The notes beneath the pieces were generated by a model. That model was not told where the DNA came from and did not search any database. It was given only the letters and a program-made list of their open reading frames with translations. From positions 1-56,397 of the IMG/VR virus record IMGVR_UViG_3300044846_004564: a stretch of DNA of 56,397 nt. The stretch is one strand, 5' to 3'. How positions within the stretch are numbered: position 1 is the stretch's first letter; every line of letters begins with the position of its first letter. The stretch comes from a virus. This document shows positions 1 to 56,397 of this stretch, in pieces. Both the position numbers and the translations under genes were made by a program.

Positions 1-93
1 ACAACATTCTTAGGACTTGAAGAACAGAAGGAAGAAAGAAATAGAAGTAGAATTAAAGAAATTATGGAGAAAAGAAAACAAACAACAGTATAA
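1..93 (+). CDS. C-terminal end of an unidentified gene (5' truncated by window)
   Basis: An open frame runs from base 1 to a TAA at 91-93 and encodes the last 30 residues of a protein. The tail is highly charged (EEQKEERNRSRIKE...) and probably helical. It ends 13 bases before nrdB and lies on the same strand, so it is probably the upstream gene of the same operon. Too little is visible to assign a family. Confidence 0.55.
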   Translation, partial: TTFLGLEEQKEERNRSRIKEIMEKRKQTTV

Positions 94-106
94 TTATTAA
101 AACAAT

Positions 107-1066
107 ATGGAACAAAAAATGGAAAAATTATTAGAAGAAAATCCAAATCGTTTTGTGATATTCCCAATCAAGTACAACGATATTTGGGAATATTATAAGA
201 TGCATCAAGCCGCGTTTTGGACGGCAGAAGAAATTGATTTAAGCGGTGACCTACGTGATTGGGAAAACTTATCAGAGAACGAACAGTATTTTGTGAAAAA
301 TATTTTATCGTTTTTTGCAGCATCAGATGGTATCGTAAATGAAAACTTGGCTGAGAATTTCTACAGAGAAGTACAATATCCTGAGGCAAAATTCTTTTAT
401 GGAATTCAGTTGGCTATGGAAAACATCCATAGTCTAATGTACTCACTTCTTATTGATACTTACGTGTCAAATGAGGATGAGAAGAACAAATGTTTCACTG
501 CATTAGATAACCTACCGGCAGTTCAAAAGAAGGCTAAATGGGCTTTGGATTGGATTGAAAACGCATCTTTTCAAGAAAGATTGGTTGCGTTTGCTGCAGT
601 TGAGGGTATCTTCTTTTCAGGTTCATTCTGTTCTATCTTTTGGTTGAAATCAAGAGGTATCATGCAAGGATTGTGTAACGCTAATGCTTTGATTTTCAAA
701 GATGAAAACTTACATTGTGACTTTGCAATTCATTTATTAAATAATCACATTGAAAACAAACCGAGTGAAAAGAGAATTAAAGAAATTCTACTTTCAGCTC
801 TTGAAATTGAAAAAGAATTCATCACTGAATCACTACCTGTTTCTTTAATTGGTATGAACCAAAACTTAATGAAACAATATCTTGAGTTTGTGGTTGATGG
901 ATTATTGGTAAAGTTTGGATGTAAAAAACAATTTAATGTAGAACAACCGTTCAAATTCATGGAACAAATTGCAGTTGAAACAAAGGGTAATTTCTTTGAG
1001 TCACGTACCGTTGAATATCAAAAGGCCAAGTTAAATGAAACCCTATCCTTTACTGACGATTTTTAA
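107..1066 (+). CDS. nrdB: Ribonucleoside-diphosphate reductase, class Ia small subunit (NrdB)
   Basis: This is the R2 subunit, which holds the di-iron centre and tyrosyl radical used by NrdA to reduce ribonucleotides, supplying dNTPs for phage replication in the cytoplasm. At 319 aa it is a compact, eukaryote/T4-style R2. By spacing against known R2 proteins the metal ligands are D74, E105, H108, E166, E200 and H203. The radical tyrosine is Y112, in ENIHSLMY where E, H and Y keep the usual +3/+7 spacing, so this is a radical-type class Ia enzyme and not a Tyr-less class Ic form. The C-terminal peptide LSFTDDF matches the tail that docks into R1. nrdA follows after 19 bases, so the two are probably co-transcribed. 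The gene is intact, with no intron or homing endonuclease inserted. Family assignment is secure. Confidence 0.96.
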
Positions 1067-1085
1067 TTTATTATCTTTTTAAACT

Positions 1086-3518
1086 ATGATGTCACTTAAA
1101 ATTAAAAAAAGAAGTGGAGATGATTCGTCATTTAATCCACAGAAAATTTATAACCGTATTAAAAGAGCTTCAAAGGGGTTGAGTGTCAACTCCGATGAAA
1201 TCTTTATTAAGGTTATCACTTCAGTACCAACTGAAGGTATTATTACTACAAAAGAATTAGATAAGTTAATCTATGAAATTGCTGCGGCGTTTACAGGTAG
1301 TCATCACGATTACTCAAGATTAGCGTCTTCAGTTGCTATTTCATCTTATCATAAAGAAACTAATCCAAGTTTTTGTCAAACAATTAGAGAGTTATATTCT
1401 GATGGAATTATCAATGATGGTTTGATAGAAATAATTGAAAGATACGGAGAGGAAAATATTGATAATGTTATTAATCACGACAATGATTACAATTTTGACT
1501 ATTTTGCTTGGAGGTCACTTGCTGAGATGTATCTTCTGAAATTGTCGGAAGGTAAAGTAGTTGAACGTCCACAACACATGTATATGAGAGTTGCTCTTTG
1601 GGTAACTAATACATTTAAGGAAGCGGTTGAGTATTACCAAGCGTTATCAACTCAAAGAATATCTCCGGCAACACCAATTATGATTAATGCTGGTACTAAA
1701 ACACCACAACTTGCTTCTTGTGTTCTTCATTACAATGATTCGGATTCTCGTGAAGGTTTGTTAAACACCATGAGAGATATTTCAACTTACTCATCTGATG
1801 CTGCGGGTATCGGACTATCAATGTCTAACATTCGTAGTAAGGAGAGTCGTATTTCATCTTCAGGTGGACACGCTGGTGGACTTTTAAAGTATTTGAAGAT
1901 TGTAAATGAGTCACTTCGTTTCTTTAACCAACAAGGGCGTAGACCTGGTTCTGCGGCAATTTACTTGGAACCTTGGCATAAAGATATCTTTGACCTATTG
2001 GAAATTAAAAAGAATACAGGCGCCGAGGAATTAAGAGCTCGTGATTTGTTTACCGCACTTTGGATTCCTGACAACTTTATGAACGCAGTTAAGAACAACG
2101 ACGATTGGTATTTGTTCTGTCCTAATGATATAATTAAGGCGGGTATAAAACCATTACAAGAAAGTTACGGTGATGAATACGAAGAAAATTATAAATTAGC
2201 CGTAAGTATGGGTCTTGGTAAGAAAGTTAAGGCTCAGGAGATTTGGAATAAGATTATTGAATCACAAGTTGAAACAGGTGTTCCATATTTATGTTCTAAA
2301 GATAGTGCTAACAGAAAGACAAACCATCAGAACATTGGTGTTATTAAACAATCAAACCTTTGTAATGAAATCTATCAATACACTGACGAGAATATAACCG
2401 CAATCTGTACTCTTTCATCTATGGTGTTAAAGAACTATGTAAAAGATGGTGAGTTTGATTTTCAGGGATTGTATGAAGAAACTCGTAAGGTTGTAAGAGC
2501 GTTAAACAAAGTTGTTAACATCAACAATTACTCAACTGAAAAAGGACGTAAGGGTGGATTATACCAAAGAGCAATCGCTATTGGAACTCAAGGACTTGCA
2601 GACGTATTCTATTTGATGGATTACATTTTTACATCTGAGGAAGCTCGTAAATTAAATAAAGAAATTTTTGAAACAATCTATTTTGCGGCAATCACTGAAA
2701 GTAACAGATTGTGTATGGATGGTAAGTATGAACCGTATGCTTACTTTAAAGGGTCACCAATGTCACAAGGAGTATTCCAATTTGATATGTGGGGATTGAA
2801 TGAAGATGAGTTATCAGGAAGATGGCCTTGGTCAACTCTAAAAGAGAATGTTAGTAAGTACGGAGTTTGTAACTCATTATTCACAGCTCAAATGCCTGTG
2901 GCATCTTCAGCTAAGATTACAGGTTCATATGAAATGACAGAACCTGCTCATTCGGCAATTTTCAACAGACGTGTAATTGGTGGTGAGATTATGATTGTTA
3001 ACAAGTATTTGATTAGTGATTTTGAGAAGATTGGAATTTGGTCTGAGGACTTAAAGAATGAAATCATTATGAATGAAGGTTCAATTCAAGGAATTAACTT
3101 CTTGAATTATTTGGACCCTGAAGATAAAAGATATAACTTTAAAGTTAAGAGAATTGAAAGACTGATTGAAAAGTATAAAACAATTTGGGAAATATCACAA
3201 AAGGCATTGATTGAAATGGCGGCAGATAGAGCACCATTTATTGACCAATCACAATCAATGAATATCTACATGTCAAACCCAACATTATCAAAAATTTCAT
3301 CATCACATTTCTACGGATGGGAAAAAGGATTAAAAACACTTTGTTATTACGTTAGAACAAGAGCAATCTCAACGGGAGCTAAACACTTAGCTATGGACGT
3401 ATCAAAAATTAACAAACCAAAACCAACACCTGAACCACCAAAGGTTGATTACAGTTATATGAATTTACCTCCAAAACCTGAGAATAGTGAATTTGATTGT
3501 TTTGGTTGTTCATCATAA
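1086..3518 (+). CDS. nrdA: Ribonucleoside-diphosphate reductase, class I large subunit (NrdA)
   Basis: This is the catalytic R1 subunit (810 aa), partner of the NrdB just upstream. Residues 1-95 form an ATP-cone (KKRSGDDSSFNPQKIYNRI), so allosteric activity control is probably retained. The barrel follows. NLCNE at 424-428 contains the thiyl-radical cysteine C426 with N424 and E428. C212 (ASCVL) and C441 (AICTLSS) form the redox pair that reduces the substrate. Y754-Y755 (LCYYVRTRA) are the radical-transfer tyrosines. The C-terminal CFGC (805-808) is the mobile thiol pair reloaded by thioredoxin or glutaredoxin, though none is encoded here. ATG at 1086 is followed directly by a second ATG (1089), so the exact first residue is uncertain by one codon. 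A strong terminator (3540-3563) closes the unit. Confidence 0.97.
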   Translation: MMSLKIKKRSGDDSSFNPQKIYNRIKRASKGLSVNSDEIFIKVITSVPTEGIITTKELDKLIYEIAAAFTGSHHDYSRLASSVAISSYHKETNPSFCQTIRELYSDGIINDGLIEIIERYGEENIDNVINHDNDYNFDYFAWRSLAEMYLLKLSEGKVVERPQHMYMRVALWVTNTFKEAVEYYQALSTQRISPATPIMINAGTKTPQLASCVLHYNDSDSREGLLNTMRDISTYSSDAAGIGLSMSNIRSKESRISSSGGHAGGLLKYLKIVNESLRFFNQQGRRPGSAAIYLEPWHKDIFDLLEIKKNTGAEELRARDLFTALWIPDNFMNAVKNNDDWYLFCPNDIIKAGIKPLQESYGDEYEENYKLAVSMGLGKKVKAQEIWNKIIESQVETGVPYLCSKDSANRKTNHQNIGVIKQSNLCNEIYQYTDENITAICTLSSMVLKNYVKDGEFDFQGLYEETRKVVRALNKVVNINNYSTEKGRKGGLYQRAIAIGTQGLADVFYLMDYIFTSEEARKLNKEIFETIYFAAITESNRLCMDGKYEPYAYFKGSPMSQGVFQFDMWGLNEDELSGRWPWSTLKENVSKYGVCNSLFTAQMPVASSAKITGSYEMTEPAHSAIFNRRVIGGEIMIVNKYLISDFEKIGIWSEDLKNEIIMNEGSIQGINFLNYLDPEDKRYNFKVKRIERLIEKYKTIWEISQKALIEMAADRAPFIDQSQSMNIYMSNPTLSKISSSHFYGWEKGLKTLCYYVRTRAISTGAKHLAMDVSKINKPKPTPEPPKVDYSYMNLPPKPENSEFDCFGCSS

Positions 3519-3539
3519 TTAACAATATCCGATGTGTTA

Positions 3540-3563
3540 TCCCGAGCTAGGTCGGGATTTTTT
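3540..3563 (+). terminator. Rho-independent terminator after nrdA
   Basis: A six-pair stem TCCCGA/TCGGGA (3540-3545 with 3552-3557) around a GCTAGG loop is followed by six T residues. It lies 22 bases after the nrdA stop and before the flavodoxin-like gene, separating the nucleotide-metabolism unit from what follows. The G+C-rich stem stands out in this AT-rich sequence. Confidence 0.85.
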
Positions 3564-3574
3564 ATTTAAAGAGG

Positions 3575-3582
3575 TATTTATT
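3575..3582 (+). promoter_or_regulatory. TATTTAT motif upstream of flavodoxin-like gene
   Basis: TATTTATT ends 3 bases before ATG 3586, directly downstream of the nrdA terminator where a new promoter is needed. It is the first of nine such sites in the window. Promoter function is inferred from recurrence only. Confidence 0.4.
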
Positions 3583-3585
3583 ATT

Positions 3586-4353
3586 ATGTCTAATATCATA
3601 CAAGAAGAAATTGAAAAAATAAGAAAAATGATGCTCTCAGAGAACATGGTTCAGGAGGGTGGTGAAAAAAAGTTAAAACAAACTTTAGACATTCTAAAAA
3701 AGAAAAAGAAAGTTTTATTATTAAGTTGTTCAAATAGATATAATTGGGATGATAAAAATATTGATGTCCCTAAATCAAAAATCTTAGCAATGTATTTAAA
3801 TGAAGAACTTGGGGATAAATCAGTTTTCATGGATGTTTCTGAATTAAAAATATTTCCTTGTGAAGGAAATGTGTCTAGAGAAGAAGGTAATAGTTGTGGA
3901 CTTTTAAAATCTTTACTTAAAGATGATAAAAAAAATCCTTCAGGATACCATAGATGTTGGGCTAGTTTAAATAATAAGTCAGATGAACTATGGAAAGTAT
4001 CTAAAGAACTTTTTGAAGCGGATGCTGTAATATTTTTTAGTTCAGTGAGATGGGGACAAGCAAATATGTTCTATCAAAATTTAATTGAGAGATTAACTTG
4101 GATTGAAAATAGACATGCTACTTTAGGTGAAAAAAATATAGTTGAAGGCATTGAGACAGGATTTATCTGTGTTGGACAAAACTGGAATGGTGAAGATGTA
4201 ACTAAAACCCAAATGAAAGTTCATGAGTTTTACGGATTTGAACCAAATAAGAAACTATATTGGAATTGGCAATACACAACAGATGTTTATGACGAAAGTA
4301 AATCTTCTTACAAAAAATCCCACAAAAAGTTTATTGACGATATGGGATTATGA
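3586..4353 (+). CDS. Flavodoxin-fold NAD(P)H-dependent FMN reductase-like protein
   Basis: 255 aa, starting at ATG 3586. An in-frame upstream ATG at 3532 lies before the nrdA terminator hairpin and would read through it, so it was rejected. Residues 1-40 are a charged, probably helical extension (EEIEKIRKMM). A flavodoxin-type core follows: a first strand and phosphate-binding-like loop VLLLSCSNR (43-51), and SSVRWGQANM (about 151-160) leading into YQNLIERLTW, which resembles the flavin-contacting segment of NADPH-dependent FMN reductases. The probable role is redox transfer with FMN. Its position after nrdAB invites a reductase role, but class Ia RNR does not need a NrdI flavodoxin and the protein is larger than NrdI. 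The substrate is unknown. Confidence 0.75.
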   Translation: MSNIIQEEIEKIRKMMLSENMVQEGGEKKLKQTLDILKKKKKVLLLSCSNRYNWDDKNIDVPKSKILAMYLNEELGDKSVFMDVSELKIFPCEGNVSREEGNSCGLLKSLLKDDKKNPSGYHRCWASLNNKSDELWKVSKELFEADAVIFFSSVRWGQANMFYQNLIERLTWIENRHATLGEKNIVEGIETGFICVGQNWNGEDVTKTQMKVHEFYGFEPNKKLYWNWQYTTDVYDESKSSYKKSHKKFIDDMGL

Positions 4354-4525
4354 AATTGGTTATTATAGGTACTCACCCAAAGGAAAACCAATAATTGATT
4401 GTATAAGTTACTACCCTATTAATGATTTTATAAACGAATATCTACTTAAACAAGAATTTGTAGAATTTGAATATGAAAATGAAACTCCAAAAACTATTGA
4501 GGGTAAAATTATTGTTTTGATATAA
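4283..4525 (+). CDS. Small hypothetical protein overlapping the flavodoxin-like gene
   Basis: An open frame continues past the flavodoxin-like stop (4353) to TAA 4523-4525. The unique part (4354-4525) encodes a plausible 57-residue stretch (YYRYSPKGKPIIDCIS...) rich in Tyr, Glu and Ile. The start is unclear: ATG 4283 or 4289 would overlap the upstream gene by about 70 bases, while TTG 4334 would overlap by 20, in keeping with the short overlaps and TTG starts used elsewhere here. No family is recognised. It could instead be a frameshifted or decayed remnant. The coordinates given use ATG 4283. Confidence 0.4.
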   Translation: MFMTKVNLLTKNPTKSLLTIWDYEIGYYRYSPKGKPIIDCISYYPINDFINEYLLKQEFVEFEYENETPKTIEGKIIVLI

Positions 4526-4539
4526 ATTTAATTTTTCAG

Positions 4540-4547
4540 TATTTATT
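4540..4547 (+). promoter_or_regulatory. TATTTAT motif upstream of gp25-like gene
   Basis: TATTTATT lies 4 bases before ATG 4552, preceded by a T-rich tract (ATTTTTCAG). It stands at the head of the baseplate gene run. Confidence 0.45.
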
Positions 4548-4551
4548 TAAT

Positions 4552-5004
4552 ATGGCAAATGGTGTAACATACGGTATTACTTTTCCTTTTAAAGATTCGC
4601 TAAATGGTAAATTTTTGGATTTATCAGATACAAGTGAAGAAGAAATTAGAAGTAGTTTAATACATTTATTACTTACAAGAAAAGGTAGTAGATATTTTAT
4701 GCCAAACTTTGGGACAAGATTATATGAGTTTATTTTTGAACCACTTGATAGTCCTACTTTTGACCAAATAGAGACAGAAATAAAAGAAGCGGTTGAAACT
4801 TACATACCAGGATTAACAATTACTTCAGTTAAAATTGAACCAGCGGTTGAGACTCAAGATACTTTACAAATAAATAATGAGTCGGCAACTGAATTTAATT
4901 TTACTAATACTCCTGAAATTGAATACACCGCAAAAGTAAGAATAAATTATAATATTACAAATAATGTATTTAATACCGCAGGATTTGTAATTATTAATAT
5001 ATAA
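4552..5004 (+). CDS. Baseplate wedge protein, T4 gp25-like (GPW/gp25 family)
   Basis: 150 aa, close to the T4 gp25 length (132 aa). The family signature is visible: a Phe/Asp-rich start (ITFPFKDSLNGKFLDL), a helix EEEIRSSLIHLLLTRKGSR, then RYFMPNFGTRLYEFIFEP, which matches the conserved 'G-R-PxFG-L-FEP' block, and a C-terminal strand set (ITSVKIEP). In contractile tails gp25 forms part of the wedge core and contacts the sheath-initiating region; it acts in the virion and not enzymatically. The gp6-like gene follows 4 bases after its stop, the same gp25-gp6 neighbour order seen in many T4-like and P2-like phages. Confidence 0.9.
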   Translation: MANGVTYGITFPFKDSLNGKFLDLSDTSEEEIRSSLIHLLLTRKGSRYFMPNFGTRLYEFIFEPLDSPTFDQIETEIKEAVETYIPGLTITSVKIEPAVETQDTLQINNESATEFNFTNTPEIEYTAKVRINYNITNNVFNTAGFVIINI

Positions 5005-5008
5005 AACT

Positions 5009-6880
5009 ATGATATCATATACTACAAGGGATTTTCAGGCAATTAGATTAGAGTTAATAAATTATGTTAGAACTTATTATCCTGATTTAATTCAAAACGT
5101 AAATGATGCTTCTGTTTTTTCTGTATTACTTGACTTAAACGCTGCGGTTACTGATAACTTAAATTATCATATTGATAGAAGTTTACAAGAAAGTGTTTTA
5201 CAATTTGCACAACAACCAAGTTCACTTTATAATATTGCTCGAACTTATGGATTAAAAATTCCTGGAATGAGACCATCGATTTCATTGGTTGATTTTTCAA
5301 TACAAGTTCCACCTTTTGGTGACGCTCCTGCTGTACAATCTAGTACAGGTACATTACAACCACCAGACTCTGCTTATTTTGGAATTTTAGCTAAAGGTAG
5401 TCAGGTAATTGGTGCTGGTCAAACTTTTGAAACTTTATACGATGTTGATTTTGGTAATGATTTTAATAGTGAAGGAATGGTTAACAGAACAGTAATTCCT
5501 AACTTTAACGCTAATAATATATTAATTAACTATACAATTACAAAAAGAGAAGTTGTTATTAATGGTATTACAAAAGTATTTAAGAGAGTTATTAATACTC
5601 CTGAAACAAGACCATTTTTTGAATTTTTCTTACCTGAAAAAAACGTATTGGGTGTAACTGGTGTAATCTTAAAAGACGGTACTAATTACAACAACATTCC
5701 TTCAGCACAAGAGTTTATGGATACTACAAACTTAACTAATAAGTGGTTTGAAGTTGAGGCTTTAGCTCAGGACAATATTTTTATCGAAGACCCAACAAAA
5801 CCACAGGATGAAACAGGTATTAAGGTTGGTCGTTATTATAAAACAAACCAAAAGTTTATTACTGAATATACACCACAAGGATTTTTAAAATTAACTTTTG
5901 GTGGTGGAAATACATCCTCAGATGAACTATTAAGACAATTTACTACTAATGGTACTCCTTTAGACATATCGAAATATCAAAATAACTATTCTTTAGGTTC
6001 AACACTTAAAGGTAATTCAACATTATTTGTTCAGTATCGTGTTGGAGGTGGATTGGTAAGTAATCTTGGACCTGGTTCAATTACTCAACTTGGAACTGTG
6101 AACTTTAATGTATATGGTAGTGACCAAAATAAAGTTACTGCAGTAATTAATTCTTTATCTTGTAACAACATATTACCATCAATTGGTGGTGCAAATTATC
6201 CAAGCATTGAAGAAATTAGAAATTTAATAACATTTAACTTTGCCGCACAAAACAGAGCGGTAACTATTAATGATTACGAAGCGATTATTAGAAAAATGCC
6301 TTCAAGATTTGGAGCACCTGCTAAAGTTGCAATTACTGAGGTTGATAATAAAATAAACGTACAAATTTTGTCATACGATTCTACAGGAGCGTTAACTGAA
6401 GTAGTATCTGGTACAATAAAAAATAATATTGCAACTTATTTGTCAAATTACAGAATGATGAATGATTATATCCAAGTTCTTTCGGCTCAAGTAATTGATT
6501 TAGCGTTTGACATTTTTATTGTACTTAATAGTTCACAAAATCAGGGTGTTGTAATTTCAAATATAATATCAAGGATTAATACTTATATGAGTCCAAGTAA
6601 TCGAGGTATGGGTGAAAATCTTTATATATCACAATTAAGAGCGTTAATACAAAGTGAAGAAGGTGTTATTACTGTTGCATCTATAAATGTGTATAACCGA
6701 GTTGGTGGATTATATTCATCATCACAAGTTTCTCAATCATATTCTAATACAACAACAAAAGAAATTAAGGTTATAGAAGATACTATTTACGCAGAACCAA
6801 ATCAAATTTTTAATATTAGATTCCCTGATAAGGACATTAAAGTGTCAGTTAAAAATCTAACAACAGTTAATTTCAGTTAA
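5009..6880 (+). CDS. Baseplate wedge protein, T4 gp6-like (baseplate J family)
   Basis: 623 aa (T4 gp6 is 660). The N-terminus (ISYTTRDFQAIRLELINYVR, then DLNAAVTDNLNYHIDRSLQE) is the characteristic gp6/baseplate-J opening. The C-terminal half has the gpJ-like core AVTINDYEAIIRKMPSRFG followed by alternating strands and the SPSNRGMGENLYISQL segment. gp6 dimers build the iris ring of the baseplate around the hub. It is translationally close to gp25 (4-base gap). The assignment rests on motif recognition and gene order. Confidence 0.87.
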   Translation: MISYTTRDFQAIRLELINYVRTYYPDLIQNVNDASVFSVLLDLNAAVTDNLNYHIDRSLQESVLQFAQQPSSLYNIARTYGLKIPGMRPSISLVDFSIQVPPFGDAPAVQSSTGTLQPPDSAYFGILAKGSQVIGAGQTFETLYDVDFGNDFNSEGMVNRTVIPNFNANNILINYTITKREVVINGITKVFKRVINTPETRPFFEFFLPEKNVLGVTGVILKDGTNYNNIPSAQEFMDTTNLTNKWFEVEALAQDNIFIEDPTKPQDETGIKVGRYYKTNQKFITEYTPQGFLKLTFGGGNTSSDELLRQFTTNGTPLDISKYQNNYSLGSTLKGNSTLFVQYRVGGGLVSNLGPGSITQLGTVNFNVYGSDQNKVTAVINSLSCNNILPSIGGANYPSIEEIRNLITFNFAAQNRAVTINDYEAIIRKMPSRFGAPAKVAITEVDNKINVQILSYDSTGALTEVVSGTIKNNIATYLSNYRMMNDYIQVLSAQVIDLAFDIFIVLNSSQNQGVVISNIISRINTYMSPSNRGMGENLYISQLRALIQSEEGVITVASINVYNRVGGLYSSSQVSQSYSNTTTKEIKVIEDTIYAEPNQIFNIRFPDKDIKVSVKNLTTVNFS

Positions 6881-6912
6881 CATCATTTATTTTTTGAAAA
6901 TCGTGTGTAAAC

Positions 6913-6920
6913 TATTTATT
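6913..6920 (+). promoter_or_regulatory. TATTTAT motif upstream of the 1,865-aa gene
   Basis: TATTTATT lies 11 bases before ATG 6932 in the 51-base gap after the gp6-like gene. It shares the longer form AAACTATTTATY with the site at 22254. Confidence 0.45.
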
Positions 6921-6931
6921 AAAAAACACAC

Positions 6932-9900
6932 ATGTCTTCATCTTACAGAATTAGAACAGAGTTAGGGATTGATAAAGTAATTCAGGTAAAACTTGAACAA
7001 AATTTTGACACACTTGAATTATTGTCTTTATCAATTAATCCAAATGATACTTACATTAGAGCTTGTGCTGACTATGGGGTGGTTGTTGGTAGAGTTTTCT
7101 GCAATAACGGATTTGGTTTACCTAACGCTAAAATATCTATTTTTATTGCTTTAGATGAGGCAGACATCAATGATACTGTAATTAGTACATTATATCCATA
7201 CAGAACAATTAATGACGTTAATGAAGATGGTTACAAATACAATTTATTACCTTATACACCCTCTTACACAGGACACATTCCTGTTGGGACTTTTCCTGAT
7301 AGAAATGACGCTTTAACTAATAAGTCGGTAATTCAGGTTTACGACAAGTATTTTAAGTTTGTTGTTACCACAAATGGTTCGGGTGACTTTATGATATTAG
7401 GTGTACCACCAGGACAGCATACTTTATTTATGCAAGTTGATTTGTCCGATATTGGTGAGTTTTCATTTACACCTGCGGATTTAATTAGAATTGGTAGAGC
7501 AACTGAATCACAAGTTAACGGGGCTCAGTTTAAGTTTTCTGAAAATTATAGTGAACTACCTCAAATTGTGACAATATCAAAAACAGTTCAAGTTGCACCA
7601 TTTTATGGTGAACAAGAAACTTGTGATTATTATATTGCAAGAACTGACTTTGACTTAACTGCTGAAGCTCAAGTTACTATTTTACCTACAGCAGTTTTTA
7701 TGGGTTCATTGGTTTCAACAGTTGATGAAACTAAATTAGGGTATAATAATATCTATGACAAATGTAAAATCCCAAAAACAATGGGTGACTTGTGTGACTT
7801 GACTTCAGGTCCTGGGCAAATATTGGCGATAAGACAAAGTTATAGAACTGATAGTGACGGATTACCGATATTGGAAACAGTTGAATTAGAAAATGGTGGT
7901 AAAGTAATTGATGAAAATGGAGCTTGGTTACTAGAAGTTCCAATGAACCTTGATTATGTTTATACCGATGAAGAGGGTAATCAACAAATAACACAAAATC
8001 CTGAAGTTGGTATACCGACAAAAGGTAAGTACAGATTTAAAGTAAAATGGGAACAAGGCCCTGAAATTTCCGAACCTACTAAAAGAGCTTATTTTTTAGT
8101 TCCAAATATTAAAGAATATGGTTGGACTAATTCAGACGACCCATATTTGGATTACCAATTTAATGAACAGATTGGTATTCCTGTATCTATTTTCATACCA
8201 TCAAATTCTCCAAATGAGAATGGTGAGTATGTTTATTTATCAGACGCAGGTTTAAATCCTAATGAAACTAATCGAGTGTATAGATTAACAGGTACGTTAA
8301 ATGTTGAAAACTTTCAAATATATTACTCTGATGGTACTCAATATCTTTCACAAAATATATATCCGCAAGATTTTACATCTTTATATTTTGTTTATGATAG
8401 AATAGATGATGGTTCAGATGCAATCATCAACTTCTTAAAAATTGATGAAGATAGATTTTTACTTGAACAGTCATATGCTTTTAGTTTAGATTGGACAGAC
8501 TATGCTAATGTGTCAGCCGCAATTAATTGTGAAGATACATTTATGGAACTTAAATATAATAAAGTTTACACTGTTAGTCAGTTAATGGATAGATATGTTT
8601 CGGAAAGGAGACCGTGGAATACAACAGGTATTAAAAATATTTTAGATGATAAATGTACAGGTGAATATAACAAATTTCCAACCAATGATGCATTTTTTAG
8701 AGTAAATTTTACATATATAGTGTACAACATATTCTTTGAAATTTTCAGATATATCGCAATGATTTTAATGATTATTGCTCACATTTTGGGATTTCTATGG
8801 TTAGTTGTCGGACCAATTTTGGCGACAATTGTTTCATTAATTCAAACTCTTGTTTATGGAATATGTGTTTCGTTAAATTGGATTAGAAGAAGATTTGGTA
8901 GACCTGAAAGAACATGTAATACACCAATAGATGTTAGTGCATTTTTTACAGGTAATCCTTTTAAAAATCTTGGTTTACCTTTATTATTGTATACTGAAGA
9001 TGGTTGTGAAAGATGTAATTGTAGGTTAGATGACCAAAGAATTAATTTTGATTCTATTGGACAACCTAATTTATATACGTTACTTAATTCAAGTATTTTA
9101 ATTGACTCAACCGATTTTACACTCTATCGTAGTGATAATGTTGAATCTGAGTATATATCTGGTTTATATGCTGGTGACGTAAATCCAAGTCAATATTTTG
9201 AGTATAATAGATTTCCGTGGGTTATTGCTGAAATTGAAGTTGAAGTTGAGGTTAACAATAACGGAGATACTGATATTAGAACATTAACTAACTCTCATTT
9301 CTCAACGTCGCTACCTTATTCTGAATATTTAAATTCTTGGAACAATAAAGGTAGATATTTTGATGGTACTGATATTGAAACTGATTTTGGTCTTCCAACT
9401 GACTTTTACGGTTCAACAAGAATGATAGTTTCAATTGAACCTGATTTTAACAATCCTCAAACAAAATATCATATGGATAATTTTACGGTATTGTTTATTG
9501 ACCCGTCGGCTAGTCCGTTAGAAGCTGGTAAGATAGTATCATTTCAGGATAGAGATATGTCAATTGACCCGAATTATTTTTCTGAACAAAGACAAGTATA
9601 TGCTACAGGTACAACAATTAATTTATCACATATTAATGTACAATGGACAAACCCTACAACGGGGCCTAACCAAGCTAGTCAAATGATGACAACGTATAAT
9701 ATACCAGGATTTGATAGTTTACCTAAGACAACAGGTTTTCCATCTGACATTGAATATTTCCAAGTAATTACGGGATGGACAGTTGGTCAATATAAAGAAA
9801 TTATAGGTAACCCTTTTGGTGGTAAATTTGGACTCTTATATAATTACAGTATGACTCATTATGAATATAGTACAGGTAATAATATTGCGGGGTATAATGG

Positions 9901-12529
9901 AAGAATTAGGAGATTTGAGAATCCACAAAACATTATTGGAATATCTAATTTAATATCAAATATTGATGATTATCAAATTGTTGTTTTAATGAGAGGTGTT
10001 GATGTTCACTCACCTAGAGTAAAACAAAGAATTTATACTGACCCATTTTTTAATGCCTTTGGTTATGGTTATGGGTATGTTAATAACAATGGGTCTTTAC
10101 CTCCATTAAATCAAGTTTTAGACAATCCAAGTGGTTATATTGAAGGTTATTACAAGTTAAATATACCCTTACAACCAAATGCGTATAATAATAAAACTTG
10201 TACAAGACATAATCAACTGGGTACTAATACTGACGCTGACCAATGGGGTAGTACTGTATTTTATGATAGTTACGCCTTTTTATATAATACTAATTTATTT
10301 TCAGCGTATATTACTAATATGTTAAATTACTATTCGTCTTTTGATATAACCACGTTTGGTCAAAATGGTAGTAATAGTCAAATACCACCTCAGTTTTCCG
10401 ATGGTAGTTACAATCCATTATACTTGAATTTTGATAATGGTTATACTAGAAATAGTACGTTAAATTTTATGGGAGGTTATTTTAGTGTACAACAACAAAA
10501 TCCTGCGAGTGGGGCAGGAAACTGTAGTTTACCAAAACCGGTAACTCCCGTTTATACTTTAAATTATTGGAACTTTCCTGAGTTATATAGTGGGAATGGT
10601 TTAATTCCCTATCAAACATTAGAAGGACAGTCTTTGTATTATTTAAATATTGGTTATTCTTATTACAATTCAGATTGTGAATTTTGTAATGGAGGTCTCG
10701 GTGAACCATGTAGTTTACTAGTTAATAGTTACAGTAGTTTCCAAAGAGGCTTTATTTCACCTTCATACAATAGTACAAATTCATATGCTAATTCTAACGC
10801 CAATGGATATACAATCTATTCAAGTATTAATATGAATAATAGTTCAAGAATTGTTGTAAGAACTGATAGGTTACCGACATCAACATCTGAGTCAATTAAT
10901 GGTGGTAATAGTTACTTGATGCACCAAAACCCAACATTTGCAATTTTCCAATACAACGACTCTGGTGAACAATCTGAACTAACTAATGTAACACAACAAG
11001 CATTTTCAATTAATGATAGTACAAATCAATTTTTACCTTATGCTGAAGTCGCTGACTCTTTAGCTGATTGTGAAAAGGCGGTAATGTTAAAGTGTTATGA
11101 GTTAATTAATGGAGTGCCCACTATAAAACCTGATTGTGAGGAATTAATGAACCCAACATCGAGCAATAAAAAATTCTTTAATTATGGTACAGGATGTTAT
11201 AATTTAGTTTCAAAATTAATTGCAACTATTCCTGATGACATAAGGTCGATTGTTGAATGGTCACAAAGAGTTAAAGTTAATAATGCGGTATGTTTCAATG
11301 TGTTTTCCCATTCATTTTCAAATCAATGGATAAATGGTACTTTATACGCTTATCCATTCAACAATAAAAGAGTATTTACTGGTTCTGATAATAGACCGTA
11401 CAGTATCTTTTGTAAGGATACAATATACTTCCATGAAACAAGTAATAATTTTTATTACAGAAGTTCTCCTTGGTCAGTGACTGAAGGATTTATTGGTAAA
11501 AATAATACAACTTTTGGTAACACTATTGACTTTGGAAATTATAAATTTTTACAGTCACCTACAACAATTTTAGATTTAGGGCCTAAAGCTTATTTCATTC
11601 AGGAGTTAGTAAATAATGATGACTATGATGGTTATATTGTTTCTAAAATTAAATCTACAAGTTACAATAATGTTTCTGAAATTTTGAATTTGTTTATATT
11701 AAGTCGTTTAGTTAATCCAAATTTTTTACAATTTTTAATACCATCGACACCGGGTGTGAATGAAGGTTCGGACGACCCAACCGTAAGAGGTTTCTTTAAA
11801 AATAGAAGATGGGAAAATAACAATACTAGTACATTACCTGCATTAGTTGATGCTGATTATGCTCAGATGATATCAATTAACTCTGAGTTTGGTATAATAC
11901 CATTTAGTGTTTCTAATTACGCTCAAACAGTAGATTCAGTATACCAACCTGTAATTTTAGGTGACGAAAATAATTTCCCATTTTTTGGATTGTTATTAAC
12001 AGGTATTACCCAAGATAGAGATTATATATCACCAAGACGAACTATATGGAATCCACAGGCAACTATTGATACCCCACAACAATATAATTTTACTGAAATT
12101 CCTGTTAAGTCACAAGAAGTACCATTTTATTTATGGAAACTTATAAAAATGAATAATGAAGAGACTGGACAACCTATGGACTATGGGACAATTTTTGGTT
12201 CACAAAATAATAATTGGGTGACAAACTATCCTGATTCAACAGGGGAGTTTAATAATTCATTCTTCCAATACAAATATCAAAAATTAGATAGATTTAATAA
12301 TGCTAGTCGATATTTTCAGGTGGATGGAAACTTGGCGGCTAATTATAGAGGGACTTTAATAAACTTTGACTCAAATAATGTACCAACAGATACAATACCG
12401 ACTCAAAACTTTAATCCTCAATTTTTAGTAGGTGCTCCAAACCACTTCTATTTTGGATTAAAAAGAGGTGGAAGTGCGTTAGATAGATTTTTAATAAAAT
12501 ACGTAAATACAGAAGAAGTAATTGAATGA
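6932..12529 (+). CDS. Giant baseplate/tail structural protein with a membrane-like segment (function unknown)
   Basis: 1,865 aa. It follows the gp6-like gene, where T4 has gp7 (1,032 aa), so a wedge or peripheral baseplate role is inferred from position only; no sequence match to gp7 is visible. Residues about 50-230 look like beta-sandwich carboxypeptidase-regulatory/prealbumin-type modules (GRVFCNNGFGLPNAKISIF; VTTNGSGDFMILGVPPGQH). Residues about 590-655 contain a long hydrophobic stretch (FFEIFRYIAMILMIIAHILG and onward, ending in NWIRRRF), enough for two membrane passes, which is rare in a virion protein. A Cys-rich patch CERCNC follows near residue 690. The rest is Asn/Tyr/Gly-rich beta-type sequence typical of phage structural proteins. 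The next gene overlaps its end by 8 bases. Confidence 0.7.
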   Translation: MSSSYRIRTELGIDKVIQVKLEQNFDTLELLSLSINPNDTYIRACADYGVVVGRVFCNNGFGLPNAKISIFIALDEADINDTVISTLYPYRTINDVNEDGYKYNLLPYTPSYTGHIPVGTFPDRNDALTNKSVIQVYDKYFKFVVTTNGSGDFMILGVPPGQHTLFMQVDLSDIGEFSFTPADLIRIGRATESQVNGAQFKFSENYSELPQIVTISKTVQVAPFYGEQETCDYYIARTDFDLTAEAQVTILPTAVFMGSLVSTVDETKLGYNNIYDKCKIPKTMGDLCDLTSGPGQILAIRQSYRTDSDGLPILETVELENGGKVIDENGAWLLEVPMNLDYVYTDEEGNQQITQNPEVGIPTKGKYRFKVKWEQGPEISEPTKRAYFLVPNIKEYGWTNSDDPYLDYQFNEQIGIPVSIFIPSNSPNENGEYVYLSDAGLNPNETNRVYRLTGTLNVENFQIYYSDGTQYLSQNIYPQDFTSLYFVYDRIDDGSDAIINFLKIDEDRFLLEQSYAFSLDWTDYANVSAAINCEDTFMELKYNKVYTVSQLMDRYVSERRPWNTTGIKNILDDKCTGEYNKFPTNDAFFRVNFTYIVYNIFFEIFRYIAMILMIIAHILGFLWLVVGPILATIVSLIQTLVYGICVSLNWIRRRFGRPERTCNTPIDVSAFFTGNPFKNLGLPLLLYTEDGCERCNCRLDDQRINFDSIGQPNLYTLLNSSILIDSTDFTLYRSDNVESEYISGLYAGDVNPSQYFEYNRFPWVIAEIEVEVEVNNNGDTDIRTLTNSHFSTSLPYSEYLNSWNNKGRYFDGTDIETDFGLPTDFYGSTRMIVSIEPDFNNPQTKYHMDNFTVLFIDPSASPLEAGKIVSFQDRDMSIDPNYFSEQRQVYATGTTINLSHINVQWTNPTTGPNQASQMMTTYNIPGFDSLPKTTGFPSDIEYFQVITGWTVGQYKEIIGNPFGGKFGLLYNYSMTHYEYSTGNNIAGYNGRIRRFENPQNIIGISNLISNIDDYQIVVLMRGVDVHSPRVKQRIYTDPFFNAFGYGYGYVNNNGSLPPLNQVLDNPSGYIEGYYKLNIPLQPNAYNNKTCTRHNQLGTNTDADQWGSTVFYDSYAFLYNTNLFSAYITNMLNYYSSFDITTFGQNGSNSQIPPQFSDGSYNPLYLNFDNGYTRNSTLNFMGGYFSVQQQNPASGAGNCSLPKPVTPVYTLNYWNFPELYSGNGLIPYQTLEGQSLYYLNIGYSYYNSDCEFCNGGLGEPCSLLVNSYSSFQRGFISPSYNSTNSYANSNANGYTIYSSINMNNSSRIVVRTDRLPTSTSESINGGNSYLMHQNPTFAIFQYNDSGEQSELTNVTQQAFSINDSTNQFLPYAEVADSLADCEKAVMLKCYELINGVPTIKPDCEELMNPTSSNKKFFNYGTGCYNLVSKLIATIPDDIRSIVEWSQRVKVNNAVCFNVFSHSFSNQWINGTLYAYPFNNKRVFTGSDNRPYSIFCKDTIYFHETSNNFYYRSSPWSVTEGFIGKNNTTFGNTIDFGNYKFLQSPTTILDLGPKAYFIQELVNNDDYDGYIVSKIKSTSYNNVSEILNLFILSRLVNPNFLQFLIPSTPGVNEGSDDPTVRGFFKNRRWENNNTSTLPALVDADYAQMISINSEFGIIPFSVSNYAQTVDSVYQPVILGDENNFPFFGLLLTGITQDRDYISPRRTIWNPQATIDTPQQYNFTEIPVKSQEVPFYLWKLIKMNNEETGQPMDYGTIFGSQNNNWVTNYPDSTGEFNNSFFQYKYQKLDRFNNASRYFQVDGNLAANYRGTLINFDSNNVPTDTIPTQNFNPQFLVGAPNHFYFGLKRGGSALDRFLIKYVNTEEVIE

Positions 12530-14324
12530 TAATTTTCAAATATTAAAAGGTACCGCTAGGTATGCGAGTGCTCCCGACATTGATAGTAAAATCAATGTTA
12601 CTTTAGATAGTACTCTGAAGGAACTTACTGAGTATGACAGAAATTTAGGAATTGATTTAGCCTTCAGATTTGATACTGAAAGACAACAATCAACAATTTT
12701 TAATTTTACCTGTAAGTTTACTCTTCTTTTTGAAAACGCTTATTCAGGATTAACACAACCAATTACAAATCCGTATTCACCAATCAATAGAAATTTATAT
12801 TATGTAAGTCCTGAAACGTATAGAATTTTACAAAACAGTAATCCTGACCCTAGTTTTGAAATTGCTTGGGCTGGTTTACCACAATATCATGAGTTTGAGT
12901 TTATAAGAACGGATTATAATGTTCCTGGATATACAACCATTCAAAATAACCAAACTCCACATGTACCATTTAATACTTTAGAGGCAACGTTTTACAATTG
13001 GTTTTTTTATCTAACATATCCTTTTGAAAGTGATTATACAAAACAATTACAAATTTTATTAGATGATGGTAATACTTTTGATTGGATTATTGGGAATGGA
13101 ATTCCATTTGTAGTAAGTAATGAATTTATAAATGGTAAACCTGTAATTCAATTTACGTGTCCATTTAATCATAATTTAAGTGAAGGTGATAGTGTTGAAT
13201 TAACAATTTCTTGTAACACTAATAATACCTTTGATGTTTATACTTTAGGTGATTCATATGCGAATAATCAAGATAGAATATTCACAATATATAATTTAGG
13301 TTATGCTGATTGTGGTAATTTTTATGATGGGGCAATTGGATTAATGAAACGAATTACAACTAAAGGTAATCCTGAATCAAAATCAAAATATTATGTAAGA
13401 AGACACAAAGTTATTACAAGTTATAATGATTCAGAATTAACAAAAACAGGTTTTGAAAATAATCCATTCGGTACAAACACAAAATATGAGTCAAAAGCTT
13501 TAACTCCAAATTTGAGTCCAAGAATTTCAATAAAAGAAGGTTCACAAAGTTATAACTTATCATTTAAAAACGATGTTGATATAAATAACCTTTTAGATAA
13601 TTTAAATAGACCTGTTACTGAATTTTATACAACAGTAGTTAATAGAGGATATTTTGGATTTTTTAATAAACCAATTGTTAATGGGGTAGGGTTAAAACAG
13701 GGATGGGAGTTTAATCTTGGGCCAAATTTAAATACATGGTGGAACGATACAAACACGTTAGCGTTAACAAACGTTCAAACTAATTTCTATGATAAAACAT
13801 CACCTGGTGGTACAATTTTAAGATTTTATTATAATTTACCATATAATGTTGGAGATACTCTTGATGGGGATATTTGTGAATGGAATGATATGACACAAAC
13901 TGAAACTGTTTTGTCTGAATATTACCAAAAAATAAATTTTAATCAAAAAATATTTAGAACATCACCTATTGGTGAGTCAAATCCAAATACTGAAGGTTAT
14001 TATTATAAACCACACTATAAATTCCAAATAAGGGTTTTTTCAGATTATGTTGAACAAAGTGACGAAAGTAATCCTCAAAATTTTCCTTTAGTTAATTTAC
14101 CTACTTACGCTTTCTTTTCAAGTTACAATAATGATTTCAGATGGAGAGATATATATCCTTATGGTTTCATTGATGATATTGGACGAGGTGTTGATAGGCC
14201 TTTTTTAAATAACAAACATTACGTACATGAAAACTTCATTTTTAGATTAATACCTGAAGGAAGTAATGTAACTAATATAAACACTACACAAGTTAACGAC
14301 CCAATTACAGATGGTTGTGAATAA
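12522..14324 (+). CDS. Structural protein of the baseplate module, unknown (600 aa, TTG start)
   Basis: It begins at TTG 12522, overlapping the previous stop in the sequence TTGAATGA. No in-frame ATG lies close enough, and the peptide NDNFQILKG matches the start of the next gene (NNFKILK), so the TTG start is well supported. The protein is Asn/Tyr/Phe-rich, has no signal peptide or membrane segment, and looks like an all-beta virion component. Position after gp6 and the giant protein suggests a baseplate or proximal fibre part (T4 gp8 would be the positional analogue), but no homology is recognised. The shared N-terminal peptide with the next gene suggests a common docking strand. Confidence 0.6.
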   Translation: MNDNFQILKGTARYASAPDIDSKINVTLDSTLKELTEYDRNLGIDLAFRFDTERQQSTIFNFTCKFTLLFENAYSGLTQPITNPYSPINRNLYYVSPETYRILQNSNPDPSFEIAWAGLPQYHEFEFIRTDYNVPGYTTIQNNQTPHVPFNTLEATFYNWFFYLTYPFESDYTKQLQILLDDGNTFDWIIGNGIPFVVSNEFINGKPVIQFTCPFNHNLSEGDSVELTISCNTNNTFDVYTLGDSYANNQDRIFTIYNLGYADCGNFYDGAIGLMKRITTKGNPESKSKYYVRRHKVITSYNDSELTKTGFENNPFGTNTKYESKALTPNLSPRISIKEGSQSYNLSFKNDVDINNLLDNLNRPVTEFYTTVVNRGYFGFFNKPIVNGVGLKQGWEFNLGPNLNTWWNDTNTLALTNVQTNFYDKTSPGGTILRFYYNLPYNVGDTLDGDICEWNDMTQTETVLSEYYQKINFNQKIFRTSPIGESNPNTEGYYYKPHYKFQIRVFSDYVEQSDESNPQNFPLVNLPTYAFFSSYNNDFRWRDIYPYGFIDDIGRGVDRPFLNNKHYVHENFIFRLIPEGSNVTNINTTQVNDPITDGCE

Positions 14325-15066
14325 TTTTAAAATATTAAAAACAAATATTGATAAGGGGATTAACATCCCAATCAATATAAATTGGGACTTTTTGGATAGG
14401 GAAGACGCTCTTAATTTGTATGAGGAACAAATTATTACTGAAATAATTGGTGAACCTGAAAATTATGAAACTGCAAGATTTTCATATCCATATCCTTTTA
14501 GGTATGTTTTTAATTTTAAAAACAGTGGTGATACCGATTGGGTAAATAGTTATGTTGAATCGGGTAGATTTACACAACCTCAAGTTTTAAATAAGACAAC
14601 TGCGTTTATGAAATCATTCTTCAAGATTGATTTTTACGATAGTCAAAATACTTTAAGAAGACGAAATTTTCTAACTGTTATTTTAAATAAAAAAAATGAT
14701 ACAACAGATGTTGATTTGGGAAATAATCAAGGAACGGGTAAACTATCAATACCTCGATATAGTTTGAACCCATTAACTAATCCTGAAGGTTTTTATCTTT
14801 ATTGGTTTGAAAATCCTGAAATATTAAATTTAACAAAATTGTATATGACTGTTAAATTTTTTGATGGTTCTGATGGGACATTTACAACGTTTACCACAAA
14901 AAAACAAACCGATTCATCGACACCTTATCGATTGACTACTGATTATTTTATGAGAGAAGTTAATTTTAATTTTACTCAACAGACATATACAATAAATAAT
15001 CTTAATTCACAAATTCCACTTTCAACAAATAATTGGTACGAGTATAAAAATCCACCTACAGTATAA
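14311..15066 (+). CDS. Structural protein of the baseplate module, unknown (about 250 aa)
   Basis: ATG 14311 gives 251 aa, but GTG 14317 is the likelier start. It overlaps the upstream stop in GTGAATAA, exactly as the upstream gene overlaps its own predecessor in TTGAATGA, and gives the matching N-terminus NNFKILK. The protein is rich in aromatic and Asn residues with beta-type patterning and no catalytic motif. A PKD-containing protein follows after 2 bases. It is probably a minor tail or baseplate component; no family is recognised. Confidence 0.55.
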   Translation: MVVNNFKILKTNIDKGINIPININWDFLDREDALNLYEEQIITEIIGEPENYETARFSYPYPFRYVFNFKNSGDTDWVNSYVESGRFTQPQVLNKTTAFMKSFFKIDFYDSQNTLRRRNFLTVILNKKNDTTDVDLGNNQGTGKLSIPRYSLNPLTNPEGFYLYWFENPEILNLTKLYMTVKFFDGSDGTFTTFTTKKQTDSSTPYRLTTDYFMREVNFNFTQQTYTINNLNSQIPLSTNNWYEYKNPPTV

Positions 15067-15068
15067 AA

Positions 15069-16154
15069 ATGGAAATAATTAAAATTAAAATATCTCCTGA
15101 ATTTTTAGAATCAGATATTGTACAAGTAACATCTAGCGGGTATACTTTTGGGGTATATACTGGATTGACAAGTATATTACAAGGTAATACTGGTGGAACG
15201 TCATTACTTACAGGACTTACATTTCCTATTTTATTAAAACAAAAGTATCAAGATATTGGTTATTATGATGGATTTGATGGGAATATTACACAACAAGTTA
15301 TTTCTGCTAACTTTTCATTTACCTCGTCAACAGAAAGTCCGTATACCGTTAGTTTATTTAATAATTCAAGTGAGGGTGCAGTTTATTTAATTGATTCGAC
15401 ATATACGATTGATTGGGGTGATGGAAGTTCACAAGTTATAAACTCTTTTTATCCTGACTTTATAAATCACACTTATGGAAATCCTTTACCTAACCCAACA
15501 AGTTATACCATTACATTAAGACAAGAAAACATGTGGGGTACTGTTACAACAACTAAAACAGTTAATGTACCTTACTCACCTGTGGATAATTCAAACCCAT
15601 ACGGAACTGTGACTTTTGCAAATACAAGTGGAAGTTGGAGTGCTAGTCCTCAGACATATAATTTTATTTATACTGCAGATTCATATAATGAAATTGCGTA
15701 TCAAATAGGTTCTTATTATGGACAGGTACCTTATTTTATTACAGGGGTAACAACGTCAAGATTAGAGGATTTATCATTGTATGGGCCAACACAATACCAA
15801 GTGGGTCAGACGGTTAATTTACCTGGAGGTGGGTATGGTGTTGTTAATTATTTAACATCACAACAAACAGGATATACTATAAACAATACAGACTATATTG
15901 ACTTTTCGGGTGGGACATCAATTTTTGTCGTGGCTTCTTCAGGATTAACTTCAGATATGTTAGTTCAAAGTGCTATTACAAAGAATGAAGTTCTTATGAA
16001 TGTAATAGACCAACCTCAATTATTTTCAAGTGTTTTTGTTGAACGAGGTAAGAATTCCGCATTGGAAAACTTCAGAAGAATTGGTGAAGTTTCAACAATG
16101 TCAGATTTGGTAAATTACGGATATAATTTTTTCAACATACAAAACAGTCAATAA
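15069..16154 (+). CDS. Structural protein with a PKD-like domain
   Basis: 361 aa. Residues about 85-170 match a PKD fold: strand, then TIDWGDGSS (WGDGS at 116-120), then the closing HTYGNP (HTY at 134-136) and SYTITLRQENMWGT, the usual 'WGDG...HTY...V.N..G' pattern of this Ig-like module. PKD domains in bacteria and phages mediate protein-protein or glycan contact in surface structures. The flanks (1-80 and 175-361) are not recognised. It sits 2 bases after the previous stop, in the same transcription unit. A role as an accessory baseplate or fibre-attachment protein is inferred. Confidence 0.65.
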   Translation: MEIIKIKISPEFLESDIVQVTSSGYTFGVYTGLTSILQGNTGGTSLLTGLTFPILLKQKYQDIGYYDGFDGNITQQVISANFSFTSSTESPYTVSLFNNSSEGAVYLIDSTYTIDWGDGSSQVINSFYPDFINHTYGNPLPNPTSYTITLRQENMWGTVTTTKTVNVPYSPVDNSNPYGTVTFANTSGSWSASPQTYNFIYTADSYNEIAYQIGSYYGQVPYFITGVTTSRLEDLSLYGPTQYQVGQTVNLPGGGYGVVNYLTSQQTGYTINNTDYIDFSGGTSIFVVASSGLTSDMLVQSAITKNEVLMNVIDQPQLFSSVFVERGKNSALENFRRIGEVSTMSDLVNYGYNFFNIQNSQ

Positions 16155-16167
16155 AACTAAAAATTAA

Positions 16168-16175
16168 TATTTATA
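16168..16175 (+). promoter_or_regulatory. TATTTAT motif upstream of gene 16191
   Basis: TATTTATA lies 15 bases before ATG 16191. An AAGG ribosome-binding-like element (16181-16184) stands between, one of the few Shine-Dalgarno-like sites in the window. Confidence 0.45.
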
Positions 16176-16190
16176 CTAATAAGGTAAAAA

Positions 16191-17096
16191 ATGGCAACAG
16201 GTAATTATGGAACAGTAAGATTGGCGGATGTGAGTCCAGCTGATGTGGAAATAATAATGAATTATACACCATCAAGAGATTTCACTAATAATTTCATCTT
16301 GAAAAAATTAGATGCTCTTGAGTTGTTACAACCTTATTTTAGTAATCCTGCTATTGGTGGGCAAACAAATGAAATTTTAGGTGGGATGTATAATTTAAAA
16401 TTACCATCTTCAGAATTTAATAATCTTGGAATTTATAACCTATTAATTAGGCCAATTCAAATTAGAACTGAAATTCTTGATTGTGGTGTATTACAAGCAC
16501 TACCAAATGTTAAGGGTATCATTATTGATTTGACAAATGTACCCCAAGAATTTTTAAACAGATTTGTTCCACAAGGACTAGTGGGTTATCGAATAGAATA
16601 TTTGAATAGTGATGGTACAAAAAATACTAATTTTTTTAGAATAATTACTTCTTCATTTTATTGTGAGGCGGTAGTTGCAAATACTAATAATACATCCGAT
16701 AAAGCACAAAGATGGGTTTATAGTGATGGTGAAACTAATCTTTTATTTTGTACGGTTTCACCAAGTTCATCACCCTCAAACAAACCAAATGCAACACCTT
16801 ATATTGGTGCTGCGGGACAAAATATTATTTTAACAAATACCTTTTTTGACCCAATAATGATTGAAGTTGAAATTGTTGAAAATGATATATCAACGTTAGC
16901 AATCGCACTTTACGGGAATCAAACTAAATCTATTGAAGATGGTATATATACCATTTATGATACTAATAACAACATTTACAAACAATACAACTTATATGAA
17001 ATTAGAAGTCAATTTAATGAGTTGTTATATGAGGTTAGACAAAATAGAGGAAGTAATCTTGATACAACTAAAATCTTTGATAATATCATAGCTTAA
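16191..17096 (+). CDS. Tail/baseplate protein, unknown (301 aa)
   Basis: It starts at ATG 16191 after AAGG and ends in TAATG, so the next gene's ATG overlaps its stop by one base, implying translational coupling. The sequence is mixed alpha/beta, with an N-terminal charged helix-like part (SPADVEIIMNYTPSRDFTNN) and a C-terminal helix-rich end (NLYEIRSQFNELLYEVRQNR) that could pack in a trimer. No catalytic motif or known family is recognised. Coupling to the gpI-like gene suggests a wedge component. Confidence 0.55.
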   Translation: MATGNYGTVRLADVSPADVEIIMNYTPSRDFTNNFILKKLDALELLQPYFSNPAIGGQTNEILGGMYNLKLPSSEFNNLGIYNLLIRPIQIRTEILDCGVLQALPNVKGIIIDLTNVPQEFLNRFVPQGLVGYRIEYLNSDGTKNTNFFRIITSSFYCEAVVANTNNTSDKAQRWVYSDGETNLLFCTVSPSSSPSNKPNATPYIGAAGQNIILTNTFFDPIMIEVEIVENDISTLAIALYGNQTKSIEDGIYTIYDTNNNIYKQYNLYEIRSQFNELLYEVRQNRGSNLDTTKIFDNIIA

Positions 17097-20059
17097 TGGC
17101 AACTTATAAATGTCCACCACAAAATAGAAATTTTTCCGATAATTTTGTTGGTTTACAACTGACTGATGGTGGAGGACTTACGCTTGGTGGTTTTGAATTC
17201 TCAACTAGTATTACCGAAAAGGTTAATAGAAATTTTGAAACTGGTACATTTTCATCATTATTTAATAATGATGATTTAAATTTAACACCCGAATTAGCTG
17301 CGTCTGTTTATAACAATAATTTCAGATTGTACCCAAATTTTGATGAAACTGATGTTACAAATTTTGTATCCTATGGTTCATTAAGTAAACGATTAGAAGT
17401 TGCAATTAATAATGTCTTAAATTATTTTCCAGCGGCGTTAGAAATAAGAAATTTTACATCAGGGTCAACAACTGCAAATACTGCGGTTAATATTAGTTAT
17501 AATGGTAATTTAGATGAAACAGTATTAACAATTCCTTGGCAAACAATAAGTAATCCTTTCAATATTGATTATAGAATTAATGCAACTGTTTATATCAGTA
17601 GTTTAGGATTTCCTGTTTCAAAATACAGAAACTTAACAAATCAATTTAGAAGTTATTCATTATTTCTTAGCGGACAAAGTTATGAACTAAATTATATTAA
17701 TACAACCTCTGATTTTTCAACCGATTTAACAATATATGTTAAAGGTAATCCATTTAGTGGGTTAACAACATATTCTCAAAATTTTGTTGTTAGACCAAAT
17801 GATACAATAGTTAATGAAGTTTTCAATCTTGAGTTAGGAGAAATTGAAGAAGCGTTATTAAATAGATACTCTAACCCAATATATACGTACCAATATCAAA
17901 CACCATCTGAATCGGATGATGGTTACATTTCAAATGTTGTACGTTCAATTACTTGGCCATTAGGTGGTGTATGGAATATAGATATTAGTTCTTTTGGATA
18001 TGAAAATTATATATCTGAATTACAGATATTAGGTACAAGTTATGATGAAAATAAAACAAATTTAGTATCTAGATTTTATACGACAAATGCGTTAAAGGAA
18101 TTTGATACTGTAGATGAAAAGGTTGATAAGACTTTAAAAATTTATGGTAGAAGTTTTGATGAAACAAAAAAATATATTGATGGAATACAGTATGTTAATT
18201 CTGTAAATTACAATATTGGAAATGATATACCTTCAGGTTTAGTTACTAATTTGGCTCAAACACTTGGTTGGTCAATCAGGATGTCCCCAATTGCAAATGC
18301 TGACTTTTTAGAGTCGGTTTATGGTACTACGGATAATGCGTTTCCTGCTTATTCGACAAGTCAAACAAAACAAGATTTAAATAATCAATATTTTAGAAAT
18401 TTAATTCTTAATTCATCTTATTTGTACAGGTCAAAAGGAACAAGAAAGTCGATTGAATTTTTATTGGGTTTTATTGGGGCACCTGAAGCTCTTGTTGAGT
18501 TTAATGAGAATGTTTATTTGGCGGACACAAATATTAATATAGAAAAATTTAATTTATTATATTCACAAATTTCAGGTGGAACATATACCCCACAGTTTAC
18601 GGTTTTAAATAGTGGTAATACCTATAATTTTCAGGGTGTAACATATACTGCATTTACACAATCAGGTGTTACAATTCCGACAAATACAACATTAACCGAT
18701 TATCCTGTTGACAGTGAGGGTTATCCTGTAAATCCTGTGTTTACTCAAGGGACAACAAGTAGACCAAGTTTTTATTTTCAAAAAGGAGGTGGATGGATTG
18801 AGTCTACAGTACAACATAGAACACCTGAAGAAGTTAATTATAGTACTAGTATCTACACTGGACAAAATGTTAATATCCAAACTAATTTAGAACCATTCAC
18901 ATATGGTCAAAAATTCTTAGATAGATTTAGAAATTTCCCATTCATGGATATGGGTTTTAATCTTAAAAAAGTTCAGGATAATAAAAAGAGTTGGACTAAT
19001 GAAGATATCGGGTTGAGAAAAAACATTGATAATTTATTTAATGCTTATTACCCAATCTCAACAGATAGATTATTACTTAATGTTAAGAATGTTGAAATAT
19101 TCTTAAATCCTGCTCAAGCTCTTGCATATGATGTTTGGTATGTTTCGGCAACCAAAAATTACCCAATACCTTACACAGGATTATCTTCACCGTATCCACA
19201 GATAGGTGGTATTGATTGGACTTTTATTAATCCACAACCACAAAATAAAACTTTTTATGAGTTTTATAAAACTTTTTGGTTGAACATGATAAATGTTAGA
19301 AATCGACAATTTTCATCCGATGGAAAAACAAGTGGTTACCCAACATTACAGTCACTATTTTGGAAATACCTTACGATGTACCAAGATACAGGATTAACTA
19401 ATTACAATTTTGGTTATCAAAATATGATTGAGTATATTAATGGACTAGGTGATTTTTGGATTAAATTAATTGAACAATTTGTTCCGGCAACAACTATTTG
19501 GAATACAGGAACAAAATTTGAAAATTCAATATTCCATAGACAAAAGTTTATTTATAGAAGACAAAGAGGTTGTCAGTTGGTACTACAAGAAGTTGTTGGG
19601 CCGGTTACAACTGGTACTCTCCAAACTAATGGTTGTGACTCATTTACTTTTGATATTGATGTACCATCAATTCAAAATATTGGAGATGGTTTACATGATG
19701 ATGCACAAGTATTGGCGACTGAACAAGGGTTTACTGATGGTTATACAATTGTCAATGCAAGTTATGGATTTGGTTTTACATTAACACACATTAATACTGG
19801 TGAAGAATTTATATTTGAGTATAATAATGGGCCAACCTATTATTACCCAAATTTATACCCAACTCAAACACAATGGATAAATACTATAAATCAAGGATTA
19901 GTTTACTTTTCAAATAGTGGAATTAATAATCAAGCAGGTGTACAAATAGTTTATAACAGTAATACAAATCAATTACAATTAATATCGACAATATGTGGAT
20001 TTGATGATGTTGTTATAAGTGATATAGTCGTAATAAATGATATACAGATACAAGGATAA
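17096..20059 (+). CDS. Large baseplate protein with a P2 gpI-like segment
   Basis: 987 aa. Residues about 380-475 contain LAQTLGWSIRMSPIANADF and, further on, YRSKGTRKSIEFLLGF, a combination that resembles the tail protein I (P2 gpI) family; gpI partners gpJ (the gp6-like family) in baseplate wedges. The N-terminal 370 residues are beta-rich and Asn/Thr-rich; the C-terminal about 150 residues (after RQRGCQLVLQEVVGP) look like an added beta domain. It starts at TAATG on the upstream stop and ends in TAATGG at the next gene, so three genes are coupled. Wedge function is an inference from the gpI-like segment and neighbours; this could be the functional counterpart of T4 gp7 or gp53. Confidence 0.6.
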   Translation: MATYKCPPQNRNFSDNFVGLQLTDGGGLTLGGFEFSTSITEKVNRNFETGTFSSLFNNDDLNLTPELAASVYNNNFRLYPNFDETDVTNFVSYGSLSKRLEVAINNVLNYFPAALEIRNFTSGSTTANTAVNISYNGNLDETVLTIPWQTISNPFNIDYRINATVYISSLGFPVSKYRNLTNQFRSYSLFLSGQSYELNYINTTSDFSTDLTIYVKGNPFSGLTTYSQNFVVRPNDTIVNEVFNLELGEIEEALLNRYSNPIYTYQYQTPSESDDGYISNVVRSITWPLGGVWNIDISSFGYENYISELQILGTSYDENKTNLVSRFYTTNALKEFDTVDEKVDKTLKIYGRSFDETKKYIDGIQYVNSVNYNIGNDIPSGLVTNLAQTLGWSIRMSPIANADFLESVYGTTDNAFPAYSTSQTKQDLNNQYFRNLILNSSYLYRSKGTRKSIEFLLGFIGAPEALVEFNENVYLADTNINIEKFNLLYSQISGGTYTPQFTVLNSGNTYNFQGVTYTAFTQSGVTIPTNTTLTDYPVDSEGYPVNPVFTQGTTSRPSFYFQKGGGWIESTVQHRTPEEVNYSTSIYTGQNVNIQTNLEPFTYGQKFLDRFRNFPFMDMGFNLKKVQDNKKSWTNEDIGLRKNIDNLFNAYYPISTDRLLLNVKNVEIFLNPAQALAYDVWYVSATKNYPIPYTGLSSPYPQIGGIDWTFINPQPQNKTFYEFYKTFWLNMINVRNRQFSSDGKTSGYPTLQSLFWKYLTMYQDTGLTNYNFGYQNMIEYINGLGDFWIKLIEQFVPATTIWNTGTKFENSIFHRQKFIYRRQRGCQLVLQEVVGPVTTGTLQTNGCDSFTFDIDVPSIQNIGDGLHDDAQVLATEQGFTDGYTIVNASYGFGFTLTHINTGEEFIFEYNNGPTYYYPNLYPTQTQWINTINQGLVYFSNSGINNQAGVQIVYNSNTNQLQLISTICGFDDVVISDIVVINDIQIQG

Positions 20060-22239
20060 TGGCGGAAAGTTCGTATTCAATAAGTTTAACAGGTGATTGT
20101 ACAAATAGTTCATTAGGAGCTGCGCTAATTACTTTAGTTGGCTCAAGTCCGTATACAATCTATTGGGTAAATAATGTATTACCATCGGCAACTTTTTCAG
20201 GAAGTTCTTATTCTGTAACAGGATTAAGTACGGGTACTTACGGATTTAATATTACAGCTTCAACTATTCCGATTAATGAAGTTATAGGACCTGTATATTT
20301 TAATATAGTTTCAGCAAGTACTGCATATATTAACACATCTGATTTTGTAACATGTCAACCTGATAGTTCATATTTAACAGTTGTAACCACAGGAACGACT
20401 AATGGGGTAATTGACAATACTCAAGGAACATTTGTTGGGGCAACAATTAATTTATATAAAGACTATGTATACTATGCTTCCGCAACTTCGGTTAATACCG
20501 CATATTCTTTTATAAATTTATCTGAAGGTATGTATTACGCTCAGGTAACAGGGGATGGTAATTGCCCTTGTGAAACAGAATCTGTGATAATACATACTAA
20601 TCCAAATTTACTTGATTTTGGATTATATACAATTGATAATCCAGCATGTTCACAACAAAGTGGTAAAATATACGTTACAGGTTTAACAGGTGTTTCACCA
20701 TTCATTTATCAGTGGTCACCTACTGTTGGTGGTACAGGTGATACATTTGTAACTGGGCTAACTCAAGGCTCGTACAATTTAACTGTTATAGATGCGAATG
20801 GGTGTAGTTTAACTAAAATAACAACTATTACAAATGCTGAACCGATATCGTTTATATCTTATACAACCACACCACCAACTTGTTTTAATGCTGATGGGAG
20901 TATAACGTTTAATATTACAGGTGGAACGGCTCCGTATTTTTATTTATTAAGTAATGGTGATTCAGTTACAACATATGGTACATCTGTAACATTTAATAAT
21001 ATTGGGTCAGGAAGTTATACTTTAACAGTTACGGATGTTTCGTTATGTAGTCTCTCAACATCAGTTGATTTCTTAGTTCCAAGAAGTTTTTCATTGGTAT
21101 CTGAAACAGTTTCAAACTCACAATGTTCGTATAATAGTGGGTCAATAACTGTTACATTATTAGGTGGGACACCTCCATTTATATATTCATTAAGTAATAA
21201 TAGTGGTGTGACAACAACTAATACGTCAACACTTCAAACCAATACATTTAACAGTTTAGAGTCGGGTACATATACTTTAACAATTAATGATAGTAGTAGT
21301 GCTTGTACTTATACTAATAATATTACAGTATTAAATGATACATCATTTAATTTTTCTATTACAGGAAATAGTACTTATTGTGGTCTTAATGATGGTTCTA
21401 TCAATATATCTGTAACTCCAAGTTATACATCTTCAACATTTTATACGTATTCACTATCAAACGGGGCTAGCTCATACCCGACAACTTCAACGACATATAC
21501 CTTTACTAGTTTACCTGCAGGTAATTACGATGTAACTATTGAAAATCTTTCAGGATGTACTCAAACTACATCAACTACAATTGATTATTTGGCACCTTAT
21601 CAATTTGCGTTATATGGTACTGATTGTATAAATGGTAGTGGTGGTACGATAAGTGTTTTATTAAATGAAAGTACTGGGCCTTTTAACTTTATTTGGAGTG
21701 ATAATGTTAATGGTCAAATTGGTACATATATTACAGGTTTAACTGCTGGTACTTATGTATTAACTGTTAGCGGTACAAGTAATTGTGAAACAACTAAATC
21801 AATTGATATTAGTTGTAACCCATTAAGAACTGCTAGCTCAACTTACAAGTATACGATTGGTAATAAAACATATCTACCTTCATCAATATTTAATTTTACA
21901 AAAATGTTAAATGAGGGATATTCTTCATTAACAACAGGACATGAGGATTGTAAACTTAAATATGCTAAATTTAATTGTGATATAGAACTTGACGGAACGG
22001 TTTATTCAGGTACTTTCTTTACAACAACATCTTTATCTAATTCACCGACAGTAAACGCATTTAAGACAGTTATTGATGCATTAATCAATACTATACCTGA
22101 TATTAAATCTTATGAGGTTAATTTATTGACAAATACCATCAGTATTGAATCAGATGTTGTTGGTGGTGTTGAAGTTTATAAAGATGATGTATTAACTATA
22201 TCGGTAAGAATGGATTATAGTATATCTTGTCGCACTTAA
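20059..22239 (+). CDS. Adhesin-like tail protein with SprB-type repeats
   Basis: 726 aa. Residues about 195-585 are five tandem modules of 70-80 aa with the pattern 'tGGt-PPY-Y-S...L-aGtY-vtV-D-nGC' (for example FVTGLTQGSYNLTVIDANGC and GGTAPYFYLL), and the N-terminus holds a weaker copy. This is the signature of SprB repeats from the Flavobacterium johnsoniae gliding adhesin and related Bacteroidetes surface proteins. Cys recurs at module ends. A distinct C-terminal domain (about 587-726) is alpha/beta and lacks the repeat. Start ATG 20059 overlaps the previous stop by one base, tying it to the baseplate operon, so a virion location is likely. Role inferred: receptor contact or spacer. It was probably acquired from, or shared with, the host lineage. 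Confidence 0.72.
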   Translation: MAESSYSISLTGDCTNSSLGAALITLVGSSPYTIYWVNNVLPSATFSGSSYSVTGLSTGTYGFNITASTIPINEVIGPVYFNIVSASTAYINTSDFVTCQPDSSYLTVVTTGTTNGVIDNTQGTFVGATINLYKDYVYYASATSVNTAYSFINLSEGMYYAQVTGDGNCPCETESVIIHTNPNLLDFGLYTIDNPACSQQSGKIYVTGLTGVSPFIYQWSPTVGGTGDTFVTGLTQGSYNLTVIDANGCSLTKITTITNAEPISFISYTTTPPTCFNADGSITFNITGGTAPYFYLLSNGDSVTTYGTSVTFNNIGSGSYTLTVTDVSLCSLSTSVDFLVPRSFSLVSETVSNSQCSYNSGSITVTLLGGTPPFIYSLSNNSGVTTTNTSTLQTNTFNSLESGTYTLTINDSSSACTYTNNITVLNDTSFNFSITGNSTYCGLNDGSINISVTPSYTSSTFYTYSLSNGASSYPTTSTTYTFTSLPAGNYDVTIENLSGCTQTTSTTIDYLAPYQFALYGTDCINGSGGTISVLLNESTGPFNFIWSDNVNGQIGTYITGLTAGTYVLTVSGTSNCETTKSIDISCNPLRTASSTYKYTIGNKTYLPSSIFNFTKMLNEGYSSLTTGHEDCKLKYAKFNCDIELDGTVYSGTFFTTTSLSNSPTVNAFKTVIDALINTIPDIKSYEVNLLTNTISIESDVVGGVEVYKDDVLTISVRMDYSISCRT

Positions 22240-22253
22240 AATAGTTGAAAAAC

Positions 22254-22261
22254 TATTTATC
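22254..22261 (+). promoter_or_regulatory. TATTTAT motif upstream of the first adhesin block
   Basis: TATTTATC ends 5 bases before ATG 22267 and shares AAACTATTTATY with the site at 6913. It opens the run 22267-27994. Confidence 0.45.
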
Positions 22262-22266
22262 ATTAA

Positions 22267-23271
22267 ATGAGTTTAGTAACAATAAATAGTTTGGGAGGAA
22301 TACCTCCTTATGTTATTTCAGTTTGTGACATATTTCAATACTCTTGTCAAACTGTGACAACAATATATGATTATATTCCACCATCTGTTAGTTTTAATAT
22401 TCCGAGTCCATATTCATCGGCTCCAAAAGTTTTAATTAAAATAGTCGATTCTACAGGATGTATTTTCACACAAGAATATATGTGTGTAACACCTACTCCA
22501 ACCCCAAGTATTACTCCAAGTGTCACCCCGACAATTTCTTTAACTCCTTCAAATACTCCAACACCAAGTATTACACCATCATTTACACCTACACCGAGTA
22601 TCACACCAAGTATTACACCTACACAAACAGTTACACCATCACATACCCCAACACAAACAATTACTCCAACAGTTACAAGAACTCCAACACCTACAGTTAC
22701 ACCTGACACTCCTATTTATGCTTATTTGTTCATTGAACCATACTCAGGTTCTGCTAGTGTTGGTTCTTACATGAATTCACTTGGTTCTAATTTTTATGGA
22801 TTTACAAATACTACTAAACCAAGTAGTTCGGCTAGTACATTTGATTTAGACATGAACAAATATGTTAACTTCTCAGGATGGACAACAGGATTATTTCCAA
22901 ATATTATAAAACAATTAGTACCATCGGCAAGTAGTGGACTTGATTCATACGGTAACCCATATCTTAAATATAATTTCCCAACAACAAAAGTACCTGAAAA
23001 TACGGTTGGATGTAAAGCTTGGTACACTTGGATAATACCAATTAGCAGAACCAATAATCAATACCAAGTTGAGATTGATTTGGGAATAGTTAATCCAAAT
23101 GTCTTTACAAGTGTAAAGACGGAACCGACAATTTACGCTAATACATTTACTTATACAGGTAGTACTATTGCAAATACAACATACAGGGTTTACACAACAT
23201 ACCCATCAAATACATTTGAATTGGATAATACTTATGACCTTTATTTTAGAGGAAGTAAGGTTGATATATAA
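22267..23271 (+). CDS. Modular adhesin: 72-aa module + TPT linker + YAY-EP domain
   Basis: 334 aa in three parts. Residues 1-74 are a small Cys-containing beta module ([16 protein letters not shown]... [17 protein letters not shown]) that also occurs as free proteins at 45394 and 53288. Residues about 75-148 are a mucin-like linker of T-P-T/S-x-T-P units. Residues about 150-334 start with [14 protein letters not shown] and match the C-terminal domain of the protein at 33484 (YAYVFAEPQDSSAS). The next gene is a G-x-S fibre protein, the same pair order as at 33484/34723. Probably a virion adhesin or fibre adaptor with an extended, possibly glycosylated neck. No enzymatic motif is visible. Confidence 0.72.
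22490..22710 (+). repeat. Thr-Pro mucin-like linker repeat
   Basis: About 74 codons of T-P-T-P-S-I-T-P type units. Codons vary (ACT/ACA/ACC, CCA/CCG/CCT), so conservation is at the protein level and not from recent slippage. Related tracts occur at 26250, 33916 and, in inverse orientation, 52340. Confidence 0.85.
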
Positions 23272-23280
23272 TTATAGTAA

Positions 23281-25278
23281 ATGAGTTTCCCATATAAAAA
23301 TCCAATATCGTCTATCCAACTAAATGGAACACAAAGTGTACCAAGAAACAATACGTATGGTACTACTTTCAGTGTTAATAATACGGGTGGTTATATGGAG
23401 GTTTTCAGTTTATCTGACCTTTATTATACAATACCATCGGGAACAACGGGAAGTATTGAATATTCGGGTAATACTATTCCTATTGAGTTTACAAAAGGAA
23501 CGGGAACAGCTTGGTCACCTGATGTAATTACTTTGGCTTCAGATAATATTTCATCAGGTAGAAGACGACTTGGTATGTTGGCTTATGTTTATGAGGTTGA
23601 CCAAGTTTACCAATATCATATTAATGATTACGAGACGTTATTTAATGCTGCGACTGCTAGTACGGGATGCGCTCAAGTATCTGATTTTGGAACAACGATA
23701 AATAATAAAACTGCTGCGGGTCAGTCGTTTATTAATTCTTGGACTGCTAACACTATTGAAGATGTTAGTGGTGCAACATATAGTACTGCGGCATGGAGAA
23801 AGTTTTCGACAGGAACTGGAGGAGGTTCAGGATTTACGTCAGTTAGAATAAATAATGTTAGTCAATTTACGTCATCACCATATAGTTATATTAATTTTAG
23901 TGGTGTTAATGTTGATATATCATCAGTTGGAAACAATACGATTGTATTATCGGCAAGTACTAGCGGAGGTGGTGGAGGAAGTGGTTCGTCAGGTAGTAGT
24001 GGTAGTTCAGGAACATCGGGAACTAATGGTAGTTCAGGTTCTAGCGGGATTAGTGGTTCTTCAGGTACTAGTGGTAGTTCAGGTTCTGCAGGAACATCGG
24101 GGAGTTCGGGTTCTACAGGTTCGTCAGGAACAAGTGGTAGTAGTGGAACTTCAGGTAGTTCTGGTACATCTGGTTCAAGTGGTAGTAGTGGTTCTTTAGG
24201 AACATCAGGAAGTAGTGGTACCTCAGGTAATGGTGGGTCATCGGGAACAAGTGGTTTAGATGGGATAAGTGGAACGTCAGGTTCTTCAGGGTCAAGTGGA
24301 AGTACTGGCTCTTCAGGAACTAGCGGAACATCAGGTTTAAGTGGTTCTTCAGGAACTTCAGGTAGTTCTGGTACATCAGGTTCATCGGGTAGTTCCGGTT
24401 CTGCCGGAACATCAGGTACAGGATTTACCACAATCACAAGTCCGGGTAGTAATAGAGTATTAACATCTGATGGGACATCTAATGCTGCGGTTGCTCAGGC
24501 TAGAATGACTTTTGATGGTACTACATTATCAGTTACAGGTAATACAAGTGTTAATGGTAATATAAGTACTACAGGTGTAACATCTTTTGGTAACGGAACA
24601 TTTACAAAGGCGGGGTCAGCTACTGGTGATGTTCTTCTTGATAATAATAGTACAGATACTCCGGGTGTTTTGTTTTATTATGCTAATAATTCAAACTTTG
24701 GTATTGATAGTTTTAATGGGTCATTTGATGTTCTAAGTGGACAGTTAGTTCGTATCACAAATAATTTAAATGAAGCAGGAGGTGCGGTAAAAATGGCTAT
24801 AGATACCACAGGTAATGTGGTATTTACAGGATTTATAAAGGCTAATGCGTGGAGAGCCGGTCAGGTAATTAACGATATTATTTTGAGTAATACTGAGGTA
24901 ACTGTTAGTACTACAACTATAGCTACCAGTAATTCGGATACTGATTTTGTTACTTATAGTTATACACCATTAAGTTCTACAAGTTATTTAGTAATACATT
25001 ATCATTTAGCATCTTTTGATTTTACTTCTGGTACAGGTAATGATTCATACATATCTAGAATAAAGGTTGATGGTGGTGAAATAACCTATTCAGTACAAAG
25101 CACGGTTAATGGATTTCGTACAGGTGTTTTATTTCCATTAACGGGTAGATACACTAACTCTAATACTACCGCAAAATCGATAGTAGTTGCATGTCGTAGA
25201 AGTTTTGCGGATGATAATATCACAATAGTAAATTCATCTACTTCAATGTGGTTAAGAATAACAGAAGTTGCAAGATAA
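23281..25278 (+). CDS. Fibre protein with G-x-S collagen-like stalk
   Basis: 665 aa. Residues 1-230 are a head domain (FPYKNPISSIQLNGTQSVPR...) homologous to the start of the 2,435-aa protein (IPYQNPISASQITGPFSVAR); both contain SGRRRLGM. Residues about 233-380 are Gly-x-Ser triplets (x = S, T, A, N, L) with glycine every third residue as in collagen, but with no proline. Residues about 380-665 are a beta-rich C-terminal region, first resembling the 'TSDGT...FDGTTLSVTGN' motif of long phage fibres and then a jelly-roll-like tip (SYLVIHYHLASFDF). Likely a trimeric side or tail fibre; the tip would bind receptor. It is the shorter partner of the gene at 34723. Confidence 0.75.
   Translation: MSFPYKNPISSIQLNGTQSVPRNNTYGTTFSVNNTGGYMEVFSLSDLYYTIPSGTTGSIEYSGNTIPIEFTKGTGTAWSPDVITLASDNISSGRRRLGMLAYVYEVDQVYQYHINDYETLFNAATASTGCAQVSDFGTTINNKTAAGQSFINSWTANTIEDVSGATYSTAAWRKFSTGTGGGSGFTSVRINNVSQFTSSPYSYINFSGVNVDISSVGNNTIVLSASTSGGGGGSGSSGSSGSSGTSGTNGSSGSSGISGSSGTSGSSGSAGTSGSSGSTGSSGTSGSSGTSGSSGTSGSSGSSGSLGTSGSSGTSGNGGSSGTSGLDGISGTSGSSGSSGSTGSSGTSGTSGLSGSSGTSGSSGTSGSSGSSGSAGTSGTGFTTITSPGSNRVLTSDGTSNAAVAQARMTFDGTTLSVTGNTSVNGNISTTGVTSFGNGTFTKAGSATGDVLLDNNSTDTPGVLFYYANNSNFGIDSFNGSFDVLSGQLVRITNNLNEAGGAVKMAIDTTGNVVFTGFIKANAWRAGQVINDIILSNTEVTVSTTTIATSNSDTDFVTYSYTPLSSTSYLVIHYHLASFDFTSGTGNDSYISRIKVDGGEITYSVQSTVNGFRTGVLFPLTGRYTNSNTTAKSIVVACRRSFADDNITIVNSSTSMWLRITEVAR
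23980..24420 (+). repeat. G-x-S tripeptide repeat (short copy)
   Basis: About 147 codons of Gly-x-Ser. It includes the peptide GLDGISGTSG, which recurs near the end of the giant repeat (about 41281), linking the two tracts by descent. Confidence 0.88.
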
Positions 25279-27125
25279 TGCCAATCCCACCGAATAAAAT
25301 AAAATACTCAACGTCCTTTCATCCTAATACGATTAAAGTTAAGGATTGGGTTTTGGGTATTAATGAAGGTGCGGAATACGGGCCAACAAGTGTTACAGGA
25401 TTTTGGAATTCTATTATACCACCATCAGGTGGTTATACCATGTATGGAAACAAGGCAGTTGCTGGACCATCCATAGTGGTTGCTCAAAACGACTCAGAAC
25501 TTATTGGTTTTACACAAGGATTTGCGGGACAAACATTTAATACTGCTAACGAAGCGTTAGGATGGTACACAGGACAAACAGGTCTTATTTGTGTTAACCT
25601 TGATTACCCTGATATTATAACTGACGGATTAACATTATTACTTGATGCTGGTTATGTTTCATCATACCCAAGAAGTGGTTCACGATGGGATGATTTAAGT
25701 TTTAGTGGTAACAACGGAACACTAATTAATACTCCAACATTCAATTCAAGTAACAACGGATACCTCACATTTAACGGAAGTAATCAATATGTTAATGTTG
25801 CAGGTACTCCTGTTGGAATAACGGCATATACCAAAAACATTTGGTTTTATCTAAACTCAACGGCTGATAATAATTTATTAAGTAGTGATACTGGTGGACA
25901 CTTTATGTTCTTTGCAGGTTCAAATAAATTATATTGTGGACATTCTGATTGGGGTAATTATACGGTTTTCCCATCGGTCACTAACTTTAGTAATGGGGTG
26001 TGGTATAATGCGTGTGTAACTTTTGATACCATAAATGGATTTGTATTGTATGTTAATGGTGTTCAGGATAGTACATACACCACTCAAAAGACACCTATAG
26101 GGGGTAATGGTTCAACAAGGATAGGAGCGTTTGGTGATGGAGGTAATCTATTAAATGGTAGGGTTTCAGTTGCTATGACTTACAATAGAGTATTAAGTTC
26201 TACTGAAGTATTAAAAAATTACAATTCATTTTCGTCAAGATTTATTTCACCATCACCTACTCCGACAACAACAATAACCCCTACACCTACAATGACAGTT
26301 ACCCCGACGATAACTCCAACAAATACTCAAACACCGACAAATACAATTACTCCAACACCTTCCATAACTCCGACTAGAACTGTAACACCTACCCAAACAC
26401 AGACACCGACAAATACGATTACTCCAACACCAACAAGTGTGGGTGGGGTAATTAGTGGTAATTTATTTATGAAGTTAGATGCTACTAATTATGTTAGTGG
26501 TACTTGGACTGATGAAACGGGAAATGGAAATAATGCAACTATTAATGGTGCCACTTGGTTGTCTACTGACGGAGGTATTTTTGATTTAAATGGGACTAGT
26601 AATACAATAAGTATACCTCATACTGCTAATCTTAGTTTAAATACTACAACCCAAAGAACAATACAAGTTTGGGTTAAATTTGACGTTTTACCTAGTTCAG
26701 GTCAACAAGTTCCGGTCTTTGGAAAACTATCCAGTTCATTTGGATTTGATGGGTATTGGGGTGGGTTATTCTCGAATGCTGGCGTTGTGAGGGTAGTTAC
26801 AAATGGAACGGGGGTTCAAAAAATATCCGACTCTACGTTAACCGTTTCAATTAATACTTGGTATTTATTTACATTTGTTTCACGAATTACCTCAACTGCT
26901 AATACCACCAAAGTGTATATTAATAATACCGAATATATAACAACCGCTCATGGTACTGATACATATAGTGAAACTAACCCTCTTTATTTGGGTTACATTG
27001 GTACTGGTATATCATCACTTTATTTAAATGGTAAAATAGGTGCCTGTTATTTTTATACCACAGGATTAACCGCCAGTGATGTAACAACAAACTATAATAA
27101 TACTAAATCAAAATATGGATTATAA
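25278..27125 (+). CDS. Adhesin with two LamG-like domains joined by a TPT linker
   Basis: 615 aa from ATG 25278, which overlaps the previous stop in TAATG; an earlier in-frame start inside the upstream gene is unlikely. Residues 1-110 are an N-terminal attachment region. Residues about 115-320 form a LamG/concanavalin-A-like domain (LDAGYVSSYPRSGSRWDDLS; LTFNGSNQYVNV; WYNACVTFD...FVLYVNG). Residues 324-388 are a Thr-Pro linker. Residues 390-615 form a second LamG-like domain (KLDATNYVSGTWTDETGNGN; FDLNGTSNTISIPH; WYLFTFVSR). Such domains bind glycans or other ligands, so a role in recognising host surface polysaccharide is likely. It lies between the G-x-S fibre and a PA14-like protein, all in one unit. 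Confidence 0.78.
   Translation: MPIPPNKIKYSTSFHPNTIKVKDWVLGINEGAEYGPTSVTGFWNSIIPPSGGYTMYGNKAVAGPSIVVAQNDSELIGFTQGFAGQTFNTANEALGWYTGQTGLICVNLDYPDIITDGLTLLLDAGYVSSYPRSGSRWDDLSFSGNNGTLINTPTFNSSNNGYLTFNGSNQYVNVAGTPVGITAYTKNIWFYLNSTADNNLLSSDTGGHFMFFAGSNKLYCGHSDWGNYTVFPSVTNFSNGVWYNACVTFDTINGFVLYVNGVQDSTYTTQKTPIGGNGSTRIGAFGDGGNLLNGRVSVAMTYNRVLSSTEVLKNYNSFSSRFISPSPTPTTTITPTPTMTVTPTITPTNTQTPTNTITPTPSITPTRTVTPTQTQTPTNTITPTPTSVGGVISGNLFMKLDATNYVSGTWTDETGNGNNATINGATWLSTDGGIFDLNGTSNTISIPHTANLSLNTTTQRTIQVWVKFDVLPSSGQQVPVFGKLSSSFGFDGYWGGLFSNAGVVRVVTNGTGVQKISDSTLTVSINTWYLFTFVSRITSTANTTKVYINNTEYITTAHGTDTYSETNPLYLGYIGTGISSLYLNGKIGACYFYTTGLTASDVTTNYNNTKSKYGL
26250..26437 (+). repeat. Thr-Pro linker between two LamG-like domains
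   Basis: About 62 codons of T-P-T/T-N-T-x-T-P units, including two copies of TQTPTNTITPTP. Confidence 0.82.
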
Positions 27126-27130
27126 ATAAA

Positions 27131-27994
27131 ATGGCAACATCACGACCTTTTGCATATAATACAGGCTCAACAATTTCAGGGACAGAACAAGTTGGAAGTA
27201 TTGCTATTGGATACCCAACAAGTGGTTTTACATCCACAGGTTTAAGATGGTGGAATGGGCCTGATGAAGATTTGGGATATGTTATTGCTCACACCGTACC
27301 GTCAGGAACACAACCAAATCCTGTTGGAGTTCCTGCTTATATCGGTTTTTGGAGAACACCAAGTAAGACAGATAATAACTTTATTAGTTTATCTCAGTAT
27401 GTATCAAGTTTTACCGGAACACCACAAACATTTGCAAGTGCTTCAGCGGCTAAGACATGGTTAAACTCGGCGGGATATTGGACATCTTGGGATTTAAGTT
27501 ATACTGCAGGAGTATTTAAAACAACTTATAGTGGGTACTTTAATGATAATGTTAATTTCTTTGCAACCGCAACTCCCGCATCAGTAGGTGGAAATCCTGC
27601 GACTTCAGTACAAACCACCGAGATAACAGAACCCCCAACCAGTGACGGTGAGAATTTCAGTTGTCAATGGTTAGGTTATTTCAAACCAACTACTACAGAA
27701 ACTTACACATTCTTTACTTCATCTGATGATGCTTCCTATGTTTGGGTTGGTAGTAATAGTATTTCAGGATTTACAACAACAAACTCAACAGTTAATAACG
27801 GTGGATTACATGGGACACAAGAACGTTCAGGTACAATTGCCTTAACTGCTGGTACATATTATCCGTTACGAGTACAATTTGGAGAACTAAGTGGTGGTGA
27901 CGTGATGACTTTTAGTTATTCAACTCCGACTATAACAAAAACAACCAACGTAACAGGTTTAATTTTTTATAATTTGGTAACAAGCGGATTTTAA
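27131..27994 (+). CDS. PA14-like adhesin domain protein
   Basis: 287 aa. Residues about 125-275 match the PA14 fold: FKTTYSGYFNDNVNFF, then WLGYFKPTTTETYTFFTSSD with DDASYVWV, and later GTIALTAGTYYPLRVQFGE ending in MTFSYSTP. This is the usual 'G.f...tG.Ytf...sDDg..l.i.......G....L.aG..y.i.v.y.e' pattern. PA14 modules bind carbohydrate in adhesins and glycosidases. The N-terminal 110 residues (FAYNTGSTISGTEQVGSIAI) probably attach it to the virion. It is the last gene before a 70-base AT-rich gap and the glycosyltransferase run. Confidence 0.75.
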   Translation: MATSRPFAYNTGSTISGTEQVGSIAIGYPTSGFTSTGLRWWNGPDEDLGYVIAHTVPSGTQPNPVGVPAYIGFWRTPSKTDNNFISLSQYVSSFTGTPQTFASASAAKTWLNSAGYWTSWDLSYTAGVFKTTYSGYFNDNVNFFATATPASVGGNPATSVQTTEITEPPTSDGENFSCQWLGYFKPTTTETYTFFTSSDDASYVWVGSNSISGFTTTNSTVNNGGLHGTQERSGTIALTAGTYYPLRVQFGELSGGDVMTFSYSTPTITKTTNVTGLIFYNLVTSGF

Positions 27995-28064
27995 AAACTA
28001 AAACTTATTAATTTATTTCTTTAATTTTTATTTAAAATTAATACTTTTTGTGTAAAACATTTAC

Positions 28065-29309
28065 ATGAAAATTTTTATACAAGTTGCCTCTTACAGAGAC
28101 CCCCAACTAATCCCAACTATACAGTCAGCATTGGAAAATGCTAAACGACCTGAAAACTTAGTTTTTGGTATTGCTCGTCAGTTTCATCCTGATGATAATT
28201 TTGATAATTTAGATGAATATAGGAATGATGAAAGATTTAGAATAATCGATATTCCATACACCGAATCCAAAGGAGCTTGTTGGGCAAGAAATCAAATACA
28301 ACAAGTATATGGTAAGGAAACTTACACTCTTCAAATTGACTCACACATGAGGTTTGCTCAAAATTGGGATGATGAGATGATTAAGATGGTTAAACAACTT
28401 CAAAAGAAAGGATATAAGAAACCTTTATTAACAGGTTATGTTTCATCCTTTGACCCTGACAATGACCCCAACCTACGTGTTAACGAACCATGGAGAATGG
28501 CGTTTGATAGATTTATTCCTGAAGGTGCGGTTTTCTTTTTACCTGAAACAATTCCTGGTTGGCAAAATTTAACTGAACCTGTTACCGCAAGATTTTACTC
28601 GGCTCACTTCTGTTTTACTCTTGGAAAATTTGCTAAAGAAGTTCAACACGACCCTGAGTTTTATTTTCATGGTGAAGAGATTTCAATCGCTGCAAGAGCA
28701 TACACTCATGGATATGATTTATTCCACCCACATAAAGTTTTAATTTGGCATGAATATACTCGTAAGGGTAGAACTAAACAATGGGATGACGATAAACAAT
28801 GGGTTGATAAGAATAATTTTGCTCATAAGAAAAATCGTTCTCTATTCGGTATGGATGGTGAGGAAGATATGAATCACGGGAAGTATGGGTTTGGTAAAGT
28901 TAGAACTTTAAGAGATTATGAAAAATATTCAGGTCTTTTATTTTCAAAGAGAGCCGTTCAACAATATACGTTAGATAAAGGTTATCCACCAAATCCAAAT
29001 AACTTCAATTCAGAAGAAGAATGGTTAAAGTCATTTACATCGGTATTCAAACATTGTATTGATATTGGGTTTACTCAAGTACCTGAAAAGGATTATGACT
29101 TTTGGGTTGTTGCGTTCCATAATGAATTAGATGAAACCATTTACAGACAAGATGCTGATAAAGGTGAGGTTGATAGAATGTTAAGAGACCCTGATGGTTA
29201 TTGTAAAGTTTGGAGAGAGTTCTTAACTGATTCAAAACCTAAATATTGGGTTGTTTGGCCTCACTCGGAATCTAAAGGATGGTGTGATAGAATAACAGGA
29301 AATTTATAA
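28065..29309 (+). CDS. GlcNAc-transferase-like glycosyltransferase (PF11397/GT60-like)
   Basis: 414 aa. It starts MKIFIQVASYRDPQL, the classic first strand of the PF11397 family (Skp1 GnT1-like and trypanosome mucin GlcNAc-transferases, CAZy GT60). Supporting motifs: KGACWARNQ (69-77), a DxH metal motif in LQIDSHMRF (D92, H94), HGEEIS (202-207) and LIWHEY (226-231). Known members transfer alpha-GlcNAc to hydroxyproline or Thr/Ser of proteins, so a polypeptide substrate is plausible. No signal peptide or membrane segment is present, so it would act in the host cytoplasm. It heads five transferase-like genes placed between two blocks encoding Thr/Ser-rich fibres. Sugar and acceptor are inferred from the family. 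Confidence 0.82.
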   Translation: MKIFIQVASYRDPQLIPTIQSALENAKRPENLVFGIARQFHPDDNFDNLDEYRNDERFRIIDIPYTESKGACWARNQIQQVYGKETYTLQIDSHMRFAQNWDDEMIKMVKQLQKKGYKKPLLTGYVSSFDPDNDPNLRVNEPWRMAFDRFIPEGAVFFLPETIPGWQNLTEPVTARFYSAHFCFTLGKFAKEVQHDPEFYFHGEEISIAARAYTHGYDLFHPHKVLIWHEYTRKGRTKQWDDDKQWVDKNNFAHKKNRSLFGMDGEEDMNHGKYGFGKVRTLRDYEKYSGLLFSKRAVQQYTLDKGYPPNPNNFNSEEEWLKSFTSVFKHCIDIGFTQVPEKDYDFWVVAFHNELDETIYRQDADKGEVDRMLRDPDGYCKVWREFLTDSKPKYWVVWPHSESKGWCDRITGNL

Positions 29310-29312
29310 GAT

Positions 29313-30023
29313 ATGAAATTTACATTTGCTACTTTTTGTTTTGGTGAAAGATATTATAACCAAGTTAATAGATTTATTGGTGATATCGTAGAATCGGATT
29401 ATAAAACAAATTTGGTTGTTATTACCGATGACCCAAGTAAGATTAATAATCAAGAATTTGTTCACACTTTCAACATTAATGATTTTAATCCAAATTATTT
29501 GGAGTATGCTAAAAACTACTATGATTTTGATTTTTCAGTTAAGAGATATTCGTTAAGAGCTGCTTTAAGTATTGGTTTTACTAAAATGATTTTAGTTGAT
29601 TGTGATATGAGAGTTAACCCATCTTTCTTTAATGAAGAAAAGATTTTAGGAGCGTTTGATGAGAATTGTTTATCAGGGCCAGTAACATATAATTTTAACG
29701 AACAAGTTCATACCAATAGTGAATTAGGTAGACGATTACTTGAGTATGAAAAGTATTTCAATCATGAGGTTAATAAAGATAAGTTGGAGGTTATGCCTGA
29801 AGATTGTATCCAATACTTGAGTATTGATGAAGATAAGTTTAATAGTTTTTTAGATACTTGGGACAAGTGTATCGAATATAAAAAAGAAAAAGGTTTGAGA
29901 AACATACCCGCAGGTAACATAGACGAGATGTGTTTCTCGGCGTTATCTAATGGAATTGAAATAAAAAATAACGCTTATAAAGCATCAAATATAATATACG
30001 CAGAACATGACAAATGGTACTAA
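29313..30023 (+). CDS. Glycosyltransferase, GT-A fold with DxD motif
   Basis: 236 aa. It shows the GT-A pattern: an N-terminal strand FTFATFCFGERYY, then SVKRYSLRAALSIGFTKM running into ILVDCDMRV, where D96 and D98 form the DxD sugar-nucleotide/metal motif. A later segment with GNIDEMCFSAL fits an acceptor-side helix. This is closest in style to GT8-like enzymes. The gap to the upstream transferase is 3 bases and its end overlaps the next gene by 17 bases, so it is part of a tightly packed operon. Donor and acceptor are not identifiable. Confidence 0.72.
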   Translation: MKFTFATFCFGERYYNQVNRFIGDIVESDYKTNLVVITDDPSKINNQEFVHTFNINDFNPNYLEYAKNYYDFDFSVKRYSLRAALSIGFTKMILVDCDMRVNPSFFNEEKILGAFDENCLSGPVTYNFNEQVHTNSELGRRLLEYEKYFNHEVNKDKLEVMPEDCIQYLSIDEDKFNSFLDTWDKCIEYKKEKGLRNIPAGNIDEMCFSALSNGIEIKNNAYKASNIIYAEHDKWY

Positions 30024-30861
30024 AATAATTTCAGCAATTTATGAATTAAAATATGTTGAAGGGATTAATAGTGAAAGATATAAAAATTTTCCATTATTGG
30101 TTGCAACGATTAAAAACATAATTTATCCTGAATATCGTTACGTAATTTATACTGACCAAAATTCATATGATAAGTTTAATTTAAAGTATGAATTTAATTT
30201 CCCAAATGTTGAATTTAAATTTAAAGAATTAAATACATCTGAAACTTGTGAATTAATTGACAGAATTAGAACTCAAGAATTATCAGGTGGAATTAACTAT
30301 GATAGAATTTATTGTGTAAACAATTATTTGGAAGTTGTTTTAAATAAACTTCAATTCTTAATTGATGAGTCACATGATTGTGATAATATCTTTTGGATTG
30401 ATGCTGGTTTGATTGGAACATCTTGTCATGACGGGTGGAGAGATTATATGGCTCCGTTAATTAACTCAAAAAACTTTTTGGATAAGGTGGTTGATAAGAT
30501 AAATCAACATGGATTTATCCATTTAAAAGGTAATTCAATTGTCATGAATTATGAAACGGTTGCTAAGTTTAACGACCTATTTGGTGTTGAATTAAAGGTT
30601 GTTCCTGGATGTCTATTTGGTGGAACATCAGAAAAAGTTAGACATATTTTAGACGGATATTTAGACATTTTTAATCAATACTTAACCACACATAACCAAC
30701 TTATTAGTGAACAAGAGGTTCTTACGGCTATTACAGGTAAACATTCGGATGAATGTCACGCTTTTGAATTTGGTGATTGGTTAGACTTACAAAAAGCGTT
30801 TTTAGACATTTTAGACATTTATGATGAGACAAAATATGTAAGGGAGAAGTGTTATGTTTAG
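30007..30861 (+). CDS. HtrL/YibB-like putative glycosyltransferase
   Basis: 284 aa. The hallmark is IFWIDAGLIG (W130-G134), shared with the next-but-one gene (LFWIDAGLTN) and typical of HtrL/YibB-like proteins, where the Asp replaces the DxD position of GT-A enzymes. GCLFGGTSEKVRHIL and ISEQEVLTAI, further downstream, match the 'GG.-GG....-.-.E....' end pattern of such transferases. It overlaps the previous gene by 17 bases and the next by 8. YibB of E. coli lies in a lipopolysaccharide locus but its reaction is unproven, so the substrate here is unknown. Confidence 0.65.
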   Translation: MTNGTKIISAIYELKYVEGINSERYKNFPLLVATIKNIIYPEYRYVIYTDQNSYDKFNLKYEFNFPNVEFKFKELNTSETCELIDRIRTQELSGGINYDRIYCVNNYLEVVLNKLQFLIDESHDCDNIFWIDAGLIGTSCHDGWRDYMAPLINSKNFLDKVVDKINQHGFIHLKGNSIVMNYETVAKFNDLFGVELKVVPGCLFGGTSEKVRHILDGYLDIFNQYLTTHNQLISEQEVLTAITGKHSDECHAFEFGDWLDLQKAFLDILDIYDETKYVREKCYV

Positions 30862-31417
30862 TCTTAACATTGTTTGTACTTCAATTGGGAGAGAAACTCT
30901 ACCAAGATTAATTGAGTCATTCAAAGACCAATTAGACCCAACAGATATTTTTACAATAATCTCAGATATTAATCACGACTTTGTTTCAGAAGTATTATCA
31001 AGATATGAGTTTAAATTCAAAGTTAATCACATATTAAATCAAGGGGAACAAAAATGGAAATACGGACATCCGTTAATTAATGAAAACATTAATTCATTAG
31101 AAGGTGATTTTATAATGTTTGCCGATGATGATGATAGATACACTGAAGACGCATTTAAAGTAATCAAAGAAACTATTAAAGATAAAAACAAATTATACAT
31201 ATTCAAACACAATTGGTTAGGTGATATTAATTGGAGATTAAAAGATTTCACAAGAGGTAATGTAGGGAAATGTATGGGAGTGATTCCAAACACACATAAT
31301 TTACCGATGTTCCAAGAAGATGTTTTTGGGGATGTTATTTTTTATGAAGAGATAGGTCAAATGTTTGAAAGTGAATTTGTTGATTACATAATCTATAAAG
31401 TTAGACATACGGAATGA
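30854..31417 (+). CDS. GT2-like glycosyltransferase, small
   Basis: 187 aa. It opens FSLNIVCTSIGRETLPRLIE, the GT2 first strand and helix, and carries DFIMFADDDDRYTEDAF with the acidic run D91-D94 at the usual DxD place. It is short for GT2 (typically about 250 aa or more): the acceptor domain after the DDDD strand is only about 90 residues. It may be a minimal transferase, or it may depend on a partner encoded next to it. It overlaps the upstream gene by 8 bases and the next by 4 (ATGA). Confidence 0.68.
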   Translation: MFSLNIVCTSIGRETLPRLIESFKDQLDPTDIFTIISDINHDFVSEVLSRYEFKFKVNHILNQGEQKWKYGHPLINENINSLEGDFIMFADDDDRYTEDAFKVIKETIKDKNKLYIFKHNWLGDINWRLKDFTRGNVGKCMGVIPNTHNLPMFQEDVFGDVIFYEEIGQMFESEFVDYIIYKVRHTE

Positions 31418-33084
31418 GTAATATTACATTAGTTACAGGATTGTGGAATATTGGAAGAGAAAATCTTGAAGAAGGTTGGTCTCGTTCTTTTTCACATTAT
31501 TTAGAAAAATTTGAACAACTATTAAAAGTTGAAGAAAACTTAATAATTTTTGGTGAAAAGGAATTGGAGGAATTTGTTTGGGAAAGAAGAGACCAAAGTA
31601 ATACCCAATTTATTTTAAGAGATAAGAGTTGGTTTGTTGAAAATGACTTTTACAATAAAATACAAGAAATTAGAAATAATCCTGAATGGTATAATCAATC
31701 AGGGTGGTTAAAAGAATCAACACAAGGTAGATTGGAAATATACAATCCACTTGTTATGTCAAAAATGTTTATATTAAATGATGCAAGGATTTTTGATAAG
31801 TTTAATTCAGAGTTTTTATTTTGGATTGACGCTGGACTTACAAATACTGTTCACCCCGGATATTTCACACATGATAAGGTGTTAGATAATTTAAGTAAGT
31901 ATATAGATAAGTTTACATTTGTTTGTTTTCCATACGATGCAAGTAATGAGATACACGGATTTTCATATCCAAAGATTAATCAGTGGGCTGAAGATGATGT
32001 AAAAAAAGTTGCTCGTGGTGGATTTTTTGGAGGTCCTAAAGAAACCATATCACAGATGAATGGTGAATACTATAACCTATTGAATGATACACTATCAAGT
32101 GGGTACATGGGAACGGAAGAGTCAATATTTTCAATAATGGTTTATAAGTTAAGTGAATACATAAATTATTTTGAAATTGAATATAATGGTTTATTTGGGA
32201 AATTCTTTGAGGATTTAAAAGATGATGTTTTAGTTAAAAAGACAGAGTTTGTTAAAATTCAAAATGATTTAGATATAGATAAAGTTGCGTTGTATGTAAT
32301 AACATTCAATTCACCAAAACAATTTGAAACATTAATTAAATCTATGATTGAATATGATAGGGATTTCTTGGAAAAACCAAAGAAATTTTTATTGGATAAC
32401 TCTACAGATTTATCAACAACTGAAGAATACTTAAAACTTTGTAAAGAATATGACTTTGAACATATTAAAAAAGATAACATAGGTATTACAGGTGGAAGAC
32501 AATGGACTGCGGAACACTTTGATGAAACGGGGTTGGACTATATGTTATTCTTTGAGGATGATATGTTTTTTTACTCACAAAAAAATGAAGTGTGTAGAAA
32601 TGGGTTTAACAGATATGTAAGTAATCTATATCAAAAAAGTTTAGAGATAGTTAACAAAGAAAACTTTGATTTTTTAAAATTAAATTTTTCAGAGTTTTAT
32701 GGTGATAATAGTACTCAGTGGAGTTGGTATAATGTTCCACAAAATTTCAGAGAACAACATTGGCCAAAAAATCCAAGATTACCTCAACATGGTTTAGACC
32801 CAAACGCTCCAAAAACAAAATTCAACGAGATAAAAACACACAAAGGTTTACCATATGCTTCAGGAGAAATTTATTTGTGTAACTGGCCTATAATCCTTTC
32901 AAAAAGTGGGAGTTATAAATGTTATTTGGAAACAAAATATCAACACCCATATGAGCAAACTTTAATGTCTCACAACTTCCAAAACACAATTAAAGGTAAG
33001 TTAAAACCAGGTATTTTATTACTCACTCCTACCGAACATGATAGATTTGAACATTATGATAGTAATTTAAGAAAAGAATGTTGA
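31414..33084 (+). CDS. Bifunctional glycosyltransferase-like protein (HtrL/YibB-like + GT2-like)
   Basis: 556 aa with two transferase-like halves. Residues 1-270 begin ITLVTGLWNIGRENLEEGW and carry LFWIDAGLTNTVHPGYF (WIDAG at 137-141) and KVARGGFFGGPKE, as in HtrL/YibB-like proteins. Residues about 288-556 begin KVALYVITFNSPKQFETLIK, have LLDNSTD and NIGITGGRQW, and an acidic DxD-type motif MLFFEDDMFF near residue 380, as in GT2 enzymes. Fusion of two enzymes suggests sequential sugar additions on one acceptor. It is the last of the five-gene run, followed at once by the second adhesin block, whose motif-marked start is at 33114. Confidence 0.7.
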   Translation: MSNITLVTGLWNIGRENLEEGWSRSFSHYLEKFEQLLKVEENLIIFGEKELEEFVWERRDQSNTQFILRDKSWFVENDFYNKIQEIRNNPEWYNQSGWLKESTQGRLEIYNPLVMSKMFILNDARIFDKFNSEFLFWIDAGLTNTVHPGYFTHDKVLDNLSKYIDKFTFVCFPYDASNEIHGFSYPKINQWAEDDVKKVARGGFFGGPKETISQMNGEYYNLLNDTLSSGYMGTEESIFSIMVYKLSEYINYFEIEYNGLFGKFFEDLKDDVLVKKTEFVKIQNDLDIDKVALYVITFNSPKQFETLIKSMIEYDRDFLEKPKKFLLDNSTDLSTTEEYLKLCKEYDFEHIKKDNIGITGGRQWTAEHFDETGLDYMLFFEDDMFFYSQKNEVCRNGFNRYVSNLYQKSLEIVNKENFDFLKLNFSEFYGDNSTQWSWYNVPQNFREQHWPKNPRLPQHGLDPNAPKTKFNEIKTHKGLPYASGEIYLCNWPIILSKSGSYKCYLETKYQHPYEQTLMSHNFQNTIKGKLKPGILLLTPTEHDRFEHYDSNLRKEC

Positions 33085-33092
33085 TTTTTTGA

Positions 33093-33100
33093 TATTTATT
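33093..33100 (+). promoter_or_regulatory. TATTTAT motif upstream of the second adhesin block
   Basis: TATTTATT lies 13 bases before ATG 33114. The extended form GATTTTTTGATATTTAT is almost identical to that before 45662 (GATTTTTTGTTATTTAT). Confidence 0.5.
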
Positions 33101-33113
33101 TAAAAAACTATTA

Positions 33114-33482
33114 ATGGAATTTTTTATTAACAAAGGTGCAACACTGCCTGTTCTTAAAATGCAAGTGGTTAAAGATGGTATTGCTGACATAACAGAGTTT
33201 ATGTCATTAATAGAAAACTCGTTGATTTATTTTTCCATGATAGATGTTAAAACGGGAGGTTACAAGATTCTGAATAAGAAAGGAGGGTTTGTTGAAAAGA
33301 CATTTATTGACCCAAACGCTGAGACAGAGTACTATGTTTATTATAAATTCACTTCAAGCGATACAAGTAGAGAGGGACTTTATGAAGGAGAGTTTGTTTT
33401 TATCACTGATACAGGAACTTATATTTTACCAATCAGAGAAAAACTTACGATAAAAATTGGTAATAGTTACGTATCTATTTAA
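33114..33482 (+). CDS. Small virion protein, paralogue of the next gene's N-terminal domain
   Basis: 122 aa. It starts MEFFINKGATLPVLKMQVVK and aligns throughout with residues 1-120 of the following protein (MEWFIKKNSTLPVFQVEISK). Shared positions include EYYVYYKFTS/TYYVNYQFTS and the closing LPIREKLTI/IPLPQKIYV. The pair is therefore a tandem duplication in which the downstream copy gained a TPT linker and a C-terminal domain. The fold looks like a beta sandwich, probably an attachment or capping module of a fibre. The stop is 1 base before the next start. Confidence 0.68.
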   Translation: MEFFINKGATLPVLKMQVVKDGIADITEFMSLIENSLIYFSMIDVKTGGYKILNKKGGFVEKTFIDPNAETEYYVYYKFTSSDTSREGLYEGEFVFITDTGTYILPIREKLTIKIGNSYVSI

Positions 33483-33483
33483 T

Positions 33484-34692
33484 ATGGAATGGTTTATTAA
33501 GAAAAATTCAACGTTACCAGTTTTCCAAGTTGAGATATCAAAAGACGGAAGAAGTGATTTTGGTTTAGATGAAAATATTTCGGGTAATACAATTTTAATT
33601 TCGGTATATGATGAAGTTAATAAGAAATATATTGTAGCGTCTAAAGAATGTTATATTACAACAAGTGCGTCTACTGTTAATCCTTTAGATATTACTTATT
33701 ATGTAAACTATCAATTTACAAGTAGAGAAACTAAAAATGAGGGTAAGTTTTTAGTTCAGTTTTTAAAACAATCATCTCAGGGTATTGTTATTATACCATT
33801 ACCTCAAAAAATTTATGTAAGTGTTCTTAGTAGTTTTAGTTTAAACTCTTACTCTTATCCGACTAATAATCCTTACATTATTGATAGACCATGTTGTAAC
33901 GCACCAGCTCTACCTGCAACACCTACACCAACACCATCTATTACTCCAAGTGTTACTCCAACAATGTCTTTAACACCATCACTAACTCCAACTCTCACAC
34001 CTACAACAACTACAACACCTACATTTACTCCTACACCATCTATTACAACACCACAATATTATGCTTATGTATTCGCAGAACCACAAGATTCTTCGGCAAG
34101 TGGTTCGTTGTATGGATTAGGAAGTTATATGTATTACTTATCGGATGGTATAACACCTGATACTAATGTTAATTGGTACGGATGGGGTAACTCGGGAGCT
34201 CTTCCATTACCAACAAATCCAAACTACAGTTATATGATGAACAAATACTCATCATACTCAGGATTTACAGGTGGAACAGGAAACTTTGTTAAACCTACAG
34301 ACTTAAAAGGTGCGTTAAATCAATTCCCAAATACTATCAATGATAGTTTTGGATGTTTAATTAACCAATACACTTTTGAAACAATAGAAGTTAATAATAG
34401 TGATATTAACACTAGTTTACAGTACATGTATACGATTTGGATACCACTTGATGGTGTCGGAGGAACTTTAAATAATATGAGTGTAAATGTTGGTTATCAA
34501 TCACAACCTTGTGACTTTGATATTTTAGCAACTCCTGACCCTAAAATTTCGGTTGGGGATATTACAATAACTCCAGGTGGAGCGATACCTGCGGGAACTT
34601 ATAGAGTATTATACTTATCAAACGATGGATTGTTACCTCCAAAACTTCCTGATAATAACAATTATTATTTCAAAGGGGTGTATAAAACCTAA
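33484..34692 (+). CDS. Modular adhesin: MEWFI domain + TPT linker + YAY-EP domain
   Basis: 402 aa from ATG 33484; an upstream in-frame ATG at 33457 lies inside the preceding gene and would break the N-terminal match with it. Residues 1-120 are the beta module shared with the preceding protein, and a Cys pair (RPCCNAP) follows. Residues about 145-190 are a Thr-Pro linker. Residues about 195-402 begin YAYVFAEPQDSSAS and are homologous to the end of the protein at 22267; both also share MNKY...F-GWTTG/FTGGTG and Y-WI-P segments. It precedes the giant G-x-S protein just as 22267 precedes the shorter one, so the two gene pairs are a duplicated cassette with a swapped N-terminal module. Confidence 0.72.
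   Translation: MEWFIKKNSTLPVFQVEISKDGRSDFGLDENISGNTILISVYDEVNKKYIVASKECYITTSASTVNPLDITYYVNYQFTSRETKNEGKFLVQFLKQSSQGIVIIPLPQKIYVSVLSSFSLNSYSYPTNNPYIIDRPCCNAPALPATPTPTPSITPSVTPTMSLTPSLTPTLTPTTTTTPTFTPTPSITTPQYYAYVFAEPQDSSASGSLYGLGSYMYYLSDGITPDTNVNWYGWGNSGALPLPTNPNYSYMMNKYSSYSGFTGGTGNFVKPTDLKGALNQFPNTINDSFGCLINQYTFETIEVNNSDINTSLQYMYTIWIPLDGVGGTLNNMSVNVGYQSQPCDFDILATPDPKISVGDITITPGGAIPAGTYRVLYLSNDGLLPPKLPDNNNYYFKGVYKT
33916..34053 (+). repeat. Thr-Pro mucin-like linker repeat
   Basis: About 46 codons of [13 protein letters not shown] type, sharing the peptide [13 protein letters not shown] with the 22490 tract. Confidence 0.82.
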
Positions 34693-34722
34693 AAAAAAGA
34701 TAATTATTAGTAAGTAAAAAAA

Positions 34723-37700
34723 ATGGCAATACCGTATCAAAATCCAATAAGTGCGTCCCAAATTACAGGACCTTTCAGTGTAGCGAGAACAAGTCCATAC
34801 GGAACCAATTTTAATGTTTTAAATGTTGGTGGATGGCAAGAGGCGGCATACCTTACTAATTTAGGTTTAACATTTAGTGGGCAAGGACAACAACAATTAA
34901 GTGTTAATAATATACCTATTAATATTAACATTGGTAACGGTACATTTTCTCCAACATATTTAACTTTAAATTCTGACAATTTCTCTTCGGGTAGAAGAAG
35001 ATTGGGTATGATTGTTTGGGTTAATGAAACTGAAACGGCATATCAATATCAAATAGACAATTACAATGATTTATGGGATGCTGCAGTAAGTGCTAATTCT
35101 GTAACTCAATTATCTTACGAAACTATTATAAAGAATAATACACCTGAAGGTCAGGCATTTATTAATGCTTGGACAGGCTCAACTATTGAAGGTGTTAGTG
35201 GTGTTACAAGAGAAAATGCGAGATGGAGAGTTTTTGCTCAAGGTACTGAATTAACGGGTGGTACTTATTTTTCAGGTACAAGTACATTAGAATTATATAA
35301 TAGTGATGGAACTATTATTTCTGTAACAGGTATTACGGCATCTGGTTCTAATGGTAGTTCTGGAACATCAGGTTCTGCGGGTACAAGTGGTTCTTCAGGA
35401 AGTGCTGGTTCTTCAGGTAACTCTGGTTCTTCAGGTTCAGCAGGTACAAGTGGAACTTCAGGTAGTTCTGGTTCATCAGGTAGTTCTGGTTCTGCGGGTA
35501 CATCAGGAACAAGTGGAACGTCTGGTTCATCAGGGGATAGCGGTTCTTCGGGAAGTGCTGGAACTAGCGGTAGTTCAGGTAGTGCTGGAACATCAGGTAT
35601 TAATGGTGTTGATGGTGCAAGTGGAACATCAGGTACAAGTGGTTCATCAGGACTATCAGGTACTGGAGGTTCTTCGGGTACATCAGGAACATCTGGCTCC
35701 TCAGGTTCATCAGGTTCTTCAGGAAGTGTGGGAACAAGTGGAACGTCAGGTTCTTCGGGAAGTTCTGGTACAAGCGGAACTTCAGGAACTTCAGGTTCAA
35801 GTGGTTCATCGGGAAGTTCAGGTTCAAGTGGTTCATCGGGTACATCAGGTAGTACTGGTACTAGTGGTAGTAGTGGAACAAGCGGAACGTCGGGTTCATC
35901 AGGTTCTGCGGGAAGTAGTGGTTTATCAGGTAGTGTTGGAACATCTGGCTCAAGTGGTAGTTCAGGTAGTTCTGGTTCATCAGGTACATCTGGCTCAAGT
36001 GGTAGCTCTGGTTCAACAGGTTCGTCAGGTAGTAGTGGTATAACTGGGTCTTCAGGTACGAGTGGTAGTTCTGGCACATCAGGTTCATCTGGTAGTTCAG
36101 GTTCTTCAGGTTCATCTGGTAGTTCAGGTTCTTCAGGTAGTACTGGTTCATCAGGAACTAGCGGAACATCAGGAACATCAGGTACAAGTGGTAGTTCAGG
36201 TTCTACAGGAACATCGGGTTCTACAGGAACATCGGGTTCATCAGGTAGTAGTGGCTCAAGTGGAAGTTCAGGATTGACAGGTTCATCAGGAACATCGGGT
36301 TCATCAGGGACATCGGGTTCATCAGGTAGTTCTGGTTCAAGTGGTAGTAGCGGAAGTACAGGGTCTTCGGGCACAAGTGGTAGTTCTGGTACATCAGGTT
36401 CATCAGGAAGTTCAGGTTCATCAGGTTCTAGCGGTAGTGTTGGAACTTCGGGAACAAGTGGTTCAAGTGGAAGTTCAGGTTCTTCAGGAAGTGTAGGAAC
36501 ATCAGGTACAAGTGGAAGTTCAGGTTCGTCTGGCTCAAGTGGAAATACAGGTTCAAGTGGAACGAGTGGTTCATCAGGTACATCTGGCTCAAGTGGTAGT
36601 TCAGGTTCGTCTGGCTCAAGTGGTTCAAGTGGAAGTTCAGGTTCATCTGGAAGTGTAGGAACATCAGGTACAAGTGGTAGTTCAGGTTCTTCAGGTAGTT
36701 CAGGTGTTAATGGTTCTTCAGGGACTAGTGGTAGTTCGGGAACATCTGGTTCTTCAGGAAGTTCGGGTTCATCAGGTTCTAGTGGTAGTTCAGGAACATC
36801 TGGCTCAAGCGGGTCTTCTGGTTCAAGTGGAAGTACTGGTTCTTCAGGAAGTGCAGGTACATCGGGTAGTGTAGGAACTAGCGGTAGTTCTGGTTCATCT
36901 GGTTCTTCAGGTAGTACTGGCTCAAGTGGTACTTCAGGTTCTTCGGGAAGTTCTGGTACTAGTGGTTCATCAGGTAGTGTAGGTACTAGTGGTTCATCAG
37001 GTAGTTCTGGTTCAAGTGGTAGTAGCGGAAGTACAGGGTCTTCTGGTACAAGTGGGAGCTCAGGAACATCTGGTACAAGCGGTAGTTCTGGGTCATCTGG
37101 TTCAGTTGGTACAAGCGGTTCATCAGGTAGTGTTGGAACATCTGGTTCATCAGGTTCTGTTGGTACTTCAGGAACATCGGGTTCATCAGGTAGTACTGGT
37201 TCAAGTGGAAGTTCAGGAAGTAGTGGTAGTGTAGGAACAAGTGGTTCTTCAGGGACATCTGGCTCAACAGGTACTTCAGGAACATCAGGTTCAAGTGGGT
37301 CTTCAGGTAGTTCGGGTTCATCAGGAAGTTCAGGTACAAGCGGAACATCAGGTTCAGTAGGAACAAGTGGTTCATCGGGAAGTTCAGGGTCAACAGGAAC
37401 TTCAGGTTCAAGTGGGTCTTCAGGTAGTTCAGGAAGTAGCGGAACATCTGGTTCTAGTGGAAGTGTTGGAACTTCTGGTACATCAGGAACAAGTGGTTCA
37501 TCGGGAAGTTCTGGTTCTGCCGGTACAAGTGGAAGTGTAGGAACAAGTGGTACTTCAGGTTCATCTGGCTCAAGTGGAAGTTCAGGTTCAACAGGTAGTT
37601 CAGGTACTAGCGGTTCATCTGGAAGTTCTGGTTCTGCAGGTACAAGTGGAAGTTCTGGTTCTTCAGGTAGTACGGGTTCAAGAGGAACTAGCGGAACATC

Positions 37701-40700
37701 AGGAAGTTCTGGTTCTGTTGGAACTAGTGGAACGTCTGGTTCAGTAGGAACTAGCGGAACATCTGGAACAAGTGGTTCATCAGGTTCTAGCGGTAGCGCT
37801 GGAAGCTCAGGAACGTCAGGTTCTAGCGGTAGCACAGGTTCAAGTGGTTCTACTGGCACGTCAGGTTCTTCAGGAACAAGTGGTTCTGTAGGTACAAGCG
37901 GAACATCTGGTTCCTCAGGAAGTGTAGGTACTTCAGGTACTAGTGGAAGCTCAGGAAGTGTAGGAACATCTGGTTCAAGTGGTACTACTGGTACCTCAGG
38001 AACATCAGGTAGTTCAGGTTCTAGCGGAAGTTCAGGTTCAAGTGGAACTAGTGGTAGTTCAGGAAGTTCTGGTTCATCGGGTAGTAGCGGTAGTTCTGGT
38101 AGTGTAGGAACATCTGGTTCTTCAGGAAGTTCTGGTTCAAGTGGTTCATCCGGAAGTTCAGGTTCTACAGGTTCAAGAGGAACATCGGGTACTTCAGGAA
38201 CTAGCGGTTCAAGTGGAAGTACAGGAACTAGTGGTACATCAGGTTCAACGGGGACTTCAGGAACAAGTGGTTCAACTGGAACATCAGGTACAAGTGGAAG
38301 TACAGGGTCTTCAGGAAGCTCTGGTACGTCGGGTAGTGTAGGTACTAGCGGTAGTTCAGGCTCTAGCGGAAGTACAGGAACTAGTGGAACCTCTGGTTCA
38401 ACAGGGACTAGCGGTTCATCAGGTAGTTCAGGTTCAAGTGGAAGTTCAGGTAGTAGTGGTAGCGTTGGAACTTCTGGTACATCAGGTTCAAGTGGTTCTT
38501 CAGGAAGTGCAGGTTCTAGTGGAAGTACTGGAACCTCAGGAACATCAGGTAGTTCTGGTTCTTCAGGTAGTTCAGGTTCAAGTGGTAGTGTTGGAACATC
38601 AGGTTCATCGGGTAGTGTAGGTACTAGCGGTTCTTCTGGTTCAAGTGGAAGTTCAGGTTCTAGCGGAAGTACAGGGTCAAGCGGAACTAGTGGTAATTCA
38701 GGTTCGTCTGGTTCAAGTGGAAGTTCAGGTTCATCTGGAAGTGTAGGAACAAGTGGAACCTCAGGTTCAGTAGGTACAAGTGGTACATCAGGAAGTTCAG
38801 GCTCAAGTGGTAGTACGGGTTCATCTGGTACTAGCGGCTCTTCGGGAAGTACTGGGTCATCTGGAAGTTCAGGTTCAACAGGAACTAGCGGTTCTTCAGG
38901 AACATCAGGTAGTAGCGGTTCTAGTGGTAGTGCTGGAACAAGTGGTAGTTCTGGTTCTGTTGGTACATCTGGGTCAAGCGGAAGTAGTGGTTCATCGGGA
39001 AGTGTAGGCACATCCGGTTCTTCAGGCTCTAGCGGTAGTGCTGGAAGTTCAGGAAGTGTTGGTACATCAGGGACTAGTGGTAGTTCAGGTTCTTCTGGTT
39101 CAAGTGGTAGTGTTGGTACATCAGGTACTAGCGGTTCATCAGGTACTAGCGGTTCATCAGGGTCAAGCGGAACTAGCGGTAGTTCAGGTTCTAGCGGTTC
39201 TTCAGGAAGTTCTGGGTCATCTGGCTCTTCAGGTAGTACAGGTTCAAGAGGAACTAGCGGTACTTCAGGAACTAGTGGTAGTGTAGGTACATCCGGTTCT
39301 TCAGGTAGTTCGGGAACATCAGGAAGTAGTGGAAGTTCAGGTTCTGCAGGTACAAGTGGAAGTGTAGGAACATCTGGAACTTCTGGTTCAAGTGGGTCAT
39401 CAGGTTCAAGTGGTAGTGTTGGAACTAGCGGTTCATCAGGAACAAGTGGTTCGTCAGGTTCTAGCGGTAGTGCTGGAAGCTCAGGAAGTACTGGTTCATC
39501 AGGTTCTGCGGGAAGTGCTGGTACATCAGGGGTTAATGGTTCTTCAGGAACATCAGGTTCTGCTGGCTCAAGTGGAAGTTCAGGTTCTTCAGGTAGTTCG
39601 GGTTCAGTAGGTACAAGCGGAACTTCAGGTTCATCAGGTAGTGCTGGCTCGTCAGGGTCTAGCGGTTCTGTTGGTACTTCAGGTAGTAGTGGAACATCTG
39701 GAAGCTCTGGCTCAAGTGGTAGTGCGGGTTCATCAGGGAGTAGTGGAACTTCAGGTTCATCAGGAAGTTCAGGTTCAAGTGGTAGTACGGGGTCTTCAGG
39801 AAGTTCTGGTTCAACAGGTTCTAGAGGAACTAGCGGAACATCAGGTTCATCTGGAAGTGTTGGTACTTCAGGAACGTCAGGTTCAGTAGGTTCGTCTGGT
39901 TCTTCAGGAACTTCAGGTTCAGTAGGTACTAGTGGAACATCTGGAAGCTCTGGCTCAAGTGGTAGTGCGGGGTCATCAGGGAGTACTGGTACAAGTGGAA
40001 GTTCGGGTTCAACTGGTACTTCAGGTTCAAGTGGAAGTAGTGGCTCATCAGGTTCTTCAGGGAGTACTGGTACAAGTGGAACATCAGGTTCTAGTGGAAG
40101 TAGTGGTAGTTCAGGGTCATCTGGTTCTGCAGGTACATCAGGAAGTAGTGGAAGTTCAGGGTCTAGCGGTAGTTCTGGTTCATCAGGTACATCGGGAACT
40201 AGCGGAAGTTCAGGAACTTCAGGTAGTAGTGGGTCATCAGGTTCAACGGGTAGTTCAGGAAGTAGTGGAACAAGTGGTTCATCTGGTACTTCAGGTTCAT
40301 CTGGCTCAAGTGGTAGTACGGGTTCTTCAGGAAGCTCAGGCTCAAGCGGAAGTTCTGGTTCAACAGGTTCTAGAGGAACAAGTGGAACTTCTGGTTCGTC
40401 AGGAACTAGCGGAACGTCAGGAACATCAGGCTCAAGCGGAAGTGTTGGAACATCTGGTTCGTCAGGAAGTACAGGAACATCAGGTAGTGCTGGTTCTTCT
40501 GGCTCAAGTGGTAGTTCAGGTTCAAGTGGAAGTACTGGAACATCAGGTTCATCAGGTTCTAGCGGTAGTACTGGAAGCTCAGGAACGTCAGGTTCTGTAG
40601 GTACAAGCGGGACATCAGGAACTTCGGGAAGTACTGGTTCTAGTGGTAGTTCAGGAAGTTCTGGTTCATCGGGTAGTACAGGTACTTCAGGAAGCTCAGG

Positions 40701-42030
40701 TTCAAGTGGAACTAGTGGTTCTTCAGGGTCTAGCGGTTCATCGGGTTCTAGTGGAAGTTCAGGGTCATCTGGTAGTACAGGTTCAAGAGGAACTAGCGGT
40801 ACTTCAGGAACTAGTGGTAGCTCAGGAACATCTGGTTCTTCGGGTACATCAGGGTCAGGTGGTTCTTCAGGAAGTAGTGGTAGTTCTGGAACTTCAGGTT
40901 CTTCAGGAACAAGCGGAAGCTCAGGAACATCAGGTTCAAGTGGAAGCACGGGTAGTTCAGGCTCGTCAGGTAATACTGGAAGTTCTGGTACATCGGGTTC
41001 TTCGGGTACAAGTGGTTCTTCTGGGTCATCAGGCTCAAGTGGGAATACTGGTTCTTCGGGAACTTCTGGTTCATCAGGAACTAGCGGTTCTTCAGGAAGT
41101 TCAGGTTCAAGTGGTAATACAGGTTCTTCGGGTACTAGCGGTTCATCAGGTTCTTCTGGCTCATCAGGTTCAAGTGGAAGCTCAGGTTCTTCAGGTATTA
41201 CAGGAAGTAGTGGAACTAGCGGTTCTTCAGGAAGTGCTGGTTCATCAGGTAGCTCAGGTTCAGGTTCATCAGGAACAAGCGGATTAGATGGTATTAGTGG
41301 AACATCTGGTTCATCAGGTACATCTGGCTCAAGTGGTAGCTCTGGTTCAACAGGTTCGTCAGGTAGTAGTGGTATAACTGGGTCTTCAGGTACGAGTGGT
41401 AGTTCGGGAACATCAGGTTCATCGGGAACAAGTGGTTCTAGTGGAAGTTCGGGTTCTTCAGGTAGTTCGGGGTCTAGCGGAAGTACGGGTTCAAGAGGAA
41501 CAAGTGGTTCATCAGGCACATCAGGTAGTCAAGGTAATAAAGGTGGTCTTCAATACCAATACGGTGGTGGGACAGGAGGTGCACCTGCTTCAGGTCAATT
41601 TACTTATCAAGGAGCGGGTGTAGCGGTGTATGATTTGAAATTTGACGTAGTAACTGCTGACTCAGCAGATTTAAGTGATTATTTTTTAAACTTAGTTGGA
41701 ACACAAGGGATTGTATATTTAATTTTTAATTTAAATGGTTCAAATAAAATTGATATTTACTACTTCAACAATGTAAGTGTAAGTGGTAGTGATTATTTGT
41801 TTACAGGTGCATTATATACAAATGGTGGTGATACAACACTTACAGTAAATGACGTATGTGCAGTTACTATTATTGTTAACGGTACATCTGGAACATCAGG
41901 TTCATCAGGTACTTCAGGTTCATCGGGTATTACTGGTTCATCAGGTACCTCAGGAGCTGCAGGAGCTGCGGGTGGAACATTCACATTAGGACTTGTTTAT
42001 ACAACAGCAAACAATTTTAACTTTATATAA
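34723..42030 (+). CDS. Giant fibre protein with about 690 G-x-S triplets
   Basis: 2,435 aa, the largest protein here. Residues 1-205 are a head domain homologous to the start of the protein at 23281 (PYQNPIS, SGRRRLGM, then AFINAWTGSTIEGVSGVT against SFINSWTANTIEDVSGAT). Residues about 206-2270 are an almost unbroken Gly-x-Ser tripeptide array (x = S or T mostly, then V, A, N, I, L). The only charged residues in its central part are seven Arg, always in the context GSRGTSG. Glycine every third residue suggests a collagen-like trimeric rod, but there is no proline to stabilise it. Residues about 2270-2385 are a globular beta tip (LQYQYGGGTGGAPASGQFTY), then a short second G-x-S tract and a C-terminal TFTLGLVYTTANNFNFI. 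Probably a very long fibre; the Ser/Thr density makes it a candidate glycosylation substrate. Confidence 0.78.
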   Translation: MAIPYQNPISASQITGPFSVARTSPYGTNFNVLNVGGWQEAAYLTNLGLTFSGQGQQQLSVNNIPININIGNGTFSPTYLTLNSDNFSSGRRRLGMIVWVNETETAYQYQIDNYNDLWDAAVSANSVTQLSYETIIKNNTPEGQAFINAWTGSTIEGVSGVTRENARWRVFAQGTELTGGTYFSGTSTLELYNSDGTIISVTGITASGSNGSSGTSGSAGTSGSSGSAGSSGNSGSSGSAGTSGTSGSSGSSGSSGSAGTSGTSGTSGSSGDSGSSGSAGTSGSSGSAGTSGINGVDGASGTSGTSGSSGLSGTGGSSGTSGTSGSSGSSGSSGSVGTSGTSGSSGSSGTSGTSGTSGSSGSSGSSGSSGSSGTSGSTGTSGSSGTSGTSGSSGSAGSSGLSGSVGTSGSSGSSGSSGSSGTSGSSGSSGSTGSSGSSGITGSSGTSGSSGTSGSSGSSGSSGSSGSSGSSGSTGSSGTSGTSGTSGTSGSSGSTGTSGSTGTSGSSGSSGSSGSSGLTGSSGTSGSSGTSGSSGSSGSSGSSGSTGSSGTSGSSGTSGSSGSSGSSGSSGSVGTSGTSGSSGSSGSSGSVGTSGTSGSSGSSGSSGNTGSSGTSGSSGTSGSSGSSGSSGSSGSSGSSGSSGSVGTSGTSGSSGSSGSSGVNGSSGTSGSSGTSGSSGSSGSSGSSGSSGTSGSSGSSGSSGSTGSSGSAGTSGSVGTSGSSGSSGSSGSTGSSGTSGSSGSSGTSGSSGSVGTSGSSGSSGSSGSSGSTGSSGTSGSSGTSGTSGSSGSSGSVGTSGSSGSVGTSGSSGSVGTSGTSGSSGSTGSSGSSGSSGSVGTSGSSGTSGSTGTSGTSGSSGSSGSSGSSGSSGTSGTSGSVGTSGSSGSSGSTGTSGSSGSSGSSGSSGTSGSSGSVGTSGTSGTSGSSGSSGSAGTSGSVGTSGTSGSSGSSGSSGSTGSSGTSGSSGSSGSAGTSGSSGSSGSTGSRGTSGTSGSSGSVGTSGTSGSVGTSGTSGTSGSSGSSGSAGSSGTSGSSGSTGSSGSTGTSGSSGTSGSVGTSGTSGSSGSVGTSGTSGSSGSVGTSGSSGTTGTSGTSGSSGSSGSSGSSGTSGSSGSSGSSGSSGSSGSVGTSGSSGSSGSSGSSGSSGSTGSRGTSGTSGTSGSSGSTGTSGTSGSTGTSGTSGSTGTSGTSGSTGSSGSSGTSGSVGTSGSSGSSGSTGTSGTSGSTGTSGSSGSSGSSGSSGSSGSVGTSGTSGSSGSSGSAGSSGSTGTSGTSGSSGSSGSSGSSGSVGTSGSSGSVGTSGSSGSSGSSGSSGSTGSSGTSGNSGSSGSSGSSGSSGSVGTSGTSGSVGTSGTSGSSGSSGSTGSSGTSGSSGSTGSSGSSGSTGTSGSSGTSGSSGSSGSAGTSGSSGSVGTSGSSGSSGSSGSVGTSGSSGSSGSAGSSGSVGTSGTSGSSGSSGSSGSVGTSGTSGSSGTSGSSGSSGTSGSSGSSGSSGSSGSSGSSGSTGSRGTSGTSGTSGSVGTSGSSGSSGTSGSSGSSGSAGTSGSVGTSGTSGSSGSSGSSGSVGTSGSSGTSGSSGSSGSAGSSGSTGSSGSAGSAGTSGVNGSSGTSGSAGSSGSSGSSGSSGSVGTSGTSGSSGSAGSSGSSGSVGTSGSSGTSGSSGSSGSAGSSGSSGTSGSSGSSGSSGSTGSSGSSGSTGSRGTSGTSGSSGSVGTSGTSGSVGSSGSSGTSGSVGTSGTSGSSGSSGSAGSSGSTGTSGSSGSTGTSGSSGSSGSSGSSGSTGTSGTSGSSGSSGSSGSSGSAGTSGSSGSSGSSGSSGSSGTSGTSGSSGTSGSSGSSGSTGSSGSSGTSGSSGTSGSSGSSGSTGSSGSSGSSGSSGSTGSRGTSGTSGSSGTSGTSGTSGSSGSVGTSGSSGSTGTSGSAGSSGSSGSSGSSGSTGTSGSSGSSGSTGSSGTSGSVGTSGTSGTSGSTGSSGSSGSSGSSGSTGTSGSSGSSGTSGSSGSSGSSGSSGSSGSSGSTGSRGTSGTSGTSGSSGTSGSSGTSGSGGSSGSSGSSGTSGSSGTSGSSGTSGSSGSTGSSGSSGNTGSSGTSGSSGTSGSSGSSGSSGNTGSSGTSGSSGTSGSSGSSGSSGNTGSSGTSGSSGSSGSSGSSGSSGSSGITGSSGTSGSSGSAGSSGSSGSGSSGTSGLDGISGTSGSSGTSGSSGSSGSTGSSGSSGITGSSGTSGSSGTSGSSGTSGSSGSSGSSGSSGSSGSTGSRGTSGSSGTSGSQGNKGGLQYQYGGGTGGAPASGQFTYQGAGVAVYDLKFDVVTADSADLSDYFLNLVGTQGIVYLIFNLNGSNKIDIYYFNNVSVSGSDYLFTGALYTNGGDTTLTVNDVCAVTIIVNGTSGTSGSSGTSGSSGITGSSGTSGAAGAAGGTFTLGLVYTTANNFNFI
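35971..36070 (+). repeat. 100-base exact direct repeat, copy 1
   Basis: By eye, bases 35971-36070 and 41305-41404 are identical over 100 bases, ending where CTGGCACA and CGGGAACA diverge. It encodes ...GSTGSSGSSGITGSSGTSG. In an array where synonymous codons differ elsewhere, this marks a recent copy event. Confidence 0.85.
41305..41404 (+). repeat. 100-base exact direct repeat, copy 2
   Basis: Second copy of the sequence at 35971-36070, 5.3 kb downstream near the end of the array. Recombination between the copies would remove about 1,780 codons in frame. Confidence 0.85.
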
Positions 42031-42038
42031 TATTTATA
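42031..42038 (+). promoter_or_regulatory. TATTTAT motif upstream of gene 42067
   Basis: TATTTATA lies directly after the giant-gene stop and 28 bases before ATG 42067, the longest spacing of the set. Confidence 0.4.
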
Positions 42039-42066
42039 ATAAACTAAATTAAATTATTATAATACT

Positions 42067-42486
42067 ATGCCAGCAAATACAGCACCAATTTTTACACTAA
42101 GACCTGAGATTATGTGGAATGTTAGCATTACGGCTGCGAATAATACGGGAGATTTAACCTCAGGTACAGTTTATCCTGTTTTTACCGCAGGTACCGAAGG
42201 GAGTTATGTACAAAAAATAAGATTTAGACATACAGGTGCAAATTCGGCGGCAACTGTTGGTCGTGTTTGGATTAATAATGGTTCAACAACTACTACCGCA
42301 GCTAATAACACTTTATTTGATGAAATAACAATTGCGGCAAATGCAACATTTGTTACCAACGCAGCGTCAACCAACTATGAATTACCACTTATGTTTGCTT
42401 TACCTCCTAATTATATAATTTATGTAACAATCGGTGCCGCAGCCGCTGGTGGTATTGACGCAACGGTTATAGGAGGGGACTACTAA
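42067..42486 (+). CDS. Small virion protein, unknown (139 aa)
   Basis: It starts MPANTAPIFTLRPEIMWNVS. The sequence is Ala/Thr/Asn-rich with alternating beta pattern (YVQKIRFRHTGANSAATVGR; NYELPLMFALPPNYIIYVTI), a form common in small phage capsid-decoration or fibre-tip proteins. It has no catalytic residues or signal peptide. Its stop overlaps the next start in TAATG. A structural role is inferred from composition and neighbours. Confidence 0.6.
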   Translation: MPANTAPIFTLRPEIMWNVSITAANNTGDLTSGTVYPVFTAGTEGSYVQKIRFRHTGANSAATVGRVWINNGSTTTTAANNTLFDEITIAANATFVTNAASTNYELPLMFALPPNYIIYVTIGAAAAGGIDATVIGGDY

Positions 42487-42671
42487 TGTTAATATATCAA
42501 TTAATACAATTTGACTATGGTTCGCCAGTATCTATGGGATATATGGAAATAGATTGGATGGCAGGACAATGTTTAAGATTAACCGATTTAGACGGTAATA
42601 CTTTAGATTTGACAATAAATTTCGGATACCGAGTTGTTGATTCAAACCCTCCAAGACCATCATGGGCTTAA
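42486..42671 (+). CDS. Small hypothetical protein (61 aa)
   Basis: ATG 42486 overlaps the preceding stop by one base, giving translational coupling. The peptide (YGSPVSMGYMEIDWMAGQCL, then TDLDGNTLDL and a C-terminal NPPRPSWA) is acidic, with one Cys. No family is recognised. The start of the glycine-rich triplet follows 6 bases later, so it may be an assembly factor or small component for those proteins. Confidence 0.5.
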   Translation: MLIYQLIQFDYGSPVSMGYMEIDWMAGQCLRLTDLDGNTLDLTINFGYRVVDSNPPRPSWA

Positions 42672-42677
42672 AAAAAT

Positions 42678-43580
42678 ATGATTGACTATTACAATTTAGC
42701 TGACAATCAATATCACAATCAAGTCTATACTGGACCAATAGGTACCAGTGCCTCTTTAAGTACTTTTTATTGGGTTAAACCAAGAGGTATTACTATGGTA
42801 CATATTACCGCTATTGGTGCCGGAGGTGGAGGAGCTTCGGGTAACCAATCTACGGGTACTGCGGCTTCAGGCGGTAGTGGTGGTGGTTCGGGGGCAATAA
42901 CTCGATTAACAATACCTGCTATTTTATTATCTGAAAGTTTAAAAGTAACTGTTGGTGCTGGAGGTACGGGTGGTACAGGAGGTTCAGGAGGCACGAATGG
43001 TGCGTCGACATATGTTGATATCGCAAGAGGGGATACGACTGCTATCCAAACTCGTGTAGTATTCGCGGCCGCGGGTTCCGGTGGAAACGTAGGTTTGGCT
43101 GGTGGAGCCTCTGCCGGTGGAGGTGCAGGAGCAATTGCAACTCAAGGAAACGCAATTTATCTAACAATGGGTACTTTTGTGTCTATCGCTGGACAAGCAG
43201 GTGCGGGAGGTGTCAATGCTGCCGCTGGAGGTTCAATAACTGTTACGTCGTCAGGATTACCAATAACAGGTGGGGCTGCCGGTGGTGGAAAAAGTGCCGC
43301 TGACGGGAATTTTGCTGGTGGTAGTATAACTGGAAGTGGAACAATACCTACAATCTCAGGAGGTGCTGGTGGTGCGACAAATAATGGGGCAAGTGGTATT
43401 TTTATAAACTTACCTTTTTTCTCATTAGGAGGAGCTGGTGGTGGTTCTTTTGCTCTTGGAACTGCTGGTAATGGTGGAAAAGGTGGAATTGGTTGTGGAG
43501 GAGGAGGTGGGGGTTCAGGAACCACACGTGGTAGTGGTGGAGATGGAGGACCTGGGATGGTAATAATAACTTGTTGGTAA
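42678..43580 (+). CDS. Glycine-rich tail-tip/adhesin-like protein, copy 1 of 3
   Basis: 300 aa. The N-terminal part (residues 1-40) ends WVKPRGITMVHITAIGAG and is followed by Gly-rich loops (GAGGGG, GGSGGGSG) between conserved strands such as AITRLTIPAILLSESLKVTV. The C-terminus is GDGGPGMVIITCW. Two paralogues follow, each with PxGITM, LTR(L/V)xIP, DSLxIxVG and a VI(I/V)xCW end. The architecture recalls Gly-rich domains on tail-fibre adhesins such as the T-even gp38 type, where poly-Gly loops carry receptor specificity. Receptor binding is an inference; the family relation among the three is clear from sequence. Confidence 0.72.
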   Translation: MIDYYNLADNQYHNQVYTGPIGTSASLSTFYWVKPRGITMVHITAIGAGGGGASGNQSTGTAASGGSGGGSGAITRLTIPAILLSESLKVTVGAGGTGGTGGSGGTNGASTYVDIARGDTTAIQTRVVFAAAGSGGNVGLAGGASAGGGAGAIATQGNAIYLTMGTFVSIAGQAGAGGVNAAAGGSITVTSSGLPITGGAAGGGKSAADGNFAGGSITGSGTIPTISGGAGGATNNGASGIFINLPFFSLGGAGGGSFALGTAGNGGKGGIGCGGGGGGSGTTRGSGGDGGPGMVIITCW

Positions 43581-43592
43581 TTTGTATGTAAT

Positions 43593-44465
43593 ATGAGTTT
43601 TGTATATGATTTAGCGGATACTAGTTATAAGACACAAGTGTTCTATCAGTCGGGAAGTTGGATAAAACCTCAAGGTATAACTATGATATCCATTACTGCT
43701 ATTAGTGCTGGTGGTGGGGGAGCTGGTGGTGCTACTAACTCATCTGCAAATAATAGGTCAGGAGGTGGAGGTGGTGGAGGTGGATGTTTAACTAGATTAA
43801 TTATTCCTGAAATTTTTATAACAGATTCTTTGATAATAAATGTAGGTACTGGAGGTGCTGGGGGAGTATCGAGTGGAGGAGCTGGAAGTAATGGAGGTCC
43901 TACATTTGTTGATATGCCTGTTCCTGGTAATACTGATATATATACACGTATTATAACCACTTCAGGTGGTACTGGAGGTAATGGAGCAACTGCTGGTAAT
44001 GGAGGCTCCACCGCTAACGTTGCAGACGCATTATACTCAACGATTGGAGTTTGGACAACAATTGCAGGCCTTGGTGGAGGTGCAGGGACAACAACTAATG
44101 GAACTTCACTTACATGGGGTTCTCTTGGTATGTTATATGGGGGTGCTGGTGGAGGGGGTATGGCGGCAGGAGCTACCACACCAACAAATGGAGGAAATTT
44201 AACAGGTGCAGGTATAGTCCCTACAAATACTGGAGGACAGTCAGGTGGTGCAGGTAGTGTAGGGGTATTTTCATTAACCCCATTCTATTCTATTGCAGGA
44301 AGTGGTGGTGGAGGAGGTGGTACTACACCTGCTTCAGGTGGAGCAGGTGGTGATGGAAACATTGGTACTGGTGGTGGAGGTGGTGGTGCTGGTACCACAC
44401 CTACAGGTGTTGGAGGGACAGGAGGACGTGGAGGTGATGGTTTAGTAATAATACAGTGTTGGTAA
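43593..44465 (+). CDS. Glycine-rich tail-tip/adhesin-like protein, copy 2 of 3
   Basis: 290 aa. It shares with its neighbours an N-terminus with SWIKPQGITMISITAISAGG, then CLTRLIIPEIFITDSLIINV, and the ending GDGLVIIQCW. Between these, Gly-rich loops differ strongly in length and sequence, as expected for variable receptor-contact loops. It starts 12 bases after the first copy and ends 10 bases before the third. No signal peptide or enzyme motif is seen. Confidence 0.72.
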   Translation: MSFVYDLADTSYKTQVFYQSGSWIKPQGITMISITAISAGGGGAGGATNSSANNRSGGGGGGGGCLTRLIIPEIFITDSLIINVGTGGAGGVSSGGAGSNGGPTFVDMPVPGNTDIYTRIITTSGGTGGNGATAGNGGSTANVADALYSTIGVWTTIAGLGGGAGTTTNGTSLTWGSLGMLYGGAGGGGMAAGATTPTNGGNLTGAGIVPTNTGGQSGGAGSVGVFSLTPFYSIAGSGGGGGGTTPASGGAGGDGNIGTGGGGGGAGTTPTGVGGTGGRGGDGLVIIQCW

Positions 44466-44475
44466 AAATTTAATT

Positions 44476-45384
44476 ATGGATTTTGCATATAATTTAACAA
44501 ATAACGCTCACAAAACGCAAATATATTATACTGCGGGTCAATATGCTTACACTTTACCTAAAGGTATAACTATGGTCTATATCTTATGTATGGGTGCAGG
44601 AGGTGGAGGAGGAGGTGGATTTACTCGAGCCGCTGGTTCAGCTGGTGGTGGAGGTGGAGGTGGAGGAACAGGTGCTCTTACTCGTGTAGTTATACCTAAA
44701 ATTTTTCTATCAGATAGTTTACTCATATTGGTTGGTACGGGAGGACCAGGTGGTGCTGGTGGTAATCCTGCAACTGCGGGTACTGCTGGTGGTCAATCAA
44801 TTGTTAGTACTAACTTAGGTGGTACGGTGGCATTAAACAATTTATATATTGCTCAGGCTAATGGTGGTAGTGCCGGAAATCCTGGAACAGGTGCTGCGGG
44901 TGGTACAGGAGGTGCGGGAGGTACCGCGACAACTAATACAGGTATGGGTATGGTGTCATTAGGAACATTTACAAATAGAATTGGTATAACAGGTGGAGAT
45001 GGTAACGCAACTGCTTCACCACTTGCTGGTGTATATGGAACAGGTTCTATACCATTTTCTGCTGGACGAGGTGGAGGTGGTATAAATGCGGCAAACCCTG
45101 GTACAAGTGCAAATGGTGGGTCAATATCGGGTAGAGGTTTTGTTGTTGATGTTGTTGGAGGAGCCGCGGCTGGTGGGGCAGGTGTTAATGGAATGTTTAT
45201 GATGAAACCATTTGTTAGTCTTGGAGGTACAGGTGGTGCTAGTAACAATGCTGGTGTGGGAGGTGTTGGTGGTAAAGGGGGTCCTGGGTGCGGAGGTGGG
45301 GGAGGAGGTGCTGGAACATCTCTATCTGCTGGTGGTGCTGGAGGTCCTGGTGGTGATGGTTTAGTAATTGTAACTTGTTGGTAA
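44476..45384 (+). CDS. Glycine-rich tail-tip/adhesin-like protein, copy 3 of 3
   Basis: 302 aa. The pattern is the same: YTLPKGITMVYILCMGAGG, ALTRVVIPKIFLSDSLLILV, and the ending GDGLVIVTCW. Three tandem copies may assemble as a hetero-oligomer, or serve as a stock of sequence for recombination. The next gene is the free 72-aa module (9 bases later). Confidence 0.72.
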   Translation: MDFAYNLTNNAHKTQIYYTAGQYAYTLPKGITMVYILCMGAGGGGGGGFTRAAGSAGGGGGGGGTGALTRVVIPKIFLSDSLLILVGTGGPGGAGGNPATAGTAGGQSIVSTNLGGTVALNNLYIAQANGGSAGNPGTGAAGGTGGAGGTATTNTGMGMVSLGTFTNRIGITGGDGNATASPLAGVYGTGSIPFSAGRGGGGINAANPGTSANGGSISGRGFVVDVVGGAAAGGAGVNGMFMMKPFVSLGGTGGASNNAGVGGVGGKGGPGCGGGGGGAGTSLSAGGAGGPGGDGLVIVTCW

Positions 45385-45393
45385 TTATATAAT

Positions 45394-45615
45394 ATGACAT
45401 ACGTTGAAATTTCAAATATTAATGGTGTACCACCCTTTCAAATTTACTTATGTGATTTTGCGGAAAACAATTGTTCTTTAGTTCAGACAGAGTATGACCC
45501 TGTTTATTGGCCCGTTATTGTTAATTTACCTGTATCCCTTACAGGTTCAACTACAGTGTTTTGTAAAGTAGTTGATGGTAATTCTTGTGAGACAACTCAA
45601 ATACTTTCATGTTAA
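45394..45615 (+). CDS. Free 72-aa Cys module protein (plus-strand copy)
   Basis: 73 aa, the whole protein being one module: ISNINGVPPFQIYLCD, a Cys-containing middle (NNCSLV), and the end FCKVVDGNSCETTQILSC. It matches the N-terminal 74 residues of the protein at 22267 and the minus-strand protein at 53067-53288. Shared features are the G-x-PPY/F-x-I/V-x-(V/I/L)C opening and K(I/V)VD-x-x-xC closing. The opening also resembles a SprB 'GGTPPY' start, so the module may be a shortened SprB-like unit. It is followed by a SprB-repeat protein; the minus-strand copy has a related neighbour. Confidence 0.68.
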   Translation: MTYVEISNINGVPPFQIYLCDFAENNCSLVQTEYDPVYWPVIVNLPVSLTGSTTVFCKVVDGNSCETTQILSC

Positions 45616-45649
45616 ATGAATTAACTGTGTATAAAAACAGATTTTTTGT

Positions 45650-45657
45650 TATTTATA
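45650..45657 (+). promoter_or_regulatory. TATTTAT motif upstream of gene 45662
   Basis: TATTTATA lies 4 bases before ATG 45662, within GATTTTTTGTTATTTATA, nearly identical to the site before 33114. Confidence 0.5.
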
Positions 45658-45661
45658 AGTA

Positions 45662-47692
45662 ATGGCTTTAGGATTTCAAAATTGTTGTGACATTGAGGAC
45701 TATTTTTATGTAAATGGTATTCCTGGTTCTGTTTCAGAATATGAGATATATTATATTGAAACAACACAAGGTGATACGTTATGTGGAACATATGTTGAAT
45801 TACCTGAATTATTTTATGAACCTTTGGTTTATGATTTAGTTGGAATGACTGGACAAACAAGTTGTACTACTTGTAAATTATTAAATCCTTGTCCTACAGG
45901 TATTACTATTGATTTTAGTAGTCAGAGTACAGGTATTTTTACAACAGTAAATGAATGTACTATTAAAACAATTTTTCCATTCTATGTTGAATGTGATAGT
46001 GTGTTCCCAACATTAGATGAGTCAACAACTGGTTCAGTTAGTTTATTTGTCACGGGTGGTACACCACCATATAGTTTTTACAGTGCGGGAACTGAAACTC
46101 AAATTGGTCAAGCTATAGAACCAACAAATAATACTTATTTGTTGTATACTGACGTTATACCTGGTACATATTCAACAACTGTTGTTGACTATTATGGTGA
46201 TAATGTACAAGATATTGACTGTGTTATTCCTGAACTACCTGATTATATTTATGCTGAGTGTCAGGTTACAAATCCAACTATTAATGGATTTAATGATGGT
46301 AGTTTAACATTGTATGTAACAGGTGGAACACCACCATATAATTACTATTATTCAGGTTCTTCAATAACATTACCACTTACTAATTTAAGTGCTGGGACGT
46401 ACAACATTACAGTTGTTGATAGTGGAGTTGGAATTTATTCACAAACTGCAACAACATCTTGTTTAGTTGAAAATCCTGCTGAAATAATTTATCCTAATAA
46501 ATTATGTATGAATTTTGATTATTGTGGTGTTGAATTTTATTTAAATTTTACAAGTGCGTCAACCTACAATTTAAGACCGTTATATACTCTTGATAATCCT
46601 TCTGAGATTTCTGTCACAGGAATGAGTTTATTTTGGAATACAAGTTGGGTAAGTTCAGTTGAAAATCACAATTCACCATTACCAATACCAACACAATGTC
46701 AACAAGAACAAACTTGTTCATTTACTATTCAAAATCCTTTTGCAATTAAACCACAAGACAGTGGTTGGTACGGTTCAGGTACATTTACACCTGGACCAAG
46801 TATATCATCAATTATTGTAACTTCAGGTGTTTGTTCGGCGATAACACCAACATTAACAGTACAAGTTGAAAATTATTGTGATAATTCAACACAGTGTCAA
46901 GGAGGTGTAACTTTAATACCTAGCTCATCATTTGGTGGGCCATACACGTATTTTGTTGATGATGTTGAACAAAACTCACCTGTATTTTTTGGATTATGTA
47001 GTGGAGGTCACACGGCACAAGTAATAGATGGCGATGGTAATTTAAGTGATATTGTTTCATTTAATATTACATCAACAACACCCTCAACTATTGGTTATTC
47101 AAATTGTGTATTTTCTGCTGGAGATATTGTTAATTTAAATTCAGGTGGTAATAAAAAATGGAATTTTAAAACTGTAATATCTAATATACCGTCATCATGT
47201 CAACTAATTGGTAAAGTTAGAATAACTTATCAATATCTTTTCTCAGGTGTGACGGCAAATATTGGAATATCTCCAATATTACCATCGGGTACTTGGAATT
47301 TAATTATTAACCAATTAACAACACAACCTGCGGTTGGTAATTGTCCGGCATATGTTATTTATACTCAAGTTTACGAGTCAACAAATTATACTATAAATGT
47401 GTTTTCATCTACAATACAAATAAATAATTGTGGGTTCAGTTGGTTTTTTAATAATCCAGTAGGATTATGTACTAATAAAGATGTACGAGGTATTGTGACA
47501 GTTCAAATGTATTCAATCACTCCTAGTGGAGCTCAGTGTTGTATAACTATACCTCCGACTTATACTATTGGAACGTCTACTGTCCATATTAGATATAATA
47601 AAACAACACCGCCATCTGAAATTACATTAACTAATACAAGTCTTCTATGTAATCCAAGTACACCTTCACCACCGGCAGAAAACATACAATAA
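45662..47692 (+). CDS. Adhesin-like protein: MAL-CC head + SprB-type repeats
   Basis: 676 aa. Residues 1-80 are a Cys-rich head (MALGFQNCCDIEDYF; YYIETTQGDTLCG; SCTTCKLLNPCP) shared with the minus-strand protein ([26 protein letters not shown]). Residues about 100-275 hold two SprB-like modules (SLFVTGGTPPYSFYSAG; TLYVTGGTPPYNYYYSG, then LSAGTYNITVVDSG). The remainder is Cys/Asn/Thr-rich beta sequence with further weak modules (TLIPSSSFGGPYTYFVDDVE) and no catalytic motif. Expected to be part of the receptor-binding apparatus. It lies between the free 72-aa module and the collar/fibre-like gene. Confidence 0.68.
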   Translation: MALGFQNCCDIEDYFYVNGIPGSVSEYEIYYIETTQGDTLCGTYVELPELFYEPLVYDLVGMTGQTSCTTCKLLNPCPTGITIDFSSQSTGIFTTVNECTIKTIFPFYVECDSVFPTLDESTTGSVSLFVTGGTPPYSFYSAGTETQIGQAIEPTNNTYLLYTDVIPGTYSTTVVDYYGDNVQDIDCVIPELPDYIYAECQVTNPTINGFNDGSLTLYVTGGTPPYNYYYSGSSITLPLTNLSAGTYNITVVDSGVGIYSQTATTSCLVENPAEIIYPNKLCMNFDYCGVEFYLNFTSASTYNLRPLYTLDNPSEISVTGMSLFWNTSWVSSVENHNSPLPIPTQCQQEQTCSFTIQNPFAIKPQDSGWYGSGTFTPGPSISSIIVTSGVCSAITPTLTVQVENYCDNSTQCQGGVTLIPSSSFGGPYTYFVDDVEQNSPVFFGLCSGGHTAQVIDGDGNLSDIVSFNITSTTPSTIGYSNCVFSAGDIVNLNSGGNKKWNFKTVISNIPSSCQLIGKVRITYQYLFSGVTANIGISPILPSGTWNLIINQLTTQPAVGNCPAYVIYTQVYESTNYTINVFSSTIQINNCGFSWFFNNPVGLCTNKDVRGIVTVQMYSITPSGAQCCITIPPTYTIGTSTVHIRYNKTTPPSEITLTNTSLLCNPSTPSPPAENIQ

Positions 47693-47718
47693 AAATGAAA
47701 CGAAGATAATTATAAACA

Positions 47719-49890
47719 ATGGGATATATTATAAAAGAAAATCAAGGATTATTAATTACAAGATTAACGGACACTGGACGTAAAAAAATATCTGAAGGTA
47801 ATTTTAATGTTTCTTATTTTCAAATTGGAGACAGTGAGGTTAATTATACCTCAATTGCAAATTACGATATATCTAGTTTTCAAATACTTGAACCATCATA
47901 TAACGCTCAAAATTCAACAGGAGTTCCTAACTCAACTAAAAATAATGTTAAATATCCTTTTTATTTACAAGGCTCTTCAGGGTTAACTTATGGTATTCCA
48001 TTTATGGCATCTTCGGATGAGTCAGTATTTAATACTGCGTCACCTAACGGTTTCTTTGTAACCGCGAGTACTGCATCTACTTGTTTTAGTCCTTATCATA
48101 CAAGTGCATACACTTACAACTCACAATATGTTGTTAATTTATCAGGATTAACTGGTAACACTTCAGTTTTAACACTTATTTCCAATCCTTGTCCTGATTC
48201 TGTATCAGCGACAACTATTTCTGCGGGAACTCTTGTAACTATTTTTATGAGTGGTGGAAGTTCATGTGGATGTATCGATTCTTGTTATCCTGTATTAACT
48301 TACCAAGTTCAGAGTTGGAATTCAGGAACAACACAACTTGTTGTTGATAGACTATTACCTAATTTATCAGGTAATACTGGTCAAGCTAGATTATTTTTCT
48401 ACCCATCAGGTATGACAGGTTATGATTTACCGACACCTATGAACTATTGGAGTGATAGTGTTATTAATTATGAATCAGTTTGTACACCTGAAGATGGGTT
48501 AGTTAAAATTTGGAATATGAATATTCCGTGGTCTGAAAGTCCTGCGGGATTAATTTCGACATTATATAGTCAATATGGTGAATTTGGTTCCAAAGATTAT
48601 ATCAGTACAAAAGAATACTACGGATATATGTCGTCAAGTGGACAAACAGATACATCAGGTGTTACATATTATAATTCATACGGTGAACAAATATTAGTGA
48701 CCCCTGAAGAACAAAAAGCAATTTCAATTGTTCACTACACAAACAATACAATAATTAATTTTTATGGTGAAAAATTTGCTTGTGAAGCATATGACACAAC
48801 AAATCCTGGTGATACAGGACAAGCAAGAAATTTTACAATTAACCTGCCTTGGTTAATGTGGCATAAAAATCCAATTAGTTGTTGTAGTGGTGAAACATTT
48901 TGGATTGACCCACCTGGATTTAATGGGTACGATTTATTAACACCATACTATATTCAATCAAATGAAAATCTTGATATGAATAATCCGGGTATTAGATATT
49001 TTCATTTATATGATACTCACCCAAATCCTGATGGACGACCAAGTAGGGTTGGTAAAGTATTTCCTGATGATAAGGTAATTGTTTTTGATGATGAGGAAAT
49101 TATTGCCGCAATGACTTATGTTGCTAATAGAAACTATACACTACCTGCCCCAAAACTTGGATATAGTGCACCTGGACTTTGTAACGATACATCAACTGAT
49201 GGATTACTTGATAATGATAACCAATGTGTGTGGGTAACTTATGGTTTTGATGGGCCTTGGACTGGAATGCATTGTAATTATTATCAGAAAATAATTGGCC
49301 CTGTAACAGGTTGTAGTTTAACTGAACAAAACGTAACAGTTAAATTCGGAAATGAATTTAAATGTATGAAAACAGGTACTACACAAGGATTTTCAGCGAC
49401 TGACTTTTACATTTTAGCACAAACAGGAACAACATCACAGAATAGACCTAATCCAAATAATTGGGTTAGAATGAATTATTCTACCGCATTATCAGGTGGT
49501 TATATTAATCCATCAGGTCTTACGGCAACAACATTTACAATTACACCTACAACTTATGCTAATGGAACAACATATAATTTAGGTAATCAATTAGAGTTAC
49601 CAACTATTAGTAGTAGTTCATCAACATTATATTTTGGTGATGAATATTTCTTCTACGGGAATGTTAATACTGATATTCAGGCAACAATTTACGAAATGAG
49701 ATATCTTATAAATTTACCTAACGCACAATTTGTAAATTCATCAAATCCTACTTGGACACAAGGTATAACTCCTTATATGTCTGAAATAGGATTATATGAC
49801 GCTAATAAAAACTTACTTGTATTATCTAAATTCCAATCACCTCAAGTTAGACAAGGTATACAACAAGCGGTTGTTAAGTTAGATTTCTAA
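47719..49890 (+). CDS. Tail-fibre/collar-like structural protein
   Basis: 723 aa. The N-terminus (LLITRLTDTGRKKISEGNFN, then SYFQIGDSEVNY) and C-terminus (YMSEIGLYDANKNLLVLSKF, ending QQAVVKLDF) together resemble the start and end of the tail-fibre N-terminal domain of P2/Mu-type phages ('T..Gl..ia.a...g....i..f.iGdg... EiGLfD..g.L..v'), here split by a large insertion of about 640 residues. The insertion is Tyr/Asn/Gly-rich with Cys clusters (SSCGCIDSC; ISCCSGETFW). This suggests a connector that mounts fibres on the baseplate. It is the last virion gene of the plus-strand run; an AT-rich 56-base gap precedes the RuvC-like gene. Confidence 0.6.
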   Translation: MGYIIKENQGLLITRLTDTGRKKISEGNFNVSYFQIGDSEVNYTSIANYDISSFQILEPSYNAQNSTGVPNSTKNNVKYPFYLQGSSGLTYGIPFMASSDESVFNTASPNGFFVTASTASTCFSPYHTSAYTYNSQYVVNLSGLTGNTSVLTLISNPCPDSVSATTISAGTLVTIFMSGGSSCGCIDSCYPVLTYQVQSWNSGTTQLVVDRLLPNLSGNTGQARLFFYPSGMTGYDLPTPMNYWSDSVINYESVCTPEDGLVKIWNMNIPWSESPAGLISTLYSQYGEFGSKDYISTKEYYGYMSSSGQTDTSGVTYYNSYGEQILVTPEEQKAISIVHYTNNTIINFYGEKFACEAYDTTNPGDTGQARNFTINLPWLMWHKNPISCCSGETFWIDPPGFNGYDLLTPYYIQSNENLDMNNPGIRYFHLYDTHPNPDGRPSRVGKVFPDDKVIVFDDEEIIAAMTYVANRNYTLPAPKLGYSAPGLCNDTSTDGLLDNDNQCVWVTYGFDGPWTGMHCNYYQKIIGPVTGCSLTEQNVTVKFGNEFKCMKTGTTQGFSATDFYILAQTGTTSQNRPNPNNWVRMNYSTALSGGYINPSGLTATTFTITPTTYANGTTYNLGNQLELPTISSSSSTLYFGDEYFFYGNVNTDIQATIYEMRYLINLPNAQFVNSSNPTWTQGITPYMSEIGLYDANKNLLVLSKFQSPQVRQGIQQAVVKLDF

Positions 49891-49946
49891 ATTATTTACA
49901 ATTAAGTTAATTAATTTAATATTATGACTAATAACTAATATTAGAT

Positions 49947-50540
49947 ATGGCAAAAAGTATTAAAAATTCACCTAAAATTTTGGGTTTAGACGTTTCAACC
50001 AAAACAATTGGTGTAGCATTGTTTGATTTATCTTCAAGGGATTTATTGGAATTAACTCATGTTTCACCACAACCAAAACCAACACCTGAAACCAAGATTG
50101 AGGAAATGTTATTAAAATCTGCAACATTCAGAAAGAAATTGGAGGAATACAAAGGAGTTGGTGTCGTTAGATGTGTAATTGAAGAACCTTTGTTGAATAG
50201 TAATAATGCTTATACTATCGGAACACTATTGAGATATAATACATTGATTACTAAAGAAGTTTATGATGTGTTGGGTATTGTTCCTGAATATGTTTCAACA
50301 TATAACTCAAGAAAAGAAGCGTGGCCTGAATTGGTAAAGAAAAACGAGAAAGGTAAATATGTTTTGTTTGGAGGTTATCCTAAAGATTGTGATAAAAAGA
50401 TGATTATATGGGAACTTGTTGCTAAAAGAGAACCTCAAATTAATTGGTTGTATACAAGAAACAATACATTAAAGAAAGAAAACTTTGATATGACAGATGC
50501 TTATACTGTTGTATTAAGTTATCTAAATGCTAAAAAATAA
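49947..50540 (+). CDS. RuvC-like Holliday-junction resolvase / RNase H-fold nuclease
   Basis: 197 aa. It has the RNase H-fold layout of RuvC: ILGLDVSTKTIGVALFD with the first catalytic Asp (D15), RCVIEEPLL with E79/E80 and, near the C-terminus, NFDMTDAYTV with D181/D184 as the final acidic pair. Such enzymes cut branched DNA and in phages usually resolve recombination or packaging intermediates; T4 uses the unrelated gp49 for this. A strong terminator (50563-50586) follows. It lies apart from the other DNA-metabolism genes, between the fibre genes and the inverted cassette. Confidence 0.82.
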   Translation: MAKSIKNSPKILGLDVSTKTIGVALFDLSSRDLLELTHVSPQPKPTPETKIEEMLLKSATFRKKLEEYKGVGVVRCVIEEPLLNSNNAYTIGTLLRYNTLITKEVYDVLGIVPEYVSTYNSRKEAWPELVKKNEKGKYVLFGGYPKDCDKKMIIWELVAKREPQINWLYTRNNTLKKENFDMTDAYTVVLSYLNAKK

Positions 50541-50562
50541 TAAGATTTTTATTTTAAAATTT

Positions 50563-50586
50563 AAGGTGTCGTTTGACACCTTTTTT
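50563..50586 (+). terminator. Rho-independent terminator between convergent genes
   Basis: An eight-pair stem AAGGTGTC/GACACCTT with a GTTT loop leads into a run of Ts (81-86, the first two also in the stem). It ends the RuvC-like transcript. It also lies immediately after the minus-strand stop at 50588, but the minus-strand side has only a weak T run. Confidence 0.87.
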
Positions 50587-50587
50587 G

Positions 50588-53062
50588 TTATGTACATAAT
50601 ACCACTACACTACCTGATATACCATTACTTGCATAAACTTTAGTAGTTGTGGTATCATAATCAATACCTGATGCTCCACCACCAATACTACTTATTGTTT
50701 TAACAACTGTATTAGTTGTTGTGTTAATTACACTTATAGTAGAATCAAATGAATTTGTAACATATAATCTATTAGACGAATCTATTGTCATATCATATGG
50801 AGCACTACCCACTGAAATTGTTGAACCTGTTGATAATGTTATTGTGTTAACAGGGACAATTAAATCACTATTTTGAAGTGCTACGTACACTGTATTATTT
50901 GATATATTGACTTTACATGTTCTTGGATATAACGAACCTGGTAAACCAACAAACGAAACTGTTGAAATTACAGTATTTGTGAATACATCAATAACTGACA
51001 TAGTGTTGTCGTTAGCATTTGGTACAAATACTCGACCTAATGTTGGGTCAAATGATGGGTTAATTGGAGCATTACCAACAGATATTGTTGATGTTATTGT
51101 GTTAGTTAAAGTGTTAATTACGCTAACATTTGCAGTATTAAAGTTTGTCACATACATTTGATTATTAATAGAATCAAAACATATTCCTACTGGACCACCC
51201 GCACCAATAATTGTTGTTATTGGTGAATTTGTGTCACCATCTAATACGACAATAGTTGATGAATTATAATATGTGATATAAATATTGTTATTCAAAGTAT
51301 CTAGAGCCATTCCTTGAGGACCAATTTGTCCTGTTGAAATACTCAAATATGATGTATTATTTGTTTTGTCAATAACTTCAATATTGTTGAAAGGTGTGCT
51401 TGAAACATATGCGTAATCTGTTGATGGGTTTGATAACATATTATATAATGTGAAACCAGGTGTTATTGAAATTGTTGTTGTAACAAATGGACAATAAGGT
51501 GTTGTTGTTGGTGTCGGAGTAGGTGTTGGAGTAGGCGTTGCAGTTGTAACTGGGATACAAAATTCACAATCAAATAAATTACCACTCTCAATAGATTGGA
51601 GTGTGTTAGTAGGTGAACCTAAAATATCTGAATTGTAAGTTACACAAACAGATTTAAAGTCAATCACAGCACTAAATGTTGAACCTGTGTTAAACGGTAT
51701 TATTTCACCAACAATATATTTTTCGGGTGAGTTACAATCCAAAAGTAATTTTGAATATAAACTTGTAAATTTAGATGAGAATGTATCATAAGATACTGAA
51801 CCACTTACAACAACACTTTTAACAGCATTTGTTGGAGTAACACTTGGTGTTGGTGAAGGACCTGGATAACTGTAATTAACACCACTAAACGATAATGATT
51901 TACCGTTACACAATGGTGTAGGTGTTGGGGTAGTTGTTGGTGTTAATGTCGGTGTTATACTAGGTGTTGGTGTTGGAGTTGCTCCTGAAGTAATATTACA
52001 ATCAAATACTGCTGTAAAATCAAAAGTATTACATGCGTCAGTGTTTGATGGTGTTGGTGTAGGACATGAAGACCCAAAATATGTTACGTCTAAATCAGGA
52101 CAAACAGTATTACTTCCTGTTGGACCAAATAATTTACACTCACCATTTACACAAGTTGATAAACACCACTTTGTTTCACCAGTGTTGTAATATATGTAAT
52201 AAGGATTAGTTACGTCTGGCTTATAAAAAACATTTCTTCCTCCAAATACTCCATAGTTGTAATAAGTTCCATCATAATTTGTATAACCGTCTAAATTTGT
52301 GAATACACAATAACTTGATTGAGGACATGCGGTATAAGTTGGCGTTGCCGTTGGTGTTGTTGAAGGTGTTTGTGAAATACTTGGTGTTGGCGTATTACAA
52401 AATGTTGGTAGTGGGGTCTTTGTAATTGTTGGAGTTGGAGTTGTGGTTGGTGTTATTGATAATGTAGGGGTTGGAGTTGATGTTGTTGTCGGTGATGGTG
52501 TAATAGTTGGTGTAATACTTGGAGTAGGTGTAACCGTTCTTGTTGGAGTATGTGTTGGAGTAATACTTGGAGTTGGAGTATTTGTTGAGGTAACGGTAAC
52601 TGTTGGTGTTATGGTTGGAGTAATACTTGGTGTTGGTGTTATGGTTGGTGTAACACTTGATGTTGGTGTTTGAGTTTGTGTTTTTGTTGGAGTATTTGTT
52701 GGTGTTTTTGTTGGAGTGGTACTTGGTGTAACAGTTTTTGTTGGAGTGTTTGTTGGTGTTTTTGTTGGAGTAGCACTTGGTGCAGGTGTTGAAGTAGGTG
52801 TTGGTGTTGGGCCAGGAACACAAGGGTTCACGGTTGTACATGCGGTACAAGATGAATATGATGTTAAATTTATTGTTAATATGTTATAGATTGGAGTACC
52901 TGTAACAAATCCTGTTGTTAAATGTTGAGAACAACCTGAATAAAAATCAGTCTCCAAATAATAAGAGTTTCCGACAGTAAATGTTCCTGCAGAGTAAGTT
53001 GATTGAATTTGAAACGTAGTTCCACTACAACAACCTGAAAATGAATACCAACTTAAAGCCAA
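50588..53062 (-). CDS. Modular adhesin: MAL-CC head + TPT linkers + YVTN beta-propeller
   Basis: 824 aa on the minus strand, from TTG 53062, 4 bases after the stop of the 73-aa gene. The TTG start is supported by the match of [12 protein letters not shown] to MALGFQNCC at 45662. Residues 1-87 are the Cys-rich head. Residues about 88-235 are a long Thr-Pro linker. Two Cys-rich domains follow, separated by shorter Thr-Pro linkers. Residues about 520-824 are a beta-propeller of YVTN-type blades ([53 protein letters not shown]), about seven in number. Propellers of this type occur in surface proteins of bacteria and archaea, and a binding role is likely. Orientation opposite to all neighbours is the striking feature. 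Confidence 0.75.
52340..52815 (-). repeat. Thr-Pro mucin-like linker repeat, inverted relative to the others
   Basis: About 155 codons of [10 protein letters not shown] and T-P-S-I-T-P-T units. Read on the minus strand it contains CCAACACCAAGTATTAC, also present in the plus-strand tract at 22558, so the tracts are short inverted repeats of each other. Confidence 0.83.
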
Positions 53063-53066
53063 TTTT

Positions 53067-53288
53067 TTATATACTTGTGCAACCTGTTATTATGCAACCA
53101 TTTGCATCTACAACCTTCATACAATAGTGTGAAAACATTTCTATTGGAGAAGGTACTGTAAAATTATATGGTAAACTACCACTTCCAATACTTGTAATAT
53201 AATAACATGGACTACCACCTGAAAGACATATATAAACGTCAAACGGAGTGGAACCTGTAATATTATTAACCGTAATTGTTGTTGGCAT
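53067..53288 (-). CDS. Free 72-aa Cys module protein (minus-strand copy)
   Basis: 73 aa starting at ATG 53288. The sequence ([20 protein letters not shown]...; [15 protein letters not shown]) is a third copy of the module seen at 45394 and at the N-terminus of 22267. It is followed after 4 bases by a MAL-CC protein, the same order as on the plus strand (45394 then 45662). A TATTTATA motif lies 4 bases upstream in its own orientation. A fibre-associated role is inferred from context. Confidence 0.68.
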
Positions 53289-53292
53289 ATGA

Positions 53293-53300
53293 TATAAATA
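53293..53300 (-). promoter_or_regulatory. TATTTAT motif upstream of the inverted cassette
   Basis: Read on the minus strand, TATTTATA ends 4 bases before ATG 53288. It has turned round with its gene, which argues that orientation matters. On the plus strand the same bases read TATAAATA, the T4 late-promoter string, so a plus-strand reading cannot be excluded. Confidence 0.45.
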
Positions 53301-53326
53301 TAAAAGGGATTAAAACTTTGTGAAGT

Positions 53327-53355
53327 TTGACAACAATAAGTTTTTATCTTATTAT
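53327..53355 (+). promoter_or_regulatory. Sigma70-like promoter for the primase operon
   Basis: TTGACA (53327-53332), a 17-base spacer and TATTAT (53350-53355) precede the primase ATG 53363; AAGG (53357-53360) could serve for ribosome binding but is very close. The element lies in the divergent gap between the minus-strand cassette and the replication genes. Confidence 0.55.
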
Positions 53356-53362
53356 TAAGGTA

Positions 53363-54259
53363 ATGGACGAAGACGAAATTTTACTTGAAATTATTAGGGA
53401 CTTATTTGGTAAAGAGAAACATTATTATGCTTCCAAAGGTCAGATTTCAATAAATTGTCCGTATTGTGATGAGGGTAGAAACAAAGGTAACCTTGAAATT
53501 AATATCAACGAACACGTATATAAATGCTGGTCGTGTTCAGACTCAAATGGAACACACGGAGTTTTAGGTAAGTTAATTGATATTTTTGGAACCAAAAACC
53601 AAAAGAAAACTTACGATATATTTAAACCCGAAGAACATAAGTCAAAACATGTTGAACTAAAAAAGTTAAAACTTCCCAAAGAATTTATTTCAATTAAAGA
53701 TGCTAATCCCCTTCATATACCACACAGAGAAGTTTTAAAATATATTAAAACACGTGGTATTACTGATGAGATGATTGATAAGTTTAATATTGGATTTGCA
53801 ACCGATGGTGACTACGGAGGTAGGATTATTATACCTTCATATGGTATGGACGATGAGATTAACTACTTCATATCAAGGGCGTGGTTTAAAACGAAGAACA
53901 AGTATAAAAATCCTGAATACCCAAAGGAAACAATTATATTCAACGAGAAGTTGATTGATTGGGAAAAACCAATTTACCTATGTGAGGGTGCTATTGACGG
54001 GTTCTTTACACCCAATCCAGTTGTTCTACTTGGGAAGGTATTACATGAATTATTGTTTGAAACGATATATACCAAGGCTAAGTCAGATGTTATTATATGT
54101 TTGGATGCTGATGCTTGGAAAGATGCTCAAAAACTTTACAACCAACTAAATGGTGGGAAGTTAAGGGGACGAGTGAAGATTCTAAAATTACCAAAAGACT
54201 CTGATATTGCAGATTTGAAAGGTAAGATAGATGATTATTTTTATGAAATGAGTTATTAA
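53363..54259 (+). CDS. DNA primase, DnaG/T4 gp61-like
   Basis: 298 aa from ATG 53363; an upstream TTG (53327) overlaps the promoter and was rejected. The N-terminal zinc-binding domain has four Cys: CPYC (C32, C35) and CWSC (C55, C58). The TOPRIM core has YLCEGAIDGFF (E208) and ICLDADAWKDA (D248, D250), the metal-binding Glu and Asp-x-Asp. GRIIIPSYG (153-161) matches the primase RNA-polymerase-domain strand before TOPRIM. It makes RNA primers for lagging-strand synthesis. At 298 aa it is shorter than DnaG and near T4 gp61 (342 aa), with no helicase-binding domain obvious. The next gene is 1 base away. Confidence 0.9.
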   Translation: MDEDEILLEIIRDLFGKEKHYYASKGQISINCPYCDEGRNKGNLEININEHVYKCWSCSDSNGTHGVLGKLIDIFGTKNQKKTYDIFKPEEHKSKHVELKKLKLPKEFISIKDANPLHIPHREVLKYIKTRGITDEMIDKFNIGFATDGDYGGRIIIPSYGMDDEINYFISRAWFKTKNKYKNPEYPKETIIFNEKLIDWEKPIYLCEGAIDGFFTPNPVVLLGKVLHELLFETIYTKAKSDVIICLDADAWKDAQKLYNQLNGGKLRGRVKILKLPKDSDIADLKGKIDDYFYEMSY

Positions 54260-54260
54260 A

Positions 54261-55115
54261 ATGGAATTAAAAGAAATTGCTTTAGAATTACGAGAAATTT
54301 TAGAGAACAAAAGACAAGAGTTGGAGTTAACCTTTATTGAGGATACCCACACGTATTTTATGAAAGATGTGGATGGTGTTGTTAAAAACAATTTCCCATC
54401 AGTATCAAAGGTGTTGAAGAAGTTTTACCCTGAGTTTCCAACTGACGAAGCTGCTGAAAGGAAATCAAAAGGAAACCCTGTAATTAAACAATCACTGATT
54501 GAAGAATGGGCAGCCGCTGGTGATTATTCTACCAATATGGGTAGTAGGGTTCACTTCTTTTTGGAGAAGAAGTTGATTGAAAGTAGTGGAAGTTATAAAG
54601 AAGTCCGTCAACCAATTTTTGATTGTGATGTTACACAGATTCTAAAGGGTGATAGTATGATTACCGCTGGTTCCAAATTTCTAAAACTAATGAAGGAACG
54701 TGAAGTTGTTTTGTTGGATACAGAGATTGTTTTGGGTCATCCTGAATTAGGATATACGGGACAACCCGATAAGGTGTGGTTGGTGATAAACAAGAAGAAA
54801 GATGGGTTTGGGTTATTAATAACTGACTGGAAGACAAACAAACCTAAAAACTTTGAAAGTAATAGTTTTACAAAACCTATGTATAAACCATTCCAAAACC
54901 TACCAAATACCGCTCTTGGACACTACTATGTTCAACTACCTTTATACGGTAAGTTAATCTTAAAAATGTTGGAAGGAACAAAATACGAAAACATGAAATT
55001 ATATGGATGTATTGTCGTATTATTGCAAGAGGATTCAGAGTTCAAAGAGTTCAGAGTACCACAAGATGTGATAGATACTGTGATGACTATGAATGTAAAA
55101 GACTATCTGAATTGA
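54261..55115 (+). CDS. PD-(D/E)XK nuclease, RecB/Cas4-like
   Basis: 284 aa. The RecB-type nuclease motifs occur in order: GSRVHFFLE (H98), LLDTEIVLG (E155), GYTGQPDKVWL (D170), LLITDWKTN (D189, K191) and YVQLPLYGK (Q225-x3-Y229). The residues match the metal-dependent H-E-D-DxK-QxxxY set of the superfamily, so it is probably an active exonuclease or endonuclease. There is no Cys cluster for an iron-sulphur site, so it is unlike classic Cas4/AddB. It sits between the primase and the gp47-like gene, a setting that favours recombination-dependent replication or DNA end processing. Confidence 0.85.
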   Translation: MELKEIALELREILENKRQELELTFIEDTHTYFMKDVDGVVKNNFPSVSKVLKKFYPEFPTDEAAERKSKGNPVIKQSLIEEWAAAGDYSTNMGSRVHFFLEKKLIESSGSYKEVRQPIFDCDVTQILKGDSMITAGSKFLKLMKEREVVLLDTEIVLGHPELGYTGQPDKVWLVINKKKDGFGLLITDWKTNKPKNFESNSFTKPMYKPFQNLPNTALGHYYVQLPLYGKLILKMLEGTKYENMKLYGCIVVLLQEDSEFKEFRVPQDVIDTVMTMNVKDYLN

Positions 55116-55142
55116 CAACAAACAAAAAAAATACTATATTTG
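55112..55142 (+). promoter_or_regulatory. Promoter with Bacteroidetes-type -7 box
   Basis: TTGACA (55112-55117) is followed after 17 bases by TATATTTG (55135-55142), which fits TAnnTTTG, the -7 element of Bacteroidetes, with TTG at about -33. ATG 55147 starts 4 bases later, so the transcript would be nearly leaderless. The -35 box overlaps the end of the nuclease gene. Confidence 0.6.
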
Positions 55143-55146
55143 AACT

Positions 55147-55344
55147 ATGATAAAACTAACATTTAACACAACAGACAAAACAGTAAGCGTTGATTTAGGT
55201 CAACTTCATTTTGAGGATTACTTAAACGTATCAACAGTACAGGTGAGAGAAGGTTACTACGAAGTAATGACTAAAACTGATGAGAAATCTAAACCAGTAC
55301 TTAGAGTACCGATTAGTAATACAATAATGTTTATACAAGAATAA
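55147..55344 (+). CDS. Small hypothetical protein (65 aa)
   Basis: It starts at ATG 55147 directly behind the promoter at 55112-55142. The peptide (IKLTFNTTDKTVSVDLGQLH; EGYYEVMTKTDEKSKPVLRV) is mostly beta and acidic, without Cys or a known motif. It is the first gene of the unit that continues with a zinc-ribbon protein and the gp47-like nuclease, so an early role in replication or recombination is possible but unproven. Confidence 0.6.
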   Translation: MIKLTFNTTDKTVSVDLGQLHFEDYLNVSTVQVREGYYEVMTKTDEKSKPVLRVPISNTIMFIQE

Positions 55345-55345
55345 T

Positions 55346-55579
55346 ATGCAATTAGAAAAACCAAAAATTAATTTAAGAGACATGGACTTCATTGTCTGTG
55401 ACAAATGTGAACATAACGAGTTCAAAGAAATTACGTATCTAAAACGAGTACCAAAGTTATTAACTGGTTCACCTGACGATACCGTTGTTCCATTCCCAAC
55501 ATACGCTTGTTTGGCTTGTGGACATGTGAATGAAGAGTTAAACCCATTTCATACTGAATCTCCGAAATTAGAACTATGA
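55346..55579 (+). CDS. Small zinc-ribbon protein (77 aa)
   Basis: Two Cys pairs, CDKC (C18, C21) and CLAC (C55, C58), form a four-Cys zinc ribbon separated by a 33-residue loop (YLKRVPKLLTGSPDDTVVPF). The rest is short and polar. Such small ribbons bind nucleic acid or partner proteins; no specific family is claimed. It starts 1 base after the previous stop and its own stop overlaps the next ATG in ATGATAA, so it is translationally coupled to the gp47-like gene. Confidence 0.7.
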   Translation: MQLEKPKINLRDMDFIVCDKCEHNEFKEITYLKRVPKLLTGSPDDTVVPFPTYACLACGHVNEELNPFHTESPKLEL

Positions 55580-56355
55580 TAAAAAAGTTAGTTCATTTTT
55601 CTGATTTACACATTAGGTTGTTTAAAGACCACCAGTTATATAAAACAATATTGGAGGATGCATTTAAACAATGGAAAGATATTGCACCTGATAGAATTGT
55701 ATTTACGGGGGATTTGGTTCACTCAAAGAATCAGATGACACCTGAACTTGTTGAGTTTATCGCTTGGGTATTGACAGAGTGTTCAAAGATTGCTAAGACG
55801 GTATTAATACCTGGTAATCACGACTTCCTTGAAAATAACATGGAACGATTGGATGCTCTAACACCTGTGGTTGATTCACTTAAAAATGACATGGTAGTTT
55901 ACTACAAGAACAGGGGTGTGTATCAGGATGAAAATATTGATTGGTGTGTGTATTCACTTATGGACCATAACATCCCACCTACGATTGAAAAATCTGATAG
56001 AGTTAAAATTGGATTATTTCACGGACCAGTTCAGGGACTTACAACCAACTTAGGATTTAAGTTTGAAGATGGGTTTGAAACATCAAAGTTTGATGGATGT
56101 GATTTGGTACTATGTGGTGATATTCATAAGAGACAAATCTTTGATATACCGGGTGGTAAGAAGGCTTACATGATTGGTTCAACCGTTGGACAGAACTATG
56201 GTGAAACGGTAACCAAACACGGATATGGAATTTATGATGTGGAAAAGGATGAGTATACGACAGTGGATTTATTCAACCCAAAACCTTTCATATCATTTAG
56301 AATAAACTCATACGAAGATATTGAAAATGGAACAGAAAAATTCGTTAACTATTGA
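55576..56355 (+). CDS. Recombination endonuclease subunit, T4 gp47/Mre11/SbcD-like
   Basis: 259 aa calcineurin-type metallophosphoesterase. The motifs occur in order: HFSDLHIR (D10, H12), FTGDLVHSKNQ (D46), IPGNHDF (N81, H82), IGLFHGP and LCGDIHKRQ. In T4, gp47 pairs with the ATPase gp46 to resect DNA ends for recombination-dependent replication. This copy is shorter than T4 gp47 (339 aa), with the loss at the C-terminal capping region, so DNA-end or partner contacts may differ. The following gene overlaps its 3' end, the place where gp46 might be expected. Confidence 0.9.
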   Translation: MIKKLVHFSDLHIRLFKDHQLYKTILEDAFKQWKDIAPDRIVFTGDLVHSKNQMTPELVEFIAWVLTECSKIAKTVLIPGNHDFLENNMERLDALTPVVDSLKNDMVVYYKNRGVYQDENIDWCVYSLMDHNIPPTIEKSDRVKIGLFHGPVQGLTTNLGFKFEDGFETSKFDGCDLVLCGDIHKRQIFDIPGGKKAYMIGSTVGQNYGETVTKHGYGIYDVEKDEYTTVDLFNPKPFISFRINSYEDIENGTEKFVNY

Positions 56356-56397
56356 GTTAACCAAACAAGACGTTGAAGACTTCAATTCATTCTGTAA
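56327..56397 (+). CDS. Start of a gene running off the window
   Basis: ATG 56327 lies inside the end of the gp47-like gene (29-base overlap) and stays open to the window edge, giving 23 residues (MEQKNSLTIELTKQDVEDFN...). The acidic, helical peptide is not the Walker-A start expected for a gp46-like ATPase, so identity is open; the next gene beyond the edge may be gp46. Confidence 0.5.
   Translation, partial: MEQKNSLTIELTKQDVEDFNSFC

Follow-up and report, generated by a model that had tools for sequence, protein, structure and literature searches.

A seven-module SprB-like protein encoded next to a baseplate-region gene in large uncultured phages, probably of Bacteroidota

Organization of the locus

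The window, that is, the whole stretch of DNA analysed, is a virus record of 56,397 bases which is classed as linear and, therefore, is possibly a fragment. It contains a ribonucleotide reductase pair, gp25-like and gp6-like wedge genes, a succession of large unnamed genes of structural appearance, collagen-like fibres and a primase. The gp25-like wedge gene at 4552..5004 identifies the region as a baseplate cluster of T4-like type. In general terms, the following genes are of relevance here:

4552..5004, plus strand: gp25-like baseplate wedge subunit (phrog_261, E=6e-20), homologue of the immuto baseplate assembly protein
5009..6880, plus strand: gp6-like baseplate wedge subunit (phrog_219, E=2.4e-20), homologue of the immuto baseplate wedge protein (E=3e-49)
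17096..20059, plus strand: 987-aa baseplate-region protein, directly upstream of the SprB-like ORF; its C-terminal domain (about 19598-20059) is common to both
20059..22239, plus strand: SprB-like protein of 726 aa, with seven SprB/Ig-like modules and then a 137-aa C-terminal domain
22267..23271, plus strand: next gene (334 aa), with a conserved small N-terminal domain, a Thr/Pro-rich linker and a C-terminal domain; synteny kept in near relatives
23281..25278, plus strand: collagen-like tail fibre gene, of variable length (665-1370 aa) across near relatives
45662..47692, plus strand: 676-aa ORF containing two SprB-like modules and, less clearly, a third one (module model, E=3.1e-16)

The 726-aa and 987-aa proteins are homologous in their C-terminal domains (hhalign probability 95.7, versus at most 1.3 in twelve control comparisons). 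No named family was matched by the 987-aa protein in profile searches and, in consequence, this neighbour does not define the virion position of the SprB-like protein; its equivalence to P2 gpI or T4 gp7 found no profile support and is not claimed. As for the 334-aa protein, comparison of its N-terminal domain with the SprB modules gave hhalign probabilities of 12-42 only, and a relation between them is not established.

Elsewhere in the window, three further ORFs can be mentioned: (i) a glycosyltransferase at 28065-29309, whose relatives in giant phages of Xanthomonas and Stenotrophomonas are full-length matches with 44-47% identity; (ii) a collagen-like (G-S/T-S) ORF of extreme length (2435 aa) at 34723-42030, over which a 2084-aa minus-strand ORF is most likely a mere shadow of the collagen-like repeats; and (iii) a Thr/Pro-rich ORF of 824 aa at 50588-53062, which has a propeller-like repeat at its end and lies on the minus strand, with transcription opposed to that of its neighbours. 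Domains resembling the latter ORF were also seen as C-terminal extensions of SprB-like orthologs in two relatives (L265 and L267).

Repeat family and module composition

By profile, the 726-aa ORF is a genuine SprB-repeat protein: it matched PF13573 with E=1.7e-16 and 60 bits, the cut-off being 28. The sequence-only reading had recognised a SprB repeat pattern and proposed this profile search; the relationship is borne out, also by the match of all 24 distinct orthologs to PF13573 (best E=2.7e-26). The competing Ig-like families BiPBP_C, CarboxypepD_reg, Ig_J, Y_Y_Y and SdrD_B each fell below their own cut-off in the Pfam search of this ORF and, since PF13573 alone was over its cut-off, assignment to another Ig-like family is ruled out. 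When the DNA was searched with PF13573, the stretches 20857-20961 and 21100-21204 each exceeded the cut-off on their own and 21379-21468 was weaker, while none of 14 control genomes gave a match.

A search with a model made from the family's own modules found seven tandem modules in the ORF. Five of them (M3-M7) are clearly SprB-like, with 62-86 bits, and correspond to the five that had been counted before; that count was low by two, as M1 (20.6 bits) and M2 (15.7 bits) are diverged modules that profile comparison nevertheless places in the same kind as the others. The components of the protein are:

20059..20322, plus strand: module M1 (residues 4-71), diverged; holds the family-wide GDC motif; hhalign probability to M3, M4 and M7, 97-98
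20323..20610, plus strand: module M2 (residues 103-182), diverged; the most variable between the window and relative L014 (58% identity)
20611..20844, plus strand: module M3 (residues 185-262), with the highest mean similarity of all modules to bacterial SprB modules
20845..21087, plus strand: module M4 (residues 263-342), the best PF13573 stretch (51.4 bits)
21088..21342, plus strand: module M5 (residues 344-429), PF13573 32 bits
21343..21597, plus strand: module M6 (residues 429-513), from the family module model and the DNA search
21598..21822, plus strand: module M7 (residues 514-588), the most conserved module (93% between the window and L014)
21823..22239, plus strand: alpha/beta domain at the C-terminus, with a homologue in the C-terminal domain of the 987-aa protein upstream

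The two additional modules previously noticed in 45662-47692 were recovered with the family module model, at residues 112-184 (about 45995-46213) and 195-270 (about 46244-46471) of the 676-aa ORF, perhaps together with a weak third one at residues 400-474 (about 46859-47083); the ORF itself, with 22.4 bits, remains below the PF13573 cut-off of 28.

Predicted structure and comparison with known proteins

The AlphaFold2 model built with 24 orthologs had a mean pLDDT of 77.7 and a whole-chain pTM of 0.30 and, because of the latter value, it does not give the arrangement of the modules. This model replaced a prediction from four similar sequences, which was discarded (pLDDT 36). The tandem beta-sandwich modules are predicted fairly confidently and the alpha/beta C-terminal domain confidently, with a pLDDT mostly around 90 from residue 610.

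Both profile search (E=1.7e-6) and Foldseek (E=1.1e-18) returned grappling hook protein A (GhpA) of Aureispira as the first solved structure. GhpA is a Bacteroidota protein that likewise has tandem Ig-like modules, but it is a cellular protein of 5898 aa and the identity in the alignment is low (16%). A likeness to the Ig-like domains in tail and decoration proteins of phages (Ig_J of lambda J, Hoc) was also observed, i.e. beta-sandwich modules on virion proteins with weak profile matches. These matches, however, lie under the Pfam cut-off, and the phage modules described here are clearly nearer to SprB.

With the SprB repeats of Bacteroidota type IX secretion system (T9SS) adhesins (PF13573), such as Flavobacterium johnsoniae SprB, the 726-aa protein has in common two-cysteine modules of about 75-85 aa and a GG(T/S)xPYxY motif. 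Nevertheless, it is not a host SprB. Unlike the F. johnsoniae type, the phage protein has only 726 aa and seven modules fixed in number and order. Its N-terminus (MAESSYSISLTGDCTNSS), judged by direct reading of the sequence, is devoid of a hydrophobic stretch and has no evident signal peptide. A profile search for CHU_C, Por_Secre_tail and TIGR04131 gave no match in the protein, hence no T9SS sorting domain. Every full-length member of the phage family has seven modules, versus 1 to 63 in bacterial SprB ORFs. By motif count, T9SS ends occurred in 8 of 94 bacterial SprB ORFs, a figure that says little because many of these ORFs are cut at locus ends. Furthermore, in contrast to the gliding adhesins, the protein possesses a phage C-terminal domain and sits in a baseplate cluster. 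A T9SS-exported phage protein was also considered: owing to the lack of a T9SS domain and an evident signal peptide, this was rejected for the 726-aa ORF, while it holds for other genes in the clade.

Conservation across a phage family

A locus search using the 987-aa protein as query retrieved 61 loci. Wherever present on the locus, the gene after the 987-aa homologue encoded an SprB-like ortholog in which the seven modules and the C-terminal domain were all present, at identities down to about 32%. With the module region as query, another search yielded 79 loci of the family among at least 497 relatives. The 987-aa homologue was directly upstream of the SprB-like protein in all 75 loci having the left side present, and the full model was covered in 74 of the 79 loci, the remaining five being truncated where their contigs end; as the 79-locus set includes near-copies and overlaps with the 61-locus set, these counts do not represent independent events.

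The SprB-like gene is under purifying selection (dN/dS 0.10-0.17, versus 0.09-0.10 for the 987-aa gene). The encoded protein keeps 79-92% identity in near relatives, whereas the adjacent collagen-like fibre falls to 43-46%. Between near relatives, M1, M2 and the C-terminal domain are more variable than M7. C-terminal extensions of more than 60 aa were present in 24 of 77 loci; they are mutually very different, often stand behind Thr/Pro-rich linkers and, in one ortholog, include a DUF285 repeat. By reading only, the extension of another ortholog (L246:8077-9126) resembles a Hint (intein-type self-processing) domain.

In the phage records searched, no cultured relative carrying the 726-aa protein was found. 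LR756502.1, the sole candidate from an annotated record, was rejected as a close relative, its match being a different, secreted SprB protein. On the basis of 47% identity over its whole length, a 714-aa "SprB repeat" protein of an uncultured Caudovirales phage (A0A6J5LD72, UniProt/BFVD) is almost surely an ortholog. This is a database name only, and no paper describing the seven-module family was found in the literature search. Thus, what was already known is an ortholog named "SprB repeat" in UniProt; what is new is that a baseplate-region protein of phages has Ig-like modules of SprB type as a constant part.

Origin of the modules

In a nearest-neighbour test with 15 diverse phages, each of the 105 modules had as its nearest neighbour the equally placed module of another phage, and none was nearest to a bacterial module. 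The bacterial control (15 arrays) gave the opposite pattern: 66 of 105 modules were nearest to a module within their own protein and only 6 of 105 to one at the same ordinal position elsewhere. Hence, the array is an old feature of the phage line and has become fixed there. The maximum-likelihood module tree, which has 79 columns only and leaves most inner forks unresolved, recovered positions 3 to 7 each as one group (SH-aLRT 99, 94, 92, 86 and 99, respectively), apart from 45 bacterial modules. In this phylogeny, of the kind proposed in the sequence-only reading, as in the nearest-neighbour test, no phage module is closest to a bacterial one, and these two analyses rule out a recent capture of host SprB modules.

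Since the best 77 loci in GTDB genomes all have Bacteroidota in their record titles, the modules would stem from a SprB-type surface adhesin of Bacteroidota by a capture in the distant past, in what we infer to be the direction from cell to phage. The occurrence of the same seven-domain protein at the same place across the phage family makes it look anciently captured and now fixed, and not a recent host mimic.

Relatives and likely host

A near relative of the window, 242 kb in size, has a terminase that groups with those of T4-like phages; Flavobacterium phage immuto, which by this gene is one of the nearest cultured phages, heads the list. The baseplate, wedge and primase genes of immuto match those of the window, in the same order; no homologue of either the SprB-like or the 987-aa protein was found in this phage.

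Type B T9SS proteins were identified in the 304-kb, 242-kb, 295-kb and 185-kb contigs and in LR756502.1, and type A proteins in the 242-kb, 295-kb and 192-kb contigs. To our knowledge, the type IX system is restricted to the Bacteroidota and their close relatives. As its relatives encode T9SS-sorted proteins, the host of this large uncultured phage is probably a member of the Bacteroidota.

SprB repeats and PKD domains are also found in two of the T9SS-sorted phage proteins. The first one (L018:17958-22970, from LR756502.1, a 642-kb uncultured phage) has 1670 aa and what looks like a signal peptide; 13 SprB stretches were counted in it, besides PKD and a T9SS type B domain. Apparently, it is an SprB-repeat adhesin that the phage encodes and the host secretes, separate from the structural family. 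The second one (L185:8567-10894), of 775 aa, combines SprB repeats with PKD and a T9SS type B domain and also has an apparent signal peptide; it adjoins a PAS/GAF histidine kinase and a response regulator, on a 304-kb contig (IMGVR_UViG_3300031857_000005) that also has a seven-module ortholog. In the 242-kb near relative (L191:129-728 and L288), a small protein of 199 aa carries a T9SS type B domain and one of about 162 aa a type A domain, and further proteins with T9SS sorting domains occur in the 295-kb and 185-kb relatives. Phage-encoded T9SS sorting domains were previously reported in Cryophage (PMC7468147) and in crAss-like BACON phages (PMC6949934), which in this respect resemble the clade studied here, with its type A and type B sorted proteins; by contrast, the 726-aa protein has no sorting domain, and the T9SS-sorted proteins are separate genes.

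Proposed role and alternative explanations

On balance, we consider it rather likely that the 726-aa protein is a structural protein of a contractile tail, located at or near the baseplate. The seven SprB-type Ig-like modules, once captured from a Bacteroidota SprB-type adhesin and then kept in fixed number and order, would form an arm or stalk. The phage-type C-terminal domain, present also on the adjacent 987-aa protein, may serve for assembly or docking. Since about a third of the relatives append variable domains at the C-terminus, the protein is probably also a platform for contact with the host surface, beside the variable collagen-like fibres encoded downstream. The gene lies in a tail gene cluster, at a location kept across relatives; this fixed synteny, together with the C-terminal domain in common with the 987-aa protein, supports the initial description of the product as a tail protein, its presence in the virion and its arm or stalk role being inferred. 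A repeat of cellular adhesins would thus have become a constant element of phage tail gene clusters, kept in dozens of large uncultured phages, and it would offer a testable handle on the attachment of large Bacteroidota phages. In addition, the pair formed by the 987-aa gene and the seven-module gene can serve as a marker for detecting the clade in metagenomes.

Virion Ig-like domains are generally regarded as weak surface adhesins. In accordance with this general view, the modules themselves might be the adhesin, with the tandem domains binding Bacteroidota surface polysaccharide weakly and repeatedly and so holding the phage on the surface of the cell before irreversible binding. The adhesive GhpA hook among the fold and sequence neighbours, and the higher variability of M1, M2 and the C-terminal domain compared with M7, are consistent with this possibility. 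The strong conservation of the protein next to such a divergent fibre is, however, unlike that of a host-range determinant and, in our opinion, makes the modules as adhesin an unlikely explanation. A broader proposal, which is very unlikely, is that in one lineage of large T4-like phages of Bacteroidota a SprB-type adhesin array from the host became domesticated into a core part of the baseplate, which would use the surface ligand of the gliding adhesins for attachment, while SprB-repeat and other T9SS cargo would be sent through the host secretion system during infection.

The sequence-only reading had suggested that the phage may mimic or bind the gliding machinery, or the polysaccharide that SprB binds, by displaying SprB-like repeats, and might in this way reach or travel over the cell. 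The true SprB-repeat homology of the modules and the T9SS-sorted phage proteins of the same clade (one of them with SprB repeats) speak in favour of this suggestion, as does the proposal, as related in PMC7345892, that the gliding machinery is a phage receptor in Flavobacterium. Nevertheless, no positive evidence of such mimicry or binding was obtained: the modules are ancient, fixed in number and never closest to a bacterial module, their conservation by position is not the pattern of a recent mimic, and the 726-aa protein lacks the secretion and T9SS parts on which SprB function depends. In consequence, we regard mimicry of SprB as highly improbable.

Finally, that the 726-aa protein is instead a Hoc-type head decoration with Ig-like domains seems highly improbable: its weak match to phrog_2973 (Hoc-like head decoration, E=0.0013) and the hits of its sequence in the PDB to decoration and neck-whisker proteins of phages (E=2e-4 to 1e-3) would be accounted for by a shared Ig-like fold, whereas the gene always adjoins that of the baseplate-region protein with which it has a C-terminal domain in common.

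Follow-up and report, generated by a model that had tools for sequence, protein, structure and literature searches.

The window analyzed here, a stretch of 56,397 nucleotides covering positions 1 to 56,397 of the IMG/VR virus record IMGVR_UViG_3300044846_004564, carries an island of five genes with glycosyltransferase motifs, all on the + strand and abutting or overlapping one another. The first gene (28065–29309, with a DSH motif) encodes a GT60/PF11397 glycosyltransferase, a predicted initiator resembling polypeptide alpha-GlcNAc-transferases, and is followed by GTb (gene 2, 29313–30023; a GT-A enzyme with a DCD motif), GTc (gene 3, 30007–30861; WIDAG), GTd (gene 4, 30854–31417; a short GT2-like enzyme with DDDD) and GTe (gene 5, 31414–33084), a tandem GT-A enzyme that joins an HtrL_YibB-like WIDAG domain to an EDD domain. 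A gap of 3 nt lies between the first two genes, and the remaining junctions are overlaps of 17, 8 and 4 nt in gene order. ORF calls and motif reading agree on this arrangement, as an earlier sequence-only reading had described it. In a comparison with L027, dN/dS was approximately 0.08–0.2 for all five genes, which indicates purifying selection; because these values are well below 1 in every case, and because the block recurs in many contigs, we consider that the island is no chance arrangement.

The genes around the island, likewise on the + strand, include several candidate acceptors. Upstream lie a fibre-like protein with a Thr-Pro tract at residues 70–152 (22267–23271; 20 TP), a Ser-rich, collagen-like tail fibre (23281–25278; 51 G-x-x triplets), a protein with 2 LamG-like domains (PF13385) and a Thr-Pro linker at residues 324–400 (25248–27125; 16 TP), and a PA14/GLEYA lectin-like protein recognized by profile match (27131–27994). 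Downstream follow a conserved 122-aa gene that is found directly 3' of GTe in most loci and possibly encodes a fibre adaptor (33114–33482), a second fibre-like protein with a Thr-Pro tract at residues 148–206 (33457–34692; 15 TP), and a 2435-aa stalk with 658 G-(S/T)-x triplets (34723–42030). The 3 proteins with Thr-Pro tracts are candidate acceptors, while an acceptor role is not supported for the collagen-like fibre or, on grounds of co-occurrence, for the stalk. The island had been proposed to lie exactly between 2 blocks of Thr-Pro and G-x-x genes; both flanks were confirmed, but the genes at 27131–27994 and 33114–33482 intervene before the nearest Thr-Pro genes.

Sequence profiles and structure prediction support the enzymatic nature of the island genes to differing degrees. 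Gene 1 scores 232.4 bits against PF11397, for which the cut-off is 21, and in an alignment with 15 relatives its D92-S-H94 motif (DxH in place of DxD) is invariant, as are HGEE and WHEY. Its proposed resemblance to GT60 is thereby placed beyond doubt: by sequence, the assignment to the family is unambiguous, and the protein is predicted to act as a polypeptide alpha-GlcNAc-transferase that starts a sugar chain. Among PDB chain sequences, a search found no relative of gene 1 and, for gene 5, no meaningful match; profile searches of genes 2 and 3 gave no Pfam match. Structure prediction, which had been suggested as a check, was run for genes 2 and 5. The GTb model (pLDDT 85.7) has BoGT6a and the ABO transferases as its best Foldseek matches, with TM-scores of approximately 0.6, which supports GTb being a glycosyltransferase; because only the predicted fold resembles GT6, and no sequence profile matches, we did not file it in that family. 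GTc, which belongs to a family found in 66 of 76 complete islands, shares homology with the N-terminal domain of GTe (98.9% in hhalign), and this profile similarity supports its being a glycosyltransferase as well. GTd, a short protein, matches PF00535 (GT2) barely above threshold (24.8 bits, cut-off 23.3). The N-terminal domain of GTe belongs to PF09612 (49.7 bits, cut-off 24.1), and D139 and E381-D382-D383 are invariant among 39 aligned relatives of the enzyme. We know of no function for the HtrL_YibB family. The best Foldseek matches to the GTe model (pLDDT 86.4) are the tandem enzymes LH3, R699, LARGE1 and COLGALT1, at low TM-scores of 0.22–0.34.

Comparison of related viral loci revealed an island with constant ends and an exchangeable middle. 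GT60 is the first gene in all 82 loci, and GTe closes the island in 78 of them. Between close relatives, homology ends at the GT60 stop codon and restarts at the GTe start codon, with the interior swapped, GTb and GTd being among the exchangeable genes. Each island holds 1 to 13 cargo genes, whose families include GT10, GT25, FkbM and other methyltransferases, a carbamoyltransferase, aminotransferases, UDP-Galp mutase and UDP-GlcNAc epimerase; 3 of the encoded proteins show a match to the PLOD glycosyltransferase domain. Membrane helices were predicted in none of the 295 cargo ORFs by a detector that works on these same genomes. Judging from these alignments, the genes between GT60 and GTe are freely exchanged between phages as cassettes. 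A gene encoding TPT or G-x-x repeats lies near the island in 39 of the 44 loci with full flanks, a count taken over loci that were not dereplicated.

The sequence-only reading had proposed a survey of related phages for PF11397 together with TPT genes, and this association was found in both directions. All 14 whole GT60 contigs contain TPTPT-coding sites (10–126 each), compared with 0–2 in 9 related phages without GT60, and in the reverse test GT60 was present in 8 of 16 contigs fetched solely by a TPTPTPT pattern and in 0 of 14 fetched by the mirrored pattern; contigs within a group are kin, so Fisher values overstate the independence of these comparisons. PF11397 is absent from 3 of the 10 contigs with at least 20 TPT sites, all 3 of them fragments of 68–100 kb. 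Strict adjacency of TPT genes to the island was rejected as a rule, since in 2 of the 6 large contigs the distance to the nearest TPT gene is 11 kb and 73 kb.

In bacteria, GT60 genes also adjoin TPT proteins, many of them within type VI secretion or eCIS loci. TPT ORFs account for 21 of 397 genes within 3 genes of a bacterial GT60, versus 0 of 495 farther away. Across 10 Burkholderiales genomes, an independent association emerged: all 10 VgrG spikes of GT60 loci end in Pro-flanked Ser/Thr tails, as opposed to none of the 20 other VgrGs of those genomes, and although the repeat unit of these tails varies, the Pro-flanked Ser/Thr residues are kept. In the GT60 tree, phages form 2 separate groups beside a T6SS group and an eCIS group. 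Our literature searches found no paper linking GT60 with VgrG or eCIS. Both this link and the constant ends with their exchangeable middle go beyond what the sequence-only reading had claimed. The placement of GT60 beside Pro-Ser/Thr-rich spikes in other phage-tail-like machines suggests a widespread, previously unrecognized mode of coating.

We consider it likely that the island of this freshwater phage is a self-contained cytoplasmic O-glycosylation kit that adds an exchangeable glycan to Pro-flanked Thr/Ser tracts on the fibres of the phage itself. GT60 would place the first sugar on Pro-flanked Thr/Ser in the TPT tracts of virion fibre or adhesin proteins; by precedent in the family, this sugar would be alpha-linked GlcNAc. 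The chain would then be lengthened by the soluble glycosyltransferases and modifying enzymes whose genes come next in the operon, and the tandem GTe would add 2 conserved steps. We propose that the island ends are constant because GT60 and GTe act on a shared substrate or core, and that the swapping of the middle by recombination would cause related phages to display different glycans. The acceptor tracts, the sugar identities and the order of steps are what we infer here, and the glycan may serve in protease resistance, stiff spacing, evasion or mimicry. In terms of precedent, TcOGNT1, a GT60 member of T. cruzi, makes GlcNAc-alpha-Thr in mucin-like proteins (PMC9472816), and GT27 and GT60 have both DxH and polypeptide Ser/Thr O-glycosylation in common (PMC7185993). 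Hydroxyproline is a further target known within GT60 (PMC6939170), so that Pro rather than Thr could in principle be the site. The original proposal of fibre decoration by these enzymes thus survives for the Thr-Pro tracts, through the two-way co-occurrence, the bacterial contractile systems and the XacN1 glycoproteins discussed below, but not for the G-x-S stalks, whose ORFs several GT60 contigs lack.

That these stalks are nonetheless the main acceptors, with TPT tracts secondary or irrelevant, would fit the Ser/Thr found at most X and Y positions of the 658 triplets in the window, the proximity of the predicted GTe fold to LH3, COLGALT1 and mimivirus R699, all of which modify collagen, and the PLOD-like cargo. 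The TM-scores behind that proximity are low, however, and G-x-S ORFs are missing in 3 of 6 large GT60-bearing contigs and were not found in the examined stretches of XacN1, whereas TPT tracts occur in 14 of 14 GT60 contigs; the persistence of Pro-flanked Ser/Thr in VgrG tails of varying repeat unit also argues against it. Because several GT60 phages lack such stalks, we set them aside as general acceptors and regard this reading as very unlikely.

Two further targets, the host surface and DNA, were both judged unlikely. Modification of host LPS or capsule during infection, excluding other phages, is a use suggested for glycosyltransferase clusters of other phages (PMC7824862), and GT10, GT25 and aminotransferases also build LPS, yet phage serotype conversion (gtrA-gtrB-gtr) employs a membrane flippase and a membrane glycosyltransferase, and the 295 cargo ORFs include no membrane protein or flippase. 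This explanation, which we hold to be improbable, also leaves the TPT co-occurrence and the VgrG tails unaccounted for, and the island sits in fibre regions. Glycosylation of phage DNA bases against restriction is known from phages, and the C-terminal domain of GTe has a weak match to the beta-glucosyl-HMC-alpha-glucosyltransferase family (E 5e-5 over 85 residues). T4-type glucosylation, however, uses a dCMP hydroxymethylase; an Asp marks such enzymes, and an Asn marks true thymidylate synthases. The PF00303 proteins of 5 relatives have the Asn and look like true ThyA, a comparison in which several contigs are fragments, as is the 56-kb window. GT60, moreover, is a polypeptide-modifying family, and DNA as the target explains neither the TPT link nor the bacterial contexts; we regard this reading as very unlikely.

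The proposed fibre glycosylation can be set beside several known systems. The phage XacN1 carries GT60 and GTe homologs (ORF334 being the GT60 homolog, at 47% identity), and at least 2 virion glycoproteins are reported in its description (PMC5852040), with public virion mass spectra (PXD008065); it also encodes a GT9 enzyme, which counts against tying these glycoproteins to GT60. That description names ORF328 and ORF334 as glycosyltransferases; the operon, GTe, the acceptor tracts and the family-wide pattern are not recognized there. TcOGNT1, which targets Thr of mucin-like proteins (PMC9472816), and Toxoplasma/Dictyostelium Gnt1, which acts in the cytosol (PMC6939170), have the family profile and DxH in common with gene 1, whereas the window's GT60, putative in activity, is phage-encoded, heads an exchangeable operon and is linked to virion fibres. 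Gram-positive SRRP loci place an initiating GlcNAc on Ser/Thr, with the acceptor gene near and 2–10 variable extending glycosyltransferases (PMC6291802), and the island, in which extending enzymes vary in number and lie close to a gene for a candidate Ser/Thr-rich acceptor, works like such a system. It is not a member: its initiator is GT60 rather than GtfA/GtfB, a pair without match among the 5 island genes or the commonest cargo families, it has no accessory Sec export, and its product is the virion. Mycobacteriophage virions are reported to have phage-associated glycans on their proteins (Freeman et al. 2023, cited in PMC12619734); there the modified proteins are those of capsid and tail tube, glycosylated at their C-termini, as opposed to the Pro-flanked fibre tracts, GT60 and variable cassette proposed here. 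Moraphages are, like the phage of the window, large and aquatic, and 4 of their core orthogroups are putative glycosyltransferases, whose function was left open (PMC12619734).

Few phages are known to have glycosylated structural proteins, and sequence rarely allows such glycosylation to be predicted. One enzyme family, GT60, here appears both to mark structural glycosylation and to name its likely acceptor, Pro-flanked Thr/Ser tracts, and it ties phage fibres to the VgrG spikes of type VI secretion and to eCIS parts. We lean towards a general role for GT60 as a protein O-glycosylation system of contractile tail machines (phages, type VI secretion and eCIS) that would modify such tracts on fibres, VgrG spikes or other tail parts. 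In phages, the glycan would then be a surface trait open to swapping, a phage "glycotype" made by a constant initiator, a tandem extender and interchangeable sugar-building cassettes. If true, the island would be a source of O-glycosylation enzymes that are soluble and cytoplasmic and could be used in E. coli, and a coat glycan exchanged by cassette would bear on how phages recognize their hosts and avoid their enemies.

The sequence-only reading had described five overlapping or abutting glycosyltransferase-like genes at 28065-33084, and this description was borne out: all five lie on the + strand, with a 3-nt gap between the first two, followed by overlaps of 17, 8 and 4 nt. Gene 1 matches the GT60 profile PF11397 (232 bits), while gene 5, here called GTe, fuses an HtrL_YibB domain to an EDD-bearing domain; gene 3 is related to the first of these domains (hhalign 98.9%). 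Gene 2 gave no sequence match, and its predicted structure resembles GT6 enzymes, e.g., BoGT6a and the ABO transferases; the GT2 match of gene 4 is marginal. For all five genes, dN/dS is well below 1. The source record is a 56-kb virus fragment. Besides many fibre-like proteins, the window encodes a primase, ribonucleotide reductase and T4-type baseplate wedges, which makes it part of a large phage with a contractile tail.

A gene 1 scan of IMG/VR found 399 relatives; 80 were kept and combined with phages XacN1 and RAS14. GT60 heads the island in all 82 loci. In 76 of them the island ends with a GTe homolog 200 aa or longer, and in 2 more GTe is clipped by the contig end; in the remaining 4, none was seen within 10 kb. 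Between these ends lie 1 to 13 exchangeable (“cargo”) genes per locus, totaling 295 ORFs in 62 families, and 369 of 371 pairs of adjacent genes share their orientation; the median spacing is -4 nt. When the window was compared with the related viral locus L008, DNA identity was approximately 95% up to the GT60 stop codon and resumed at 95% from the GTe start codon, with no detectable likeness in the island middle. A third locus, L013, has identical breakpoints at 92-93% identity, and 4 others (L014, L016, L027 and L076) have the island in common, but not the upstream genes. Taken together, these alignments indicate that the middle of the island is exchanged, and that the entire island moves among fibre contexts as well.

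Among 132 cargo proteins, the top Pfam matches were fucosyltransferase GT10, GT25, FkbM and other methyltransferases, GT7 and PLOD-type glycosyltransferases; others were carbamoyltransferase, DegT aminotransferase, UDP-galactopyranose mutase and UDP-GlcNAc 2-epimerase; NCBIfam added LegC- and PseC-like aminotransferases and a WcaF-type acetyltransferase. A simple detector predicted a membrane helix in none of the 295 cargo ORFs (13-27 positive ORFs per contig in six control phage contigs), which fits a glycan made in the cytoplasm straight on a soluble acceptor, instead of one built on a lipid carrier.

As to the acceptor, a survey proposed in the sequence-only reading showed co-occurrence of PF11397 and Thr-Pro tracts in both directions. 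Each of the 14 PF11397-bearing whole contigs or genomes contains 10-126 TPTPT-coding sites, versus 0-2 in nine relatives without it (PA5oct, CBB, 121Q, a Salmonella jumbo phage, RaK2, GAP32, LR756508, Mel-JY01 and immuto). Conversely, PF11397 was found in 8/16 contigs picked solely for TPTPTPT coding (7/10 of those with at least 20 TPTPT sites) versus 0/14 picked for the mirrored pattern (Fisher 0.003, to be read with the reservation that many contigs are fragments and not all are independent).

The same association extends to bacteria. In 80 chromosomal or assembled GT60 loci from GTDB genomes, mucin-like ORFs made up 21/397 within three genes of GT60 versus 0/495 farther off. Markers of contractile injection systems occur in at least 23 bacterial GT60 loci; in Burkholderiales these are TssF, gp25-like TssE and VgrG, and outside that order they are genes for gp25, hub, tube and sheath. 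In each of ten Burkholderiales genomes, PF11397 occurs once or twice, approximately 5-8 kb from a VgrG with a repeat tail. All 10 VgrGs of the T6SS loci with GT60 (L516-L525) end in long, fast-changing, Pro-flanked Ser/Thr repeats ((PT)n, PPPTE, PPPSET, PPPSEE, PEPST, TPDE, EPPQTE), versus none of the 20 other VgrGs (L526-L545) in these genomes, one of which is 69% identical to the query (Fisher 3e-8). Three more GT60-linked VgrGs (L464, L467 and L478) have repeat tails with Pro and Ser. The GT60-GTe pair is also present in Saprospiraceae; on one such chromosome (L436:8504-13092) it directly adjoins the gene of a TPT-rich secreted protein that has a Por sorting tail. In Azospirillum, a contractile-system tail sheath ORF near a GT60 gene (L473:13127-15178) contains a Thr-Pro-rich tract. 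Phages occupy two separate places in the GT60 tree, one beside Saprospiraceae and one beside the T6SS clade; the association therefore does not depend on a single lineage.

The collagen-like stalks, also proposed as acceptors, proved to be no general companion of GT60. The window encodes a 2435-aa protein (34723-42030) in which 658 G-(S/T)-x triplets account for nearly the full length, and this stalk may also be modified; the folds nearest to the predicted GTe structure include three collagen modifiers, LH3, COLGALT1 and mimivirus R699, although with low TM-scores. An antisense ORF overlapping the stalk gene (35265-41519, 2084 aa) is probably a mere by-product of the repeat. Three similar Gly-rich proteins in a row (42678-45384) weakly match tail fibre and minor tail families, and two structural-looking proteins (20059-22239 and 45662-47692) carry repeats of the SprB type, which is known from the gliding adhesins of Bacteroidota.

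XacN1 encodes homologs of GT60 (ORF334) and GTe (ORF330) in an island that has a giant ORF and genes for baseplate wedges nearby. At least 2 glycoproteins are reported from its virion proteomics, with phage enzymes suggested as their origin (PMC5852040). Distant from this island, six consecutive hypothetical genes (XacN1 record 124048-133104) each have Thr-Pro-rich tracts, and are candidates for these glycoproteins. GT60 has both the DxH motif and polypeptide O-glycosylation in common with GT27 (PMC7185993), and TcOGNT1 transfers alpha-GlcNAc onto Thr of mucin-like proteins (PMC9472816).

It is possible that the island enzymes modify the host surface or DNA instead; however, neither activity accounts for the link to Thr-Pro tracts or for the VgrG tails. 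Glycosylated phage virions and variably glycosylated adhesins (SRRP, PMC6291802) are already known in kind. In the open-licence papers searched, we found no report of a cassette-swapped GT60 system tied to Thr-Pro fibres and common to T6SS and eCIS. Glycosylation of these fibres is the reading we prefer, and we infer the order of enzyme action, the sugar identities and the sites as follows: most likely, GT60 would prime Pro-flanked Thr/Ser, the cargo enzymes would extend the chain, and GTe would add two conserved sugars.
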